The position numbers and the translations under genes are program-made. A DNA stretch of 64,000 bases from Asparagopsis taxiformis (lineage: Eukaryota > Rhodophyta > Florideophyceae > Bonnemaisoniales > Bonnemaisoniaceae), in the NCBI GenBank assembly GCA_030407315.1, contig JALQPE010001871.1:62001-126000 (forward strand). The letters run 5' to 3'. How positions within the stretch are numbered: position 1 is the first letter of the stretch; each line of letters begins with the position of its first letter. Shown here one piece after another: positions 1 through 64,000 of this stretch. Below the pieces are notes generated by a model that was given only the letters and a program-made list of their open reading frames with translations, ran no database searches and was not told the DNA's origin.

Positions 1-171
1 AAAGAAAAATTGAGCTTGTCATACGACAGTGACGCGGTCATGACGTGTATCTTTGTCCAAATTTAGTTGAAGTCGTTCACTCGCTCGTTCACAAAATGGG
101 ACACTCGTTGGCTTTATTAGCTCAGACTTATGTGCAGCATGCGCGTCCTCATCAACTAGCCCATCTCGCTA

Positions 172-864
172 TCAAGTAATATACGGCATAAAGCCGCTCT
201 GCTTTTCATCAATATCGCATCGATTCACCAGAAAGCTCAACTCGTCGGTCGTATCATTATCCTCCAACTCGACTACCGAATTACTCTTGCCCTCCTGCAC
301 CGCTTCATCACCATCAGCCGTCACAACTTTTCCCTGCTGCTGCTGCTGTTGCGGCCGCGGTCGCTTCTTCTTGTCCAACAAGCTATCAAACATGGCCGTG
401 AGTGCGTCCACACTCACATGATCGCGACAGCGTTTGGGCGTCGGCTTGCGTCCGATGGGTCTCTCTTTGACGTGGAGCGAGGAGACGACTCTGGGCGCGC
501 CATCACCGAACAACGGGGACGAAACTTTAGGCGTGTCTGAATCGGGGACGCATGCAAGTGTGTGCGCTCCGACAGCGTCGGCGTCCACATCGGTGTCGGT
601 GACAGCGCGTGCGGCAAAATCGGTGCGCGACGACGGCAAACCAAACGCGTCTGCGGTAGAAGGAGTCGCGTCCGTTGTCGCACGAGCGCCCAGACGCGTC
701 GACACGCCAAACACGTAATCGTGCGCAAAACGACGCAAAGTGTGGTGCGCGACGGCGGCTCGACAATGCGTCTCCGATGCGCCCGGCGGCGCTGTCGGTC
801 GCACCGAGAGTTGCACCTGGTCCGTGTTGCGCATCGTACAACGTTTGGGGTTGGGCACCGACAC
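172..864 (-). CDS. Hypothetical low-complexity protein, possibly nuclear
   Basis: A 230-residue frame that I do not recognise. The N-terminal two thirds is rich in Ala, Thr, Asp and Arg and shows no domain. Around residues 165-176 a basic run (DKKKRPRP) is followed directly by six glutamines, which would fit a nuclear localisation signal beside a short polyQ tract. The C-terminal part is acidic (ELEDNDTTDEL). The frame is divergent from the Rpn11 gene across about 340 bp, which supports a real gene because its neighbours show the same compact layout. Overlapping frames on both strands are shadows of this GC-rich coding stretch. The start at 864 is the first ATG in frame. No function is proposed. 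Confidence 0.55.
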   Translation of the reverse strand: MSVPNPKRCTMRNTDQVQLSVRPTAPPGASETHCRAAVAHHTLRRFAHDYVFGVSTRLGARATTDATPSTADAFGLPSSRTDFAARAVTDTDVDADAVGAHTLACVPDSDTPKVSSPLFGDGAPRVVSSLHVKERPIGRKPTPKRCRDHVSVDALTAMFDSLLDKKKRPRPQQQQQQGKVVTADGDEAVQEGKSNSVVELEDNDTTDELSFLVNRCDIDEKQSGFMPYIT

Positions 865-1202
865 AGCGAATGACGTTGATGGGCAGTCTGCAGCTTTGCG
901 TCAACTAAATTGTGCGCCTTTGTTGCTCAGCTGATGTGTTGTGTTGTGCTGTGCACTGCGCTCAACTTTGGCGCTTGCTTGGCTGGCGCTACCTTTGATA
1001 TATAACAATCATTATTTTGGCTGTTGTCAGCCTGCGACGCGTGTCACAACTTTCACCAAATATTTTAAAACTTTTCTGTTTTTAGCTTCCAGACTTGAAA
1101 TATTACGTTCCAACCAGACCACGTACTACTTACTACTTGTATCAATCTAGTCTCTCTATCCATACCTCCCGTCCGACTTGCAACCACTATCACCTTCCCG
1201 TC
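865..1202. promoter_or_regulatory. Divergent intergenic region
   Basis: About 340 bp between two divergent starts. A TATATAA-like run lies near 998-1004, about 200 bp before the Rpn11 ATG. The last ~120 bp before that ATG is pyrimidine-rich, consistent with a 5' leader. No gene is seen here. Confidence 0.3.
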
Positions 1203-2150
1203 ATGGATCGTTTGCAAAGATTGTTCACCCAGAGCCACAATGGCGGCATGGCCGCAGATTTCCCAATTATGGATACGGCCGAAACGGTTTACATCTCATC
1301 GCTCGCATTGCTCAAAATGCTCAAGCACGGTCGCGCCGGCGTGCCAATGGAAGTTATGGGACTCATGCTCGGCAAATTCGTAGACGATTACACAGTCAAA
1401 GTCGTTGACGTGTTCGCAATGCCGCAGAGCGGAACTGGTGTATCAGTCGAAGCAGTGGACCCAGTTTTCCAGACCAAAATGCTCGACATGCTCAAACAAA
1501 CTGGCCGTCCAGAAATGGTCGTCGGCTGGTACCATTCGCATCCTAGTTTCGGATGCTGGCTCTCCGGTGTGGATATCAACACCCAGCAGAGTTTCGAGCA
1601 GCTCAATCAGCGTGCAGTAGCCGTCGTCATCGACCCTATTCAGAGCGTCAAGGGAAAAGTAGTCATCGATGCCTTCCGTTTGATAAATGCCCAGACGCAC
1701 ATGCTGGGACAGGAGCCGCGACAAACCACTTCCAATGTTGGACACTTGCACAAGCCGTCCATTCAGGCGTTGATTCATGGGCTCAATCGGCACTACTATT
1801 CGATTGCTATTGCGTACAAGAAGAATGAATTGGAAGAGGAAATGCTGCTCAATCTGCACAAAAAGAAGTGGATGGACAGTTTATCAGTCAAAAATTTTGG
1901 TCATCACTCCACTCGCAACGAAGAAACCGTTGCGCAGATGCTCCAGTTGACAAAGGCGTACGACAAAGCGGTGCAGGAAGAACAAAAACTGACACCAGAG
2001 GAACTGGTCATTGCTCGTGTGGGCAAACGAGACGCCAAGAAGCATCTCGAGTCGGATGTGGCGCAGCTCATGGGAGAGAACATCAACCAATGTTTGGCAA
2101 CGATGCTAGACACTGTCATTTTCCGTCAGAATGTCGCTACGACCGATTGA
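1203..2150 (+). CDS. RPN11: 26S proteasome regulatory subunit Rpn11 (PSMD14), JAMM deubiquitinase
   Basis: Zinc-dependent deubiquitinase of the proteasome lid; it removes ubiquitin chains from substrates committed to degradation. The 315-residue length matches the family (about 310). The MPN+/JAMM motif [14 protein letters not shown] is complete: His111, His113 and Asp124 as zinc ligands, with the upstream glutamate in [11 protein letters not shown]. The start is placed at 1203 because MDRLQRLF is where the conserved N-terminus begins. The frame stays open upstream to 1095, but that part reads as pyrimidine-rich leader. There is no intron. It is convergent with the next gene, with 48 bp between stop codons. 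It is single-copy house-keeping in eukaryotes and fixes this window as nuclear eukaryotic DNA. Confidence 0.97.
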
Positions 2151-2198
2151 TACAAAACAATATCATCTGTACAAAACTCTCGTTTATCACTAGTAAAC

Positions 2199-3389
2199 TC
2201 ACGGATCCTGATCCATCGGTTGCTCCAACCATGACGTCAATCGATTCGCCAGCTTTGGTTGTGCAATTATAAAGTTTGTTACACCCGCGCATCTCGCCGC
2301 TCGAAAGTCAATATGTCTACGAATCGTCCATGCAAACACGTCACGCATACGCGTCGTTCCATCTGCACGCGACGACAACACCGCGCGTACCAGATCGGGA
2401 CGAAGCGACGCTAATGTGAAGTGCATCGCTACGGAGTCGAAGTTTCCGCGATCCAACAATTGCATAAACTGTGCCACCGTGTAGCGCGAATACTTGGCGT
2501 CCACACTGAGTGAATACAAGCTTCCCTTCGGCATACCGGCTTGAAACACATTGAGCACCGCCGATTCCGTGGAAGTGAACACGACGTGCTCCGGCTTGAT
2601 AAAGTTTCGTTCCATCAATTCTCTCGTCCTCTCCATAAGTCGCGTACAATTGGTACACACAGCTGTCGGCGACTGCATGCCGTCAACATGGCACGCTTTC
2701 ACGTCGAGCATGTATCTGGTGGAATCCGGTAGCGTGTCGAAAACCTGCGCGAGCGTCGGCACACGATACGTACACGACGAGATCTGTCCGCTTGTGCTTT
2801 TCACTTCGCAAAATTTGGCGTGTGCGCGACGTCCTGTCGGGTCTTTTTCCGGCCGTTCGACGCGCAGATTCTGGACATATACCAGCGGATGCTCGCAGGT
2901 GATGCCGGTGCCGTTGGTGGTACGATCCAATGTCGGGTCGTGCATCAGAACGACATGGTCGTCCGCGGTGAGAGCTAGATCGATTTCGACGTAATGTAGC
3001 GCGTCACTTCCCTCTTTCAAAGCCTGCAGCGTGTTCTCGGGGTAGGGAAATTCGCAGCCGCGATGGGCGATGAGCGTGATGTTCTGCCATGGTTGCGGCG
3101 ATGGTGGCGGCAGAATTGAGGCTGTGCACAGCGCGACGCGCCAGCCGCCCGGTAGTAGGACGTAGATCGTGGCGGCAATGAGCATGAGTAGAAGGATGCG
3201 TGGGAATAAATAGAGCAGCCATCGTGCGATTGTCACATATCTTCGTGGTGGAGGCGTGGTTGTGAGATGGACAGATGCGGGGATTGTGGTTTGATGTTCT
3301 TCTTCTTCGTCGTCATCGGAGCCGATTGAGAACTTTAGAGGTTGTTTGGTTTCATCATCCTCTTCCACTTGCTTCTTGTGGCGACGCAT
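2199..3389 (-). CDS. Membrane-anchored glycerophosphodiester phosphodiesterase
   Basis: A GDPD-family TIM-barrel enzyme that hydrolyses glycerophosphodiesters to glycerol-3-phosphate and an alcohol. The 396-residue protein has an acidic cytosolic-looking tail (residues 1-50), one strongly hydrophobic segment (about 53-79) and then the catalytic domain. Catalytic residues are visible: His109-Arg110 in IAHRGCEFPYPENT, Glu135 and Asp137 in VEIDLAL, and His150 in MHDPTLDRTTNG. The later barrel strand reads YMLDVKAC where bacterial enzymes have LEIK. A single N-terminal anchor suggests a type II membrane protein with the enzyme on the lumenal or outer side. No intron. It shares a 132-bp divergent promoter region with the next gene. 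Confidence 0.88.
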   Translation of the reverse strand: MRRHKKQVEEDDETKQPLKFSIGSDDDEEEEHQTTIPASVHLTTTPPPRRYVTIARWLLYLFPRILLLMLIAATIYVLLPGGWRVALCTASILPPPSPQPWQNITLIAHRGCEFPYPENTLQALKEGSDALHYVEIDLALTADDHVVLMHDPTLDRTTNGTGITCEHPLVYVQNLRVERPEKDPTGRRAHAKFCEVKSTSGQISSCTYRVPTLAQVFDTLPDSTRYMLDVKACHVDGMQSPTAVCTNCTRLMERTRELMERNFIKPEHVVFTSTESAVLNVFQAGMPKGSLYSLSVDAKYSRYTVAQFMQLLDRGNFDSVAMHFTLASLRPDLVRAVLSSRADGTTRMRDVFAWTIRRHIDFRAARCAGVTNFIIAQPKLANRLTSWLEQPMDQDP

Positions 3390-3521
3390 GTTGAGTGTGC
3401 GGCGTCTTTGCGGGCTTGAAATGCGATCGCTGAGAGTGATATACCGCGCGATGACAGAAATTTAACAGAAAAAACGGTCAAATCTTGACTTTAGAAACTG
3501 CGGACGAGATTAACTTTTTCG
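3390..3521. promoter_or_regulatory. Short divergent promoter region
   Basis: Only 132 bp separate the divergent ATGs of the phosphodiesterase and the NAD(P)-binding protein, so both promoters must lie here or inside the genes. No clear TATA box is seen; the region is moderately AT-rich near 3455-3515. Confidence 0.35.
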
Positions 3522-4241
3522 ATGACGTCGTACAAGGGTAGCATTGGTTTGGAAACTATGCGCTGCGCCTTCCTTCAATCTTTGCCGCAATTGGGCTCTC
3601 TATCGAGTAAACGTGCCGGTAGATCCAGCCAAACGTGTCCTCAATGTGTTGTGATACTCGGTGGTACTTCTGGAGTCGGATTGGAGGTAGCAAGTTTTCT
3701 ACGCTCTCGCTCAGTGCCAGTGTCAATCTTTTCAAGAAGAACGGGCCATGATTTTCTCAACATCGATCATGCAAACGCTGCATTTTCAATGCCGGATGAC
3801 AAGTTTGTTGTGAGTGTCGGAGCCGGGAGACGCAACAGTTCATTGCAGGAAGAACGACGGCTGTATAGCAATATAACGAGTGCAGCGCGAGCGGCGCGTC
3901 CGACAAGTTTAATACTTTTCGTGGTAAGATCTATGATTGTATACGATATTGTCCAAATGCTTTCAGACGTCAATAATAGTGCATGGGTGCTCATTCGTCC
4001 CGGTGCGTTGGTGGACAACGACTCGCCACCTACTGCAAACAAAAAACTCATTGTCACTGCAGACATGCGATGCAATGGTCTGGTTAGTCGCAAAGCGGTC
4101 GCTCGAGTCATCGCCGATATAATGCTCGACCTCGTAAGTATCGATCAAATTGATCGCAAATGTCTCGGCGTTTACGATTGTGAGCGCATGATAAACAATC
4201 CTGCTGATGCACCGCTTATCGCTCCCGATTTATGGAATTGA
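3522..4241 (+). CDS. NAD(P)-binding Rossmann-fold protein (atypical SDR/NmrA-like)
   Basis: A 239-residue protein with a dinucleotide-binding glycine motif ILGGTSGVG at residues 45-53, after a roughly 40-residue N-terminal extension that could be a targeting peptide. The WVLIRPGALVDND segment near residues 155-167 matches the RPG strand typical of atypical short-chain dehydrogenases, and a SRKAVARVIADIMLD helix follows as in that family. The usual catalytic Tyr-x3-Lys is not evident, so this may be a regulatory or non-catalytic member. The substrate is unknown. Its stop codon lies 1 nt from the stop of the convergent permease gene, so the 3' untranslated regions must overlap. Confidence 0.7.
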   Translation: MTSYKGSIGLETMRCAFLQSLPQLGSLSSKRAGRSSQTCPQCVVILGGTSGVGLEVASFLRSRSVPVSIFSRRTGHDFLNIDHANAAFSMPDDKFVVSVGAGRRNSSLQEERRLYSNITSAARAARPTSLILFVVRSMIVYDIVQMLSDVNNSAWVLIRPGALVDNDSPPTANKKLIVTADMRCNGLVSRKAVARVIADIMLDLVSIDQIDRKCLGVYDCERMINNPADAPLIAPDLWN

Positions 4242-4242
4242 T

Positions 4243-6096
4243 TCATGACAGCTCCCTTGCAACTAATCCTTCTACTTTGGGCGGCGGCGGTGGCGGCGAT
4301 TCTGGATACGAGTCGCTTGTGACTGAGTGCGCCTCCATGGCTAGATTTTCAAACGAATTGTACGAGTTGTTCGAGGCATCGTTGTCCACACCCAGATAAT
4401 CATTGGCGATCAGCGAATTGCGTGCGCCGTAGCAGAAATAACCCAGAGATGAAACAGTTAGCCAGCTGCACAACGCCGCCAACGCAGCCCGTGACAGTTG
4501 TAACAGCAGAAAACTCGTCGTGAACACGCCCAGCATTGGAATAATAGGAACGAAGGGGCATAAAAACATGGGACAAGATGCTTCAAAGGCATCGCCACCT
4601 TGAAAATCGACAGGAAGAATAAGCGCTACCGGAACACAAAGCGCCGGAACCATAACCACCAGCCCGACATATAGTGGCAGATATCCCTCTGTCATCATCC
4701 GATTGACCGTAGACACAACTGTGCAGCCCGCCACAAACAAATATACCAAGTAAGTGCTACGTCTAGAATTGGAATGAATCCTGCATCTCGTCAATAATAA
4801 CGACACATTCGTCGCTAAAAATGCCAACAATGTACCACCGGACACAACATCAGCAAGTGAATGCGTCTCGATCATGAAAGCAAGCAAAGCGACTATGAAC
4901 CCGCAGCCAATCGTCGTGGAGCGCATACTCAGTGACACGAAACGCGGCAGTAAACCATCACGCCCCATTGATATGAATATACGCGGCTGAGCTGCGAGAG
5001 ACACCATTGTCGTGTTCACCATTCCAAGCGCTGTACCAAGGCCCACGAGTTTAGCGGCTGTTTGCTGACCGACGTCACGGAAAGCTACGGAGAACGGTGC
5101 ATCAATATTGATCAGAGTGTAATTAACAAGCCCGGTAAGAACGAGTGATGACGCGACATACATAATTGTGACTGCGGCTAGTGACAGTAAAATTGCGAAT
5201 GGAACGTTTCGTGCAGCGTCTTGCGCTTCCTCCGACACAGTTGCTACCTCATCAAAGCCAATATAGGCAAAGAATACTGCGCTTGCTCCTGCGATGACAC
5301 CCTCAACCCCGAACGGGACAAATGGTTTCCAGTTATCGCTGTTGATCATGCTGGAACCGAATGCGATTATTGTAAATACAACTACAGCATACATCACAGT
5401 CGCGGCATTAATAACCCATTTGGCCTGTTGCATACCTATAGAAATGAGTAACGAAAGTGCCATGACCAGTAAAGCGGCTAGGAAATCGGCGCTATTGTCG
5501 CGTCCTACAAACCAATTGGGTAGGAAGAGAAGTGCTTCACCGAGATAAGACGAAAAGGAGCGTGCGATAGCAGCTGCACTTACACCGTACTCCAGGGTGA
5601 GACACATGCCGATCAGAAAAGCGGGCAGTTCACCGAGTGCGCCGTAAGCAAAAGAATATGCACCGCCGCTGTTGGGATTGCGTGATGACATTTCAGCGTA
5701 AGAAAGTCCGGAAAACATGCAGGCTATTGCGGCAAGCGCAAAGGACATGGTTACGGCAGGTCCTGCTACATCGCGAGCGGCACGGCCGGCTAGAAGGAAA
5801 AGACCACTTCCTAGGGTGCCGCCTACTCCGAGCAGGGTAAGATCCAGTAGATTGAGTGGTCGTTCAGCGACAGATACGGGTGAAAATGGATCTATTGCAT
5901 TGTTGACTGGTTTGCGACGTAGTGCGGCTGATAGCAATGTCATTGGTGCCATGACGACAACAGGGGTTGCGGGAAATTGGCTTGCGTTGACTAGGTCGAT
6001 GGAGATGATATGCTGAGGAAGGAATACATTGTGAGCAGGAGTTGGCGTGGCGCAGTCGAGTCTTTGATAGAAACTCTCAGTCGCTTCTTCATCCAC
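4243..6096 (-). CDS. APC-superfamily amino-acid permease, cationic amino-acid transporter (CAT/SLC7) type
   Basis: A 617-residue polytopic membrane protein. A hydrophilic N-terminus of about 80 residues precedes the first helix, which carries the APC substrate-site signature GVGGTLGSGLF at residues 90-100. Next comes the CAT-like block YAEMSSRNPNSGGAYSF (133-149) and LEYGVSAAAIARSFSSYLG. Some 12-14 hydrophobic segments follow. The hydrophilic tail contains a Pro-rich PPPPPP run. It probably imports basic amino acids, but specificity cannot be read from sequence. Methionines at 50 and 52 are alternative starts that would shorten only the non-membrane tail. No intron. Confidence 0.9.
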   Translation of the reverse strand: MDEEATESFYQRLDCATPTPAHNVFLPQHIISIDLVNASQFPATPVVVMAPMTLLSAALRRKPVNNAIDPFSPVSVAERPLNLLDLTLLGVGGTLGSGLFLLAGRAARDVAGPAVTMSFALAAIACMFSGLSYAEMSSRNPNSGGAYSFAYGALGELPAFLIGMCLTLEYGVSAAAIARSFSSYLGEALLFLPNWFVGRDNSADFLAALLVMALSLLISIGMQQAKWVINAATVMYAVVVFTIIAFGSSMINSDNWKPFVPFGVEGVIAGASAVFFAYIGFDEVATVSEEAQDAARNVPFAILLSLAAVTIMYVASSLVLTGLVNYTLINIDAPFSVAFRDVGQQTAAKLVGLGTALGMVNTTMVSLAAQPRIFISMGRDGLLPRFVSLSMRSTTIGCGFIVALLAFMIETHSLADVVSGGTLLAFLATNVSLLLTRCRIHSNSRRSTYLVYLFVAGCTVVSTVNRMMTEGYLPLYVGLVVMVPALCVPVALILPVDFQGGDAFEASCPMFLCPFVPIIPMLGVFTTSFLLLQLSRAALAALCSWLTVSSLGYFCYGARNSLIANDYLGVDNDASNNSYNSFENLAMEAHSVTSDSYPESPPPPPPKVEGLVARELS

Positions 6097-6700
6097 GTCT
6101 TGATCTCAGAATTGCAGACCAGCAGAGAAGAAACGTATTGTCAGATTAATTAGAAAAGCTTACAGGTCGGGATGTTGACAGTGTCAGCATGAAATTGAAA
6201 TATTTTTAAAATAATTCAAAGCATTTAGAAAGCATGAGTGAGACGGGGAGGGGTGCTTCTAGCCAGGGAACAGGGGGCAAGAAATGGTTGACCAGGAAGC
6301 CTTTAGCCTTCGTTTCTGCAGCCGATGATTGGCTCGCACTCGTTCTTTTTGTTTTCTGTGAGCCAATCAATATTTCACCCTGGATTTTCCGGCCAGGAAA
6401 TTGGTCCAGATATGGCCCTAATTGCATTGAAACTAGCACGGTTAACGAAGTATTGTTTTTCTGGATAATCTAAGGGTGGCCCAGGCAGGGTTGGTGTGGG
6501 GGGCGGCCCAACAGGTAGGGCTCTTCATGTCTTGCCTACTGGAGCAGACGCAGATGCTAGCACATCAAGCCAAATTTTCAGATCAATTTGGTATTGCTCT
6601 CTATCTCTGTCTCCTCTTCATTACTTCTCTTTGCTGGGTACTCATCAAGCAACTTAATATAAAATTACAGCCTGAAAATTGCATTTAACCGGCCCGAACG
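6097..6700. other. Intergenic region, no gene seen
   Basis: About 600 bp upstream of the permease. Short frames (under 80 codons) overlap on both strands and none shows a motif. The composition moves from AT-rich to GC-rich near 6690, where the transposon block begins. Confidence 0.5.
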
Positions 6701-9030
6701 CGCAGCGACCACGCCAACCCCCCGCGCTGTGACAAAGCGTCCGCCGCTGCTGCTACCAGCAAGGCCGTGCCCATACATGTCGGCGAAGAGACACTCGAGC
6801 GCTTGGGAAGATGCGAGCTAGTGGCAAGATACTTGTCTCCACTTAGAATTTAGTGCTACCTACGCGCATGATCCTATTGTAGGACTTATTTCTCGCTGCG
6901 AAGCGATAAAATTTTCCGGAAACGGAGTAGCGAAACCGACGAGGAAAGACCCGGTCCAGCAAGTACGCTGTAGGAATGATTTCCAATCGGCGTTGATCAG
7001 CCGGATTCCGAAAGCAGGAAAATGAGTAATACTCGAGGATAGAGTCCTGCAACGGCCTTCGACTAAGAAGTCAGTAGAGTGGCTCTTCCACGAGATTCAT
7101 TCGACCAAGAGTATTTCGGTCTATCGTCCCCAACCTACTTAAAGGTTGACTGGACTCGCGAATCCTCCGAACGGAGTATCTCCTTGTGCGAGTCGGACCG
7201 GATGGGGTGCACGACTGCCAGAACCGGATCTGGTCTTATTACCTCGCGGTAGGAGTTGTCATACCACGGAGTGGTCTGCCCTGGTGGGGTCGTGTCGAAA
7301 TCCTATTGGACGACCCCGGTTCGGGAATAACTAATGGAAACATCCTCGCTGTACCTCAGACCAGTGAGGGAGAGGGACTCATTCGGACAACTAAAGACCC
7401 CACAAGGGGCAAATTTTAACTAAGATGACTCAGCTAACTTTACACTGTAACAATAACAGTCGGTGATCTCGCGGGCTCCCGCAGTCGCCATAATCAGAGA
7501 TCTGATTGGTGCACATAAGGATAATTATTCCTAACTGTCTACCTACCCTAACTGTTTACAGTAACTTAGTATAGTATAAAATGACTCTGGATTAGCCAGA
7601 GTGCTTAACCTTTAGAGGTAACGTAAACTCACGTGGAATTTACGACTCCACTGAACAGTGTTTGAATTGCTTTATTATATCCTTCCAGGACGAATTAGCT
7701 TTAGGTATACAGCTCGACGGGTTACGTCTTTCGCTCCATCAATACGCACTTCGTGTGGGACTCGTCCCGTATTGCGCTGCGAGCGGTCGCGGGAGGGATA
7801 ATTCCAGGCGTCTGGAATGGGCGCCAGGAGGGGTCGCTTAAGCGGTACGCTCGAGAGCGTGAGTGGGTGCTCGATAGGGAATCAGCCGCGAAGAGCCGCG
7901 TTGGGGATCACTAGCCGCGGTGACGTGGCAAGGCAATTGTCGCCCAAGGGCGAATGGGCGCGTGCCGCCTTGCATTGGCACCGGGCCACATTGCTTGCGC
8001 GGGACCCTTCGGCGAGCGTGCAACGTGTAGCGATATAGGCGCGATTAGTCACACACGTGTGCGAGCGGGAGGATTCTCCCGTTACAGTTGTGCACTTGTA
8101 CGTTACGGCTGGCCGTTTCTAATTAGTTTACACGTAGCAACGTAGCAGCTTACTCTGTAAGGCCCCTGGGCCGCATAAAAACCCCCACAAGGTCCATTGG
8201 ACGCCGGACCGGGACCATTGGTCCTGGTCCGGCCCTGGCAGTCTCGTTGACCATTTAAGGTCAGCGGACTGACCACTAAGCTACAATAAAGGCAGATCGT
8301 CTCGGTTCCAAATCTTTCGACCGTGGTCGTTTAACTTACAACTAAACGGCGGCGGCAGTTCCCTTACCGGATACCCGCTGCTCCGTTTCGATCTCCAATT
8401 GGGGATCGCTCGCACATTCCCCCAATTGCCCGCCGCGAGCCTCCTCCGGCGGGAGTGCACGTGGATTGCCCTAGGGCATTTCGTCTCCGCGGTAGTGGAC
8501 CACCTTCCTGCTTCTTTTAACGCCGTCAGGCGACCGGGAGTGGCCCTACGCCCACCGGGACAAGGCTACTGACTGGGAGCGCTGTCGTTTCGGCACTCCC
8601 AGCCGGTCAACCGAGCTAACGCCCGTGGGCTTCTCAATCGGTCTCGACCGTACCGCCGGTGGTATCACAGTTGCGGAATCCGTCGTGTGGGCAGCCACGC
8701 ATGGAGGCGACCACAACTCCCCGCGGGGATCCATCGCGCTAAGTGCCTAGTTAACCCTGAAGTGGGTTGAGGACGGCCACGGCCGATAGATCCCTCCCGC
8801 AGGTTAGATCCAGCCCTCCCGGACCCCGCTCTACCACCCGCTACCGGGTTGGGAGACAGGTGTCCGGGCTCCGAGGGATCGATCCACCCGACTCCGCCCT
8901 CGGGCTACTAGGATCGCACGAGGCGTCAGCCTCGTGGAATCGGCGCTCTCACTCGTGAGTTCGAAGCTTTATCACTATTCTCTAATCCTCCTCGGAGGTA
9001 TAATCTATCTACAAGGGCTAAGGTCCTACA
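6701..9030 (+). mobile_element. LTR-like noncoding block, right end supported
   Basis: About 2.3 kb without a credible gene (longest frame 112 codons). Its right end reads AAGGTCCTACA, followed by TT and then TGGTCTTCCGACC. This is the same arrangement as the end of the 5' LTR at 16618 followed by its primer site. I therefore read 9030 as the right end of a plus-strand LTR from a related element. The left end is uncertain; a TGTGAC at about 6728 is only one candidate. A possible polyadenylation signal (AATAAA) lies near 8285. I found no rRNA hallmark sequence here. Confidence 0.4.
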
Positions 9031-9032
9031 TT

Positions 9033-9053
9033 TGGTCTTCCGACCTAGAAGCG
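9033..9053 (+). other. Primer-binding-like site of the truncated LTR element
   Basis: TGGTCTTCCGACCTAGAA lies 2 nt after the LTR-like end at 9030. It differs from the site at 16621 only in the bases between GGTC and GACC. The internal region of this element stops at 9067, where a minus-strand LTR begins. Confidence 0.4.
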
Positions 9054-9067
9054 TTCGGGACGCTGTT

Positions 9068-9866
9068 TGTAGGACCAGCCGGGGTGGCGATCGCTAAGGG
9101 AGTTCTAGAATTGCAGCCGTGTCAGGGCGAGGTGAACCGTAACGCGCTGGTTGAACTTGCGTTCGCGCGTCGCTCGGTCGCGCTGGCGAACGGGTGGTAC
9201 AACGGCAGAACGCGTAGGGAACGATCGCAACACGGGATTCGCGGGCCGGCGCAAGCCGTGATCTCAGGGTGAGATCACCGAGTAAACTCGAGCACAACGC
9301 GATCCACACAGGGGTCGTAAATCCCTGGCCTAGTGGCGTGCGACGCAACGCACGCTATCGCGGTGCGACGCGGTTCGACGATCGGTTTATGCGCAGCGCG
9401 CACGCGAACGTCGGCGATCGTGAGCAACCCGCACGCAACGTTCAACGCAATCGGTCCTCGCGATTCGCTAAACGCTGAACTCGTAGCTGCGAAGATGCTG
9501 GCTGTTTATTGGTAAGGTGCGAAGCTGAACGACCATTAGTAGCTAACTACTAAGGACAGGTTGTCCTTGCGCGGCCGGCCGGCGGCCGCTCGCTCGCACG
9601 CAAAAAGGGAAATATTTGGGAAAAAGACTTTCGTCATAAAAAACCCAAAAAGGGGAAATAAAGGGAATTTCGCAAAAGGCGCTACACGTGGCGCCAAGCT
9701 CGCAGGTTCGTTCGCGTGCACGCGTTCGCTCAGGCGCGCCGTGACACGTAATCGGATCGCTACGCGTACGCTCGCTTACTAACTAACTAATTCGCGGATG
9801 CATGCGGACTCAGCCAGACGCAGTCGTTACGAGCGCGCGCGCGTCGACCGAATAAATTGTACCACA
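9068..9866 (-). mobile_element. Ty3/gypsy LTR, minus strand (probable 3' LTR)
   Basis: About 800 bp that matches the LTR at 15817-16618 in inverted orientation over its full length, with scattered substitutions. Read on the minus strand it starts TGTGGTACAATTT and ends GGTCCTACA, giving the TG...CA termini of an LTR. A G-run lies immediately upstream in that orientation (9867-9874), as expected for a polypurine tract, so this is probably the 3' LTR of a minus-strand element whose body extended to the right and is now mostly lost. Confidence 0.75.
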
Positions 9867-9877
9867 CTCCCCCCGAC
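9867..9877 (-). other. Polypurine tract beside the minus-strand LTR
   Basis: On the minus strand GTCGGGGGGAG directly precedes the LTR start TGTGG. This is the expected plus-strand DNA priming site and sets the LTR's orientation. Confidence 0.55.
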
Positions 9878-10054
9878 TAACTCCACAGCGCGTCCTCGCG
9901 CGTCATCTTCTCACGCATACCTTCCGCTGCCTCTTCTCGAGTCTGTTTTTCTCTTTCCTCGTTCTTCTCCTTCGTTGTCACTTTCCTTCCTCTTTCGTTC
10001 TCTCTCCTCTACTCACGTTCTCCGTTTCGCCATCGTCGCCCGCTCCTTCATCGC

Positions 10055-10214
10055 GATGGCGCACGACGACGAATCTCTTCCTGGGTGGCTCCGTGCCGGC
10101 GTCGCTCCTGGCGACGAAATGACGACGCCTACTCGCACGCCGACTGCCGCTCCGCGCTTCGCAACTCCTTCGTCTGTGTTCTCGGAAATGGACGCGGACG
10201 TCCACAACCTCTAG
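10055..10214 (+). pseudogene. Truncated frame antisense to the minus-strand LTR element
   Basis: A 52-codon frame starting MAHDDESLPGWLRAG after a pyrimidine-rich leader. It runs antisense to the retroelement implied by the LTR at 9068-9866. Its last residues (SVFSEMDADVHNL) come from the inserted GGACGTCC-type transposon end, because the same DNA recurs at 42.17 kb in a different setting. The ATG and first ~35 codons may be the remains of an antisense gene like the one at 39959-42136, although the two N-termini do not resemble each other. Confidence 0.3.
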
Positions 10215-10480
10215 TACACCTAGTATTACTAGGCGGACGTCCATGTTCTCCAGTATTTTTGGATGTCCGCCTAGAACCGGACGTCCATGCGGTCTAGTAC
10301 GTCTAGTATTACTAGGGCGACATCCATTGTTTCTAGTACCACGGATGTCCCCCTCGGGATGGACTTCCGCCATGTCTATGTCCACCTAGGACGGGCGCCG
10401 GTTCAGAAATTCAAAAATTTCGACCCCAGAAATTTCTGCCGCCGTGCTCGACATGGATGTCCGCATCCATCACAGCGACC
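10165..10480 (+). repeat. GGACGTCC subterminal repeats, left end of transposon copy G1
   Basis: Imperfect repeats of GGACGTCC or GGATGTCC alternate with CTCTAGTAC and TATTACTAGG words. The first ~45 bp (from about 10165) match 42170-42215 closely, and the flanks differ on the left, so this looks like a transposon end. Related GGACATCC/GGACGTCC pairs also occur in the palindrome-bearing repeats further right. Confidence 0.55.
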
Positions 10481-11770
10481 ACTCTATTTTTCCTTGTCGG
10501 TCGACTCCAATTTTGTCTTTAATTTTTTCATCCTCTCGCTCACACCCCCTTCCAGTTGGTGCTCACCTCCCCCGTACTGTACCTCAAACACCCCCAATAC
10601 CACTCTAGCACGCATTTTCAGCTACCTATCCCCGCTTCCACGGTGCACACCTCCATTCCATACCTACTTTTCTGCTCTACCGTACAGATTTCGTATAACC
10701 AGTCCTCATAATACCTCAGAATAGGGCAAAAACACCCCTATCTCCTCGACCATGCTCTCCCTCATCACCTTTGCAACGTATTGTTCTTCAATACCCTCTC
10801 TCCTCTACCTTCAACCCCTCTCCTTCGCCTCTCCACAAACTTCCCTGCAGCTTACTCTTCCAAAACCTCTCACTCCCCATCCCGTACCCGACCTGCTCCA
10901 CCCCTCCCTCCCTCAGCTGCTCCATGCCCCCACGCCATCCGCATCTTCGATACCGTATACACCACCACCGGCCCACGCTCCCGCTCCCCCGCCGTCTCCC
11001 CAGAAACCTCCCCGCTCTGAACACATATCAACCCCCCACTTCGCACCCTTCCTCCCACTCCCCTCCCTCCCAAGTACAATAACACCCTTCTTCTCCATCA
11101 CATCCCCACTCACCACAGCCAGAACAGACGCCACCCCCTCCCCTTCTTTCTCCTCACTTTCCTAAAACCCCCTCCTCTCGGCGACTTCAACTTCAACCGC
11201 ACCCTCCTACGGTCCCACCTAAACACCTCCTTCGCCCTCACTACCCCAACACCCCGCAGCGTCTCCCCAATCCCCATAATATGCTTGTCGGCACTCCTCT
11301 CCGAATCACACTCCATTCTAAACCCGCACTCCGTACATTTCCACCTCCCCCTGTACCATCCCAAGATTGCATCCCTCCACAGAACACATCCTCATACCAC
11401 AGAAGAATTTTCTTCCTCTCATACCTCATCCTTAAAACCTCCATCTGCTCCATGTAAATTTCGATGTAAATATTTTCTCCACTATGCAATCTCAAACATG
11501 TACGAGCCTATGACTTTCCGCTTTGTCAACCCTGAATATTGGTACTCATGTATTCATAAAATAGGGCCACCCACATCCCTATCCCGTTCTGCAAGCTTTA
11601 CAAACCACTAGACGCATACTCCACAACTATACAACAAACACTACTCGCTATTTCAGACGACGCGGTACACAAGTAGCGTAGTCCCAACCTTCCGTGCAGT
11701 CTTCCCTGATGCGTACAAGTGCGAAACACGTCTAGACTACTACTACTACTACGATATAGTATATCAGAAG
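10481..11770. other. Pyrimidine-rich noncoding stretch of transposon copy G1
   Basis: About 1.3 kb with strong strand bias: the plus strand is rich in C and T with few G. Several overlapping frames exist on both strands but are low-complexity Pro/Ser/Thr or Gly/Arg strings with no motif, so I do not call genes. The same kind of sequence follows the matching left end at 42.7-44.3 kb. Confidence 0.45.
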
Positions 11771-11789
11771 TGAGTGCGGGAATTTTCGG

Positions 11790-12450
11790 CACAGGAGATG
11801 CTGGGCCACCAAATTGATTTTTCGGAAATTTTAGAATTTCTGGGCTGGCCAGCAGTGCAATCGAGCTGGACATCCACCGGACGTCCATTTCAGGTTGGTC
11901 GTGAGAGAGTGGGGCGGGACCATGATGAAACAAGGACCAAGACCTGTCCCTGGCGTATTGAGTCTGAAATCGACCCTTCGTGAGACGCCATTTAGCCTTA
12001 CAGTTGGTGCTTGTAGAAGCCAGTGATAGCCCCGATCGGGGCGGTGGCCGGTTCCGGCTTACAGTTGGTGCTTACAGACGCCAGTGATAGCCCCCGATCG
12101 GGGCCGGCGGTCGGTTCCTGGGGCCGTTGTGGCCAAATTAGACACCCTGATTTGAATTAAAATTTGGGCTATTCTCAAAAACATGCACATGTGAACATGT
12201 TTTTGAGATGGGGGTGTGCCGTACGGCACAATCGACCCGCTGAAATCGATGTTTTTTGCAATATTTTTTTGTGCCCGAAATTGTAGAATTTCTGGGCTGG
12301 CCAGCAATGCATCTGAGCTGGACATCCACCGGACGTCCATTTCAGGTTGATCGTGTATCGTGCACGTCCACCCATTACCGGAAGCAAGTAGGCGATGAAG
12401 CACGTACAAACCCAATTGTTCTGCTATTTCTAGCATAGACCATCGAGTCT
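11790..12450 (+). repeat. Palindrome-bearing repeat block P (copy 1)
   Basis: About 1.6 units of a ~390-bp repeat that recurs at 50586-51170, 52255-52450 and, inverted, at 56205-57314. Landmarks in order are a GGACATCCACCGGACGTCC word, a GCTTACAG/CCAGTGAT segment, CCTGATTTGAATTAAAATTT, an ACATGCACATGTGAACATGT inverted repeat, and the perfect 14-bp palindrome GTGCCGTACGGCAC at 12216-12229. It lies just downstream (3') of the dioxygenase gene. Confidence 0.8.
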
Positions 12451-12623
12451 AGAGATGTGAGGGAATCGTCCTGGAAATCATGCTCCAACCCACGAGGGAA
12501 TGGACAATCTAGTTTGAAAGCATGGAACGGAAGTACATTATAGTAGGTTCATAGATTGAAAGTGATAAAGGACATGATTATATTCTCGATAATTGTTTAC
12601 CAAAGTAGTAGTTGTTAAGCTAT

Positions 12624-14534
12624 CTAGCCGTCGGAAAATTCTTCTTCGTCTTCGTCCTCATCATAATCAGGATCTCCCGGCAGAATAGGCATGCACGGGA
12701 CCCCACCAATTGTGTAGAATAGAGGCTTGCGTTCTGGCTTGCGCTCTGCCGTCTTCATCCGCATCATTCCGAGCTGCCCTGTCTTCGGCCTACGATCTTT
12801 TTTGACCGGGATGGGAACAACTGTCTTGTGGCGAACATTGACAGGTGCCGGTTGACTTTGCCTGGCAGACCGGCGCGGAGCATTGGGGATTACTTCTTCT
12901 TCTTCGAATCCCAACCGCCTGATGAAACCAAACGAAACATTGTCGGGAATCGGATACGACGCATTCCTGAAATACGTGTGATACCTCGTTGTCGTGTGTG
13001 ACACTACTCTGTCGACATGCCCTGCCCCGGCATGTTGTACATAGCCGTGACCGATGAAGACTGAACGTGGCGGAACGATTACCTTCTTCAGCTTCATCGT
13101 CTTGGCGTACATATCTAATTCCAGCGCTTTGGAAAAGACGTACTTGTGGGACCCTGGACACACCCAGATAGGGAATGGGTCATCTCCGTTGGCAATAACA
13201 AAGTAACCCGGAAGTTGATATTTGCGGTCGCGAGGAGGAACAGGGAAATCATTGTGTGGGACCTGCCGAGGACACCCCTTTCCCGTTATCAAAAACCGTC
13301 CCCCAGATGCCGGCATGACAAGTTTTTCTCCCGGTAAACCGCACTCCTCCAGCCCTATCAGCCGGACAAGGATTCCCAACCACACATCCAGCAGGGCTCG
13401 CCGCGTCACAAACTTGAACCGGTCGATATGCGTCTCATCGTTCTCGGCATAGTCAACCAGGCAGTGGCGCGTAGACGTGAAGCGAGCCCTCCCCTCATTC
13501 CGGTTCTTCTCATCTGTTTCATCGTCCCCAGTATTGACAATGGGACTCCACAGCTGCCGGTTCCCAGGGTCCTTGTGCACCTCCTCCCCCTCCCATGTTC
13601 CCAAGAAGTACCGAAACCATTCCTGGTTAGGAATTTCTTCCATGAGACCCAAGTCAAATGGGAACTTGTCCGACACATCGAGGTAGCTTACATCCGCGAA
13701 ATTGTGCATCACCGTATACCCTCGCTCGTTGATTTCCGTTCGGCAATTGTGGAAGTACGCCATACCAGTGCCGGCCTCATACGAATCCTTCCAGCTTGTA
13801 GACATTCGCGCAACCTGGGCGAAGTCCAGCCTCGAGGGTAGAAACGTCGATGTAGGCTCACACATCGCCTTGGCAGCCATCTTCCACGCTGCGAAAAACA
13901 TCGGATAGATGGTGTCGATCTCCAAAACAAGATGACGAGCCCGATGTTGTTCCGGAATATGCAGCCCCTCAAACACAGGGTCCATCGCCACTTGCTTCAA
14001 ATACCTCACCTCTCTGCCCTCCTCATCGATATCCACACTCTCCAATAACAGCCTGAGCTCAATCGGGGGCAGACAACCAACCCTCACCGATGCGATGACG
14101 TCCGCGGGACGCTGCGCCAGATGATGCCCTTCAGCTCGGTCTTTGACTTCGAAATCGTCGGGAAGAGATGGCATCCGTTCGTCGAACAGGAGGTCGTGTT
14201 CAGAAGGAGAGTCACGAACGATGTAACCGTCTTCATCGACTTCGACTCCTTCCGGAACAGTGAGTGTAATTGTCACTTCGCGGACCCCCTTGCTTTCGAC
14301 TTGGCCCTCGTCTGCACTGTTGTTTTCTTCCTCGTCCGAAACGTTATGGACAGATTCTTGGTTAGAGGGAGTCGCACCAGCACGTTGGTTATCTTGGGGG
14401 ACAATCTCAACGGCAGAATCGGGGGAACGGGCGGAGTCTTCGTCAACCTCATCACCGGAAGCAGTGGCTTGTTGTTGATCGGTGGGTTTATCAACAACGG
14501 CCTGCTCTTCTTCCCCGGCGGATTGTTGTACCAC
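12624..14534 (-). CDS. Fe(II)/2-oxoglutarate dioxygenase-like protein, transposon cargo
   Basis: An intact 636-residue frame. Residues 1-120 are acidic and disordered. The C-terminal half has the layout of a double-stranded beta-helix dioxygenase: H427-x-D429 in VPHNDF, a GYFVIANG strand, PGSHK (a motif common in phytanoyl-CoA-hydroxylase-like proteins), then VPPRSVFIGHG and the distal His501 in QHAGAG, followed by Arg517 as the likely 2-oxoglutarate contact. All four expected residues are present, so it could be active. The substrate is unknown. By analogy with TET/JBP genes carried by fungal transposons it may act on DNA, but I cannot assign it to that family. It lies 3' of the ParB-like copy on the same strand, between that gene and repeat block P. 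A decayed relative sits in the CACTA element at 29.8-32 kb. The tail is basic. Confidence 0.65.
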   Translation of the reverse strand: MVQQSAGEEEQAVVDKPTDQQQATASGDEVDEDSARSPDSAVEIVPQDNQRAGATPSNQESVHNVSDEEENNSADEGQVESKGVREVTITLTVPEGVEVDEDGYIVRDSPSEHDLLFDERMPSLPDDFEVKDRAEGHHLAQRPADVIASVRVGCLPPIELRLLLESVDIDEEGREVRYLKQVAMDPVFEGLHIPEQHRARHLVLEIDTIYPMFFAAWKMAAKAMCEPTSTFLPSRLDFAQVARMSTSWKDSYEAGTGMAYFHNCRTEINERGYTVMHNFADVSYLDVSDKFPFDLGLMEEIPNQEWFRYFLGTWEGEEVHKDPGNRQLWSPIVNTGDDETDEKNRNEGRARFTSTRHCLVDYAENDETHIDRFKFVTRRALLDVWLGILVRLIGLEECGLPGEKLVMPASGGRFLITGKGCPRQVPHNDFPVPPRDRKYQLPGYFVIANGDDPFPIWVCPGSHKYVFSKALELDMYAKTMKLKKVIVPPRSVFIGHGYVQHAGAGHVDRVVSHTTTRYHTYFRNASYPIPDNVSFGFIRRLGFEEEEVIPNAPRRSARQSQPAPVNVRHKTVVPIPVKKDRRPKTGQLGMMRMKTAERKPERKPLFYTIGGVPCMPILPGDPDYDEDEDEEEFSDG

Positions 14535-14630
14535 AACCGGCTCTTCTTCCTCGAGGCGTGTGCTCCCCGTCGAGCGAAGTCGCTGTGAACGGCGGCGGAT
14601 GCCATGGAAGCAGGCTCATGTTCGACATTA

Positions 14631-15816
14631 CGCTGCTTCTTGTGAGTGAGTCTCACATTGGCAGCAGAAGGGCGGCGTTTGCGTCGAGCCTTAGTCTTCT
14701 TCTTCAATGTCGGATTGAAAAACTCTTTCAAGTTCGTTTCCAAATCCTGTAAACGCGTGGTTCTCCGTCGCATTCGAACCTCACTGCTCCGGTCATCCCC
14801 TCTATACATTGCAATGGCATTGGTGAGATGCCATTGCAACTCCTTCGGCTGCTTAACCGACCCAATTGCCATCTCTGTGCTCAGAAATGACTTGCGCATA
14901 ATACTCTTTGGGCGCCCATACGCAGCGTACAGAGAATTTGCTATTGCAGTCACGCGACGGACGTATGTATAGAAGTCGTTCACGTCAAACGTCCATCCGG
15001 ACGTCCACCATGAGCAGGGTTCAAGTACTCCGAAAGACCACGCAAGACGAAGACAAAGTTTTCTTCCCGCAACTCGCGCACTATCTTGTGGTCCAGGTGC
15101 GTTATCCCAATCTCGTTGCGGCGCTCAGAATTGTTCAGCTCACGCAACACGTCGTCGAGAACAGGATGCTTCAGCGTTGCTATAGCCAAACGCGTCCACC
15201 GCCGGGCCGTGTTCGTTGAATTCATCATCCCCATGAACTGCGCCTCGAACAATGTTCGGATGACATCAGACTCACGCAAGTCGCCAGCGTTTTCCACGTT
15301 ATTTGCAACAGCAATCGTACGGATGAACTGCTGGATGGACGACAAGATTCGAACCAGGGAGCGCTCCGTCAGTTGCGTCCCAGTCGTATGGTTCGACTCT
15401 GCACTCTTGTGGATGATCTCATGAGGCTGAAGATCACTGTTGTCCTTGCGGCGAAGGTAGTACACATCCAGAGGCTGAGTAACCCAGCGCAAGCGGTTTG
15501 CGTCCTGTGGCAGCTTGGTTCTGTGCATACGGGTGAGGCGCGTGAAGTCATCGGCAATGCTATGCATAGCATTGAGACGATGCAGTCCGTCGATCACGGT
15601 CACGTTCGCATTGGCATGGAATTTGCCATTCTGGAACAGACGCGTGTCGGCGGGAAGATGCGTGTTCTGCGACCTCAGCACCGTCACAGTGATACGCGAA
15701 GAGCTCACATACCCCACAGCCAACATATTGTTGCGCAGGTCCTCCACGTGGTCTTCTTTTACATCGCGAAGGGTCACGGCCGGTTCCACTAGCTGCCTCA
15801 CCAACACAGTCGCTCC
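14631..15816 (-). pseudogene. ParB-like gene, truncated and frameshifted copy
   Basis: Matches residues 250 to about 643 of the intact gene at 57636-59630 with only about five amino-acid differences that I can see. Two lesions are visible. The first ~249 codons are missing, because the chromovirus LTR begins at 15817 inside the gene. One base is also missing near 14990 (GACGTTTG where the intact copy has GACGCTTTG), which breaks the frame. Homology ends at 14631; beyond it the frame stays open to 14273, overlapping the dioxygenase start in another frame. An ATG at 15885 that opens the truncated frame is LTR sequence, not the native start. Confidence 0.85.
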
Positions 15817-16618
15817 TGTGACGCAATTTATTTCGTCGACGCGCGCGCGTTCGCTGCGATTGCGTCGGGATGAATTCGCGTGCATCTATCTTAGTTAGTA
15901 AGCGAGCGTACGCGTGGCGTTTTGATTACGTGTCACGGGGCGTGGATGCGAGCGCGTGCGCGCGTACGTTGCCACGAAACCGCGAGCCCGGCGCCACGTG
16001 TAGCGCTTTTTACGAATTTCCCTTTTATTTCCCTTTTTGGGTTTTTTATGACGAAAGTCTTTTTCCCAAATATTTCCCTTTTTGCGTGCGAGTGAGCGGC
16101 CGCCGGCCGGCCACGCAAGGACAGCCTGTCCTGAGTAGTTAGCTACTAATGGTCGTTCAGCTTCGCACCTTACCAATAAACAGCCAGCATCTTCGCAGCT
16201 ACGAGTTAAGGGTTTAGCGAATCGCGAGGACCGATTGCGTTGAAACGTTGCGTGCGGGTTGCTCACGATCGCCGACGTTCGCGTGCGCGCTGCGCATAAA
16301 CCGATCGTCGAACCGCGTCGCACCGCGATAGCGCGCGTTGCGTCGCACGCCACTAGGCCAGGGATTTACGACCCCTGCGTGGATCGTGTTGAGCTCGAGT
16401 TTACTCGGTGATCTCACCCTGAGATCACGGCTTGCGCCGGCCCGCGAATCCCGTGTTGCGATCGTTCCCTACGCGTTCTGCCGTTGTACCACCCGTTCGC
16501 CAGCGCGACCGAGCGACGCGCGAACGCAAGTTCAACCAGCGCGTTACGGTTCACCTCGCCCTAACACGGCTGCAATTCTAGAACTCCCTTAGCGATCGCC
16601 ACCCCGGCTGGTCCTACA
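15817..16618 (+). repeat. 5' LTR of the chromovirus
   Basis: 802 bp starting TGTGACGCAATTTATT and ending GGTCCTACA. The left boundary is exact: the ParB-like homology stops at 15816 (GCTCC) and the TG begins at 15817. The right boundary is set by the primer site 2 nt later. The inverted partner is at 9068-9866. Confidence 0.85.
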
Positions 16619-16620
16619 AC

Positions 16621-16640
16621 TGGTCTCTCGACCTAGAATT
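16621..16640 (+). other. Primer-binding site of the chromovirus
   Basis: TGGTCTCTCGACCTAGAATT begins 2 nt after the LTR. TGG is the expected complement of a tRNA CCA end. The site is itself self-complementary (GGTC-TCTC-GACC). I do not recognise the primer tRNA. Confidence 0.55.
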
Positions 16641-17194
16641 GCGCGAACCGACGTGCGAACTCAGCGAAGAACAGAAACTCCGCTTGGGGAAACACGGGAC
16701 GCCAAACCTATCGCTTACTCTAATTCTTCTTTTATCCGTTCGTCGTGCGCGACAGCGAGGGCGATTGACGCGTGCGCGCGTATCGCTATCCCGGAAGCGG
16801 TGCTATAGCCTCTCTGGTTTGTATAACTACCCTACCTCTATTACGACGATTCGCAGCGCGGAACGACGCGATCGACGACGCAGCGCGTGCGCGCGCTAGT
16901 TCGCAACCCTAACGCGGGTTCGGCGGTGCCGAAAATATTGGGTTCGCGAGCGATCGAGACCCGTCTTCACGCGTTCCGAGCGAGGAAGAAGCCCTCCTGC
17001 GAGCGAACTCGTCCCCCTCACCCTTACTACGCGCGCCCGATACGCAGACAATTTTCGGGAAGCGCTTCCCTTTTTACTTGCCAATTTTTCGACGCGCCGA
17101 CGCGAGATTTTGACGCGCGCCGAATTCCCCTTTCTCCTTCCCCATCATCCCTTTTTCCCTTTTCCCTAGGCGACGATCGAACGCGACCGCGCCG
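16641..17194 (+). other. Chromovirus 5' leader
   Basis: About 550 bp between primer site and gag ATG. Frames of 86 and 114 codons are open here but show no motif and are compositionally like the CpG-rich surroundings. The last ~80 bp before the ATG is pyrimidine-rich. Confidence 0.5.
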
Positions 17195-19231
17195 ATGGAT
17201 CCATCCGCGCCCGAGCGATCGAACGCGCTGACCGAACCGCCGCCAGTCGCGTCGCAAACGCACGCAGTCGACGCGCTGGTCGCCTCACATATCCCTGACC
17301 CTACCGCTTCTCCGTGGCCGCCGCTACCGACGCAAGCGCTCGCGAGCATCGACGACGACGCGCAAACGTCCGACGATGGCGCCGCAACGAAGCGCGAAGC
17401 CGAGTTCCGCGTTTCTGACGTGCACGCTACGCCGTCCGCAACGCTTCCGAGCTTGGTTCGACAAGTAGTGGACGACCCTACGTTCCAATACATGCTACAG
17501 GCTGAAGTACGAGCTGCAGTGGACCGCGCTATCAAGGGCCAATCACGTGGACTAACCGCTCAGATGAGGGCGCAAGTCCACAACCTAATCGTCACTACGA
17601 TGGACTCCCGTGAGGAGCAGAATATTGAACGCGCGAACGTCGCTGCGCGCGAAAACCGAACGCGAACCGCAGCGCGCGCGACCCCTACGAACTACGCGCG
17701 CGACGCGGACCCCGAAGGATGGTTGGAACTGGCGCGCCAGGACCTGTCATTCGACGACCACCCGCGTTCGGATAGCGACGATGGACCCGCACATCCCGGG
17801 CTGGTAGAGATCCAGCCGTTGAACGAGCTGTTCACGCGCGCGCTTTCGTATCGCACGTACCGCTTGCGTAATACGGACCGCGCGTTTAACCGAACGATTG
17901 CGAGCGAATTGGCTAACACCGCGAAGATGGTGCGCCATTCGATGCAAGGAGAGAATTTCACGGGCGCTGACGGAATCGCCGTGCTATCGTTCCTGAAGTA
18001 TTTCAAGAGCGCATGAGACGACACCGGCGTATCCGAAGGCGCAGCGTTGCCGATTCTCAAGTATTTCCTCGCCGACGAAGCGCGCGACACGTTCCAAACG
18101 TACGTGGGACGAACGTTCCGAGGCTCGCGCGCGGGCGTCGATTCGATTACGTGCTACGCGGAAGCCGTTCAGTGGCTCCTGCTGACCTATGCGCGCGAAG
18201 GCGACGTCGCGCAAGCGTATCGTGATGTGGCGCAACAAACGCAAGACCCGAAGGAAACCGAAACGCAATTCGCTACGAGACTACGACGCCGCGCGCTGCG
18301 CTGCGGCGATGCGTTTAGCGAGCGAACGCTTGTTTCTATTTTCGTCGATGGTCTACGACCCTATGCGCAACACCTCGTACGGGACGCGCTGTCTCGCGAC
18401 CCGCGGCGATACACCTTCCGAGAGCTAGTCTCTATGGCGCAGAGCCACGGGGACACGCACTGAGCGATGACGCCGACAACGAGCGCGCGACCGCTACTGC
18501 GACGAACGCCTGCGCTCTACGTAGACGAGGACGAGACACCGATGATGCAAGCTCTGACCGTGGGGCACACCCCGCCATCAGGCTTCTCATCGCCAAACGT
18601 CTCAACCTCCGCCGCGACACCGCACGCTCCGCGCGAACGGAAGTTCTCGACTCCGAGCACCATGCGAAGTCCGACCTCGCTTGGCACTCCTTCGTCGAAT
18701 TACCGCACGCCACGCTCGCGCGACGCCTCGCCCGCCGACCGCTCGCGACGCTTTGCGCATAACGACGACCGAGAACGCGAACGCGCGGGACCGTACACGG
18801 CGCACATACCACGCGCGACTTACCCACCGCCTATCGTGAGGCAGACGGCACCGGCCGACACGTCTCGCACGGCAGCGTTCCGATGCCTGTTATGCAGGAA
18901 GTTCGGGCACCCGATGGTGAATTGCCCACTGCTCTCGTCCGAGCAGCAGGCCGCGATTCGCGAAATGCATAGCCACGCGCGCCTAACGCCCGAAGAACTG
19001 AACCTGCAGCGCAACGTTCAGGTCTTCGAAGTCTCTGCGCACGCCGACGCGAACGAGAGCGAGCGACAGCGTGTCGACGGCAACGAGCGAACGCGCGAAA
19101 ACGAGGGCGCACGCGAGCGCGAGCGCGAAAGCGAACGCACGCGCGAATACGACGCGCATGACGGCGAGCAGCTCACGCCCCACTCGGTTCGTTTTGCAGA
19201 AGACCCGGGAAACGCCTACGAGGAGCCGTAG
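17195..19231 (+). pseudogene. gag: Chromovirus gag, interrupted by two in-frame TGA codons
   Basis: Structural polyprotein of the retroelement. One frame of 678 codons runs from the ATG at 17195 to TAG at 19229-19231, broken only by TGA at 18014-18016 and TGA at 18461-18463. The middle part (FLADEARDTFQTYVG to LVSIFVDGLRPYAQHLVRDAL) has the look of a Ty3/gypsy capsid. Near 18884-18925 a zinc knuckle C-x2-C-x4-H-x4-C (CLLCRKFGHPMVNC) marks nucleocapsid. The C-terminus is highly charged with Arg/Glu repeats. Both stops could come from CGA by C-to-T change. Gag overlaps the pol frame by 70 nt and ends in a frameshift hairpin. Confidence 0.85.
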
Positions 19232-19783
19232 CGGGTGGGCCGGCTCCTCCTCACTCAACGGATACGCGACGCGCGATGACGCAACCACCGCGTGAAAAAC
19301 CGCCTCCGTTACCACCCGAAACAGTGGTCCTGTTTCAGACCCCGACCGCGAACTATAAACTCGAGACCCGCGTCGGGTATAATCAACGCACGGCCACCGC
19401 GGTGACCGCCGTGCTTGATACTGGCGCAGGCCCGAGCCTCATTCGCGAAAACGTACTAGGCGCCGACTGGAAGCGCCACGCTACGCCACCGACGCTGCGC
19501 TGCGCGATTATCGACGCGAACGGACGACGCCTCGCGCCAAACGCGTCGCTGCGACTTAGCGTTTTTCTAGGTGCCCGAGCGCATCTCCAAATCTTTTTGG
19601 TGATGCCACGCTTATCAGTCCCATGTATCTTGGGAGCAGACTTCATCGACCGCGTAGTCGAGATTATCTACACTGGACCGCAGCGCGCGTTGCGAACCCG
19701 CTATGGCGACCACGTCCCGATGCTTCCGCGTACGCCGACGAAACCGCGCCGCGCGCCGACCGCGAAGACGACCCGACCCACAA
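19162..19783 (+). CDS. pol: Chromovirus pol, 5' part: aspartic protease (split by the CACTA insertion)
   Basis: Retroviral-type aspartic protease. The frame is open from 19162 and is entered by -1 frameshifting or from the ATG at 19276. The catalytic triad is VLDTGAGPSLI (Asp codon 19417-19419), and the flap/C-terminal hallmark PCILGADFID follows near 19620-19650. The frame would run on into reverse transcriptase, but it is cut at 19783 by the CACTA element. The codons that continue to the stop at 19803 are transposon sequence. Dropping the insert and one AA duplicate leaves the frame register with the 3' part unchanged. Confidence 0.85.
19207..19249 (+). promoter_or_regulatory. -1 ribosomal frameshift signal between gag and pol
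   Basis: The heptamer GGGAAAC at 19207-19213 is phased in the gag frame as G-GGA-AAC, the canonical X-XXY-YYZ form. A 6-nt spacer follows, then a perfect 9-bp GC-rich stem: GAGGAGCCG (19220-19228) pairs with CGGCTCCTC (19241-19249) around a 12-nt loop that contains the gag stop codon. The pol frame is exactly -1 relative to gag and is open from 19162. Heptamer, spacing and stem together fit a programmed frameshift. Confidence 0.8.
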
Positions 19784-19796
19784 CACTACGGTGTTG
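19784..19796 (+). repeat. Left terminal inverted repeat of the CACTA element
   Basis: CACTACGGTGTTG, the perfect inverse of 34427-34439. Confidence 0.92.
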
Positions 19797-20165
19797 GGAA
19801 TGAAAAAAGACAGTAAATTTACTGTCTGAGACAGTAAAAATTACTGTCTGGCCAAGACAGTGCGCGGAGACAGTAAAATTTACTGTCTGGAAATTTCAGA
19901 ATACTGCTGCAGCAATAAACTGGCACGAAATCTGGACAGTACCAAAAACAGTAAAATTTACTGTCCAGAACAGTAAATTTTACTGTCCGGAAGTGTTGCC
20001 GCCAGACAGTATGTGCAGACAGTACATTTTACTGTCTGAGGCAGTGCATTGTATTGTATTACTGCACTGTCTGGGTAAATCTGTAGACAGTAGTGTAGAT
20101 AGCAAATTGTATTGTCTGCGGGTAGTACCGTGTATTGGTTCACAACACTGTCTCGTGGAGTGGAC
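19797..20165. repeat. Left subterminal repeats (GACAGTAAA...ACTGTC)
   Basis: About ten imperfect copies of ACAGTAAATTTTACTGT-type palindromes in both orientations, matching the right-end array at 34200-34420. In CACTA elements such subterminal arrays bind the element's own DNA-binding protein. Confidence 0.8.
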
Positions 20166-20984
20166 TTGAGAGGAAATATGGAGCATAGTGTTGGTGTGAA
20201 GGTAAATATTGGAATGGTGTAATGGTGTGTGGTATACGAAGATAGTAATTGTGGTCGAGCTTTACAGATATTTGTAGGTAGCGAAGTTAGTACGAGGGAG
20301 GATAAATGAAAGAGGATAGCAGATCGACCGACCTAGAATGGGATTGAGGTTTCTAGTCTCAGTGAAGCCTATTCTGCCAATAGAGAATAGAATCATGTTT
20401 ATGTCAGTTGGGATAGGAGATGACACTATCGATTTTAGTGCGATGACAATTAGAATCGTGCTGAAGGGCCTGCAATCGCTGAGGAATGTGACGTCATATT
20501 CCTCAATTTCCGAACGGAAGTTGGGAATAAATAGGAGTTCACGAATGGGAGCAGCGATGCACAAAATTGGTGCAGAAAGAGCTTTTCGAGCTAATCACTG
20601 AGGCTTCCGTGAAGGAACTGAAACAGATACGGAAGAGTGTTCCATAGTTGATTACTTTCTCAATTCGAGAGCTATTTGCGATCATAGTCGCGATGCGCCG
20701 AGTGAACCAAAGCGTAAACAGCTGTTATCTCCTCTGGTGCCGTCTCCATGTTGAATCCTGCGACTTGTACATGTGTGAGAGATGCTGACAATGTGAACAT
20801 CGCCGGTATGCGAAACAGCCAATTGTCGAGCAGAACGTGTGTTGAGACAGCTGTTCGGAAATGGGTTTTTCTGGCGCACAGAAAGGCTGATTGCAAGTTT
20901 TGCCAAACGCCTCACACCACAAAACACACGCTTTCAACAATATATCCAACAAAAAATTTCATGGATCAAGCCGCCAACCACAAT
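20166..20984. other. CACTA interior, no gene seen
   Basis: Roughly 800 bp with only short, motif-free frames (up to 100 codons). An inverted relationship to nearby repeats was not seen. Confidence 0.4.
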
Positions 20985-21715
20985 TCATGACAACCAATCA
21001 TCAGTTCACTCTCGCCAATGTGCAAGTAGCATTAATGCTAGTGTGGTCAATTGACCACACTCGACCGTGGCAAACAAGTATCGCAAGCGGATCGTTATCT
21101 CATCGCCTTGCGTAGTTGGCAATCCGCACAGTCCATACGCACGCAATTGATTGACACCAATGCGACGCCACACGCGCTTCTGTTCGTCGCTACCACGCTG
21201 CATCGTCGCTTCCAAACCGATTGGTTGATGTTCACCGATGATGCACAGCGCATTGACGCCTTTTGAATCCCGCTTCTCGCGCTCGCGCTCCCCCTTCACC
21301 ACCTCCAGGCTCTTTTTCTTCGCGCACGCGTGCCACTTTGCGATGGCAAATGTGTGATCGTCACTGCGCGACTCTAGGTGGCTCGACCTCCGTCGCGTCT
21401 TCTCTGAGGAACACGTGCACATTTTTCACGTCATGTCGGCGGTCGTGCTCGAGTTTCGACACGCCGAGACACAGCTTTTGCACCGCTTTTGTGCACAAAA
21501 TGTCCACGTTGTTCTGCAGACCTCCCTGTTTATGCTGGCCATTTTGCATGTCAATCTTCCCGCCTGTCTCAACCGTGCGGCGTTGCGTAATGCGCGTGCC
21601 GTTCTCACTTTTTTGCAAGCCTGGAAGGCCTATTCGAGCGACCCGGCAGTTCTTCCAACTGTCATTGCAATCCGTTTGTACATGCATCTTTACTGGTCAC
21701 ACCATTAATCTCACA
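20985..21715 (+). pseudogene. Captured fragment resembling a nuclear transport receptor (transportin-3/importin-13 like), frameshifted
   Basis: Three plus-strand frames in succession read like the N-terminal HEAT repeats of this importin-beta subgroup. First LANVQVALMLVWS (about 21013-21050). Then, after a shift, QADRYLIALRSWQSAQSIRTQLID and LLFVATTLHRRFQTDW (21090-21266), which resembles the family's helix pattern with W-L..LQ.S..AW..SDQLL and FFAAQTL.TKI. Then HFAMANV and HIFHVMSAVVLEF in further frames up to about 21480. At least two frame breaks make it non-functional. This is pattern recognition without alignment, so the family call is tentative. A host-gene fragment inside a CACTA element would be ordinary gene capture. 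Confidence 0.4.
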
Positions 21716-24334
21716 CGTGTTATTTCAACGATATGATTACGATGTCACTAGTTACGGAAAGATTGATACGTCTGCTCGCTTTCTCACGAGTCAATTCACC
21801 CATTTCGGTCTCGTGCCTACTGCCGAAGAGGAGCCTAGCTTTATGGACAAACATTAGGACTGAAAAATGTATCTAATTCAAGTAAGCTTCCTAGAATTTC
21901 ACAAGCTATGCTCGATACTAAGCGAGGGGATGGCGATGAGCTCTACACAGTCAACTACGATGACCCCCGATGTGGTTCACATTCGTCACAGTACCAGTCG
22001 GGGAGACTCCTACCTCTCAGATGGTGTCCCGGTGACTCCAAGACGCCACTGCTTTGTCCAATCCTGGTCCTAAGAAGATGACGGGTTACGCTATGTGTGA
22101 CGTACATGAGTACCATGGAAACGTGAGTGGGAATGGTGATAGTGGGATTACTGGAGTGATGGGAGATGAGTCTGGGGAGAAATCATACAGTTTCTATACA
22201 CCTGACGGGTATTGGTGGAATATAATTGAATGGAATGATGTGTGATGTCTGCACCACGTCGACCTCCTCTCTCGCCCCAACATCGCGCAGCACTCTCAAT
22301 GCAACACAGTGTGCATCTTTGTTGGCGTTACATGTGCGCCTAGTTCTTGCATCGCTGCTTCCCTCACATCATCATCTAACCGTCTGTAACGCAACAACAT
22401 GCCACCGCATGTCGCTCACAGTCACATATGTATTTCTTAATACGCTTGTTGAAACACGGAACGCTCTTATTCACCACAGCGGCAGCTCTACACAAACTAA
22501 CACTGAAACCAAGATGGAGGCAATATATCGGTGGCATTTCATTACAAATGTACTTTTTCTTTCTGCTGCTGGTGTGGCCTTGTGTTTGAAACTTGCTTGC
22601 AGGTCCTTTCCAACAGCTTAGTGTCGTAACCATTGCAGATGCGTTGCTGCTAGAATCACCCGGAGAGCTTCAATCAAATGGTTGTTGTGGACTAGTTGCG
22701 CTCGTTGTGAATCAATCGCCAGTGCGTGCATCTGTATTTGTGCGTTCGTGTGCGCGCTTACTAGATGCGATGCAATGCAATGCTCACGTACACTGTATAC
22801 TACTGACTTTTACAAATATAGCTTTGTATGAGAAGCGTCGGTATGTATCCGACACCTTACCATTGCCTCACTCTGTAAAGCTTCTTTCCCAGTAGCAATT
22901 TGTATCGCATTGCACCATGACGCAGGGCAGACTGCGAGTGAAAGCAACGAGTAAACAAACTTTTCGCTCATCATTCACCACACGCTGTTGTCGTTGAAGT
23001 CATAACCATATCCACATCCCATTCTGGAAACTCTTGGAAGACAGACGAGCCCAGTCCACCACTGGTGCTTGTAGATGTAGCATTTTTAAGCTGTTCGTTT
23101 AGATAGTAAGGGATAGATGGTGTAGTGCGCAACACTAGAGAACAACGCTGTGCAGGACAACATGTTTGTTCGGCGTAAATCGTCATATGTTCCATTTGGA
23201 CTATTTTGGCAGCTCACATGCATCAACCTGAATATTAAGACTCTGGACTGGCACACTCAAGTATCTGGATACGCTTGAGCAGTGGCAGGGGCGCAAGAGC
23301 CGGTCCAAGTTTTTGTACAAGGCACGTTGACACACTGCATTCACTTGATTGACACCCGAGTGCAACGACTGGCTCGCTGTCCAGGGATGGGGGACTGCTG
23401 TGCAAGTGTTCAATACATCTCAAGATGCAGTTCAAGAATAAACATTTCAACGTTATCCGGCTCACGGTCTCAGTTGGTCAAGTCATGGATCACAGGGTGT
23501 GGTGAAAAACCTCTTTGTTTACATTGTCTCAATAGCGAGGTCGACGATATTGCGACCTCGTTACTGGGACGGATTGGCATCACCGAGTGTGACAGACTGG
23601 AAGATGTGATTGGGCAGGAGCGAGGTGTGTGTGAAGGATAGTAAGAAACAGCGAGGTGGGTGTGTGGAAGGTGCGAATGGCGTCAAGTGATTGGCACAAG
23701 GGAGTTGAGCTCATCTGCGGACAGAGTATGGATGGCATCGTATGCCCGTTGGGACAGCCCGGGCGGAAGTGATCATGGGAAGCTCGTTTATGTATGTGTG
23801 CGGCAGTTGGGATTGGGCGCGACTGGACGGCGAATGTGGTCGAAGAATGGGCGCGGCGACTATGGTCATGCTAAGTGGACCAACGCGGTGCGAGTCGAAC
23901 CAGTTGATATATGAGGGATGTCAAGGCAAGGGGGCATTTAGACGGGCGAAAGGGTGCGTGTGACGCGAGTGGAAGGCGGTGAGGGAATGCATGCATGAAT
24001 TGAGCGTGTGGGCGGACGAGGATTTGAGAAAACCTAATATGACAGTACATTGCGTGTGTGGTAGGCGCGTTGAAGTGTTACGGCGCATAAATCATCGGCG
24101 CCGATGGCTACGTCACAAACGGTGTAATCACCGCTGTAATCGGCGCCAACAGCATGTTATGGCTGCAGACGCGACAGAATGTCGACTTCATCCTTAGAAT
24201 GAAGTACGCTAATTAGCCATTCTGCCCAGCACCAGGTACGAAACTTGGGACTGGGCACGTCATTAGAGCTCTAGGGTAGGTAACAGAATATAAACTTATG
24301 TGGGAGGACGGGTTTTCAGGACAAGCTGTCGGAA
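21716..24334. other. CACTA interior, no confident gene
   Basis: 2.6 kb with many short frames, the longest 131 codons (22226-22621, plus) and 119 codons (23282-23641, plus). None shows a recognisable motif. It may include further decayed pieces of the captured gene, but I cannot support that. Confidence 0.35.
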
Positions 24335-24741
24335 CTGTAATTACTGTGTTTTCTTACAGCAAAGTCATCGTTAAGGCGGATTTGCTTTCTCAGGACAAGC
24401 TGTCAGAACTGTAAGTACTCTGTTTTCTTACAGCAAAGTCATCGTTAAGGCGGATTTGCTTTCTCAGGACAAGCTGTCGGAACTGCTATTCAGTTTTCTT
24501 ACAGCAAAGGCAGTTTACCCCGGTTGCTTACAGCAAAGTCATCGTAACGATGACTTTGCTGTAAGAAAACAAAACATTACAGCAAAGTCATCGTTAAGAT
24601 GACTTTGCTGTAAGAAAACAAAACATTACAGCAAAGTCATCGTTAAGATGACTTTGCTGTAAGAAAACAAAACATTACAGCAAAGTCATCGTAACGATGA
24701 CTTTGCTGTAAGAAACCATGGTAAACCAACTTCTCTGTAAG
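24335..24741. repeat. Hairpin array A
   Basis: Two partial and four full copies of a 37-nt self-complementary core (TTACAGCAAAGTCATCG plus its inverse), spaced 45-55 bp apart, flanked by weakly matching outer arms CTTACAG...GTTTACC at 24498 and GGTAAAC...CTGTAAG ending at 24741. The two partial copies sit in a repeated CAGGACAAGCTGTC segment. Confidence 0.75.
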
Positions 24742-24839
24742 CATATGAGAGGGACTGATGTTTCTCACTCGGGAAGAAGAAGGAGACGATTTCAGACCTC
24801 GCGAAAAAGGCTGCAAAGTGGTCTGAAACGGTTGGGGTG

Positions 24840-25560
24840 GTTCTAGGGAGCACTAAAACTTGTTTTAATTGCACTCAAGCTTTCTCGCTTGCGTGGAAGG
24901 GTTGGTATAATTCATCGATTTTTGGTCATCAGATTCTCACAACTGGAGATGTGATGGTCAAAATGGAACTTTGTCCGAATGATGTGCAAGTGGTCTGTAA
25001 GGGTTGGAGTGGGTCTAGGGAGTACGGAAAAGTGTTCTATGAGTTCGTAAAGCTGCTGGCTTGCGCATTAGGGCTGACAGAATGCATCGAGTTTTGGTCA
25101 CCAGATTCCCACAACTGAAGATGTGATGGCCAAAATTGAACTTTGTCGGAACGAAGTGCAAGTGGTCTGTAAGGGTTGGAGTGGGTCTGGGGAGTACTGT
25201 AATGGGTTTTATTTGCCCTGAAAGCTGGTGGCTTGCGAGGTACAGCTTCCGGAGTTCACTAATTTTTGGTCACCAGATTCTCACAACTGGAGATGTGATG
25301 GCCAAAATTGAACTTTGTCGGAACGAAGTGTAAGTGATCCGTAAGGGCTGGAGTGGCTCTAGGGAGTACGGAAAAGTGTTTTATGTGTCCGTAAAGCTGT
25401 TGAATTGCGTGGTAGGGATTCCAGAATGCATCGACTTTTGGTCACCAGACTCCCACAACTGGAGATGTGATAGCCAAAATTGAACTTTGCAAGAACGAAG
25501 TGCAAGTGTTCTGGATGCCTTCAAGTGGCCTGGAAGCGTACTCTGGACAAGTTTTCGGAC
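24840..25560 (+). repeat. ~175-bp tandem repeats, four copies
   Basis: Landmark TTTTGGTCA(T/C)CAGATTCTCACAA recurs at about 24917, 25092, 25263 and 25437, each with GATGTGATGGCCAAAATTG downstream and TAAGGGTTGGAGTGG. A fifth copy lies at 27968-28135 after an internal CACTA terminus. The frames across it are motif-free. Confidence 0.8.
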
Positions 25561-26387
25561 CTTGAAGAGGCTCAACTGCACAATGCTGATATTGAAATGA
25601 AACATTCATATAGTCCATTTTTAACTAGAACTGCTGGAATGGATTGCGTAGCCTATAGAGGAGCAATGTAGTTATATAATAGAGCTAGAAGCATGCCTCA
25701 ACAACCTATCTCTCATGCCTCTAGTTCTCCTTCATCATTCCAGTCTTCCTTCCTGTGACGCACCGCGCCTCTGGTGTCACTTCACACGCCCCTCCTGTGC
25801 ATTAAATACCTGTCTACCACTTCCGTATTCTACTCATACCACCACCTTCATTTTACCCCATGCCTACCATCCTATCCTTTACCTTCTGTCCTTCAGTCCT
25901 AGGCTAACCTACTTCATAACCATCGATGTAAGGTGAATATCTAGATTCCTACCTACTTGAGAGTATAGTTTATTATAACGGAAAACGGACGGTTTTGTAT
26001 AGTCAATGTGCTACACAGCACCAGGAGTAGATTTTGCGCACCGATAATCTATGCTTGATATTGGAGAGACCGGCTTCTTGTAGCCTCGGAAAATGTGCAG
26101 GTAGTACCTTTCCAGAGGTCCTGGAGGTGTTCACACCAACTCTAGTCCATTTTAACGAGTTTGAATTTCGACCGCCAGAATCTCTGTCGTGAGAAAATGG
26201 TGGTCGAAATTTACCGTGCTGCTCTCCCAATACTGAACTTTTTAGGTAGTTCAGCCCGGGTGAACAAGACACAGATTGCTCTTCAAAGCCGCCCGAAGCC
26301 GTCGAAACCATCCTTCCACAATGTTCCCGACTTCAAAATTCCTATCTCACCCTTCCCAAAGTGAGAGAGGGACCAAGGTACCAGACG

Positions 26388-26766
26388 CTTACAGCTGAGG
26401 CAGTTTACCAGGGATGCTTACAGCAAAGTCATCGTTACGATGACTTTGCTGTAAGAAAAGAAAACATTACAGTGGGCGAAGGATTTTACCGGGTGAAAAA
26501 ATCACCAAGAATTTTTTTACCGGGTAAAAAATTGTGGCTACTGTAATGAAACGTTTTCTTACAGCAAAGTCATCGTAACGATGACTTTGCTGTAAGAAAA
26601 GGAAACATTACAGTAGGCGAAGAATTTTTACCGGGTAAAAAATCACCAAGAATTTTTTTACCGGGTAAAAAAACGTGCCTGCTGTAATGTTTTCTTTTCT
26701 TACAGCAAAGTCATCGTAACGATGACTTTGCTGTCAGCACCCGCGGTAAACTGCCTCAGCTGTAAG
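26388..26766. repeat. Inverted-repeat hairpin B
   Basis: 379 bp with 22-bp outer arms that match perfectly (CTTACAGCTGAGGCAG...CTGCCTCAGCTGTAAG). Inside are three copies of the TTACAGCAAAGTCATCG palindrome and TTTTTTACC.GGTAAAAAA palindromes. Confidence 0.85.
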
Positions 26767-27455
26767 CGGTCTGGCTTCACCCTCTCTCTCATGTCTCTTG
26801 TCTTCCTCCATCCCAGCCTATCCCAACCTCCCTTCTATGTCGACTCCGGTGTCACTCCAGCCGACCCTTCAGTGAGTGCAATCCTTCTCTACCACCGCCA
26901 TAATCTACTCATACTATCCCCTTCATGTTGCTGCATACCTACCCTCCCATCCTTCCTGATTTTCCTACAATCCTAGGCTAGCCTACTTACCAACTATGTT
27001 GGTATTGAAGGCAGCTAGATTCCTAGTAACTCAAATCTATAGTCTGCTAAAAAGGGCGATTTGGTGTGGTCACTGTGCCACACGGCACCAGGAATAGAAT
27101 CTGGCCACGGATACTCTATGCTTGATCTCAGAGAGAACAGCTGCGCCAATGCTCCGAAAATGTGCTGTCAGTACCTTTCCAGACGTCCTGGAGGTGCTCA
27201 TGCCAGCTCTAGTTCATTTTAGGGAGGTTGAGTTTCGACAATCAGAATTTCACTCTTGAGGAAATTGTGTTTGAAATTTTGTGCACTCCTCCCGCCGTAC
27301 CAGGCAGGGCACCCAGCCCAGACTGGGTTAGCACGACGCAGAGTGCTCCCCAACACCGCTAACAGCCGTCCAAACCATCCCTCTGCCATGTTTTACGGCT
27401 TCACAATTCCTTGCTCACCCTTCCCAAGGTGAGGGAGGGACCAAGCTCCCAGCCG

Positions 27456-27664
27456 CTTACAGACGGAGCAGTTTACCAGGGATGCTTACAGCAAAGTCAT
27501 CGTTACGATGACTTTGCTGTAAGAAAACGTTTTCATTACAGTGGCCAGGAATTTTTTACCCGGTAAAAAATCATGGCTACTGTAATGAATTGTTTTCTTA
27601 CAGCAAAGTCATCGTAACGATGACTTTGCTGTAAACATCCCTGGTAAACTGCTCCGTCTGTAAG
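27456..27664. repeat. Inverted-repeat hairpin C
   Basis: 209 bp with 29-bp perfect outer arms (CTTACAGACGGAGCAG...CTGCTCCGTCTGTAAG) and two core palindromes. The arm bases between CTTACAG and GTTTACC differ from hairpins B and D, yet still pair perfectly within this copy. Confidence 0.85.
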
Positions 27665-27904
27665 CCGTTGGTCTCAACCCTCGATCTCATGTCTGTTGTC
27701 CTCCTTCATCATCTCCACATCCCTTCCTGCTAAGCATCACTTCTCTAGTGTCACTCTACCAGTCCTTTTCGTGCATGAAATACTTTTCTACCACTGCCAT
27801 AGTCTACACATACTATTGCCTCTATACTTCTGCATGCCTACGCTTCCATCTTTCTCTCCCGTGCTAGGCTTAGAGAATATCCTACTTCCTGAATATCATT
27901 GTAC

Positions 27905-27967
27905 AGTGAGGCAGTAAAAATCACTGTCTCACCGTACTGTCTGAGGCCCTCTTTTCAACACCGTAGT
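27905..27967. repeat. Internal copy of the CACTA right terminus
   Basis: GTACTGTCTGAGGCCC, then CAACACCGTAGTG at 27955-27967, repeats the terminal ~65 bp found at 34375-34439. It has no matching AA flank, so it looks like a relic of a nested or rearranged CACTA end. Confidence 0.8.
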
Positions 27968-28799
27968 GTATAAGGGCTGGAGTGGCTCTGGGGATTACAG
28001 AAAGGTGTTTTATCTGTCCGTAAAGCTTCTGGCTTGCGCATTAGGGCTGGCAGAATGCATCGATTTTTGGTCATCAGATTCTCACAACTGCAGATATGAT
28101 GAATTTCGGCCATGGCCAAAATTCAACTTTGTCGGAACGACGTAGATTTGGACTGGATGCCTCCAAGTGCATGCACTTGAAAGTGCACTTAGTCCAAAAA
28201 ATTGTCCAGAGTACGCTCCCAGGCGATGGCCTGGAAGTGTACTCTGGACAAGTTTTTGGACCTGGAAGAGGTTGAATTGCACAATGCTTGTGTTGAAATG
28301 AAACATTTATATGGCCCATTCTTTACTTGGACAGCTGAAATCCTATCTACTCGAGAGTAAAGTATATAAAAACTGGAAACAGACGGTTTTGTATTGTCAA
28401 TGTGCCACAAGGCACCAAGAGTAGATTTTGCCCTCCGATAATCTATGGTTGATTTCAGAGAGGATAACCGCGTGCAGTCACAGGACATGTGTTACCAGAT
28501 CCTTCCCAGAGGTCCTGGAGGTGTTCACACCAACTCCAGCCCACTTTAACGAGTTTGAATTTCGAAAGTCAGAATCTCTGTCGTGAGAAAATTGAACCAT
28601 TTCCGACCACGTGGTAGAAATTTCGTACACTCCTCCAACCATACTAGACACAACACCCAGCTCAAACCGGGTGTAAACAACAAAATGTGTTACCTAATGC
28701 CTCCTACAGCCGTCCATACCATTCCTATACCCTGTTTCCTGACTTCATAATTCCTTCCTCACCCTTCCCTAGGTCGGAAAAGGACGGAAGTCCCTGCCG

Positions 28800-29263
28800 C
28801 TTACAGCGGAAGCAATTTACCAGGGATGCTTACAGCAAAGTCATCGTTACGATGACTTTGCTGTAAGAAAATAAATCATTACAGCAGCCATGATTTTTTA
28901 CCCGGTAAAAAAATTCTTGGCCACTGTAATTGAAACGCTTTCTTACAGCAAAGTCATCGTAACGATGACTTTGCTGTAAGAAAATAAATCATTACAGCAG
29001 CCACGATTTTTCACCCGGTAAAAATTCTTGCTGATTTTTTACCCGGTAAAATTTCTTTGGCCACTGCAATGGAAACGTTTCCTTACAGCAAAGTCATCGT
29101 TACGATGACTTTGCTGTAAGAAAATAAATCATTACAGCTGCCATGATTTTTTTACCCGGTGAAAAAATTCTTGGCCACTGTAATGGAAACGCTTTCTTAC
29201 AGCAAAGTCATCGTAACGATGACTTTGCTGTAAGAATCCCCGGTAAACGGCTTCCGCTGTAAG
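28800..29263. repeat. Inverted-repeat hairpin D
   Basis: 464 bp with outer arms CTTACAGCGGAAGC...GCTTCCGCTGTAAG, four core palindromes and several ACCCGGTAAAAA palindromes. Pairing extends outward into the flanks (CCCTTCCCTAGGT on both sides). Confidence 0.85.
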
Positions 29264-29300
29264 GGGCTGAGAGTTCCGTCCCCCTCCCACCTAGGGAAGG

Positions 29301-29759
29301 GTGAGCAAGGAATTGGGAAGTCAGGAACATGGCTCAGCAGAACGTTTGTACGGCTGTGAGTGGCTTCCAGGAGCATTCTGTGTCATGTGTTATCTCAGCA
29401 ACGTCTCTTATAGTCGAACCTCACGGGTTGTCAAGGTCTAAAACTAGTCCCCCCTACGGTCTAGCTAGTGAAATCATGTAAAGTTGTAGACTAATACAAA
29501 AATGTAGCAATCAATAGGCTTAGTAGCACTAAACTATGACATGAAGGTCAGATGTATAGATGAAAATAGAAAGGTGGGCTAAGCGAATAATGTTGAGATG
29601 AGAAGGACAGAACTTCATAGCAGGGAACAATAGCATAGGTTTTAATACTTCTCGTATGCTATCTATTGCTCCTGTCATACTTTTAATATTCGACGGTGTG
29701 GATGTGGTCCGTGAGGACGTCCTTCTCAGTCTTCAAGTAGATGTGGCCGCGCGTGGGCA
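29301..29759. other. CACTA interior, nothing recognised
   Basis: About 460 bp between hairpin D and the dioxygenase remnant. No coding or repeat signal. Confidence 0.35.
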
Positions 29760-31990
29760 GACCATAGACTAAATTCTGCTCCCACAGGAAGATCTCCTCA
29801 CCTGAAGCCGACCCCGTAATGGTAAAGGTCACCGCGATCAACTAAGACGGAATAGGGTGGCACATAAAAGTGGTTAACGGGAACCTTCCACATGTCGGCG
29901 TCCGTATGGACCAGGCATACATGACTATAAGGTGCAGCTACTATAAAGAACCCATCGGATCCGCTCGACATCATGAAATAGGATGGGGATTGGGTAGGTC
30001 CGACTCCTCAAAATTGGGATACTCAGAAGTCCGTGTGCCCATCCTGGTCCGCAGCCCCATCTGTTTTAAGAAGCAGCCGTAATCCTGTCTTCGGGAAAAA
30101 GACAGGATCCTCACCCTCCATTCCCAACTTCAAGAAATCCGCACAAACACCAAGAGCAAGCTCTGCCACCAACTTGTTCCTGTACATATCCAAATTCCCC
30201 TCCTCCAGCTTGTCGCACAATTCACACCGCGGCAGGGGGAGTCGCCCACGACCACCATCTATGCGGTCCTTCGCAGCACCCACGTTGTGGATGAAATGCC
30301 ACGGCGAAGGATCAAAACCGGGCTTGGCGAAATCTGGGGGCTCGTCCTGTGGTTTCCTGTCTTCATAATCAGAATCAGACTGCTGGGAGGGCTTCTGTGG
30401 CTTTTCAACCTCCTCAACCAGCTGGAACTGTCGAGAAAAGTGACTGAAGAGGTCATGCGTCGCGCTACCAGCCGTGGACGACTGCAAGAGGCCTTCCACA
30501 ACAACCACCCCCATGTTGTCCAGCAACGCCGCTTCACCGCAAAGTACTATTCCACCACCGAGTCCTCAGCACCTGGCGATGCAGCTGCCAGGAATGCTGC
30601 CGCCTTTATTTCCGCCCGCACCGTCTCTACCGTCGTAATTTCCATGTAGTACTTCATCGGGCTACCAGACGCAATTGCGCTGGGGAGAACGGCGGCCACA
30701 TTCTCATCGACGATACTGTCGGGAATAGGATTTTCATGGGCGTCGTCGAACTGGAGAATCGGCTCCCGAGAACGTCCTCTGGAAGCCGACTTGGATTTCT
30801 TTGACGACGACTTTGATGAAGTCTCACTGAGCTTCCTCTTTTAAAAGTACCAAATTTGGTAGAGGGCTCGGGCGTCGCAGAAGCGGTTTCCCAGTTGCGC
30901 TTCCCAAGGATGGAGCTTTTACCCGCATCCTTGGGTGCGCTCTCCAGCTCGACGACCTGAACAGGGCTCGCACCACCCGCCGTCGCTGTTCCACCACGAC
31001 CGGAACGACTCTCTTTCAGGCAGGTACTCCTTTTGGGCATCACTTTCCCAGAAGTTTCCACTCCGGACGATGCAGACACGACAGGGGTAGTGGCAGAAAC
31101 AGAGGCAGCCTCGGAATAGCTGGAAGAATCTAATTGAGGTGGTACTACCTAAATTGGATTCTTCAAAGGCAAAGGAATGGAGGATGAAGGGATGGTCAGG
31201 GAAATGGAAGGGGAAGGGTTGGCGGAATCATGACCACATGTGACTGGGAGCGCAGCATGTGGGATGTGTGGGTCCACCACGTAAAATTGTTTCCGCATTT
31301 ACATGTCGCGGTAGCCAGTTACGCGCAGGAGCATTTTCCTGGCGTCCTTTCAAAACACAGACTTCCGTTTGGGAAAGATGTTCTCAAACTTGGAGCCATC
31401 TGGAGGGCCTTCCCTGGGATGTAAGTCCGCTCAGAACCCCTTCTTGGGCACCATCGGCGCAAAAACTTCGACAACGCGTGAGTGAATGTCGAAGCTCTTG
31501 CTCGGGTCACCCACGCTGGAAATGGAGCCATCCAGCATCCTCAACACATCCGAAACGTTCCAATACTCGGCCACCTCCTTCACGTACCCGAAGATTTCCA
31601 ACAAACCAGCAATCCATTCCTGCCCAATGGTACCAACCGAGTTCGGTTTCAGCCCGGCCCACCAACGGCTACAAGTGTAGTACGCCGTCATCTCGAGGTT
31701 GACACAATTTTGGACGTCCGGAGCACCCCTAAACGATCCGTTGAACAACAATTTCACCATACACCCAGCCAGATTCTCCGTCGAAGAGAACTGCACGAAC
31801 TCTGGCCTGTTCGGAATAGTTTTCTGCAGCCAAATCCGTTTTCAAGAATTGCTCCATCGTTGCAGACTTCTTCAACCACTAGCCAACGACCTCTGATATT
31901 CACTTTGCGAGGTTCAACTTGCACTTCAGACGAACTATACTGGGCAATATTGATGCATGTCTCGCTTGCTGAAGGAGATTTACTCTTCTC
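29760..31990 (-). pseudogene. Decayed Fe(II)/2-oxoglutarate dioxygenase-like gene in the CACTA element
   Basis: Minus-strand remnants in pieces (about 31796-31431, 31079-30654, 30526-30023 and on to 29770). The frame from 30526 reads DQDGHTDF, then two TGA codons, then in the same frame YFMMSSGSDGFFIVAAPYSH, VPPYSVLVDRGDLYHYGVGF. These align with HNDF, GYFVIANGDDPFPIWVCPGSH and VPPRSVFIGHGYVQHAGAG of the intact gene at 12624-14534, preserving the H-x-D and the distal His region. The upstream pieces share an acidic, Pro-rich character. The gene is dead (frameshifts and several stops), but the motif order makes the relationship convincing. Confidence 0.6.
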
Positions 31991-32895
31991 CGCTACTTCT
32001 CCGCTATAGCGCAGAATTATATTTCTCCGCCACTAAATTCAACCATTAAGAAACCTTTCCTGGCTTTCATTCGATCCAATGAACTGTTTCACCACAATGA
32101 TTTTTCCTATGCTCATTACTTTATGCACAATGATTGCTATTTCATCCGGGCTCGACCTACTCAATATCGTTTTGCTATCTTGTATCGCATTCCCTAAACA
32201 CCATCCTGGCCAAGACGTATCCACTTCCGTTTGTTACGCAGTGATGCTCTAAGCACTAATACTGAATCTGATTTTCTCATGCACGTAGTTCCTACTCGTA
32301 TACTCTACCATATTCTCGGCCCTATTCACAAGGTGAAAACACGATGTCTCGTTGAATCGTACTCGGTGTGATATCTTAAATTAGGATACATTTATATATT
32401 GCAATGCAGACTCACTGCTCGCTTGAAACATGAAAATTATAAAAATTCTTCGACACTGCTGTTTCCTAACCGCCACCATCCACGTGGCCCGCTTTGACTG
32501 CCTGCCAAGTGTACTCGGAGCATACAATGACGTTATCGATATATACCATCCAAATCATCACTGGAAGCGCGGACTCCTCGTCCAGGAAAGTGCGCCATTT
32601 TTCTTACTCTTCACCTCCGCCTGTCCTGTAGGCCCCATATGCTAGTGTTTTTCCTATATTTCTGTAGTGATGACGTCATTCTAGACAATAAAAGGCGGTA
32701 GAAGATACGATAATGTGCGCCTCCTCTGCCAGATCATGTGCTTCCAAGCGTAATTCGCAGCCTAGGCATAGTTTTTCTGGGCCTCCCATCGCACCGCTCC
32801 GTTTCAAACTCATCCCTCTATTTTTCTCCTACACGTCATTTCCGCCCGTAGAGTACTACTTAAACGAAAGATTCTGGAAATCCCTGTTTCCATCT
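31991..32895. other. CACTA interior, no gene seen
   Basis: AT-richer sequence with short frames only. A TGACGTCA-like word near 32670 is followed by AATAAAAGG, which could be promoter-like, but no gene follows it. Confidence 0.3.
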
Positions 32896-33034
32896 TCATA
32901 TCCGTCGGAAACAAAGCAACAACCCTGGCCGTGGAAGCCGTATAGATCATCTAAACTGCTTCCAAAGCGTAAGTTTTAGATCATCAATACGGCTTCCAAG
33001 GCCAAAGTTGTTGCTTTGTCTCCGACGGATATGA
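32896..33034. repeat. Isolated 139-nt hairpin
   Basis: Two ~60-nt arms pair with a few mismatches around a ~14-nt loop. The left arm begins TCATATCCGTCGGA and the right arm ends TCCGACGGATATGA. Shared inner words are CAAAGCAACAAC, TGGAAGCCGTAT and GATCATCTAAA with their inverses. Size and near-perfect pairing resemble a miRNA-like precursor or a small foldback element; expression is unknown. Confidence 0.6.
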
Positions 33035-33690
33035 ACCATGATGGTACGTTTCCACAACTCACGCCACTAACCCAGTTTTCTATTCGTTTTCTCTTTCTCA
33101 GGTTTCCAGTCGGTGAGTGTTCCACTTCTACTTTCATTTATCTTTCTCTCTTACCACTTCTCCACTAATTTTCTTTTCTGCCTGTGAGTACATATCTCAA
33201 TTTGGGATGCAATGGTATTTGTTAAGGTACGTTAGTCTCCTAATCACCATCAATTTCCCTCTCCAATTCAACGTCACTAACTTGTTTCCTTTCTATACAT
33301 CATTTTTTCTTCTTCTCTTCATTTCCTAGCTTATTCATGCAGCTCAATCAGTTGATAGATTTCTAGACTTTTCTAGTAGTTTTAGTTTTACTCGTCGGAA
33401 TAGTGTTAGTTGTAGTAGCATTTTTAACATAGGGATTGTTTATTCTCAATGTAGCCTGCGCAAATAAACAAATCCAGAGTGAAGCTTCCCATATCGCACC
33501 CTCTTAGATTGCTACCTATCCTACCGCGTATACCTCTCGCTAGCTCATAGTCACTACGAAATAAAAATTCCTAGCCGTACTATTCTGTCCATTCCCATAT
33601 GAATACCGTCCATGCCCCATCCTCATAGCGCTAGAACTGCCTTCCTCTACCCCAGAAAGATGCCCACGACAGCGTGACGCTCCATCTCAT
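33035..33690. other. CACTA interior, no gene seen
   Basis: T-rich stretch without a credible frame. Confidence 0.3.
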
Positions 33691-33734
33691 CCACCACTCC
33701 CAGACACCGAATTTTACTATATCAGGACACTACT

Positions 33735-34085
33735 TTTACTGTCTCCAGGTGCTGCCCAGGGCAGCACGAAATACTGTCTCCAGGTGCTGCCCAGGGCAGC
33801 ACGAAATACTGTCTCCAGGTGCTGCCCAGGACAGCACAAAGTACTATCTCCAGGTGCTGCCCAGGGCAGCACAAAGTACTGTCTACAGGTGCTGCCCAGG
33901 GCAGCACAAAGTACTGTCTACAGGTGCTGCCCAGGGCAGCACGAAATACTGTCTACAGGTACTGCCCAGGGCAGCACAAAGTACTGTCTACAGGTACTGC
34001 CCAGGGCAGCACAAAGTACTGTCTCCAGGTACTGCCCAGGACAGTGAAAATCACTGTCTCCAGGTACTGCCCAGGACAGTGCACC
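33735..34085 (+). repeat. 35-bp tandem repeats near the CACTA right end
   Basis: About ten copies of a 35-bp unit containing TACTGTCTCCAGGTGCTGCC, then CAGGGCAGCAC. The 35-bp period is not a multiple of 3, so all three frames carry similar repeated peptides. The frames of 84-178 codons here are artefacts of the repeat. Confidence 0.9.
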
Positions 34086-34199
34086 GTGTTGGTTCCATCT
34101 ATTGTCCCAGGCAGCGTATTTCACTATCCGGCCATGTTGCCTTGGCCAATACAAAACACTATCCGCCAACACTGCCCAGTACAGTAAATTACATCATAT

Positions 34200-34426
34200 C
34201 CAGCTATTGAATAAATCATTAATTTTTACTGTCTCCATTCACTGCCTCAGACAGTACTGTGAGACAGTGTTTTTTACTGTCTGCAGACAGTGTTCCGTAC
34301 TGTCTGCCAGACAGTGCAAATCACTGTCTCCAAGTGTGGCATTAATTTTCATTTGCCGCATAGTGATTTTTACTGTCTCAGACAGTAAAAATCACTGTCT
34401 CGCAGTACTGTCTGAGGCCCCCTTTT
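34200..34426. repeat. Right subterminal repeats of the CACTA element
   Basis: ACAGTAAAAATCACTGT-type palindromes in both orientations, the counterpart of 19797-20165. Confidence 0.8.
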
Positions 34427-34439
34427 CAACACCGTAGTG
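34427..34439 (-). repeat. Right terminal inverted repeat of the CACTA element
   Basis: CAACACCGTAGTG, followed by AA that duplicates 19782-19783. Confidence 0.92.
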
Positions 34440-34441
34440 AA

Positions 34442-37400
34442 GCTTCGCGCCTATTCGCGCTGCGCGCCGCACATCGATTCCGCCGAACGCGATGCAAGCG
34501 ATCGACGTTACCACGAGCGCTGAAGGGCGCTGCATTATAGTTCCCGCGACTAACCTCTACGCGCAGAAACTACTCCGTTTAACCAACAGGGAGACGCTGG
34601 TTCGAAGGAATGTACCCTTCCGAGTACAGGTACACAACGCTGGCACTCGTCTACAAGTATTGCCCAAAGGCATGAAGGTAGGCACCGCCGTGCCCAACCC
34701 CGTGGGATGTCTACAAGTCGCTCAGGAAGCGCCGGACCCGCAAGACCGACCACCCGACGACGCGACGCGACGCAACGTTACGACACCGCCGGACCCGCGC
34801 GAGACCGACGAAATTGCGAGCGCGACGCCGTCTTGGGAAGAACTCTTACGCGCGACGCTACGCGACGAGCGAGTAGACGACGACCTGCACGCGGAAATTA
34901 TCGAGATGCTACGAAAGCATGAGCGCATGTGGAGCGGCACGCTGGGAGCCATTCACGCGACGGAGCACCGCATCGAGCTGGTTCCGGGGGCGACCCCCGT
35001 GAACCAACCGCCGTATCGCGCCGGACACGCGTCGCGCGAAATTATCCGTACGCAAGTGGAGAAGATGCTCCGCGCTGGGGTAATCGAACCCGCTACGTCG
35101 GAATGGGCGAGCCCGGTCGTGGTCGTGCCTAAGAAGGACGGGACCTCCCGCTTCTGCATCGACTACCGCCGCTTGAACGCCGCCACCGTGAAGGACGCGT
35201 ACCCGATTCCGCGCATGGACGATTGCGTCGATTCGCTCGGTAACGCGACGGTTTTCACTACACTGGACTGCAATTCGGGATACTGGCAAATACCGGTAGC
35301 GCACGCCGACCGCGATAAGACTACGTTTACGTCGCACGTCGGTACGTACCGCTTTCGCCGCATGCCTTTCGGACTTTCGAACGCGCCCGCGACGTTTCAG
35401 CGCGCGCTCGACATTTTGCTCGCGAACGTGAAGTGGCAACATTGCCTTGTCTACCTGGATGACGTAATCATCTTCTCCGCTGACGTAAACGCGCACGTGC
35501 ACCACGTCGACGAGATACTGGGAATCCTCGGACGCGCAGGCGTCTCGCTGAAATTCGCGAAGACTGAGTTCTTCAAGCGCTCGGTGGACTACCTGGGACA
35601 TACTATTTCGCCTGGGAAGCTCTCCGTGCCGACGACGAAGTGCGACGCGCTGCGCGATGCGACGTACCCGACGACGAAGACGCAGCTGCGAAGTTTCCTA
35701 GGAACTTGCAACGTGTACCGTCGATTCGTCGAGAAATTCGCGTTCGTCGCGGCGCCGCTTACGCAGTTACTAAAGAAGGACCAAGGAGACAACTTACCCG
35801 CGCCGACGCCGGAGCAAACGCGCGCGTTCGAATCATTGCGACAAGCAATGTTGTCTCCGCCAATCCTCCGTCTACCGCGCGAAGGACACCCGTATGTGCT
35901 CGATACAGACGCGTCGCAAGGGCAAATCGGATGCGCGCTACTTCAGCTAGATGCGGACGACGACGTACTACATCTAGTCGGATACTGGTCGCGCACGCTT
36001 AACGACGCGGAGCGCAACTATTCGACGACGGAACGCGAGTGCCTCGCTGTCGTATGGGCAGTCTTGCTATTACGAGCATATTTAGAAGGACGAAAGTTCA
36101 CGGTTCGCACCGACCATAATTCGTTGTGTTGGATCCTGAACATGACGTCCGCAGAAGGACGACTCGCGCGCTGGCGATTGCGACTCGCCGAGTTCGAGTT
36201 CGACGTCGAATATAAAAAGGGTAAACGCCACGTTATCGCCGACGCGCTCTCGCGAATGGCCACGCGAAGCTGCGACGAGACGGAAATACCGGACGAGATA
36301 CCCTGCTTCGGCGCCGCGAACATCGTTGAACCGCACGCGGACGCTTATGCGCGAACCGATACCGCGCTACTATGCGACTACGCAGAATACTACCCGAGCT
36401 TGGACTGCCTACTGGCTACTCGGTCGTGCATCGAACCGCCCGTGTCCACTGACGAGTGGATCCGCGAACAAGCGACGGACGAATTCTGCCAAAACGCGAA
36501 GCGCGACGTCGAAACCGCGCCGCGTTCACGCTTCCACCTGTCCCCCGACGGGATACTAATGAGGACCGCTCCGCTCGACGACGCGACGCAGATAGTTGTG
36601 CCCGAAGCGATAAAAGGACGTATTCTGCGAGCGAACCATTACGCGGTAACTGCAGGGCACCCGGGCGCGCGACGCATGTACGACGCAATTCGACGCGCGT
36701 ATTACTGGCCGATGATGAGCGTAGACGTCTACACCACGGTGAGACAATGCGATGCGTGCGCGCGCAACCGCGTTACGCAATATCGCCATACGAACGCCCT
36801 GAAGCTATTCCCCGCTACGCGCCCGCTCGAAGACGTCGCTATCGATATTCTGGGACCGCTGCCCGAGACCCCGCGCCAACGCCGCTTCGTACTCGTAATC
36901 GCCGATCGCTACAGCAAGCTCTGTCGACTCATCGCGCTCGGACGCGTATCCGCGCTCGCCGTCGCAAAAGCGTTTTGCCGAGATTGGGTCTTCGTTTACG
37001 GACCGCCGCGCACGCTACTTTCAGATAACGGACCGCAGTTCCGCTCGAAGCTGTTTCAGGAAACGTGCGCGCTATTGGGAACGCGTAACATATTCACGAC
37101 TACCTATCACCCGCAGTCGAACGGGCAGGTCGAGCGTATGAACCGTACCATCGTCGCGACGCTGCGCCATTACGTCGACGAAGAGCGAAAGAATTGGGAC
37201 GAGCACCTAGACGCGCTGGCGTACGCATACAACCGCGCGATACACCGCTCGACGAATACGTCGCCGTTCGAACTCACGCTCACGCGCTACCCCGTATCGC
37301 TGGGGACGGAGCAGGTCGACACGATTCGCAGCACGCCGTTCCTCCGCATGGAGTTCCTTGCGAAGCTATCCGACGCGTACGCGCGCGCCGCGAACGCGCT

Positions 37401-38139
37401 GAAGAAAGCGCAAGCGAGATACAAACGCGACTTCGATCGCGGCGCACGCACGGTGAACAAGAGCATCAAGGTTGGCGACCAAGTATATCTGGACACTCGC
37501 GCGGGAGCGACGACACGAACGCAGCGCGACGACGGAACGCGCCCTTCGAAGTTGGACTACCCCGTGTCGGGACCCTTCCCGGTCACAAGCTGCCGCGGGC
37601 ACACTTACGAAATCATAATCGACGGTGTGCCCGAACTCGTCAGCTCCGACCGTATTCGCCTAGCACCGCGCAACGCGACGCGCGCGCCGGTTACGCCAAG
37701 CGGCGAAGAAGGGGCGACTGACGCGGAGGACACAAGCGACGCAGCGCGACGTGATGAACGCGTACTTGATGACGCACGCAAGGTCAATCCTGAAGCGGGA
37801 TATGGAACGCGGGAGTTCATGATTGACAAATTGACGGCTGAAAGTGTCGACGACACCGGAGCGCCCGTATTCCGTGTACGCTGGAAGGGCTTCTCTCCGC
37901 ACGACGACACTTGGGAGCCCGAAGGTTCGTTACCCGCGCCCATCGTTGCCCGTTTCCGCCGCGACCGCGGACGCTCCGCCTCTGGAAACACTGCGCGCAA
38001 CGCCGAGATTGACGCCACGTCACCGCGCAATCGTAGAAAGCGACCGGCACGCGGCGACGCCCCACGTATAACGCCGCCTAGCCGCGCGAGCGCGCGCATC
38101 GCGAGTCGACGGGCGCCTTCGCATGCACCGCGCAATTGA
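34442..38139 (+). CDS. pol: Chromovirus pol, 3' part: RT, RNase H, integrase, chromodomain
   Basis: Continues the protease frame after the CACTA insertion, in register; the first ATG is at 34492. Reverse transcriptase: YRRLN.ATVKDAYPIPRMD, then the active site YLDD at 35451-35462. RNase H: YVLDTDASQGQIGCAL near 35893-35940. Integrase: an H-H-C-C zinc finger (about 36640-36765), then IDILGPLP, LLSDNGPQF and the glutamate in SNGQVERMNRT as the D-D-E triad. C-terminal chromodomain: FRVRWKGFSPHDDTWEPEGSL near 37865-37930, which directs integration to marked chromatin in chromoviruses. No stop interrupts this part, so apart from the CACTA insertion and the two gag stops the element looks young. 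Confidence 0.95.
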
Positions 38140-39958
38140 CGCGCGGAACGGGGCTGAACATGCCAGTTCCGCCCAGCGGAACCGACGCGTAGATAAACAC
38201 GCGGGCCAAGCCTCCCATCGCCGCTTGTCGTTTTCGCCGCGCAACCGCGCCACCGTTCGCTACGCAATCGTTTCCGTCGTATGCTGCGCAACCGTTCGAC
38301 ACAACGCGACCGCACCTGACCGACGCCACGCAATCGCGTTCGTCTTTTGCCGCGCAATCGCCAAGCGTCACATCGCTGCGCTACGACGCAATCGTTGTCG
38401 TCGCACAACCGTCGCCTGTCGTTGCATGCCGCGCAACCGCGCCATCGCTACTACGCAGCCGTTGTTGCTACGCCCTCGCCGCATGTCGCCCTCGCTACGC
38501 AATCGTTTCCATCGTATGCCGCGCAACCGTTCGACGCAACGCGACCGCGCTTGACCGACGCCACGCAATCGCGTTCACCCTTCGCCGCGCTACCACGTAA
38601 TCGTTGTTGTCGTTCGCCGCGTAATCGTTTTGTCGGACGCCGCGCAATCGTTTCGTCGCACGCCGCGCAACCGCGTCACCGAACGCTACGCAAACGTCGC
38701 ATCTCGTCGAACGCCACGCAATCGCTTCGTTGAACGCCACGCGACCGCGCTTTATCGTCGCCGCGCAACGCGCACATCGTCGTTTGCCACGCAGTCGCCG
38801 AATCGTCGTTTGCACCGCGCGTAAGGCGCCAACCACGCGAGTGACTAAGCCTTTCACGAACCGAAAGCTGCGAGCTGACTCGCCGATGACGCCTGACCAC
38901 CTAGGGGGCCGCAGAACGCGCTACACTCACAGTGCGTTTTTCGCGCGAAAATGGGAGCGACTCCGATAATTGACCGCACGCGATGCGCGCCGGTTGGCCC
39001 AGGCATTGTAGCCCTAGGGCTGTCCCGGAAAATTGGCCGCCTGCAAATTGCCACTGATTGGGACTGACGCATTGCGCCACTCTCGCGTGAGCGCTACACT
39101 GGAATCCGCCGCCGGCCGCCGAAAAAATCGCGCGGAAATTGCGTGCAAATGCAGCGGAATAACCGGGCCAAAAAAAATCGAGCCAAAAAAATCGCCCAGA
39201 AATTGGGTTCGATTTTGGCCGGAAGACCGGGCCATTTGATCAAGTTAAAAATATCGGCTCAGAAATTCCACCTGGAATTTTTGGCGCCAAATTTTTGATC
39301 AATCCATTGCTGGCCAGCCTCGCGTGTCACCGGTAGCGCGTTCTAATTGGTGCGCTTCCTGACCGCACGTATCTCGCGATCGCCGACGCATTCGGCGTAT
39401 GAGGAGTGTGCAACGCAAACCGCCACCCACGTGCGCGTTCGGAGGGAACTGGCGCCGGAAAATACGCCTCGCTAGAACTATGCCACCGGTAGACTGACCC
39501 CCAAACGCGACGAAACGCGGACGAAATGCGAACGAAGCGCGTCGAGACGCGACGAAGCGCGACGAGAACGCGCCCGTTCTGTATGCCTACCGGCCAACAG
39601 CTCTATCCCCCTCTCTCCCGCCTCGCCCTACGCGCCCCTAACCGCGTCGCTCGCGAATCCCGAGCGTCGACGCGGTCACTGGGCAAACACCGCTTCAAGC
39701 GGCGACTCGCGCAACGAAACTCACACCGAACCGTGGCTAGTAGCTCTCCGCCCGGACATCCGCGCGACATTCAGAGGAGCCGTTGGACGCAGCCGCAGTC
39801 GCGCGCGGTACACCGTCGCGCCTACGCATGCGCCGCAAACGCAATTCGCGCCGCGCGCACGAAAGGGGGGATGGCTAAGGCGAAGTTAGCAAAACACAAG
39901 AAGTTTAATCAAGGGAGTAGAATGGACTACCGGCTAGCCCGGATGCGTACGAAGGAGC
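38140..39958. repeat. Chromovirus 3' region with degenerate tandem repeats
   Basis: 1.8 kb with no convincing gene. From about 38200 to 38830, words such as CGCAACCG, CGCAATCG and ATCGTTTC repeat, and a longer ~237-bp unit occurs twice (the TTCGAC.CAACGCGACCGC block at 38297 and 38534). Many long frames on both strands are a by-product. A purine tract GAAAGGGGGG lies at 39861-39870. Confidence 0.55.
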
Positions 39959-42136
39959 TCACTCGCGTGCGTTATCCTCGCGGCGCGTGCGTCGGCTTGA
40001 AGAACTACCCGTTGCGCCGCGCGCGCGAGCACGACTTGAAGCCGTGTCTGCTTGGTGATTGCGTCGTCGCTCGGGATTCAGCACGCGCACGACACGCCCT
40101 TCTTGCACGCCAAGACGCAAGGGAGGAACGCTGGGACGTGCGGACGCTGCGGCCGCCGCGCGAGCGCGAGTCGTTGGGCGCGCACCTCCGCGACCAGCTC
40201 CGTCGCTTCCCACCGCGACCGATGCATCACCTCCCCCTTCCGCTCCCTCGTTAAGTCCGCTGACCGACTGCGTCTCGCTGTTAGACACCACCCCCGCCGC
40301 GGACGTCTCGGGGGACCGCTGCACTAAGCCAACGATATCATTCAGCGTCGTGCCGAGGCGATGCGTGCGCTCGATCGTATCCTGGATCCTACGAACGGTC
40401 TCCCGTTCACGCGCAGCATACACCCGACGCACCGCCGCAACACGCTCCGCGCCCCGTTGACGTTCGCCCGCGAGATTCGCTTCGACATCGCTAAGCGCGC
40501 GTTCCGCTCGTTCCTGCGCCGAAGTAGCAGCCTCGCAGCGTTCTTGGAGGGTCGTGATCATCGCGCGATTGCCGCTGGCAGCCCGTTCGTAATTCGCCAC
40601 GCGTTCTTGCAAGTCCCCGATGTCCTTGTGCATCCGCTCGATCCGCGTCGCGTCTTCCCCGGCCTTGCGCTCTAACGTCGCCTCGCGTCCAGCCGCGTCC
40701 TTAAGTGTCTTTTCAGCCTCGTGCACGAGACTCACCGCTTCGTCGCGCGTTGCGTTCGCTCTGGTGAGGCGCGCCGCAGCGTCGTCGCGCGCTTGCGCAA
40801 TCGTCGTCACTCGCGCCAGCGCCTCGTCACGGCTCTGCTCGACCGATGTCAGACGCGCCCGCGCTTCGCTGCGGCCCTCCACGGCGGAAGCCAGTCGCGC
40901 CAAAGCGTCGTCGCGAGCCCCTTCGAGCAACGCCACGCGCGCCAACGCCTCCTCCCGGCCCTTTTCGGCGGCGGCAAGCCGGTCCCGCAACACGTTCGCG
41001 TCTGATTCGGCCAAAACAGTACCCGCCTCGTTGGCAATGATAGCCGCATCACTTGCCGCCACGTTGTCGACCTCTGCGTCGCCTGCGCTCGTGCGGCTGC
41101 CCGCAGCAGCACCGTCACCCGCGCCGCTCTTCGCCGCGCTGCTGACCGCCGCCCCGCCGTCGCCCGCACTGCTGGACGCTGCAGCCCCGCCGTGGCCGGA
41201 AGCCGCCGCTTTCAAGGCCTGCAACTCGTTGTAAACCTTCACGTACTCCGCGCGCAGCGCCGCGTCGAGTCGCTCGACGTCGATAGGAGCGCGCGGTGGC
41301 TCGGAGAAAAGAGAATATCGGCCGTCTCGGAAGCGCCGACGTTCGATCGCCAACAAAGCCGCCATGCCAAGATACTGCGCATACTCGCGCGAATCGGTCG
41401 CGCGCATAACGTGCAGTTCGTTAGTTGATAGCGCGGACAACACGGCATCAACGGTAACGACATCGCGCGCCTCTAAATGCGCAAACGCGTCGCGCGACGG
41501 ATTGCGCGGCGACTTGAGAAGGAGATGTGGAATTTCAGTGTGCCGGTGCACGCCAAGCGAACCATGCGCCCAGTCGACGACGCCGCGCTCCGCGCTCCAG
41601 GGCAACCATTGCCCGCCCTCCTTGAAGTCCATACCAGGCGCGAGGTCGAAAACCGGAGTTTCGTCCCACGCGCACGCGCGATGCTCCGTCAAGAGACTTT
41701 CGAGATGCGCCGCCGTATACGTTCCGCCCCGCACGATCGCCGAAACGCCGACGCGCTCGATTCCCGCGATCAATTTCTCGTTTAAGCGCAAGAAGCGGCG
41801 CTCGACGTAAGCGACGTGAAGCCACGCAGCGGCAACCATCACCACCCACTCGCTCAGAGCGATAGCCCAGAAATACGAACGAGCCTCGACCGGAACGTCG
41901 CGCCCGAGCAGTACCGACGGCGCGTAGTGGAACACGCAGGGAAGCGGCACCGACAACGAGTCGGGCGCTTCCGGCCAATCGCGCGCATCGTAACGCGGGA
42001 AGAAAGCGGCGACGCGGTCATCAGGAAACTCGCGAAATTCGATATCGCGATACGTAACGAAGTAGCCCGACGTGCGCCGCAAACGCAACTCGCGCCGCGC
42101 TTCCGGGCGCATATCCGCGTTAAGGAACCATGGCAC
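39959..42136 (-). CDS. Long coiled-coil protein, antisense to the chromovirus
   Basis: A 725-residue frame I do not recognise. Residues 1-300 look globular, with a hydrophobic stretch (ALSEWVVMVAAAWLHVAYV). After a Gly/Ala/Ser linker, roughly residues 380-620 form a long Ala/Arg/Glu-rich heptad coiled coil with semi-repeated SVEQSRDEALARV blocks. The C-terminus is basic and Ser/Arg-rich. It lies downstream of pol, on the opposite strand, past the likely polypurine tract, with the same CpG-rich codon use as gag and pol. It may be an extra antisense gene of the retroelement (a gag-like or accessory role is possible), or the gag of another element. The intact length argues for recent coding function. 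Confidence 0.5.
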   Translation of the reverse strand: MPWFLNADMRPEARRELRLRRTSGYFVTYRDIEFREFPDDRVAAFFPRYDARDWPEAPDSLSVPLPCVFHYAPSVLLGRDVPVEARSYFWAIALSEWVVMVAAAWLHVAYVERRFLRLNEKLIAGIERVGVSAIVRGGTYTAAHLESLLTEHRACAWDETPVFDLAPGMDFKEGGQWLPWSAERGVVDWAHGSLGVHRHTEIPHLLLKSPRNPSRDAFAHLEARDVVTVDAVLSALSTNELHVMRATDSREYAQYLGMAALLAIERRRFRDGRYSLFSEPPRAPIDVERLDAALRAEYVKVYNELQALKAAASGHGGAAASSSAGDGGAAVSSAAKSGAGDGAAAGSRTSAGDAEVDNVAASDAAIIANEAGTVLAESDANVLRDRLAAAEKGREEALARVALLEGARDDALARLASAVEGRSEARARLTSVEQSRDEALARVTTIAQARDDAAARLTRANATRDEAVSLVHEAEKTLKDAAGREATLERKAGEDATRIERMHKDIGDLQERVANYERAASGNRAMITTLQERCEAATSAQERAERALSDVEANLAGERQRGAERVAAVRRVYAARERETVRRIQDTIERTHRLGTTLNDIVGLVQRSPETSAAGVVSNSETQSVSGLNEGAEGGGDASVAVGSDGAGRGGARPTTRARAAAAASARPSVPPLRLGVQEGRVVRVLNPERRRNHQADTASSRARARGATGSSSSRRTRREDNARE

Positions 42137-42164
42137 GCTCGCCTCTCCTTCGTGCTCAACGTCG

Positions 42165-42307
42165 TTCCACGTCTGTGTTTTCGGAAGTGGACGCGGACGT
42201 CCAGTCTCTCTAGTACGGGTCCTAGTCGGCCCCGAGATTTACTAGAACAAATGAACGTCCGCGTCCAAAAAAAAATAAAAATCCACTTTCTCTAGGATAT
42301 GCGGACG
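42165..42307 (+). repeat. GGACGTCC left end of transposon copy G2
   Basis: Starts with CGTCTGTGTT, TCGGAA, TGGACGCGGACGTCCA as at 10165, then CTCTAGTAC words. The two flanks to the left are unrelated, so about 42165 is close to a true transposon end. A 27-codon frame (42130-42213, plus) runs across the boundary by chance. Confidence 0.55.
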
Positions 42308-42697
42308 TCCACTTTCTCTAGTACATATGGCGGAATACTAGGGCCCGACATCCACTTTCTCTAGTACATATGGCGGAATACTAGGACCCGACATCCACTT
42401 TCTCTAGTACGTTTGGCGGAATACTAGGACCCGACATCCACTTTCTCTAGTACATATGGCGGAATACTAGGACCCGACATCCACTTTCTCTAGTACATAT
42501 GGCGGAATACTAGGACCCGACATCCACTTTCTCTAGTACATATGGCGGAATACTAGGACCCGACATCCACTTTCTCTAGTACATATGGCGGAATACTAGG
42601 ACCCGACATCCACTTTCTCTAGTACATATGGCGGAATACTAGGACCCGACATCCACTTTCTCTAGTACATATGGCGGAATACTAGGACCCGACATCC
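42308..42697 (+). repeat. 43-bp tandem repeat, nine copies
   Basis: Period 43 bp from 42308: TCCACTTTCTCTAGTACATA, then TGGCGGAATACTAGGACCCG and ACA. Copies differ by at most one or two bases, so the array expanded recently. It lies in the subterminal zone of G2. Confidence 0.95.
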
Positions 42698-44342
42698 AGT
42701 ATACAATATATCAGCGAAAACCGGGAGGGAAGAAATTACAGCGGATGGTAAATTCAGGGCCCATATCGGACCGTATTTTATTCTCTCATTTAGGAAACTG
42801 CTCGTATACAATACGTCTCTCTAGAATAGGGAATACATATCTGGTCAGAATAGGAAATAAATACCCGGTTAGAATAGGAAATAAATACCCGGTTAGAATA
42901 GGAAATACGTATCCAGCCAGAATACAAAATACCTGTCAGCATATCGTCGATCACCCATCTCCCTCACTATCGCGTTCTCCCTACCATCCGAACGCCATGC
43001 ACCACCATCCGCACATACTGCAAGAACCCTCACGACCTAGATTACAAAAAATACGCTCCTTCCCAATACCATCCCCGCTTTCCTCGACACCACCCCAGCC
43101 CATTAAATCATCAAGACATCAAACACGAACATGGTCAGCAAAATCTTACACCACTTGAAACGCACTCTCACTTCTATCGTATGCCCCAAAATATACACAT
43201 ACCAGAAACACCTCACAGCTTCATTCCCCATCTTCCTACATCCCTTCTTCACTCTCCTTCAGTCCTGCCGTTCCTGCTTCACCACTCCTGCATCACATAC
43301 ACAACATCAGAATCAACCACAACAGTCAGACTCAAAAGCAACGCTTACCACGACAGATATCCTAGAAACTCCCTTACTTACCTCTCCGAGAGGATGACTG
43401 AATCATCCATCCTACACAAAATACAAACCATGATCCAAAAACCTTGCAATGAATAATCAAAGTCAGCAGTCCATATCTTCGCAAAACAAGTCTTGGTGCT
43501 CAGTAAAACTTACCTTCTGTCATCAACATTCCTGCATCATCTACACAACATCGGAATCAACCACAACAGTCAGACTCAAAACCAACCTTCCATCACAGCA
43601 TACTTTCAAAACTCGCACACTTACCTTCGCTCCACACAATACACACCATGACTCAATAGGCTTCCAATGAAAAATATCGCATCAACGGAAATAGTCAGAC
43701 TCAAAACCAACCTTCCCTCGCTGCTTACTTTCAAAACTCGCACACTTACTTTACCTGTTCCATCCTGCACACAATAAAAACCATAAATCACGTAATCGTG
43801 TAGCCAAGAAAAGTAGTCAGCATTCCGCATCTTCGCACAACCGGTCTGGGCGCCCAATGTGACTTACCTTCCGTCATCACTATTCCTCCATCACCTACGC
43901 AACATCGGATTCAATCGCAACAGTCAGATTGAAAACCAACGTTTCCCTCGCTACATACCCTGAGAACTCGCAAATGTACCTCTCATCCATCCTACACACA
44001 ATACAAACCATGATCCAAAAACCTTGCAATTAACAATAATCATAGTCAGCAGTCCATATCTTCGCAAAGCACATCTTGGCACTCAATGAAACTTACCTTC
44101 CGTCATCAACATTCCTGCATCATCTACACAACATCGGAATCAACCACAACAGTCAGACTCAAAATCAACCTTCCCTCACAGCATACTTTCAAAACTTCAC
44201 GTACCTCTCTTCCATCCTCCGCTCAATACACACCATCAGTCAACAGGCTTCCCATGAAAAATATCGCATCAACGGAAATAGTCAGACTCAAAACCCACGC
44301 TTCCCTCAACGCATACCCTCGAGGGTAGAGGATGGAACGAAG
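42698..44342 (+). repeat. Pyrimidine-rich noncoding region with irregular repeats
   Basis: A short array of AATAGGAAATA...CC(C/A)GTTAG words (42830-42930), then C/A-rich sequence. A ~100-bp segment with AACATCGGAATCAACCACAA and CAGTCAGACTCAAAA recurs, diverged, near 43290, 43510, 43690, 43870 and 44095. No gene is supported. Confidence 0.65.
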
Positions 44343-44380
44343 GTACGTGCGCGAATCTTGATCAAGATTCGCGCACGTAC
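44343..44380. repeat. 38-bp perfect palindrome upstream of the transposase
   Basis: GTACGTGCGCGAATCTTGA followed by its exact inverse. It lies 597 bp upstream of the transposase ATG. A dimeric-protein binding site or terminator-like hairpin is possible. Confidence 0.9.
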
Positions 44381-44977
44381 AAAGCAAAGTCGGTCAAAGA
44401 AGATCAGTCGGTGATGAGGGCGGAGTGGAGCCTGCGGCGTCGACCGGACAGCTTTCTGCGTCCGCTTAAGTCTTGCTGTGCATACTCGAAATCATCGCCG
44501 GCAGTGAGATTGAGTATGGCCCAAGCCATGGTCTCTGATTCCCCGAACAAAGAGATCCGGATCGAGAACAACGAATATAAACATATAATCATATATATGA
44601 GAATCCATTTGCTTTCCTTACATGATCTGTGGCATATCCGCTGTAAAGCACATTCAGATTCCACGAAGTTTGGAAATAAAAAAGTTTATTATTACAAATG
44701 AATTAATTGAAAATTCATCTCCCAGGGCAGTCGTTCGTCCTTCCATGCACACGTTGCCAGCACGCAATGTGATGTAACAGTTGGAAATGATTGAACTCTC
44801 GGTTAAATTCCACCGTTGGGATGTCAGCTGGAGTGAGCACAAAACTACTACCCAAAAAACTACGAACACGTTACATTCCAAGTCTCGAAAGCACCACAAA
44901 AATAAAATTGGTCGCATCTGGACGGCACAGTCTCCCCTGTTCAGCTCGCAATCCTCCCTTTTGCGTCAAAACTCGAC
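44381..44977 (+). promoter_or_regulatory. Transposase upstream region
   Basis: About 600 bp with no gene. The stretch 44560-44700 is AT-rich with TATAA-like words (44577, 44590); the last 100 bp before the ATG is a plausible leader. Confidence 0.35.
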
Positions 44978-47900
44978 ATGGAATGCAAGTATGAAGGGTG
45001 CTTCTACTACTGCGTAGATGCTTATGCGCTCGCGCTGCATGAGCGAACGTGTCGCTACCGTTTCAACCCCTCTCCCCAACATTTCAACAACGCTCGTGTC
45101 CCTGCCGTCACCCATGAGCCTGCTCGAAACGGCGACCATGATTCCCCGCAACCCAGCTCCCCAGACCCAGAATCTGGTCGTGCTTCCTCCAGCGACTCAC
45201 CCTGTGACGCTTCACTGCCACCAACCTCAACCCCCTCCCGCGCAGACCTCCTCGTGCAATCCCTCGCCGCCAGTCTCACAACCCTCGAGTACAAGGCCGG
45301 CGCTGGCCGCGTGAGCGAAGTCATCACCATCCTACAAGACCCCGCATTCTCCCTAGAAAAGTTCAACAGCGCCGTTCGCACCGTAGAAGAATGTCGCCAC
45401 GTTACCGCTTCCATGGTCGAAACACATTTCCGCACCGAAGGTTACAAGAGCCACATCATTCCAGACAAAACTGGTAAGTACTCGGCACAGCTGTACCTCC
45501 GCGACCCAGTCGACATGCTCCGCAGGCAGTTAGCACTGGCTAACGACCAAAATACTCTCTTCCACCCCTCCCCACAGACCGCCCCAGACGGCACCGCAAT
45601 ATTTTCTCATCCCCTACACACAGAATTCGCGAAAACGCTGCACCAGGTTACTAGACAGCGCGTGCAGCTCTCGGAAGATCCACAGGTCGTATGGGCAGAG
45701 GAAAATGATCCCACCGCTTCCTCCTTTGCCGGCCTCCTCCAAGTGTACTCCGACAAGAGCAGCACAAGCCTCAAGAGCTCCGCAATCGTCGCATACCCCA
45801 TACACGTCACACTGCTCAACTTCTCCGCCCCCCTCCGTCGCCACTGCATCCGTACCGGCCTCACCATCGTCGGGTATCTTCCGTACATTGTTAACCCTTC
45901 GTCCAACGCCTTGTTCGGTGATGAAATGCCGACAACCTCTAGTTCTGCTAGTCGCGCTCGCAAAATTGATATTCTTCATAAAGCACTCGAAAAAGTGTTT
46001 TCGTCCCTATCCACCGCGTTCTCTTCCGGGTTCCCCTGCACAGACTCCACTGCAACTGCCCGCCAATGCTTTCCCATCCTAGCCAATTATTGCTGCGACT
46101 TTCCAGAGGCCAAAGAGCTCTCATGCACTCGCAACAGCACTACCACCACACATCCCTGCCACCGCTGCTACATCCCCGCCACTCAACTTGAATCCAGCGC
46201 GCCACACCAGCCCCGCTCCCTCGATGATACACGCTCTGCACGCCAAGAGAGCGCTCAGGAGCATACAACTGCTCCGCTCGAAGCTCTCTCCCTCCTCGAA
46301 CAACACTCTGTCCTCGAATCGACCGCTCTTTTACCCACCAACAGTCCCCTAGACCCCTACAACATTTTCTCCTTCGAGCCTCTGCACAATCTCCACCTCG
46401 GCATCTCAAAGCTCATCAAACAGTGCATTGTCCACCGCCTCAGCTCCCCAGACCTCACCACCACTGCCTCCCATTCCGGGACACCTCGCACCTTCAAGAA
46501 GGTGAAAAAATCCATCCTCGCCGGCTCAAACAGCATTCTGTCCGCTATCGAACGCGACTACTACATCACCGGTCTTCATGTCGACTTCTCCAAGGGTGAG
46601 AAGGGCACCAATTTGAACGGCCTCTTCACGGAGGACGGCATACGCGGCATGCTCGCAGCCAAAGACTATCACCATGTCGACATGGTGTTCCCTTTCATCG
46701 CAGCATTCATTGACACATGCTGTGACGAAGTAGATACAGCCCCCCTCACTTCCATCTGCACGCAATACTCTGACCTCGTCGCATGGGTCATGAAACGCGG
46801 TCGCATCAAGCACTGGACTGCCGCCGAACTAGAAAGCCTCCAGAACTCCATTTCCTATTTCAAACAATCAATGCTCTCCACCCTCGGCCCATTCCACACC
46901 ACAGGTCTCAAAACTTTCAAGTTCCATCTTCTAGACCATCTTCCCGGTGACTTGCAGAGATATGGCGCCCTGGAACACATTGATGCAGGCCCCTACGAAC
47001 ACTCGCATCTTCTGTTCAAACAGAGTTATAGGAAAACCTCTCGAAGGCGCTCCACAGCCATGGAAGAGACTATTCGCCACATGGAATTCTCCTTGGCCAC
47101 TCCAACTGGTCATACCCCATCGAACACATTGGGAAACGCACGCATGATATCGCCCACAGACGGTGCAGTACTCGTTCGCGACGGATTCACCGTTGCACTG
47201 CACGACTTTGCCTCCCTGCTGCCCGATGCAACCCTCCTCGTTGCAGATATCGACGGACAGCCCGATCCTGCCACTCTTTTGCCGCTGCACAACTCCTCGT
47301 TCCCGTCTGGCACCATAACGCTATTCCAGCAACTCGGTGACACAGCTGCACAAGCGTTCCTCACCCTCGCTAGACTGCGCGCCACGGCAGAAGGCCCTCC
47401 AATACATGACATGGACATTTCCGTCACCGTGGTAAAGTCCGCCTACGTCATGGGAGGGTACGTCCCAGATGCCGACGACTTTGACCCGCACAGTGGCATG
47501 CTTCGCCCCACAAACGTGTCGAGGCACAAGCAGCAGCGCGTCTTTGCAACTTCATCGTTCGGCCCCGCAAAGAGATCGCAGTACTCCTTTGTCGTCATCT
47601 CCGGAACTGCCGATGACTACAGAACCATATGGGTAGGGCGCGTCCTGGCACTGGTACGCCTGCAGTCTCCAAACCTGTTTCAACCTGTAGAACTCGCTTT
47701 CGTTCAGTATATGACCTGCTTTGCCCCAAAAACCGCTGTGGAAAAATCACTTGGGTGCATTTGTTTAAAGTGGTCCACATGGGACCCGGACAACGGATCC
47801 GTTGACAGCAATGACACTGCATCCCACAGTGCAGGTGGTCCTTGGTTTGACCTCATTCCTGCATCTACTATATCTGGCACCGTGCACATCGTACGAAGTA

Positions 47901-48016
47901 ACTTTCCAGTCAAGCCATTTACGAAACAAATGCACTGGTCGGACCACCGTTTCTATCTCAACCGCTTCTACACCAACACTGATTACCAATTCACAGATGA
48001 TAATGAAGAAGAATAA
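44978..48016 (+). CDS. Plavaka/CACTA-like transposase
   Basis: An intact 1012-residue protein. The N-terminus carries a C2HC zinc finger (Cys3, Cys8, His21, Cys25). A low-complexity linker follows. The core has features shared by the Plavaka/TNP2 group: SFEPLHNLHLGISKLIK near residues 466-480, and FKFHLLDHLPGDLQRYGALE with GPYEHSHLLFKQSYRKTSRR near 650-691. The latter resembles the H..DH..GD..RFG / E..H...K..Y..TS.R block of those transposases. I could not place the full catalytic acidic triad. The intact frame, the 43-bp array and the palindrome upstream suggest a recently mobile element. It probably supplies transposition to related non-autonomous units here. Confidence 0.6.
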   Translation: MECKYEGCFYYCVDAYALALHERTCRYRFNPSPQHFNNARVPAVTHEPARNGDHDSPQPSSPDPESGRASSSDSPCDASLPPTSTPSRADLLVQSLAASLTTLEYKAGAGRVSEVITILQDPAFSLEKFNSAVRTVEECRHVTASMVETHFRTEGYKSHIIPDKTGKYSAQLYLRDPVDMLRRQLALANDQNTLFHPSPQTAPDGTAIFSHPLHTEFAKTLHQVTRQRVQLSEDPQVVWAEENDPTASSFAGLLQVYSDKSSTSLKSSAIVAYPIHVTLLNFSAPLRRHCIRTGLTIVGYLPYIVNPSSNALFGDEMPTTSSSASRARKIDILHKALEKVFSSLSTAFSSGFPCTDSTATARQCFPILANYCCDFPEAKELSCTRNSTTTTHPCHRCYIPATQLESSAPHQPRSLDDTRSARQESAQEHTTAPLEALSLLEQHSVLESTALLPTNSPLDPYNIFSFEPLHNLHLGISKLIKQCIVHRLSSPDLTTTASHSGTPRTFKKVKKSILAGSNSILSAIERDYYITGLHVDFSKGEKGTNLNGLFTEDGIRGMLAAKDYHHVDMVFPFIAAFIDTCCDEVDTAPLTSICTQYSDLVAWVMKRGRIKHWTAAELESLQNSISYFKQSMLSTLGPFHTTGLKTFKFHLLDHLPGDLQRYGALEHIDAGPYEHSHLLFKQSYRKTSRRRSTAMEETIRHMEFSLATPTGHTPSNTLGNARMISPTDGAVLVRDGFTVALHDFASLLPDATLLVADIDGQPDPATLLPLHNSSFPSGTITLFQQLGDTAAQAFLTLARLRATAEGPPIHDMDISVTVVKSAYVMGGYVPDADDFDPHSGMLRPTNVSRHKQQRVFATSSFGPAKRSQYSFVVISGTADDYRTIWVGRVLALVRLQSPNLFQPVELAFVQYMTCFAPKTAVEKSLGCICLKWSTWDPDNGSVDSNDTASHSAGGPWFDLIPASTISGTVHIVRSNFPVKPFTKQMHWSDHRFYLNRFYTNTDYQFTDDNEEE

Positions 48017-48093
48017 ATCTAAATCGCAGCACTCTATTGATAATGTACTACATGATAAACCTTCTAGTCAACGTCACATTTACTGCACTAATT

Positions 48094-50379
48094 TCAACCA
48101 TCCTCCATTACGCCAAAACCGTTATCAGCAGTGGCTGCATGGCGCCGCTCCATGCCCCCATACTGTGGGGCATTGATTTCGACATTCAGGTTTGCAGTCA
48201 GGTGTCCAGCATATGGGTCAACGACGAAAAGTTCTGCGCCAATTAGTCCTTGCGCAATCACACAATCCATTACAGCACCGAGGTTTGACGTAATATGCGA
48301 TTGAATCCAATCCTCGGACACTAGAACAAGTGATGAGCAGCGGTTTACATCATCAACGACATGAACAATTCCAGACCCCTCTCCGCTTTGCCACACTTCA
48401 ACAGCCTCTCTCGTCACAGTACGGCTTGCAAACACATGCCGTGACTGTGCACTAGTCCGCTGTTCGCTCTCGACAACGTCCGTTTCTTCCCTTGCTTGCG
48501 AGCCTTGGAGACAAGACATGCAGTACACCACCATACCAACTAATTGCTGAAAAGCTACCCCCACATATTGACTGTACCGCCTTGTAAACTCCTTCTGCCG
48601 TGCACCTCCTTTCCCCTTCGGTTCATCCAAACACTCCACAGTAGTCACTAGCCAAGCATCCAGGCGCGCCAGCGTTAGTATGCTCGTCTCTATGTCCATT
48701 ACTTGTTCTGGTCGTATCGAATAACCCCTGAAGATGTCCAGCACATTCACAGCTACTCGGTTGTTAAACCATGCATCACCATTCACTTCCATTTCGAAGC
48801 TGTCAGGAACCAAGCCTTTGCTGTATCGCAGCTCTGAGAACGGTGCCGTTCGCCACCTCCCCATATCCAAATCACCGTTACTTTCCCGTTTCAAAAGCTT
48901 CTCAGACGCTTCGCGCTTTTGTTCCTCTCGCTCGTCCATCTCAGCTCGCGTCGTCAGCATCGTGCATCTAGACATTAATTTCGTGTACCCCAGCGAACCG
49001 AACAATCTGTCCCTCGCATTACGCTTCCGTGCACTCATCACGTCGGACAGTTTCTGCGTCACCTTCACTTTCAATTCCTTGCTCCCCGCCACAGCCTCTT
49101 GACAGCACACACGCTGCTCCTCATCGGAAAACACATCACACCACGGACTTTGACGCAGTACGTGTCGCACCAAGTCATTCAGCAGATCACTCTCGTCCCT
49201 GTACGAAGGTGTATACCACTGCAGATTCTTGATGATATAGCCCGGAGGGGTAGCAATATATCCTACACCGTTTTCGCTCCAAAGTGCCCCTTCTACCGGC
49301 TCTACCTCGATGGTACGTCCAGTCCAACGTCTCTGCGTTTGTTCCGCTATAGGGTCCAGCTCCATAGTCTCGTTCTTGCACCACTTTGTCAGGTTTTCCT
49401 CAACCGCCCTAAGAACTCCAAGGTATTTCACAGGAATGGCTTTCTGTATTTTCGACTTACCGCCACCGTGATCACTGATTCTACCTGTTCTCGCAATTGC
49501 AGTAAGGCTGGCATTTTCCGCCTGCAGAGTCTTCACCTTAGCCTCCAACGCAACAATCTCCGTGGTGAGCGCCTTGTTTGCTATGTCCTGGCTAAACACT
49601 TTTTTTTCCAGCTCCGCGATCTTCTTCTTCTGCGCATTGATGCGACTCGCCATTAAATCGATGGATTCCGGCGGATGCAACCTCTCTGCCCTCACCGTCC
49701 CCCCATCTCCCACGCTATCGGGAATATGATGTCCTCCATCGCCAATAGCCTGACGTCGCGGGGGCGTTACGCGCATATTTGGCACCAATGACAGTCTGTT
49801 GTGACGAGGCCCGCACTCCGGCTGCTCTCTCCCCTCAGTACCACCTGACCGCCGATGATAGTTGGCATCCTGTGAACGTTGCTCAGAAACAACATCCCTT
49901 GCCGCTATCCTCGGGTCCCTGACTGCATTACCTGCTGGGGCTGATGTACTCGGCATAGTTGGCGCAGTGGGGGTCACAGCCTCCAGTGTCTCGGGAACCC
50001 CCGGCTGGGACTCCGTCTGCAGCACCTCCGCATCTGCCAACCCGGGAGGAACTACCTTTGCCATAGCACTCTGCCGCAATTCCAACATGTTTTGAGCCAC
50101 TATCATGTCATCATCATGATGTTCACTGTCCCTGCGAGCACGCTTGCCTCGGTCAAGCCCCATCTCTCTCCGCGCCGTTCCTCCTTCCTCACTTTCTCGC
50201 TGCGGATCCCCAGTTCTGCGCCGGTCCGTCTTGCGACTACCGGACCGCGGTTCAATGCTGCCGGTAGGCCCAGACCGCTTCTTCGCACGGGATTGTCGGG
50301 CACTCGATACAGCAGCTGCTGACCGGGTTTTCTGGAGGCCCGGAGGCTTTGGAGCTTTCTTCGCAATACGCGGCGGCAT
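48094..50379 (-). CDS. Coiled-coil basic protein, putative accessory protein of the transposon
   Basis: A 761-residue frame of unknown family. Residues 1-85 are very basic (AKKAPKPPG, RAKKRS, RGKRARR), suiting nuclear or DNA-binding use. Residues 90-235 are disordered. Residues 243-295 form a leucine-heptad coiled coil (KKIAELEKKVFSQDIANKAL). The C-terminal half looks globular and has no motif I know. It converges on the transposase gene with 77 bp between stops, an arrangement that suggests the two belong to one element. A DNA-binding accessory role like TnpA of plant CACTA elements is possible but unproven. Confidence 0.6.
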   Translation of the reverse strand: MPPRIAKKAPKPPGLQKTRSAAAVSSARQSRAKKRSGPTGSIEPRSGSRKTDRRRTGDPQRESEEGGTARREMGLDRGKRARRDSEHHDDDMIVAQNMLELRQSAMAKVVPPGLADAEVLQTESQPGVPETLEAVTPTAPTMPSTSAPAGNAVRDPRIAARDVVSEQRSQDANYHRRSGGTEGREQPECGPRHNRLSLVPNMRVTPPRRQAIGDGGHHIPDSVGDGGTVRAERLHPPESIDLMASRINAQKKKIAELEKKVFSQDIANKALTTEIVALEAKVKTLQAENASLTAIARTGRISDHGGGKSKIQKAIPVKYLGVLRAVEENLTKWCKNETMELDPIAEQTQRRWTGRTIEVEPVEGALWSENGVGYIATPPGYIIKNLQWYTPSYRDESDLLNDLVRHVLRQSPWCDVFSDEEQRVCCQEAVAGSKELKVKVTQKLSDVMSARKRNARDRLFGSLGYTKLMSRCTMLTTRAEMDEREEQKREASEKLLKRESNGDLDMGRWRTAPFSELRYSKGLVPDSFEMEVNGDAWFNNRVAVNVLDIFRGYSIRPEQVMDIETSILTLARLDAWLVTTVECLDEPKGKGGARQKEFTRRYSQYVGVAFQQLVGMVVYCMSCLQGSQAREETDVVESEQRTSAQSRHVFASRTVTREAVEVWQSGEGSGIVHVVDDVNRCSSLVLVSEDWIQSHITSNLGAVMDCVIAQGLIGAELFVVDPYAGHLTANLNVEINAPQYGGMERRHAATADNGFGVMEDG

Positions 50380-50585
50380 AATGAAGCTTTCCCGGAAGCG
50401 ATGGAACGATTGAGTTGCACGAGATACAAAAAAGATTGCTGTATAGTGTCGGTAACCACAACGGTCTGCGATGAACGTTCAGGTCAGGTCAAGTACCGGA
50501 TAATACGCCAACAGCCCAGATTGTATACGGTAGGCAGTCATCAACAGTATTTAATGAGGTACAATTACAGCTGTCGAGCTAGGCC

Positions 50586-51170
50586 GCGAGCACCCCTATG
50601 TCCGGAAGACGTCCTGATTTGAATTAAAATTTGGGCTATTCTCAAAAACATGCACATGTGAACATGTTTTTGAGATGGGGGTGTGCCGTACGGCACAATC
50701 GACCGCCCAAATCGATGTTTTTTGCAATATTTTTTTGTGCCCGAAATTTTAGAATTTCTGGGCTGGCCAGCAATGCAATCGAGCTGGACATCCACCGGAC
50801 GTCCATTTCAGGTTGGTCGTGAGAGAGCGGGGCGGGACCATGATGGAACAAGGACCAAGACCTGTCCCTGGCGTATTGAGCCTGAAATTGACCCTTCGTC
50901 AGACGCCATTTAGCCTTACAGTTGGTGCTTACAGAAGCCAGTGATGACCCCGCTCGGGGCGGCGGTCGGTTCCTGGGGCCGTTGTGGCCAAATTAGACAC
51001 CCTGATTTGAATTAAAATTTGGGCTATTCTCAAAAACATGCACATGTGAACATGTTTTTGAAATGGGGGTGTGCCGTACGGCACAATCGGCCGCCCAAAT
51101 CAAGGTTTTTTACAATATTTTTGCTGCCCGAAATTCTACAATTTCTGGGCTGGCCAGTAATGCATTAGCT
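50586..51170 (+). repeat. Left P-type repeats
   Basis: About 1.5 units of the ~390-bp P repeat, with the palindrome GTGCCGTACGGCAC at 50683-50696 and 51071-51084. Confidence 0.9.
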
Positions 51171-52254
51171 ATGTGCTCTAAACCGATTCTAACAAGCAGA
51201 AAGAATCCTCTCCTTCATGACGATGCTCTCGAATTGAGTGCAATGCAACGGACTCCCTCCAGGAGAACGACAAAGCATCGTCTTTTGCAAGACATTTTCG
51301 TACGAAAAATAATCGAAACACATATTTGACTTTAACCTAACAGCTATCGCGAGCACCGTACTCAGCTAAATTTCCTCTGTAATTTCCTTCCTCCAACCAA
51401 TCAATAGCCGCTTGGTCACAGGCTTAAAAGCCTTCCACTATTTGTCCTATCCATCGAAGAGGGTTCGATCCAGGCCTTGATGGGTGTGGAACCCGAGAAC
51501 TTGAAAATGGAACATATTGCGACAGAGATGAGATGTCATTCTCTTTCGTTTACTTTTTTCTAACAAGATTCTAAACGTCTACGCAGCGGAACGAACCCAA
51601 TGTCGTCCGTCCGTTTTCAGCCCGGTGAGATGTTTTTGCCATTAACGGAGGTGGAGGCGGCTATGGAGGAAGCCTGCGGTTCGGGTATTCTTTCCATTAA
51701 CGGAGGTGGAGGTGGCGGCTTTGGAGGAAGCCTGGAGAACATGTGAGATGTCAGTACCCATGGATCACAAGAAAAACATGTAGAGGTCCAGTTTGGATAT
51801 TGTTGCCATTAACGGAGGCGGAGGAGGCGGCTACGGTGGAAGCCTGGAGAGCATGTGAGATGTCAGTACCCATGGATCACATGAAGAACATGTTGAGGTG
51901 CGGTTCGGATATTCTTTCCATTAACGGAGGCGGAGGAGGCGGCTACGGTGGAAGCCTGGAGAAGAATAGAATAGTCCTATACCCATGGATCACAAGTAGA
52001 CGTAGTTGGGCTCCTTTTCGAAGCCCATTCGTCTCTTGAATAAATTTAGCACCCAAATCATATACGATTGCCGAGTTGACACCCCGTATGTCTCGTTGGT
52101 AGAAATAGCAGGGGTTCCACCACTCAGCTGGCGGGAAGTAGTTACTGATTATATGAGATATGGCTTAGCTCCCGCCAAAACCGATAGCTCTGGGCTCAGG
52201 TTCTCCAAATGTGGTTATACGAATGTGTTCTGACAATGGTAGAAGACGAATATC
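51171..52254. repeat. Spacer with a GGCGGAGG-rich minisatellite
   Basis: From about 51640 to 52000 a ~100-bp unit recurs four times with TTAACGGAGG(T/C)GGAGG, GGCT(A/T)(C/T)GG and TGTCAGTACCCATGGATCAC words. Read in one frame the GC-rich part gives Gly-rich peptides (NGGGGGGYGGSLE), but no long frame exists. The remainder of the spacer holds nothing I recognise. Confidence 0.65.
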
Positions 52255-52450
52255 TGCATCCTGCTTTGAATTAAAATTTGGGCTATTCTCAAAAACATGC
52301 ACATGTGAACATGTTTTTGAGATGGGGGTGTGCCGTACGGCACAATCGACCGCCGAAATCGATGTTTTTTGCAATATTTTTTCTGCCCGAAATTGTAGAA
52401 TTTCTGGGCTGGCCAGCAATGCATCTGAGTCGGACATCCCCACGTCCAGT
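52255..52450 (+). repeat. P-type repeat directly upstream of the methyltransferase-SET gene
   Basis: A half unit with the palindrome at 52330-52343, ending in GGACATCC and GGCCGTCCGGATGTCG words, about 330 bp before the gene's ATG. It may act as a promoter or operator. Confidence 0.85.
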
Positions 52451-52774
52451 GGCCGTCCGGATGTCGCTCACCTGGTAAGCGTGAGGCACCTGTGTCAACC
52501 TATGTGACTGGCGGCCTTGCAGTACAACACTCAAAGGCAGGGAATCACAATCTTTTTAAAATTTTTTCTCTACCACGTATCCGTCACAACTTATTACCTA
52601 CACCGGTTACGGGTTTCAAGACCTTTCCAGTGCTGTGTACCCGTATACTCTGTTCCGTTCGATATCAACCAGTGTTCCTCACGAAAGAGTGCAAACGTCA
52701 CGAGATACGTCGTCAAATTTGACTGTCTCGCCGAGCGGTCGCCATCCTGTACCGAATTTTCCACTCATTCCATT

Positions 52775-55700
52775 ATGACGAATAAGCGCAGGCGCAACAG
52801 CAATCCGATCGTTGACGACGCAACCGTGCCAATTCTGCGCGAACCCGCTAGCCCTTGGGAGGATTCTAGTGACATGGGTACACGTCGAAACGTAGGTCGC
52901 GCCGCCCGCGAAACTACTCTCGCTGGCAAAGACTTCCTCCGCCTCTTGCTGGATTTATTCGCCCACTCAAGTTTCGCAGACTTGACGGACAAGCCGGGAG
53001 GTTTCACATACGCGGACCTTGGCGCTTGGGTTGCGCAGGGCACGGAAGAACAATTTGTGGCGCTGCAAGGTCGACTCAGCATGTCCTTCAGCGGTCGTTC
53101 GAAGAATGCTGGAGTCGAGGCGGATGTTGCCGAAATCGTCATGGCAGAGATGAACGTTGAGCGAGCCAAGCAGATTGTTCGTCTGGCATTACCCATTGCC
53201 GAGTTTTCAAGACAGGATGAGCGTATCGGGCAATGGGTTGAGCACTGCATCCTTTCTGGGATCGTGCCGCAGACCTTCCTTATTGGATGTAACATGCTTC
53301 CTTCGCCACTACAGGCGCCGCAGCGCGGGGAACCAAGCGCCTTCGTTCTTGCTCCACCGGAAACGTTCGAGGTATTGATGTATTTCCAAGCGTTGTCTAT
53401 CATCCGAAATCACAACAAGAACCTGCCGCGTCGCCGAATAGGAGATGCGGCCGAAGAGGGGAACGAAGCCGCACGCGTCCCAGCCCATCGGAAAAGCACT
53501 AATCGAGCTTGTTACGTGGTTCAAGTTTTATACCATGCTTGGACCGATGTGGCCTACGCCGCAAAGTTTTCCAGCTTCGAAGAGTTGATGGCGCCGTACA
53601 TCATTTTCGACAGCAGTGAGCATTGGTTTGACGTGCTCGATGAAGGTCTATTCGCACCGATGGAGCAGAAGCTAGATCTCTACCACAACAAAGCTCCCCT
53701 ATCTCATCCTGATGGATATGGTGGAAAAGTAGAGACAAGAACCAGTGCGCAGCACAGTGCATTTAGGGACCTTGTGAGGAAGTTCTTCGACCGGTTGCAG
53801 TTTCTTATCGTCAACCCGGACCTGTACACCTGGCCGGAGTCCGACCGCTGGGGGGCACTGGAAATATACTTCTCAAGCGGAAATCCGGACAAGCTGCCAG
53901 CGTATTTTGACACCCTCGACGAAGACGTTATGGCTGTCCTCCGCCCGGCACCACAAGCCGCGGACGCAGAAAAGGTCCCCAAGCCGGTTGATGACACTCC
54001 CACTCGTCGCAACACAGGAGGGAGAGGTTTGGTTCCGTCGACAAGACACACAACCAGGCTTCAACTTGGACCTGGGAGGACCAGTCTTACTGCCCAAGGG
54101 CCGTCTCCCCCGTCACCGTCACCCCATGCGACAGAAGAGCAGGAAAGTGAAGGGCAGGCTCTCGCAAAGGACTTTCTTTCGAAAATGAGTCAGTATTGCC
54201 GGGTGTACGACGTCCCTTTCGAAGATTTGGTCAGTGCCGACGAGAGCCGAGAACACGTGCCCATCACGGGCAACGTTCAGCTCATTCTGACTGATCCGCC
54301 CTACAATGTTCGTCGTAAGAGGAACGATTCCAACTCTTCGTACGACAGGCTAACTGCAGAAGATATGCAGGCTAGCATCGAAGTGTTTGACGAGCTGTTG
54401 CGCCCCGGTGGCCACGGCATCGTGTTCTGCTCGGTTTTGCAGTTCTACGAATGGTTCCATTACTTGGAAACGTACAAAGGACCGCAGTCAGAAGGCCCAA
54501 CCGATACTGCTGCCAGTGATGACGGGTCGGATGAAGAAGAGGTTACGTCCATGAATTCGGACTCCGAAGCATCGCAGCACAGTGGCGAAGAAAGTGCGGA
54601 TGAGGAGGAGGACGAGGAGGAGGAGGACGTCGTTCGGAATTCAGTTTTCTTCGTTGACGAGGTACCTCTGTTGTTTGTCCGACTACCTGGGCACCTCTAT
54701 CAAATGCCGGGGCGGAAGAGGTACCAACGCATGAACATGGCAGAGGTCGCTATCCACTTCTGGAAGCGAGGTGTTCCGTTCAAGACCGGAAGCGAGATGG
54801 TGGCCTATAGGAACCACGGATACATGGACGGCACGTACCCGGCGTGGTGCAACGTCACCATCAATATGCCCGCCATCGATTCGAATGAGATGGTGTGGCG
54901 AACAAGGAGCACAACCGGTGCTACGGTCAGAGTTCGTGCAGAGCAGAAGAGCGTCGCTCTCATGATGGAGTTGATCAGCCAGCATTCACAGCCTGGTGAT
55001 ATTGTTGTCGATCCATTCTCTGGCACTTTCGCAACGGGAAAAGCAGCTATGAGCTTGCCTGAGCACCGTGTTTTCGTCGGCAGTGACATGGACAAATTGT
55101 GTGTGGTACGATCGCTTCCAAAGCTGTGTGCAGTCATGTCACGTGTAATTCTTTCAAACAACACTGACATGAGGGTCACGACAGAAGCGAAACAGAGTGC
55201 TGAGAAGTTCTTGGCGTCCCCCTCTGTCACGATGCGTACGCAGAGGGAACGCAGGATCATCGAACCCCCACCTGGCCTTCCCCTGTACCAGAGGTTCCCG
55301 AAATATATTCGGCAGTACCTCTGGCAGCTGTGCCCAGAGTCGATTGCGTCGCGCGAGCACATGGAGAAACCGGTACATTATTGGCCACCTTCCCTGCGCC
55401 GCTGGTTGCAAACTGAAAACCCTCGCGTGATGCGGGCACACGATTGTGTTGCGAAAAAATTGAGCGTTCGACCATCGCTGATTAAGCATCCAAATGCAGG
55501 AAGAGGGCTCTTCGCTGAACAGACATTTAATGTTGGTGACGAAGTATGTGCATACTACGGAACTGTTGTGTACTCTGATATGAGCAAGGAGTCGATGAGG
55601 TTCGCGTACGGAGAGGGTCACATGGCGATAACGAAGGAAACATTCTTGATGTATGCTATCAAGCTGTATGCAACAGCGGAGGACGACGAAAACATCGAGC

Positions 55701-55972
55701 ATCCAATTTGGATTGTTCCGGCTCCGTTCTGTTCGGCGCAGTTCATCAACGACCCGCGGTATTTGCGAGGTGAGGACACTCCGGCGGAAGACACCAGGCG
55801 GATGGCCAACGTCGAGTTTGTCGAGAACTACAGCAGCGGTTCGACGGGGAAGAAGCTCAAGGCGAAGGACCTAGAAAATCCGAAGATCATTGTAGTACGT
55901 GCAATCCGCGATATCCGTCCGGGGCAGGAGCTCTACGTTCATTATGGGACAGCGTTTAGAGCATGGAATTAG
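52775..55972 (+). CDS. DNA methyltransferase (beta-class, DPPY) fused to a SET domain
   Basis: A 1065-residue intact protein. The start is placed at 52775 (MTNKRRRNSNP, basic N-terminus); the frame is open further up to 52517 without a good start context. Residues 1-430 are of unknown fold. The methyltransferase has DPPY at 507-510 (TDPPYNVRRKRND) before the AdoMet-binding motif at 746-755 (DPFSGTFATG), the motif order of beta-class N6-adenine/N4-cytosine enzymes; DPPY favours adenine. An acidic insert (576-620) separates them. The SET domain spans about 900-1063: AGRGLFAEQ (908-916), FINDPR (990-995) in place of the usual FINHS.., ANVEF, and GQELYVHYG with Tyr1057. The altered N-D may change activity or specificity. 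One protein could thus mark both DNA and protein. The fusion is carried between inverted repeats as cargo. Confidence 0.85.
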   Translation: MTNKRRRNSNPIVDDATVPILREPASPWEDSSDMGTRRNVGRAARETTLAGKDFLRLLLDLFAHSSFADLTDKPGGFTYADLGAWVAQGTEEQFVALQGRLSMSFSGRSKNAGVEADVAEIVMAEMNVERAKQIVRLALPIAEFSRQDERIGQWVEHCILSGIVPQTFLIGCNMLPSPLQAPQRGEPSAFVLAPPETFEVLMYFQALSIIRNHNKNLPRRRIGDAAEEGNEAARVPAHRKSTNRACYVVQVLYHAWTDVAYAAKFSSFEELMAPYIIFDSSEHWFDVLDEGLFAPMEQKLDLYHNKAPLSHPDGYGGKVETRTSAQHSAFRDLVRKFFDRLQFLIVNPDLYTWPESDRWGALEIYFSSGNPDKLPAYFDTLDEDVMAVLRPAPQAADAEKVPKPVDDTPTRRNTGGRGLVPSTRHTTRLQLGPGRTSLTAQGPSPPSPSPHATEEQESEGQALAKDFLSKMSQYCRVYDVPFEDLVSADESREHVPITGNVQLILTDPPYNVRRKRNDSNSSYDRLTAEDMQASIEVFDELLRPGGHGIVFCSVLQFYEWFHYLETYKGPQSEGPTDTAASDDGSDEEEVTSMNSDSEASQHSGEESADEEEDEEEEDVVRNSVFFVDEVPLLFVRLPGHLYQMPGRKRYQRMNMAEVAIHFWKRGVPFKTGSEMVAYRNHGYMDGTYPAWCNVTINMPAIDSNEMVWRTRSTTGATVRVRAEQKSVALMMELISQHSQPGDIVVDPFSGTFATGKAAMSLPEHRVFVGSDMDKLCVVRSLPKLCAVMSRVILSNNTDMRVTTEAKQSAEKFLASPSVTMRTQRERRIIEPPPGLPLYQRFPKYIRQYLWQLCPESIASREHMEKPVHYWPPSLRRWLQTENPRVMRAHDCVAKKLSVRPSLIKHPNAGRGLFAEQTFNVGDEVCAYYGTVVYSDMSKESMRFAYGEGHMAITKETFLMYAIKLYATAEDDENIEHPIWIVPAPFCSAQFINDPRYLRGEDTPAEDTRRMANVEFVENYSSGSTGKKLKAKDLENPKIIVVRAIRDIRPGQELYVHYGTAFRAWN

Positions 55973-56204
55973 GGTCACGAAAGATGTTTTCATTTCGACT
56001 ACAAATAAAGCTACGTTCCAGAGTTGAAGTATATCATATAATGCAGAATGTCCAGCCACCATTAGTCCAGGGTGAAACCTATTCGGCAGTACTCGCCTGT
56101 CAAAAACCAATCGTTCACACTCTAGGTGCACTTCGTCCGAGCAGTGAACCTGACTGCTTGGTTGCTGTTATGCGTGCAGATGCAAAATACAAGACCAAGT
56201 TGAA

Positions 56205-57314
56205 ATGGACGCCCGGTGGATGTCCAGCTCAGTTGCATTGCTGTCCAGCCCAGAAATTCTACAATTCAGGGCAGAAAAAATATTGCAAAAAACATCGATT
56301 TCAGCGGGTCGATTGTGCCGTACGGCACACCCCCATCTCAAAAACATGTTCACATGTGCATGTTTTTGAGAATAGCCCAAATTTTAATTCAAATCAGGGT
56401 GTCTAATTTGGCCACAACGGCCCCAGGAACCGACCGCCGCCCCGAGTGGGGTTGTCACTGGCTTCTGTAAGCACTAACTGTAAGGCTAAATGGCGTCTGA
56501 CAAAGGGTCAATTTCAGGCTCAATACGCCAGGGACAGGTCTTGGTCCTTGTTCCATCATGGTCCCACCCCACTCTCTCACGACCAACCTGAAATGCACGT
56601 CCGGTGGATGTCCAGCTCGATTGCACTGCTGGCCAGCCCGGAAATTCTAAAATTTCGGGCACAAAAAAATTGTAAAAAATCAACGATTTCAGCGGGTCGT
56701 TTGTGCCGTACGGCACACCCCCATTTCAAAAACATGTTCACATGTGCATGTTTTTGAGAATAGCCCAAATTTTAATTCAAATCAGGGTGTCTAATTTGGC
56801 CACAACGGCCCCAGGAACCGGCCGCCGCCCCGAGCGGGGTCATCACTGGCTTCTGTAAGCACTAACTGTGAGGCTAAATGGCGCCGGAAGATGGGCCGAT
56901 TGCAGGCTTCAAGCCTAAGTTATGCTAGGGAGAAATCTTCTTCCGTGTTTCATCATGGTCCCGCCTTACTCCCTCAACAGAAACACTACTCACCCATCAC
57001 GTTACTCATATTCCGTGCACTTTATATTAGTAGTGAACCCGCCTGCTTAGTTGCTGCAATGCGTGGATGTAGGCAGCACACGACCAACCTGAAATGGACG
57101 TCCGGTGGATGTCCATCTCAGATGCACTGCTGGCCAGCCCAGAAATTCTAAAATTTCGGGCACAAAAAATCTTGCAAAAATCAACGATTTGGGCGGGTCG
57201 ATTGTGCCGTACGGCACACCCCCATCTCAAAAACATGTTCACATGTGCATGTTTTTGAGAATAGCCCAAATTTTAACTCAAATCAGGGTGTTCCCCGGAT
57301 AAAGGGGTGCTCGC
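56205..57314 (-). repeat. Right P-type repeats, inverted
   Basis: About three units in reverse orientation, with the palindrome at 56315-56328, 56703-56716 and 57204-57217. Short frames across these repeats on both strands recur in every copy and are artefacts. The 230 bp between the gene stop and this block hold nothing recognised. Confidence 0.9.
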
Positions 57315-57635
57315 AGCCGCCCCAAAAGCCGCCTAGCTTGACAGCTGTAATTTTAACACATTACACATCAAGGACACTGCCTGCTTCACGCCACCTCGTC
57401 AGGTTTCGAGAGCCCGACTCGGGCCCGTTCTGAACGGACACTCACATCTCGATTGCCTGTCTTGCATTCCAGCGGTCACGATAGGTGTGTACCTAACAAA
57501 ATTTCGGTTGTATTGTGTTATTATTTCCAGCGATTGGCGTTCACGACCATTCTTCAACTTAACGTGAAACATACCATCCACATCACTCGAATACGTCAAC
57601 GTCAACCATCTCTTTTCCTTTCCAACTCAACAACC
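57315..57635 (+). promoter_or_regulatory. Upstream region of the ParB-like gene
   Basis: About 320 bp between the end of the 6.7-kb unit and the ATG. The final 90 bp is C/T/A-rich leader (CATC, CAAC words). No TATA box is obvious. Confidence 0.35.
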
Positions 57636-59630
57636 ATGGCGGATACGCATTTCAGCAGTTTGTTTTCAACGGTTTGCGGCGATCAAGTGAGCGCGTCAGC
57701 GGAGTCGCGCGGACTCAAGCGCGGCGTCGATGTCGACTTGTTTGCGGACGTGGACGGTGCGGCTGTGCATATTGGGACGGCTTCGGTGAGCACTGCTGGT
57801 GGCGATGTTGGCCTTCCGCGCACGCTGCACAACCACAAGCTGCCGGAAACCGACGAGGCCGACTATATCGTCGTGCGCAACATTGCGACTAAGGACAAGT
57901 TCAAGGACCTCCCGTTCCCGTACATGTTTGATGGCGCCGAGGGACCGCCGGAGACGATGGGTGGAGCATACGCCGCGGCGTTTTACCCTTGGGATACTCG
58001 GATGATGCGCCCCGCTGCGGAGGATGGCTCTAGCGACATTCGTACCCCTGCTGCAGCGTCAAACTTCAACGCAGCGACGAACCAGGCCAGCTCGGGACGG
58101 ATGCCCAGTACCGGTCCAGCAGGCGAAATCACTGGTTCGGGGGGTACGAAGCATCCAGCACGCTCCGTCCCGGTTTCGGGAGGCACGAAGCGCCCTGCTC
58201 GCTCTGCCAGAGCCTCCAGTGGAGGCACGAAGCACCCTGCTCGCTCCAACGTCACCGAAGCTACTACGCAGGACGTAACCGAGGTGGACGACGAACCGGA
58301 GGTGGCGGAAAGCATTCGTGAGCAGCAGGGGACGCAAATTATGGTGCCCAAGTTTGTGACGTCGGATTACGTCGGAGAAGGAGCGACTGTGTTGGTGAGG
58401 CAGCTAGTGGAACCGGCCGTGACCCTTCGCGATGTCAAAGAAGACCACGTGGAGGACCTGCGCAACAATATGTTGGCGGTGGGGTATGTGAGCTCTTCGC
58501 GTATCACTGTGACGGTGCTGAGGTCGCAGAACACGCATTTGTCCGCCGACACGCGTCTGTTCCAGAATGGCAAATTCCATGCCAATGCGAACGTGACCGT
58601 GATCGACGGACTGCATCGTCTCAATGCTATGCATAGCATTGCGGATGACTTCACGCGCCTCACCCGTATGCACAGAACCAAGCTGCCACAGGAGGCAAAC
58701 CGCTTGCGCTGGGTTACTCAGCCTCTGGATGTGTACTACCTTCGCCGCAAGGACGACAGTGATCTCCAGCCTCATGAGATCATCCACAAGAGTGCAGAGT
58801 CGAACCATACGACTGGGACGCAACTGACGGAGCGCTCCCTGGTTCGAATCTTGTCGTCCATCCAGCAGTTCATCCGTACGATTGCTGTTGCAAACAACGT
58901 GGAAAACGCTGGCGACTTGCGTGAGTCTGATGTCATCCGAACATTGTTCGAGGCGCAGTTCATGGGGATGATGAATTCGACGAACACGGCTCGGCGGTGG
59001 ACGCGTTTGGCTATAGCAACGCTGAAGCATCCTGTTCTCGACGACGTGTTGCGTGAGCTGAACAATTCCGAGCGCCGCAACGAGATTGGGATAACGCACC
59101 TGGACCACAAGATAGTGCGCGAGTTGCTGGAAGAAAACTTTGTCTTCGTCTTGCGTGGTCTTTCGGAGTACTTGAACCCTGCTCATGGCGGACGTCCGGA
59201 TGGACGCTTTGACGTGAACGACTTTTATACATACGTCCGTCGCGTGACTGCAATAGCAAATTCTCTGTACGCTGCGTTTGGGCGCCCAAAGAGTATTATG
59301 CGCAAGTCATTTCTGAGCACAGAGATGGCAATTGGGTCGGTTAAGCAGCCGAAGGAGTTGCAATGGCATCTCACCAATGCCATTGCAATGTATAGAGGGG
59401 ACGACCGGAGCAGTGAGGTTCGAATGCGACGGAGAACCACGCGTTTACAGGATTTGGAAACGAACTTGAAAGAGTTTTTCAATCCGACATTGAAGAAGAA
59501 GACTAAGGCTCGACGCAAACGCCGCCCTTCTGCTGCCAATGTGAGACTCACTCACAAGAAGCAGCGGAATAACACTGATTTCGGTATGCACAGAATGTAC
59601 TTTCGAAACCAGAATCTGAAAATTTTTTGA
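57636..59630 (+). CDS. ParB/Srx-fold-like protein, intact copy
   Basis: A 664-residue protein; the ATG at 57636 sits in CAACCATGG, a good eukaryotic context, although the frame is open from 57453. Residues 1-165 are of unknown fold. A short repeat (GGTK-H/R-PARS three times, about 170-208) forms a linker. From residue 250 there is a ParB-N-like domain: LRDVKEDHVEDLRNNM (where ParB has a V..I...R..F..L segment), then VIDGLHRLNAM at 322-332 in the place of the ParB GERRL box. The C-terminal half is helical, ending in a very basic KKKTKARRKRRPS tail suited to DNA binding. In bacteria ParB-like domains often accompany phage methyltransferases. A near-identical broken copy lies at 14631-15816 next to the dioxygenase gene, which shows the gene is mobile. 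Confidence 0.7.
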   Translation: MADTHFSSLFSTVCGDQVSASAESRGLKRGVDVDLFADVDGAAVHIGTASVSTAGGDVGLPRTLHNHKLPETDEADYIVVRNIATKDKFKDLPFPYMFDGAEGPPETMGGAYAAAFYPWDTRMMRPAAEDGSSDIRTPAAASNFNAATNQASSGRMPSTGPAGEITGSGGTKHPARSVPVSGGTKRPARSARASSGGTKHPARSNVTEATTQDVTEVDDEPEVAESIREQQGTQIMVPKFVTSDYVGEGATVLVRQLVEPAVTLRDVKEDHVEDLRNNMLAVGYVSSSRITVTVLRSQNTHLSADTRLFQNGKFHANANVTVIDGLHRLNAMHSIADDFTRLTRMHRTKLPQEANRLRWVTQPLDVYYLRRKDDSDLQPHEIIHKSAESNHTTGTQLTERSLVRILSSIQQFIRTIAVANNVENAGDLRESDVIRTLFEAQFMGMMNSTNTARRWTRLAIATLKHPVLDDVLRELNNSERRNEIGITHLDHKIVRELLEENFVFVLRGLSEYLNPAHGGRPDGRFDVNDFYTYVRRVTAIANSLYAAFGRPKSIMRKSFLSTEMAIGSVKQPKELQWHLTNAIAMYRGDDRSSEVRMRRRTTRLQDLETNLKEFFNPTLKKKTKARRKRRPSAANVRLTHKKQRNNTDFGMHRMYFRNQNLKIF

Positions 59631-59958
59631 TGTTGATTGACTAATCATAAGTTGATTGAATTGTGGCCAATGAGACGAAGACATTGACTGACTGAGTGGT
59701 ATTGTGCTGACAGTATCAAGTATAACCCCACGTGTCCAGCAGTTAGCGAAACACATACACAGACGTCCGTCTCTGTGCAGCGGTCAATTTTTATGCCGCA
59801 CAACGCAACGCGTCGACTAAAGTACAATGCAAACCGACGCATCATCGGAATACATTTTGCATCGATCCCGACCATATCAACTGCACAACAATCATGTTAA
59901 AACGATGCCAAACCGACGAAAGCAACGCCGCGTTATCGTTGGCTAGCGTGCAAGCACC
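59631..59958. other. Intergenic region, no gene seen
   Basis: About 330 bp. The ParB-like homology to the other copy ends at about residue 643; the last residues and this region are not shared. A CAGACGTCCGTCTCTG word near 59761 resembles the GGACGTCC motifs and may mark a transposon edge. Confidence 0.3.
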
Positions 59959-62670
59959 ATGTTTTCCATCGCGGAAAGACTACAGCGGTACAGTTGTCCC
60001 GGCGACAATCTGCGCGTCGCAACCGACATGTACGCCGCCGAGCAATTGTACGAGCGCTGCGTCGAGGAGCACAACCACATCGGAGCCATGTATCGTCTCG
60101 CAACCATTCTACGCGTCTCCGAAAACATGCACGACGGCCGACGCCCCATGCAACTGTCCCAACGCTGCGTCGATGAAGGCAACCATCCCGGCGCCATGTT
60201 CGATCTGGCACGCATGTATTCCGACGGTAAGTTCTCCGAGCAGGATTTCGTACGAGCCGTCGATCTGTATCAACGCGCCATACAACTAGACAACGACGTG
60301 TGCGCGATGTTCGAGCTGGCAATGATCTATGACGTCGGCGAGAAAGACGTTCCAATGGACGTCTTGCGCGCGATGAACTATTATCAAATGAGCATTGACG
60401 TCGGCCAGCATCTGGAGCCAATGTTCTGGCTCGCTCGATTACTCATCTCCGATATCATGCGGCCGAAACGCGATGTGTCGCGCTCAAAGCGTCTGTTCAC
60501 CATGTATGTCGAGCGATGTGAAGAGCCGATGCCGATTATCGAGATGTGCAACGAGCTGATGTACGGATCGTCCAATCTCCCACGAGACGCCGCACTAGCC
60601 GCGTGCTTGCTACAGGCATGCGTGGAACGATGGGACGAGTGTAATGCAATGATACCACTCGCGGAAATCCTTCTGAGCGGCGCTTCCGTTGTCGCCAGAG
60701 ACGCCACGCGTGCGATACGTCTATGTGAACGAGCCGCCAGTGTTCGCTGGGAGTATTCACTATCAACGGCTGTGTTGGCGCGCAAAATCGCCTATGGATC
60801 ATCGCAGATTCAGGCCAATGTGCAGCTCGCTGTGTATCTGTGTCAGATGAGTATTGCGAGGGGGAACGATGCGGCCGCTATGCTTACATTGTCTGAACTG
60901 CTGTTAAAGGGCGCTCCGGGCGTGGAAAAGGACGTGGATTGTGCGATGAATTTGGTGGATAGAGCTTTCGGAAGTAATTGTGTCAAGTTTCAGATGTCCA
61001 AGATTATACAGCTTGCAAACGATATGGCACATGGAAAGGGCGGAATGGCGAGGAATCCGTCGTTTGCCGTTTTGTTGTTGGAGAAATGCATGAATATGAA
61101 GGATTTCAAATCTGAATCGACACTGGCTCTTGCGGATGTCGTGCTTCAAACGAAAGCAGTTTTGGATATTGAGCGGGGCATTCAACTATGTCGTCAGTTG
61201 GTTGGTTTGGAATCATATTGTGAAAAGCTCGAGGATCCTGCAGAGTCGATTGAATTTAGCGATGCGGGTAATGGTGCGCTCGTGATGCGTCTGTTGAACT
61301 GTTCATCGACAGTAAACATGGCGCAGCCGCTATGGTTACACTTGCGGAATATCTCATCACTGGAGATATGGGCATTGCAAAGGACAGTGAACGTGCCGTA
61401 TGGCTCTGTGAACGTGCGTTGGAGAAGAGCAGGGACTGTAGCGACAAAGTGGTCGGTATCGCAAAACAAATGGATTGTGCGAAATCGTGCAAGCCAACGG
61501 ACAATGCACTCACGATTCGTCTATTACAAATCTGCGTCGACAAATCCAACAACACAGAGGCCATCGTCATGCTCGTCAAAATTACTGTGTTCAAACAAAG
61601 CGAATCGTAACACGGACCACGCACTACGGCTGTGCGGCAAACTAATCGATAGCGACGTGTCTTGCGACAGAGCGCTTCATCTCGCGGAGGAAATCGGCAA
61701 GGGTACGACGCGCGTCGCCAAAAACATGCCATTGTCCATAAGAATCTGCGAAATGTGCATGGAGAAATGAGACGATCCATGCGCGATCGAAACTGGCGTG
61801 GAAATCATGTGCGGTTCCACAGAAGCTAGCGACGTAAATCGCGCAATCCGTCTCTGCGAACGCTATGTAAACAACAATATATGCTGCAGATCATCATCCG
61901 CATCGCGCAAAAAATCTGCATCGAAACATCTCAATACGTACAAGACCCATCCATATCGCAACGTCTACTAAACGTCTGCCTCAGCGCACGACATGACCTC
62001 TCCGCCATATTCCTGCTCGCACAAATCCTACTGCAAGGCATACGCGGGGTTCCATGCGACCCCGCGCGCGCCATGCAGCTATGCGCGATGTGCAGACGAC
62101 ACGACGTGTCGTACATTGCGCGGCTGCGACGCGTTGTGGCGCAACTCGGGCGTCAAAGCGGCGACAAGAAGAGTCTACATCTTGCGATCGCGCTGTGCGA
62201 GCTGGCGCTCGCGCACGCGGACGACACGCGCGTCATGGTGCTTCTGGCCGAGCTGCTGATCCGTCTGGATTACGAATTGCACGGAAGAAGTGATATTAGA
62301 GGCGAAACGACAAGCCGAAGGGCTTGGGAATAGTGCTGTGTTTTATATTGTATCTGATATGTATAATCACGGGTGGAAGGGCGGAGAAACGGCGTTGATT
62401 CGTGCTTATCTGGCGACGAATGCGACGAAGAAAAGAATTTCAGAAGAGTTGAAGACAGTTCATTGGTTTAATCCAGAGGAGTTTGGAGTCAGTCAAGATG
62501 CAATGGGCATGTCGAGATTGGTAGACGCGGCAATGTGCGTGCAGGCGGATCGATTTGTTCATGCACTGCCGTCGAATTTTGGCAGTTGGGTAGCGGGGCA
62601 GAGGGCGGGCAAGGGGAAAGCAGAAACAAAGGTATTGAATTGCATGGATCAAAGCTTCATAGACCGATGA
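59959..62670 (+). pseudogene. Sel1-like repeat protein gene, broken by frame changes
   Basis: Sel1-like (TPR-related) solenoid repeats of about 36-42 residues, with patterns such as A..LYERCVEEHNHIGAMYRLA and LYQRAIQLDNDVCAMFELAMIYDVGEKDV, run along the whole region. Such proteins act as scaffolds, for example in protein quality control. The reading frame moves: frame of 59959 to about 61265, one base over until about 61590, back again to a TGA at 61768-61770 and on to about 61875, over again to about 62285, then back to the stop at 62670. Repeat coding is continuous through all changes, so this is one long gene of about 900 codons with four single-base shifts and one stop. It is either a young pseudogene or affected by sequence errors. 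Confidence 0.75.
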
Positions 62671-63315
62671 AGTAGCGCGGTTGGGTGGATGACAATCAAC
62701 ATTTTTGCAATGGCGGTCGGTTGAATTTTCCATCGACAGCATGGTTGCGAAATATATACTGAGCGGAGATCAGCGACATTATGGTTCCTGCACGCGCACT
62801 AGAGTTGGGATGTGGTCTCATTACATGGACATCCTGACTCCTCACGTTTCCTCTTCGCAGCATGTCTAACATTGCTGCTGCGCAACTGCTATCTACACCA
62901 CTTTTTATTGTTCAATTTCGGGATAAAGCTAGTATACTTAGCGTACTGCGGTTACCACACAAGTCACACTGGACATGTGGGCTAATAGTCTAAGCCTAAG
63001 TAAAGTTGCGAATACGGTACTTCTGAGGACATGCTACACTACCATAATATATTAGGGTGTATGGGTATCTAGGAATGGGAATCTACTGGTGGATTGCGAG
63101 CTAAGACCTGCCTGCTCTGGCAAACAGAATTTCGGTGCATCAGATTCGCGCGCGCGAAGCGCGCGCCAGCGCGTAAAGGGAACTTGTACCAACACATAAC
63201 CTTTCCTATACAAATGTAGCTTTGACCGCACTTAATTAATCCACTCAAACACGTAGCCTCCATTTCCTCTCTCTCCCTTTATTCTATTCATAGCCGTGAC
63301 TACATCTGTAATATG
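62671..63315. other. Intergenic region, no gene seen
   Basis: About 640 bp, AT-rich, with only short frames. A CGCGCGCGAAGCGCGCG word near 63148-63166 is a small hairpin. Confidence 0.4.
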
Positions 63316-63996
63316 CTATTCCATGTAGTGAGCTCCGAGGGTAACCAGAAATCCAATGAACGAAACTTGCACAAGTAGTGGTCGTAACGCATATAGTTCA
63401 GTTCTTGCACCCTTGGTATAACCGTAGCAGTTCTCGATCACATGTATTCCATCATTTGTAACAGCCTCTGTTGATAGTTTTGCATACATTGCGGACGTGT
63501 CCCGGAATTGATCTGCTTCACGCTCAATTTGCAATCTCCAAGTCGACTGGTCGGACGATGTCAGAGCATAACAGCGGCATTCTAATATGGTGCTATTATT
63601 TTCTCGATGTCTTTCGATCAGGCAAGTCATGCTTCCGACTAGTTGTTGCAGAGCATTGCCGATTTCGTTGAGAATATCCTCAGGGAAAACAAGCCCTAGC
63701 TCCAGCGAAGAAGCAAATCGAGGCACGCTAATGTCTTAATATCCAATTCCGTAGCAGCTAGACATGCACGCATTTCTAGCTTCGCAAGATCCCGAGCAAA
63801 TCGCCATGAAAGTACGGAACGCGTCTGCAGCAAGATCATATCGACCCAGATCTCTTAGCTGCACAGCAGATAGCTGGGCAACCTTCTGCGGAATATGATG
63901 GAGATGCGAAAGATGCAGTGTTGACGAATAGTGTGCATCGGAATTGTACAATGGATGAGCAGGGTGTGGGTCGGTAGATTCGGTGTAAGCGGGCAT
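63316..63996 (-). pseudogene. Hypothetical small protein with an in-frame TAA
   Basis: Two frames (63996-63736 and 63735-63316) are in the same register, separated only by TAA at 63738-63736. Together they give about 226 codons: a His/Ser-rich N-terminus, a middle helical region (QLRDLGRYDLAADAFRTF), Cys-rich CSGSCEARNACMSSC, and a hydrophobic C-terminal helix (LLVQVSFIGFLVTLGA) that could be a tail anchor. A very short intron removing the stop is possible (GT near 63767, AG near 63727) but unproven. The family is not recognised. The ATG at 63996 lies 4 bases from the window edge, so the true start may be outside. Confidence 0.4.
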
Positions 63997-64000
63997 GAGT

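Follow-up and report, generated by a model that had tools for sequence, protein, structure and literature searches.

A gene joining DNA-methyltransferase and SET domains within a predicted Plavaka-type DNA transposon

The 64,000-nucleotide stretch of DNA analysed here (the window) contains a gene whose product joins a DNA-methyltransferase domain to a SET domain, and sequence features identify the carrier as a 23-kb Plavaka-type DNA transposon. Signature sequences of this element occur about a thousand times in the genome. We tentatively propose, at somewhat short of even chances, that the fusion protein methylates both the DNA of its own element and a nearby chromatin protein, which would prevent silencing of the copies. 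That an element might control its own silencing, as the preliminary description of this DNA suggested, seems plausible.

The fusion gene (52775..55972, + strand; open reading frame list and Pfam) is a single intact frame of 1,065 codons, as had been described. The domain search proposed at that stage placed both halves past their Pfam cut-offs: N6_N4_Mtase at 54275-55096 (+; aa 501-774; E = 3.4e-15, 57 bits against a cut-off of 26.7) and a C-terminal SET domain at 55499-55948 (+; aa 909-1058; E = 1e-6). The N-terminal ~400 amino acids have no Pfam match, and no chromodomain appears among Pfam matches to the protein at E up to 1. Motif IV, DPPY, was located at residue 507, ahead of motif I, FSGT at 748 (within DPFSGTFATG at 746). 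Motif IV before motif I (FxGT/FxGxG), together with the N6_N4_Mtase profile, marks this half as a beta-class amino-methyltransferase domain, with predicted methyl transfer to DNA; DPPY favours a 6mA product over the 4mC of bdelloid N4CMT. The suggested bacterial or phage type is borne out by profile matches to the solved structures DpnA, CcrM, MboIIA and RsrI, and by 78 matching loci on viral contigs. In the other half, both profile and fold identify a SET domain, and an eight-protein alignment retains GxG, YYG, NVxF and, at the end, xYG. An NH pair is the catalytic motif in most SET enzymes; at its usual position these proteins carry IND(P/A)R (MNDPR in P0002). The predicted structure had a mean pLDDT of 52 with the methyltransferase part poorly modelled, and structural comparison was limited to the SET part, the other parts being barely covered.

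The preliminary description allowed that the halves might prove to be separate genes in all relatives. We found fused relatives: among seven proteins at 98% and 27-33% identity, five carry both domains above cut-offs, indicating an old fusion and no artefact. An assembly fusion of two genes is ruled out by these relatives and by the full-length genomic genes, of which at least 86 distinct, stop-free examples occur in two disjoint lists of 43 among the matches listed. A viral origin of the whole fusion was also rejected, because all 78 viral-contig loci match within residues 497-813, the methyltransferase half, in a search whose patterns were methyltransferase motifs and would therefore miss SET-only relatives.

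The element ends in CGTCTGTGTT...AACACAGACG. Four copies in which both ends could be paired measure 23.2-23.4 kb, and three of them are flanked by 2-bp target-site duplications (TA in C503, TA in C436 and TC in C662); the fourth, C135, has no duplication and a changed end base. Terminal inverted repeats at both ends with 2- or 3-bp duplications characterize Plavaka-type elements. In the window, the 33-nt core of the left terminal repeat lies at 42170..42202 (+), where homology to loci L115 and L116 starts; C503, C436 and C662 begin on the left with this terminal sequence too, as does C135 apart from a changed first base. This core occurs at 2,739 genomic places at up to two mismatches, against 0 for a reversed-pattern control. 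Subterminal 43-bp tandem repeats follow (42218..42784, no strand assigned), varying in number from copy to copy. The right end is missing from this copy, which is cut at 59570. It can be read from the right part of a second, inverted copy in the window (10171-15817), where the terminal repeat at 10171..10203 (-) coincides with the end of homology in five of the five loci that reach it (L108-L112; L107 runs out at its contig end). Inverted repeats at 9067-9859 and 15824-16619 were rejected as element ends; they resemble LTR copies (TGT..ACA). The ends found here, CGTCTGTG..CACAGACG, match neither the PlavakaA nor the PlavakaB signature, and the element is placed in neither subgroup. It is not a HarbingerS element, which has a Harbinger transposase: the sole match of the 1,012-aa transposase at E up to 0.1 is Plavaka.

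That transposase gene (44978..48016, +) matches PF18759 at E = 1.6e-24 (87.2 bits against a cut-off of 26.3) and is colinear with the methyltransferase gene in nine of the 11 contigs common to both search lists. Beside it lies a gene for a 761-aa companion protein (48094..50379, -) with weak coiled-coil-type similarities only. To the right, the ParB-like N-terminal part of a ParB-like/dioxygenase-like gene occupies 57636..59570 (+), up to the point at which the copy is cut. The second copy supplies a ParB-like part (14627..15817, -; 98% identical to 58379-59570), ending at 15817 beside LTR-like sequence, as well as a dioxygenase-like part with an HND...H...R motif (12624..14534, -) in a different frame and repeat units near the right end (11825..12394, -). 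The two parts share one 1,310-aa frame in one of the two copies read (C516); in the other (C110), the frame ends at 1,048 aa and is followed by a separate 231-aa open reading frame. A GxRR/GxHR box is a mark of ParB proteins, and TET/JBP dioxygenases have an HxD...H facial triad. Both assignments are at the level of motifs: DGxHR is invariant in four of four ParB-like parts, and HND and the later H in four of four dioxygenase-like parts, with R present in the three that reach it. Neither part has a Pfam, NCBIfam or credible PHROG or PDB match, the Tet_JBP profile does not match the dioxygenase-like part, and its AlphaFold model was unusable (pLDDT 37.5). The fusion gene is on a mobile element, as proposed, and is not its sole cargo.

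The fusion gene is flanked by arrays of the same ~215-bp repeat units, one forward (50607..52448, +; units 50607-50821, 50995-51165 and 52257-52448), in which each unit contains the 16-bp palindrome TGTGCCGTACGGCACA, and one reverse (56126..57318, -). Motif searches over 141 Mb of this one eukaryote's genome found the methyltransferase motif at 987 sites, the SET motif at 958, a transposase 33-mer at 1,041, the dioxygenase motif at 913 and a 33-mer of the 761-aa protein at 953. Across 22 distinct copies of the methyltransferase gene, 19 are DNA-identical over 3,198 nt, and the other three show five distinct third-position synonymous changes. Because the copy list was ranked by similarity, we set these counts aside as evidence of selection; the near-identity itself owes something to ascertainment, as the best matches come first in the search lists.

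Whereas the ends, gene content, motif counts, fusion and diverged relatives are read directly from the sequence, the mechanism that follows is what we infer from them. The DPPY-type domain would add N6-methyladenine, perhaps at the palindrome-bearing arrays beside the genes, and the SET domain would methylate lysine there in a chromatin protein, either a histone or some other. The companion ParB-like/dioxygenase-like protein could bind the element and oxidise or remove unwanted methyl marks. Acting in trans, the two proteins would leave copies transcribable and mobile. It is possible, though doubtful, that together they form an autonomous, transposon-borne epigenetic system, in which a dual writer, encoded on an invertible cassette, and a DNA-binding editor set and reset a self-specific mark on the thousand or so copies. 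The writer in such a system would be DNA methylase and SET in one chain, and the editor ParB-like and dioxygenase in another.

A somewhat unlikely alternative is that the protein controls transposition and not silencing, with methylated ends or subterminal repeats marking replicated or occupied DNA and gating the transposase, much as Dam methylation gates transposition of bacterial IS10. The N6-adenine-type motif is consistent with this, as are the palindrome-bearing arrays in the window and C516, the repeat units in six right-hand stretches and the similar motif counts of transposase (1,041), methyltransferase (987) and dioxygenase (913), but the SET domain and the conserved N-terminal region are left unexplained. 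SET enzymes often write repressive marks, and the SET half might place one on the element itself, so that the host tolerates a high-copy family. We consider such self-restraint unlikely: the thousand or so motif copies with many intact genes fit it, but elements are only weakly selected to repress themselves, and the dioxygenase-like protein suggests the removal of marks instead.

Four of the eight aligned proteins have a motif IV that differs from the catalytic form (DPPQ, YPPY, APPQ and DPPL), so DNA methylation is not required in every relative. The methyltransferase half could accordingly be a DNA-recognition module with SET as the effector, given that the SET motifs persist where that region is present. 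This is quite unlikely in view of DPPY in the window protein, P0001 and P0002, DPPF in P0007 and an FxGT motif I in all eight. P0004 is without the last SET motif.

The preliminary description had treated 50586-57314 as the mobile unit, ending in GCGAGCACCCCT (50586-50597) and AGGGGTGCTCGC (57303-57314). These sequences are real, as are the long inverted repeats, which are far beyond chance (one of 130 nt at 91%, another of 373 nt at 96%). On comparison of copies, however, they belong to inverted repeats that lie inside the element and enclose a module found in both orientations, which the repeats would allow to flip, with outer arms at 50582..50711 (+), which contains the proposed left end, and 57189-57318 (-). 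Relative to the window, the module is flipped at 57 sites and in the same orientation at eight (65 scorable of 92 listed). Flipping might act as a regulatory switch by changing the promoter that drives the fusion gene. Of the 43 copies closest to P0001, 37 have an open frame of 1,082 codons around the gene and six have one of 1,081; among the 43 closest to the window protein, the frame is 1,154 codons in 38, and two others (C426 and C444) combine a 1,082-codon frame with a flipped module. Orientation nevertheless appears to follow sequence subfamilies, such that one ancient inversion and later, separate bursts account for most of the pattern, and a switch is improbable. Self-mobility of the 6.7-kb unit, with its intact gene as sole cargo, has a negligible probability and is refuted as the main mode of movement: other copies exist, but homology runs on through the left arm, and of the 20 copies fetched, 18 match beyond both proposed ends and two (L088 and L090, with the segment inverted) beyond the single side that was reached, while the duplication-flanked ends lie elsewhere, the left one ~8.4 kb further left.

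Transposons carrying one epigenetic enzyme are already known. Eukaryotic retrotransposons with cytosine methyltransferases encode a DNA methyltransferase, as here, although of 5mC type and with no SET fusion. Maize En/Spm, a CACTA-type element, resembles our proposal by description in its subterminal repeats and in its own protein, TnpA, which alters element methylation and is no methyltransferase. According to the part of PMC12730594 available, Plavaka/CMCT transposons, including fungal TET/JBP-carrying Plavaka, share the PF18759 transposase, terminal inverted repeats and 2-bp duplications, and the fungal elements likewise carry an epigenetic-type enzyme as cargo. The ends given there are TGT..ACA for PlavakaA and CATCA..TGATG for PlavakaB, whereas ours are CGTCTG..CAGACG in a 23-kb element whose cargo is methyltransferase-SET and ParB-like/dioxygenase-like, with no TET/JBP profile match. 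The same part describes SET genes on Phytophthora HarbingerS and MuDR transposons, which differ in transposase family, and mentions no DNA-methyltransferase fusion in them. For the Plavaka giant repeats of Amoebidium appalachense, the portion of PMC11244446 available describes tyrosine recombinases; 'SET domain' and '6mA' have no occurrences in its text. Bdelloid rotifer N4CMT, in the part of PMC8885841 available, also joins a bacterial-type N6_N4_MTase to a eukaryotic chromatin domain, but it belongs to the host and has SPPY together with a chromodomain that reads a histone mark; the protein described here has DPPY and SET, is transposon-borne and does not qualify as an N4CMT.

Searches of the open-licence literature turned up no account of a transposon whose protein joins DNA-methylase and SET domains, or in which such a protein is accompanied by a ParB-like/dioxygenase-like fusion. 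If active, the protein would link the marking of DNA to that of histones within a single polypeptide, a 'write-write' counterpart of the bdelloid 'histone-read-DNA-write', and the element would offer a direct test of whether new epigenetic systems can arise from selfish elements.

The preliminary description took window 50586–57314 for a mobile unit whose sole cargo was a methyltransferase (MTase)–SET fusion gene. The features it named are present: GCGAGCACCCCT at 50586, AGGGGTGCTCGC with its last base at 57314, long inverted repeats (130 nt, 91%, and 373 nt, 96%) and an intact 1065-codon gene (ORF 52775–55972). As a whole element the interval was rejected: homology with genomic copies continues beyond its ends, and the real ends lie elsewhere. 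Of 43 copies listed, 20 were fetched with flanks; the match to the window extends past both ends in 18 and, in the remaining 2, in which the segment is inverted, past the one side reached. Because paired element ends and TSDs lie outside it, 50586–57314 is internal.

The left boundary is at window 42170, where homology begins in two fetched loci (L115 and L116). On the right, the window copy is cut short at 59570, from where a different multi-copy sequence follows. In all four fetched copies reaching this point (L087, L092, L095 and L106), element sequence carries on past it, corresponding to window 14627–10171, inverted, and the right boundary falls at window 10171 in 5 of 5 loci reaching there (L108–L112). 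Four copies with paired ends measured 23155, 23385, 23385 and 23267 bp. TSDs were TA in contigs C503 and C436 and TC in C662; none was present in the fourth copy, C135, the left end of which has its first base changed. Eight flanks were read on the right, from seven loci plus the second copy in the window: five start with TA, the others with TT, TC and AA. The element resembles Plavaka in transposase and TSD but differs in end motifs.

Past the break in the element, window 59571–61770 belongs to a different multi-copy family with a Sel1-repeat ORF (PF08238), scored at 39 other places (94–100% identity, some partial). An inverted, LTR-like pair of ~795 bp (9067–9859 and 15824–16619; TGT..ACA; 92% alike) brackets a piece of the second element copy. 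A gypsy-type pol ORF (34492–38139), downstream of a 35-bp tandem repeat array (33667–34191), encodes RT, RNase H and integrase; at its C terminus it has a chromodomain (PF00385, E 2.7e-7). At 24313–29330 there is a family of short palindromes (TTACAGCAAAGTCATCG..CGATGACTTTGCTGTAA), densely packed, together with direct repeats of 172 bp; these are possibly small non-autonomous elements. Apparently intronless host genes (1095–6096) encode an RPN11-like JAB protein and an amino acid permease, with a GDPD-like ORF, recognized by eye, adjoining.

A domain search of the fusion product, proposed in the preliminary description, placed both N6_N4_Mtase (57 bits, residues 501–774) and SET (29.5 bits, residues 909–1058) above Pfam cut-offs; the first ~400 residues matched no Pfam family and are partially conserved among relatives. 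Full-length, stop-free genes numbered at least 43 with the window protein as query and at least 43 with its relative P0001, on disjoint contig sets, each list being the best 43 by similarity to the query. Between the repeat array and the gene, 112-bp repeats (51629–52014) could encode glycine-rich INGGGGGYGGSLE-like stretches; in fetched copies L100 and L103, the matches point to one additional repeat at this position.

The fusion is not the sole cargo, as the element also encodes a transposase, a 761-aa protein and, in C516, a 1310-aa single frame. The transposase matches the PF18759 (Plavaka) profile. Of the 11 contigs common to both match lists, 9 have it colinear with the MTase gene (gap 7174–7176 bp in eight, 6809 in one; 7175 in the window); in the other two, the matches come from separate copies. 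The 761-aa protein, on the opposite strand to the transposase, has weak coiled-coil-type similarities only and two database relatives. In C110, the second copy read for the 1310-aa frame, a stop at 1048 aa precedes a separate 231-aa ORF. The pattern HND...H...R in the 1310-aa protein is dioxygenase-like, and its DGxHR box we liken to the ParB box. Relatives P0008 and P0009 (BLASTP) and P0010 (alignments) have the two parts together. Because neither part gave a credible match in profile libraries or the PDB, the ParB-like and dioxygenase-like labels are motif-level. The HxD..H triad of dioxygenases is as given in PMC12730594, which also describes TET/JBP genes in several fungal transposon families and SET genes in Phytophthora HarbingerS and MuDR. 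A literature search of open-licence papers found no report of the present cargo combination.

The inverted repeats are real but bound an internal flipped module, not the element. For 65 of 92 listed 761-aa sites (contigs up to C279), there is a SET site on the side expected, no more than 12 kb away; the other 27 were not scorable. Orientation is opposite to the window in 57 of the 65, 54 of these 2.08–2.15 kb away, and as in the window in 8; both orientations thus indicate that the module has flipped at least once.

Short motifs (up to 3 mismatches) were counted across the whole 141.5-Mb, 3156-contig assembly, of which the window is part and whose gene content points to a eukaryote, giving 987 places for MTase, 958 for SET, 1041 for transposase, 953 for the 761-aa protein and 913 for the dioxygenase-like part. 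TIR cores (up to 2 mismatches) numbered 2739, which suggests that shorter derivatives exist too; every reversed-pattern control gave 0. Inward-facing end sequences ~11–12 kb apart, in contigs C11, C12, C14 and C90, suggest such derivatives. As an upper guide, the element would make up ~16% of the assembly if all MTase copies had the full 23-kb length.

As to function, control of transposition by the fusion protein appears unlikely, and self-restraint by the element slightly more so; an MTase half that serves for DNA binding only is the least probable of these three. The palindrome TGTGCCGTACGGCACA is at a guess a candidate binding or methylation site; the window has seven occurrences, all exact. 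By its sequence, this is a high-copy element with a transposase, large enzyme-like proteins and many intact MTase–SET genes. We favour a model in which the fusion would mark the element's own DNA and chromatin and the ParB-like/dioxygenase-like protein would target and edit marks, so that the element may escape silencing.
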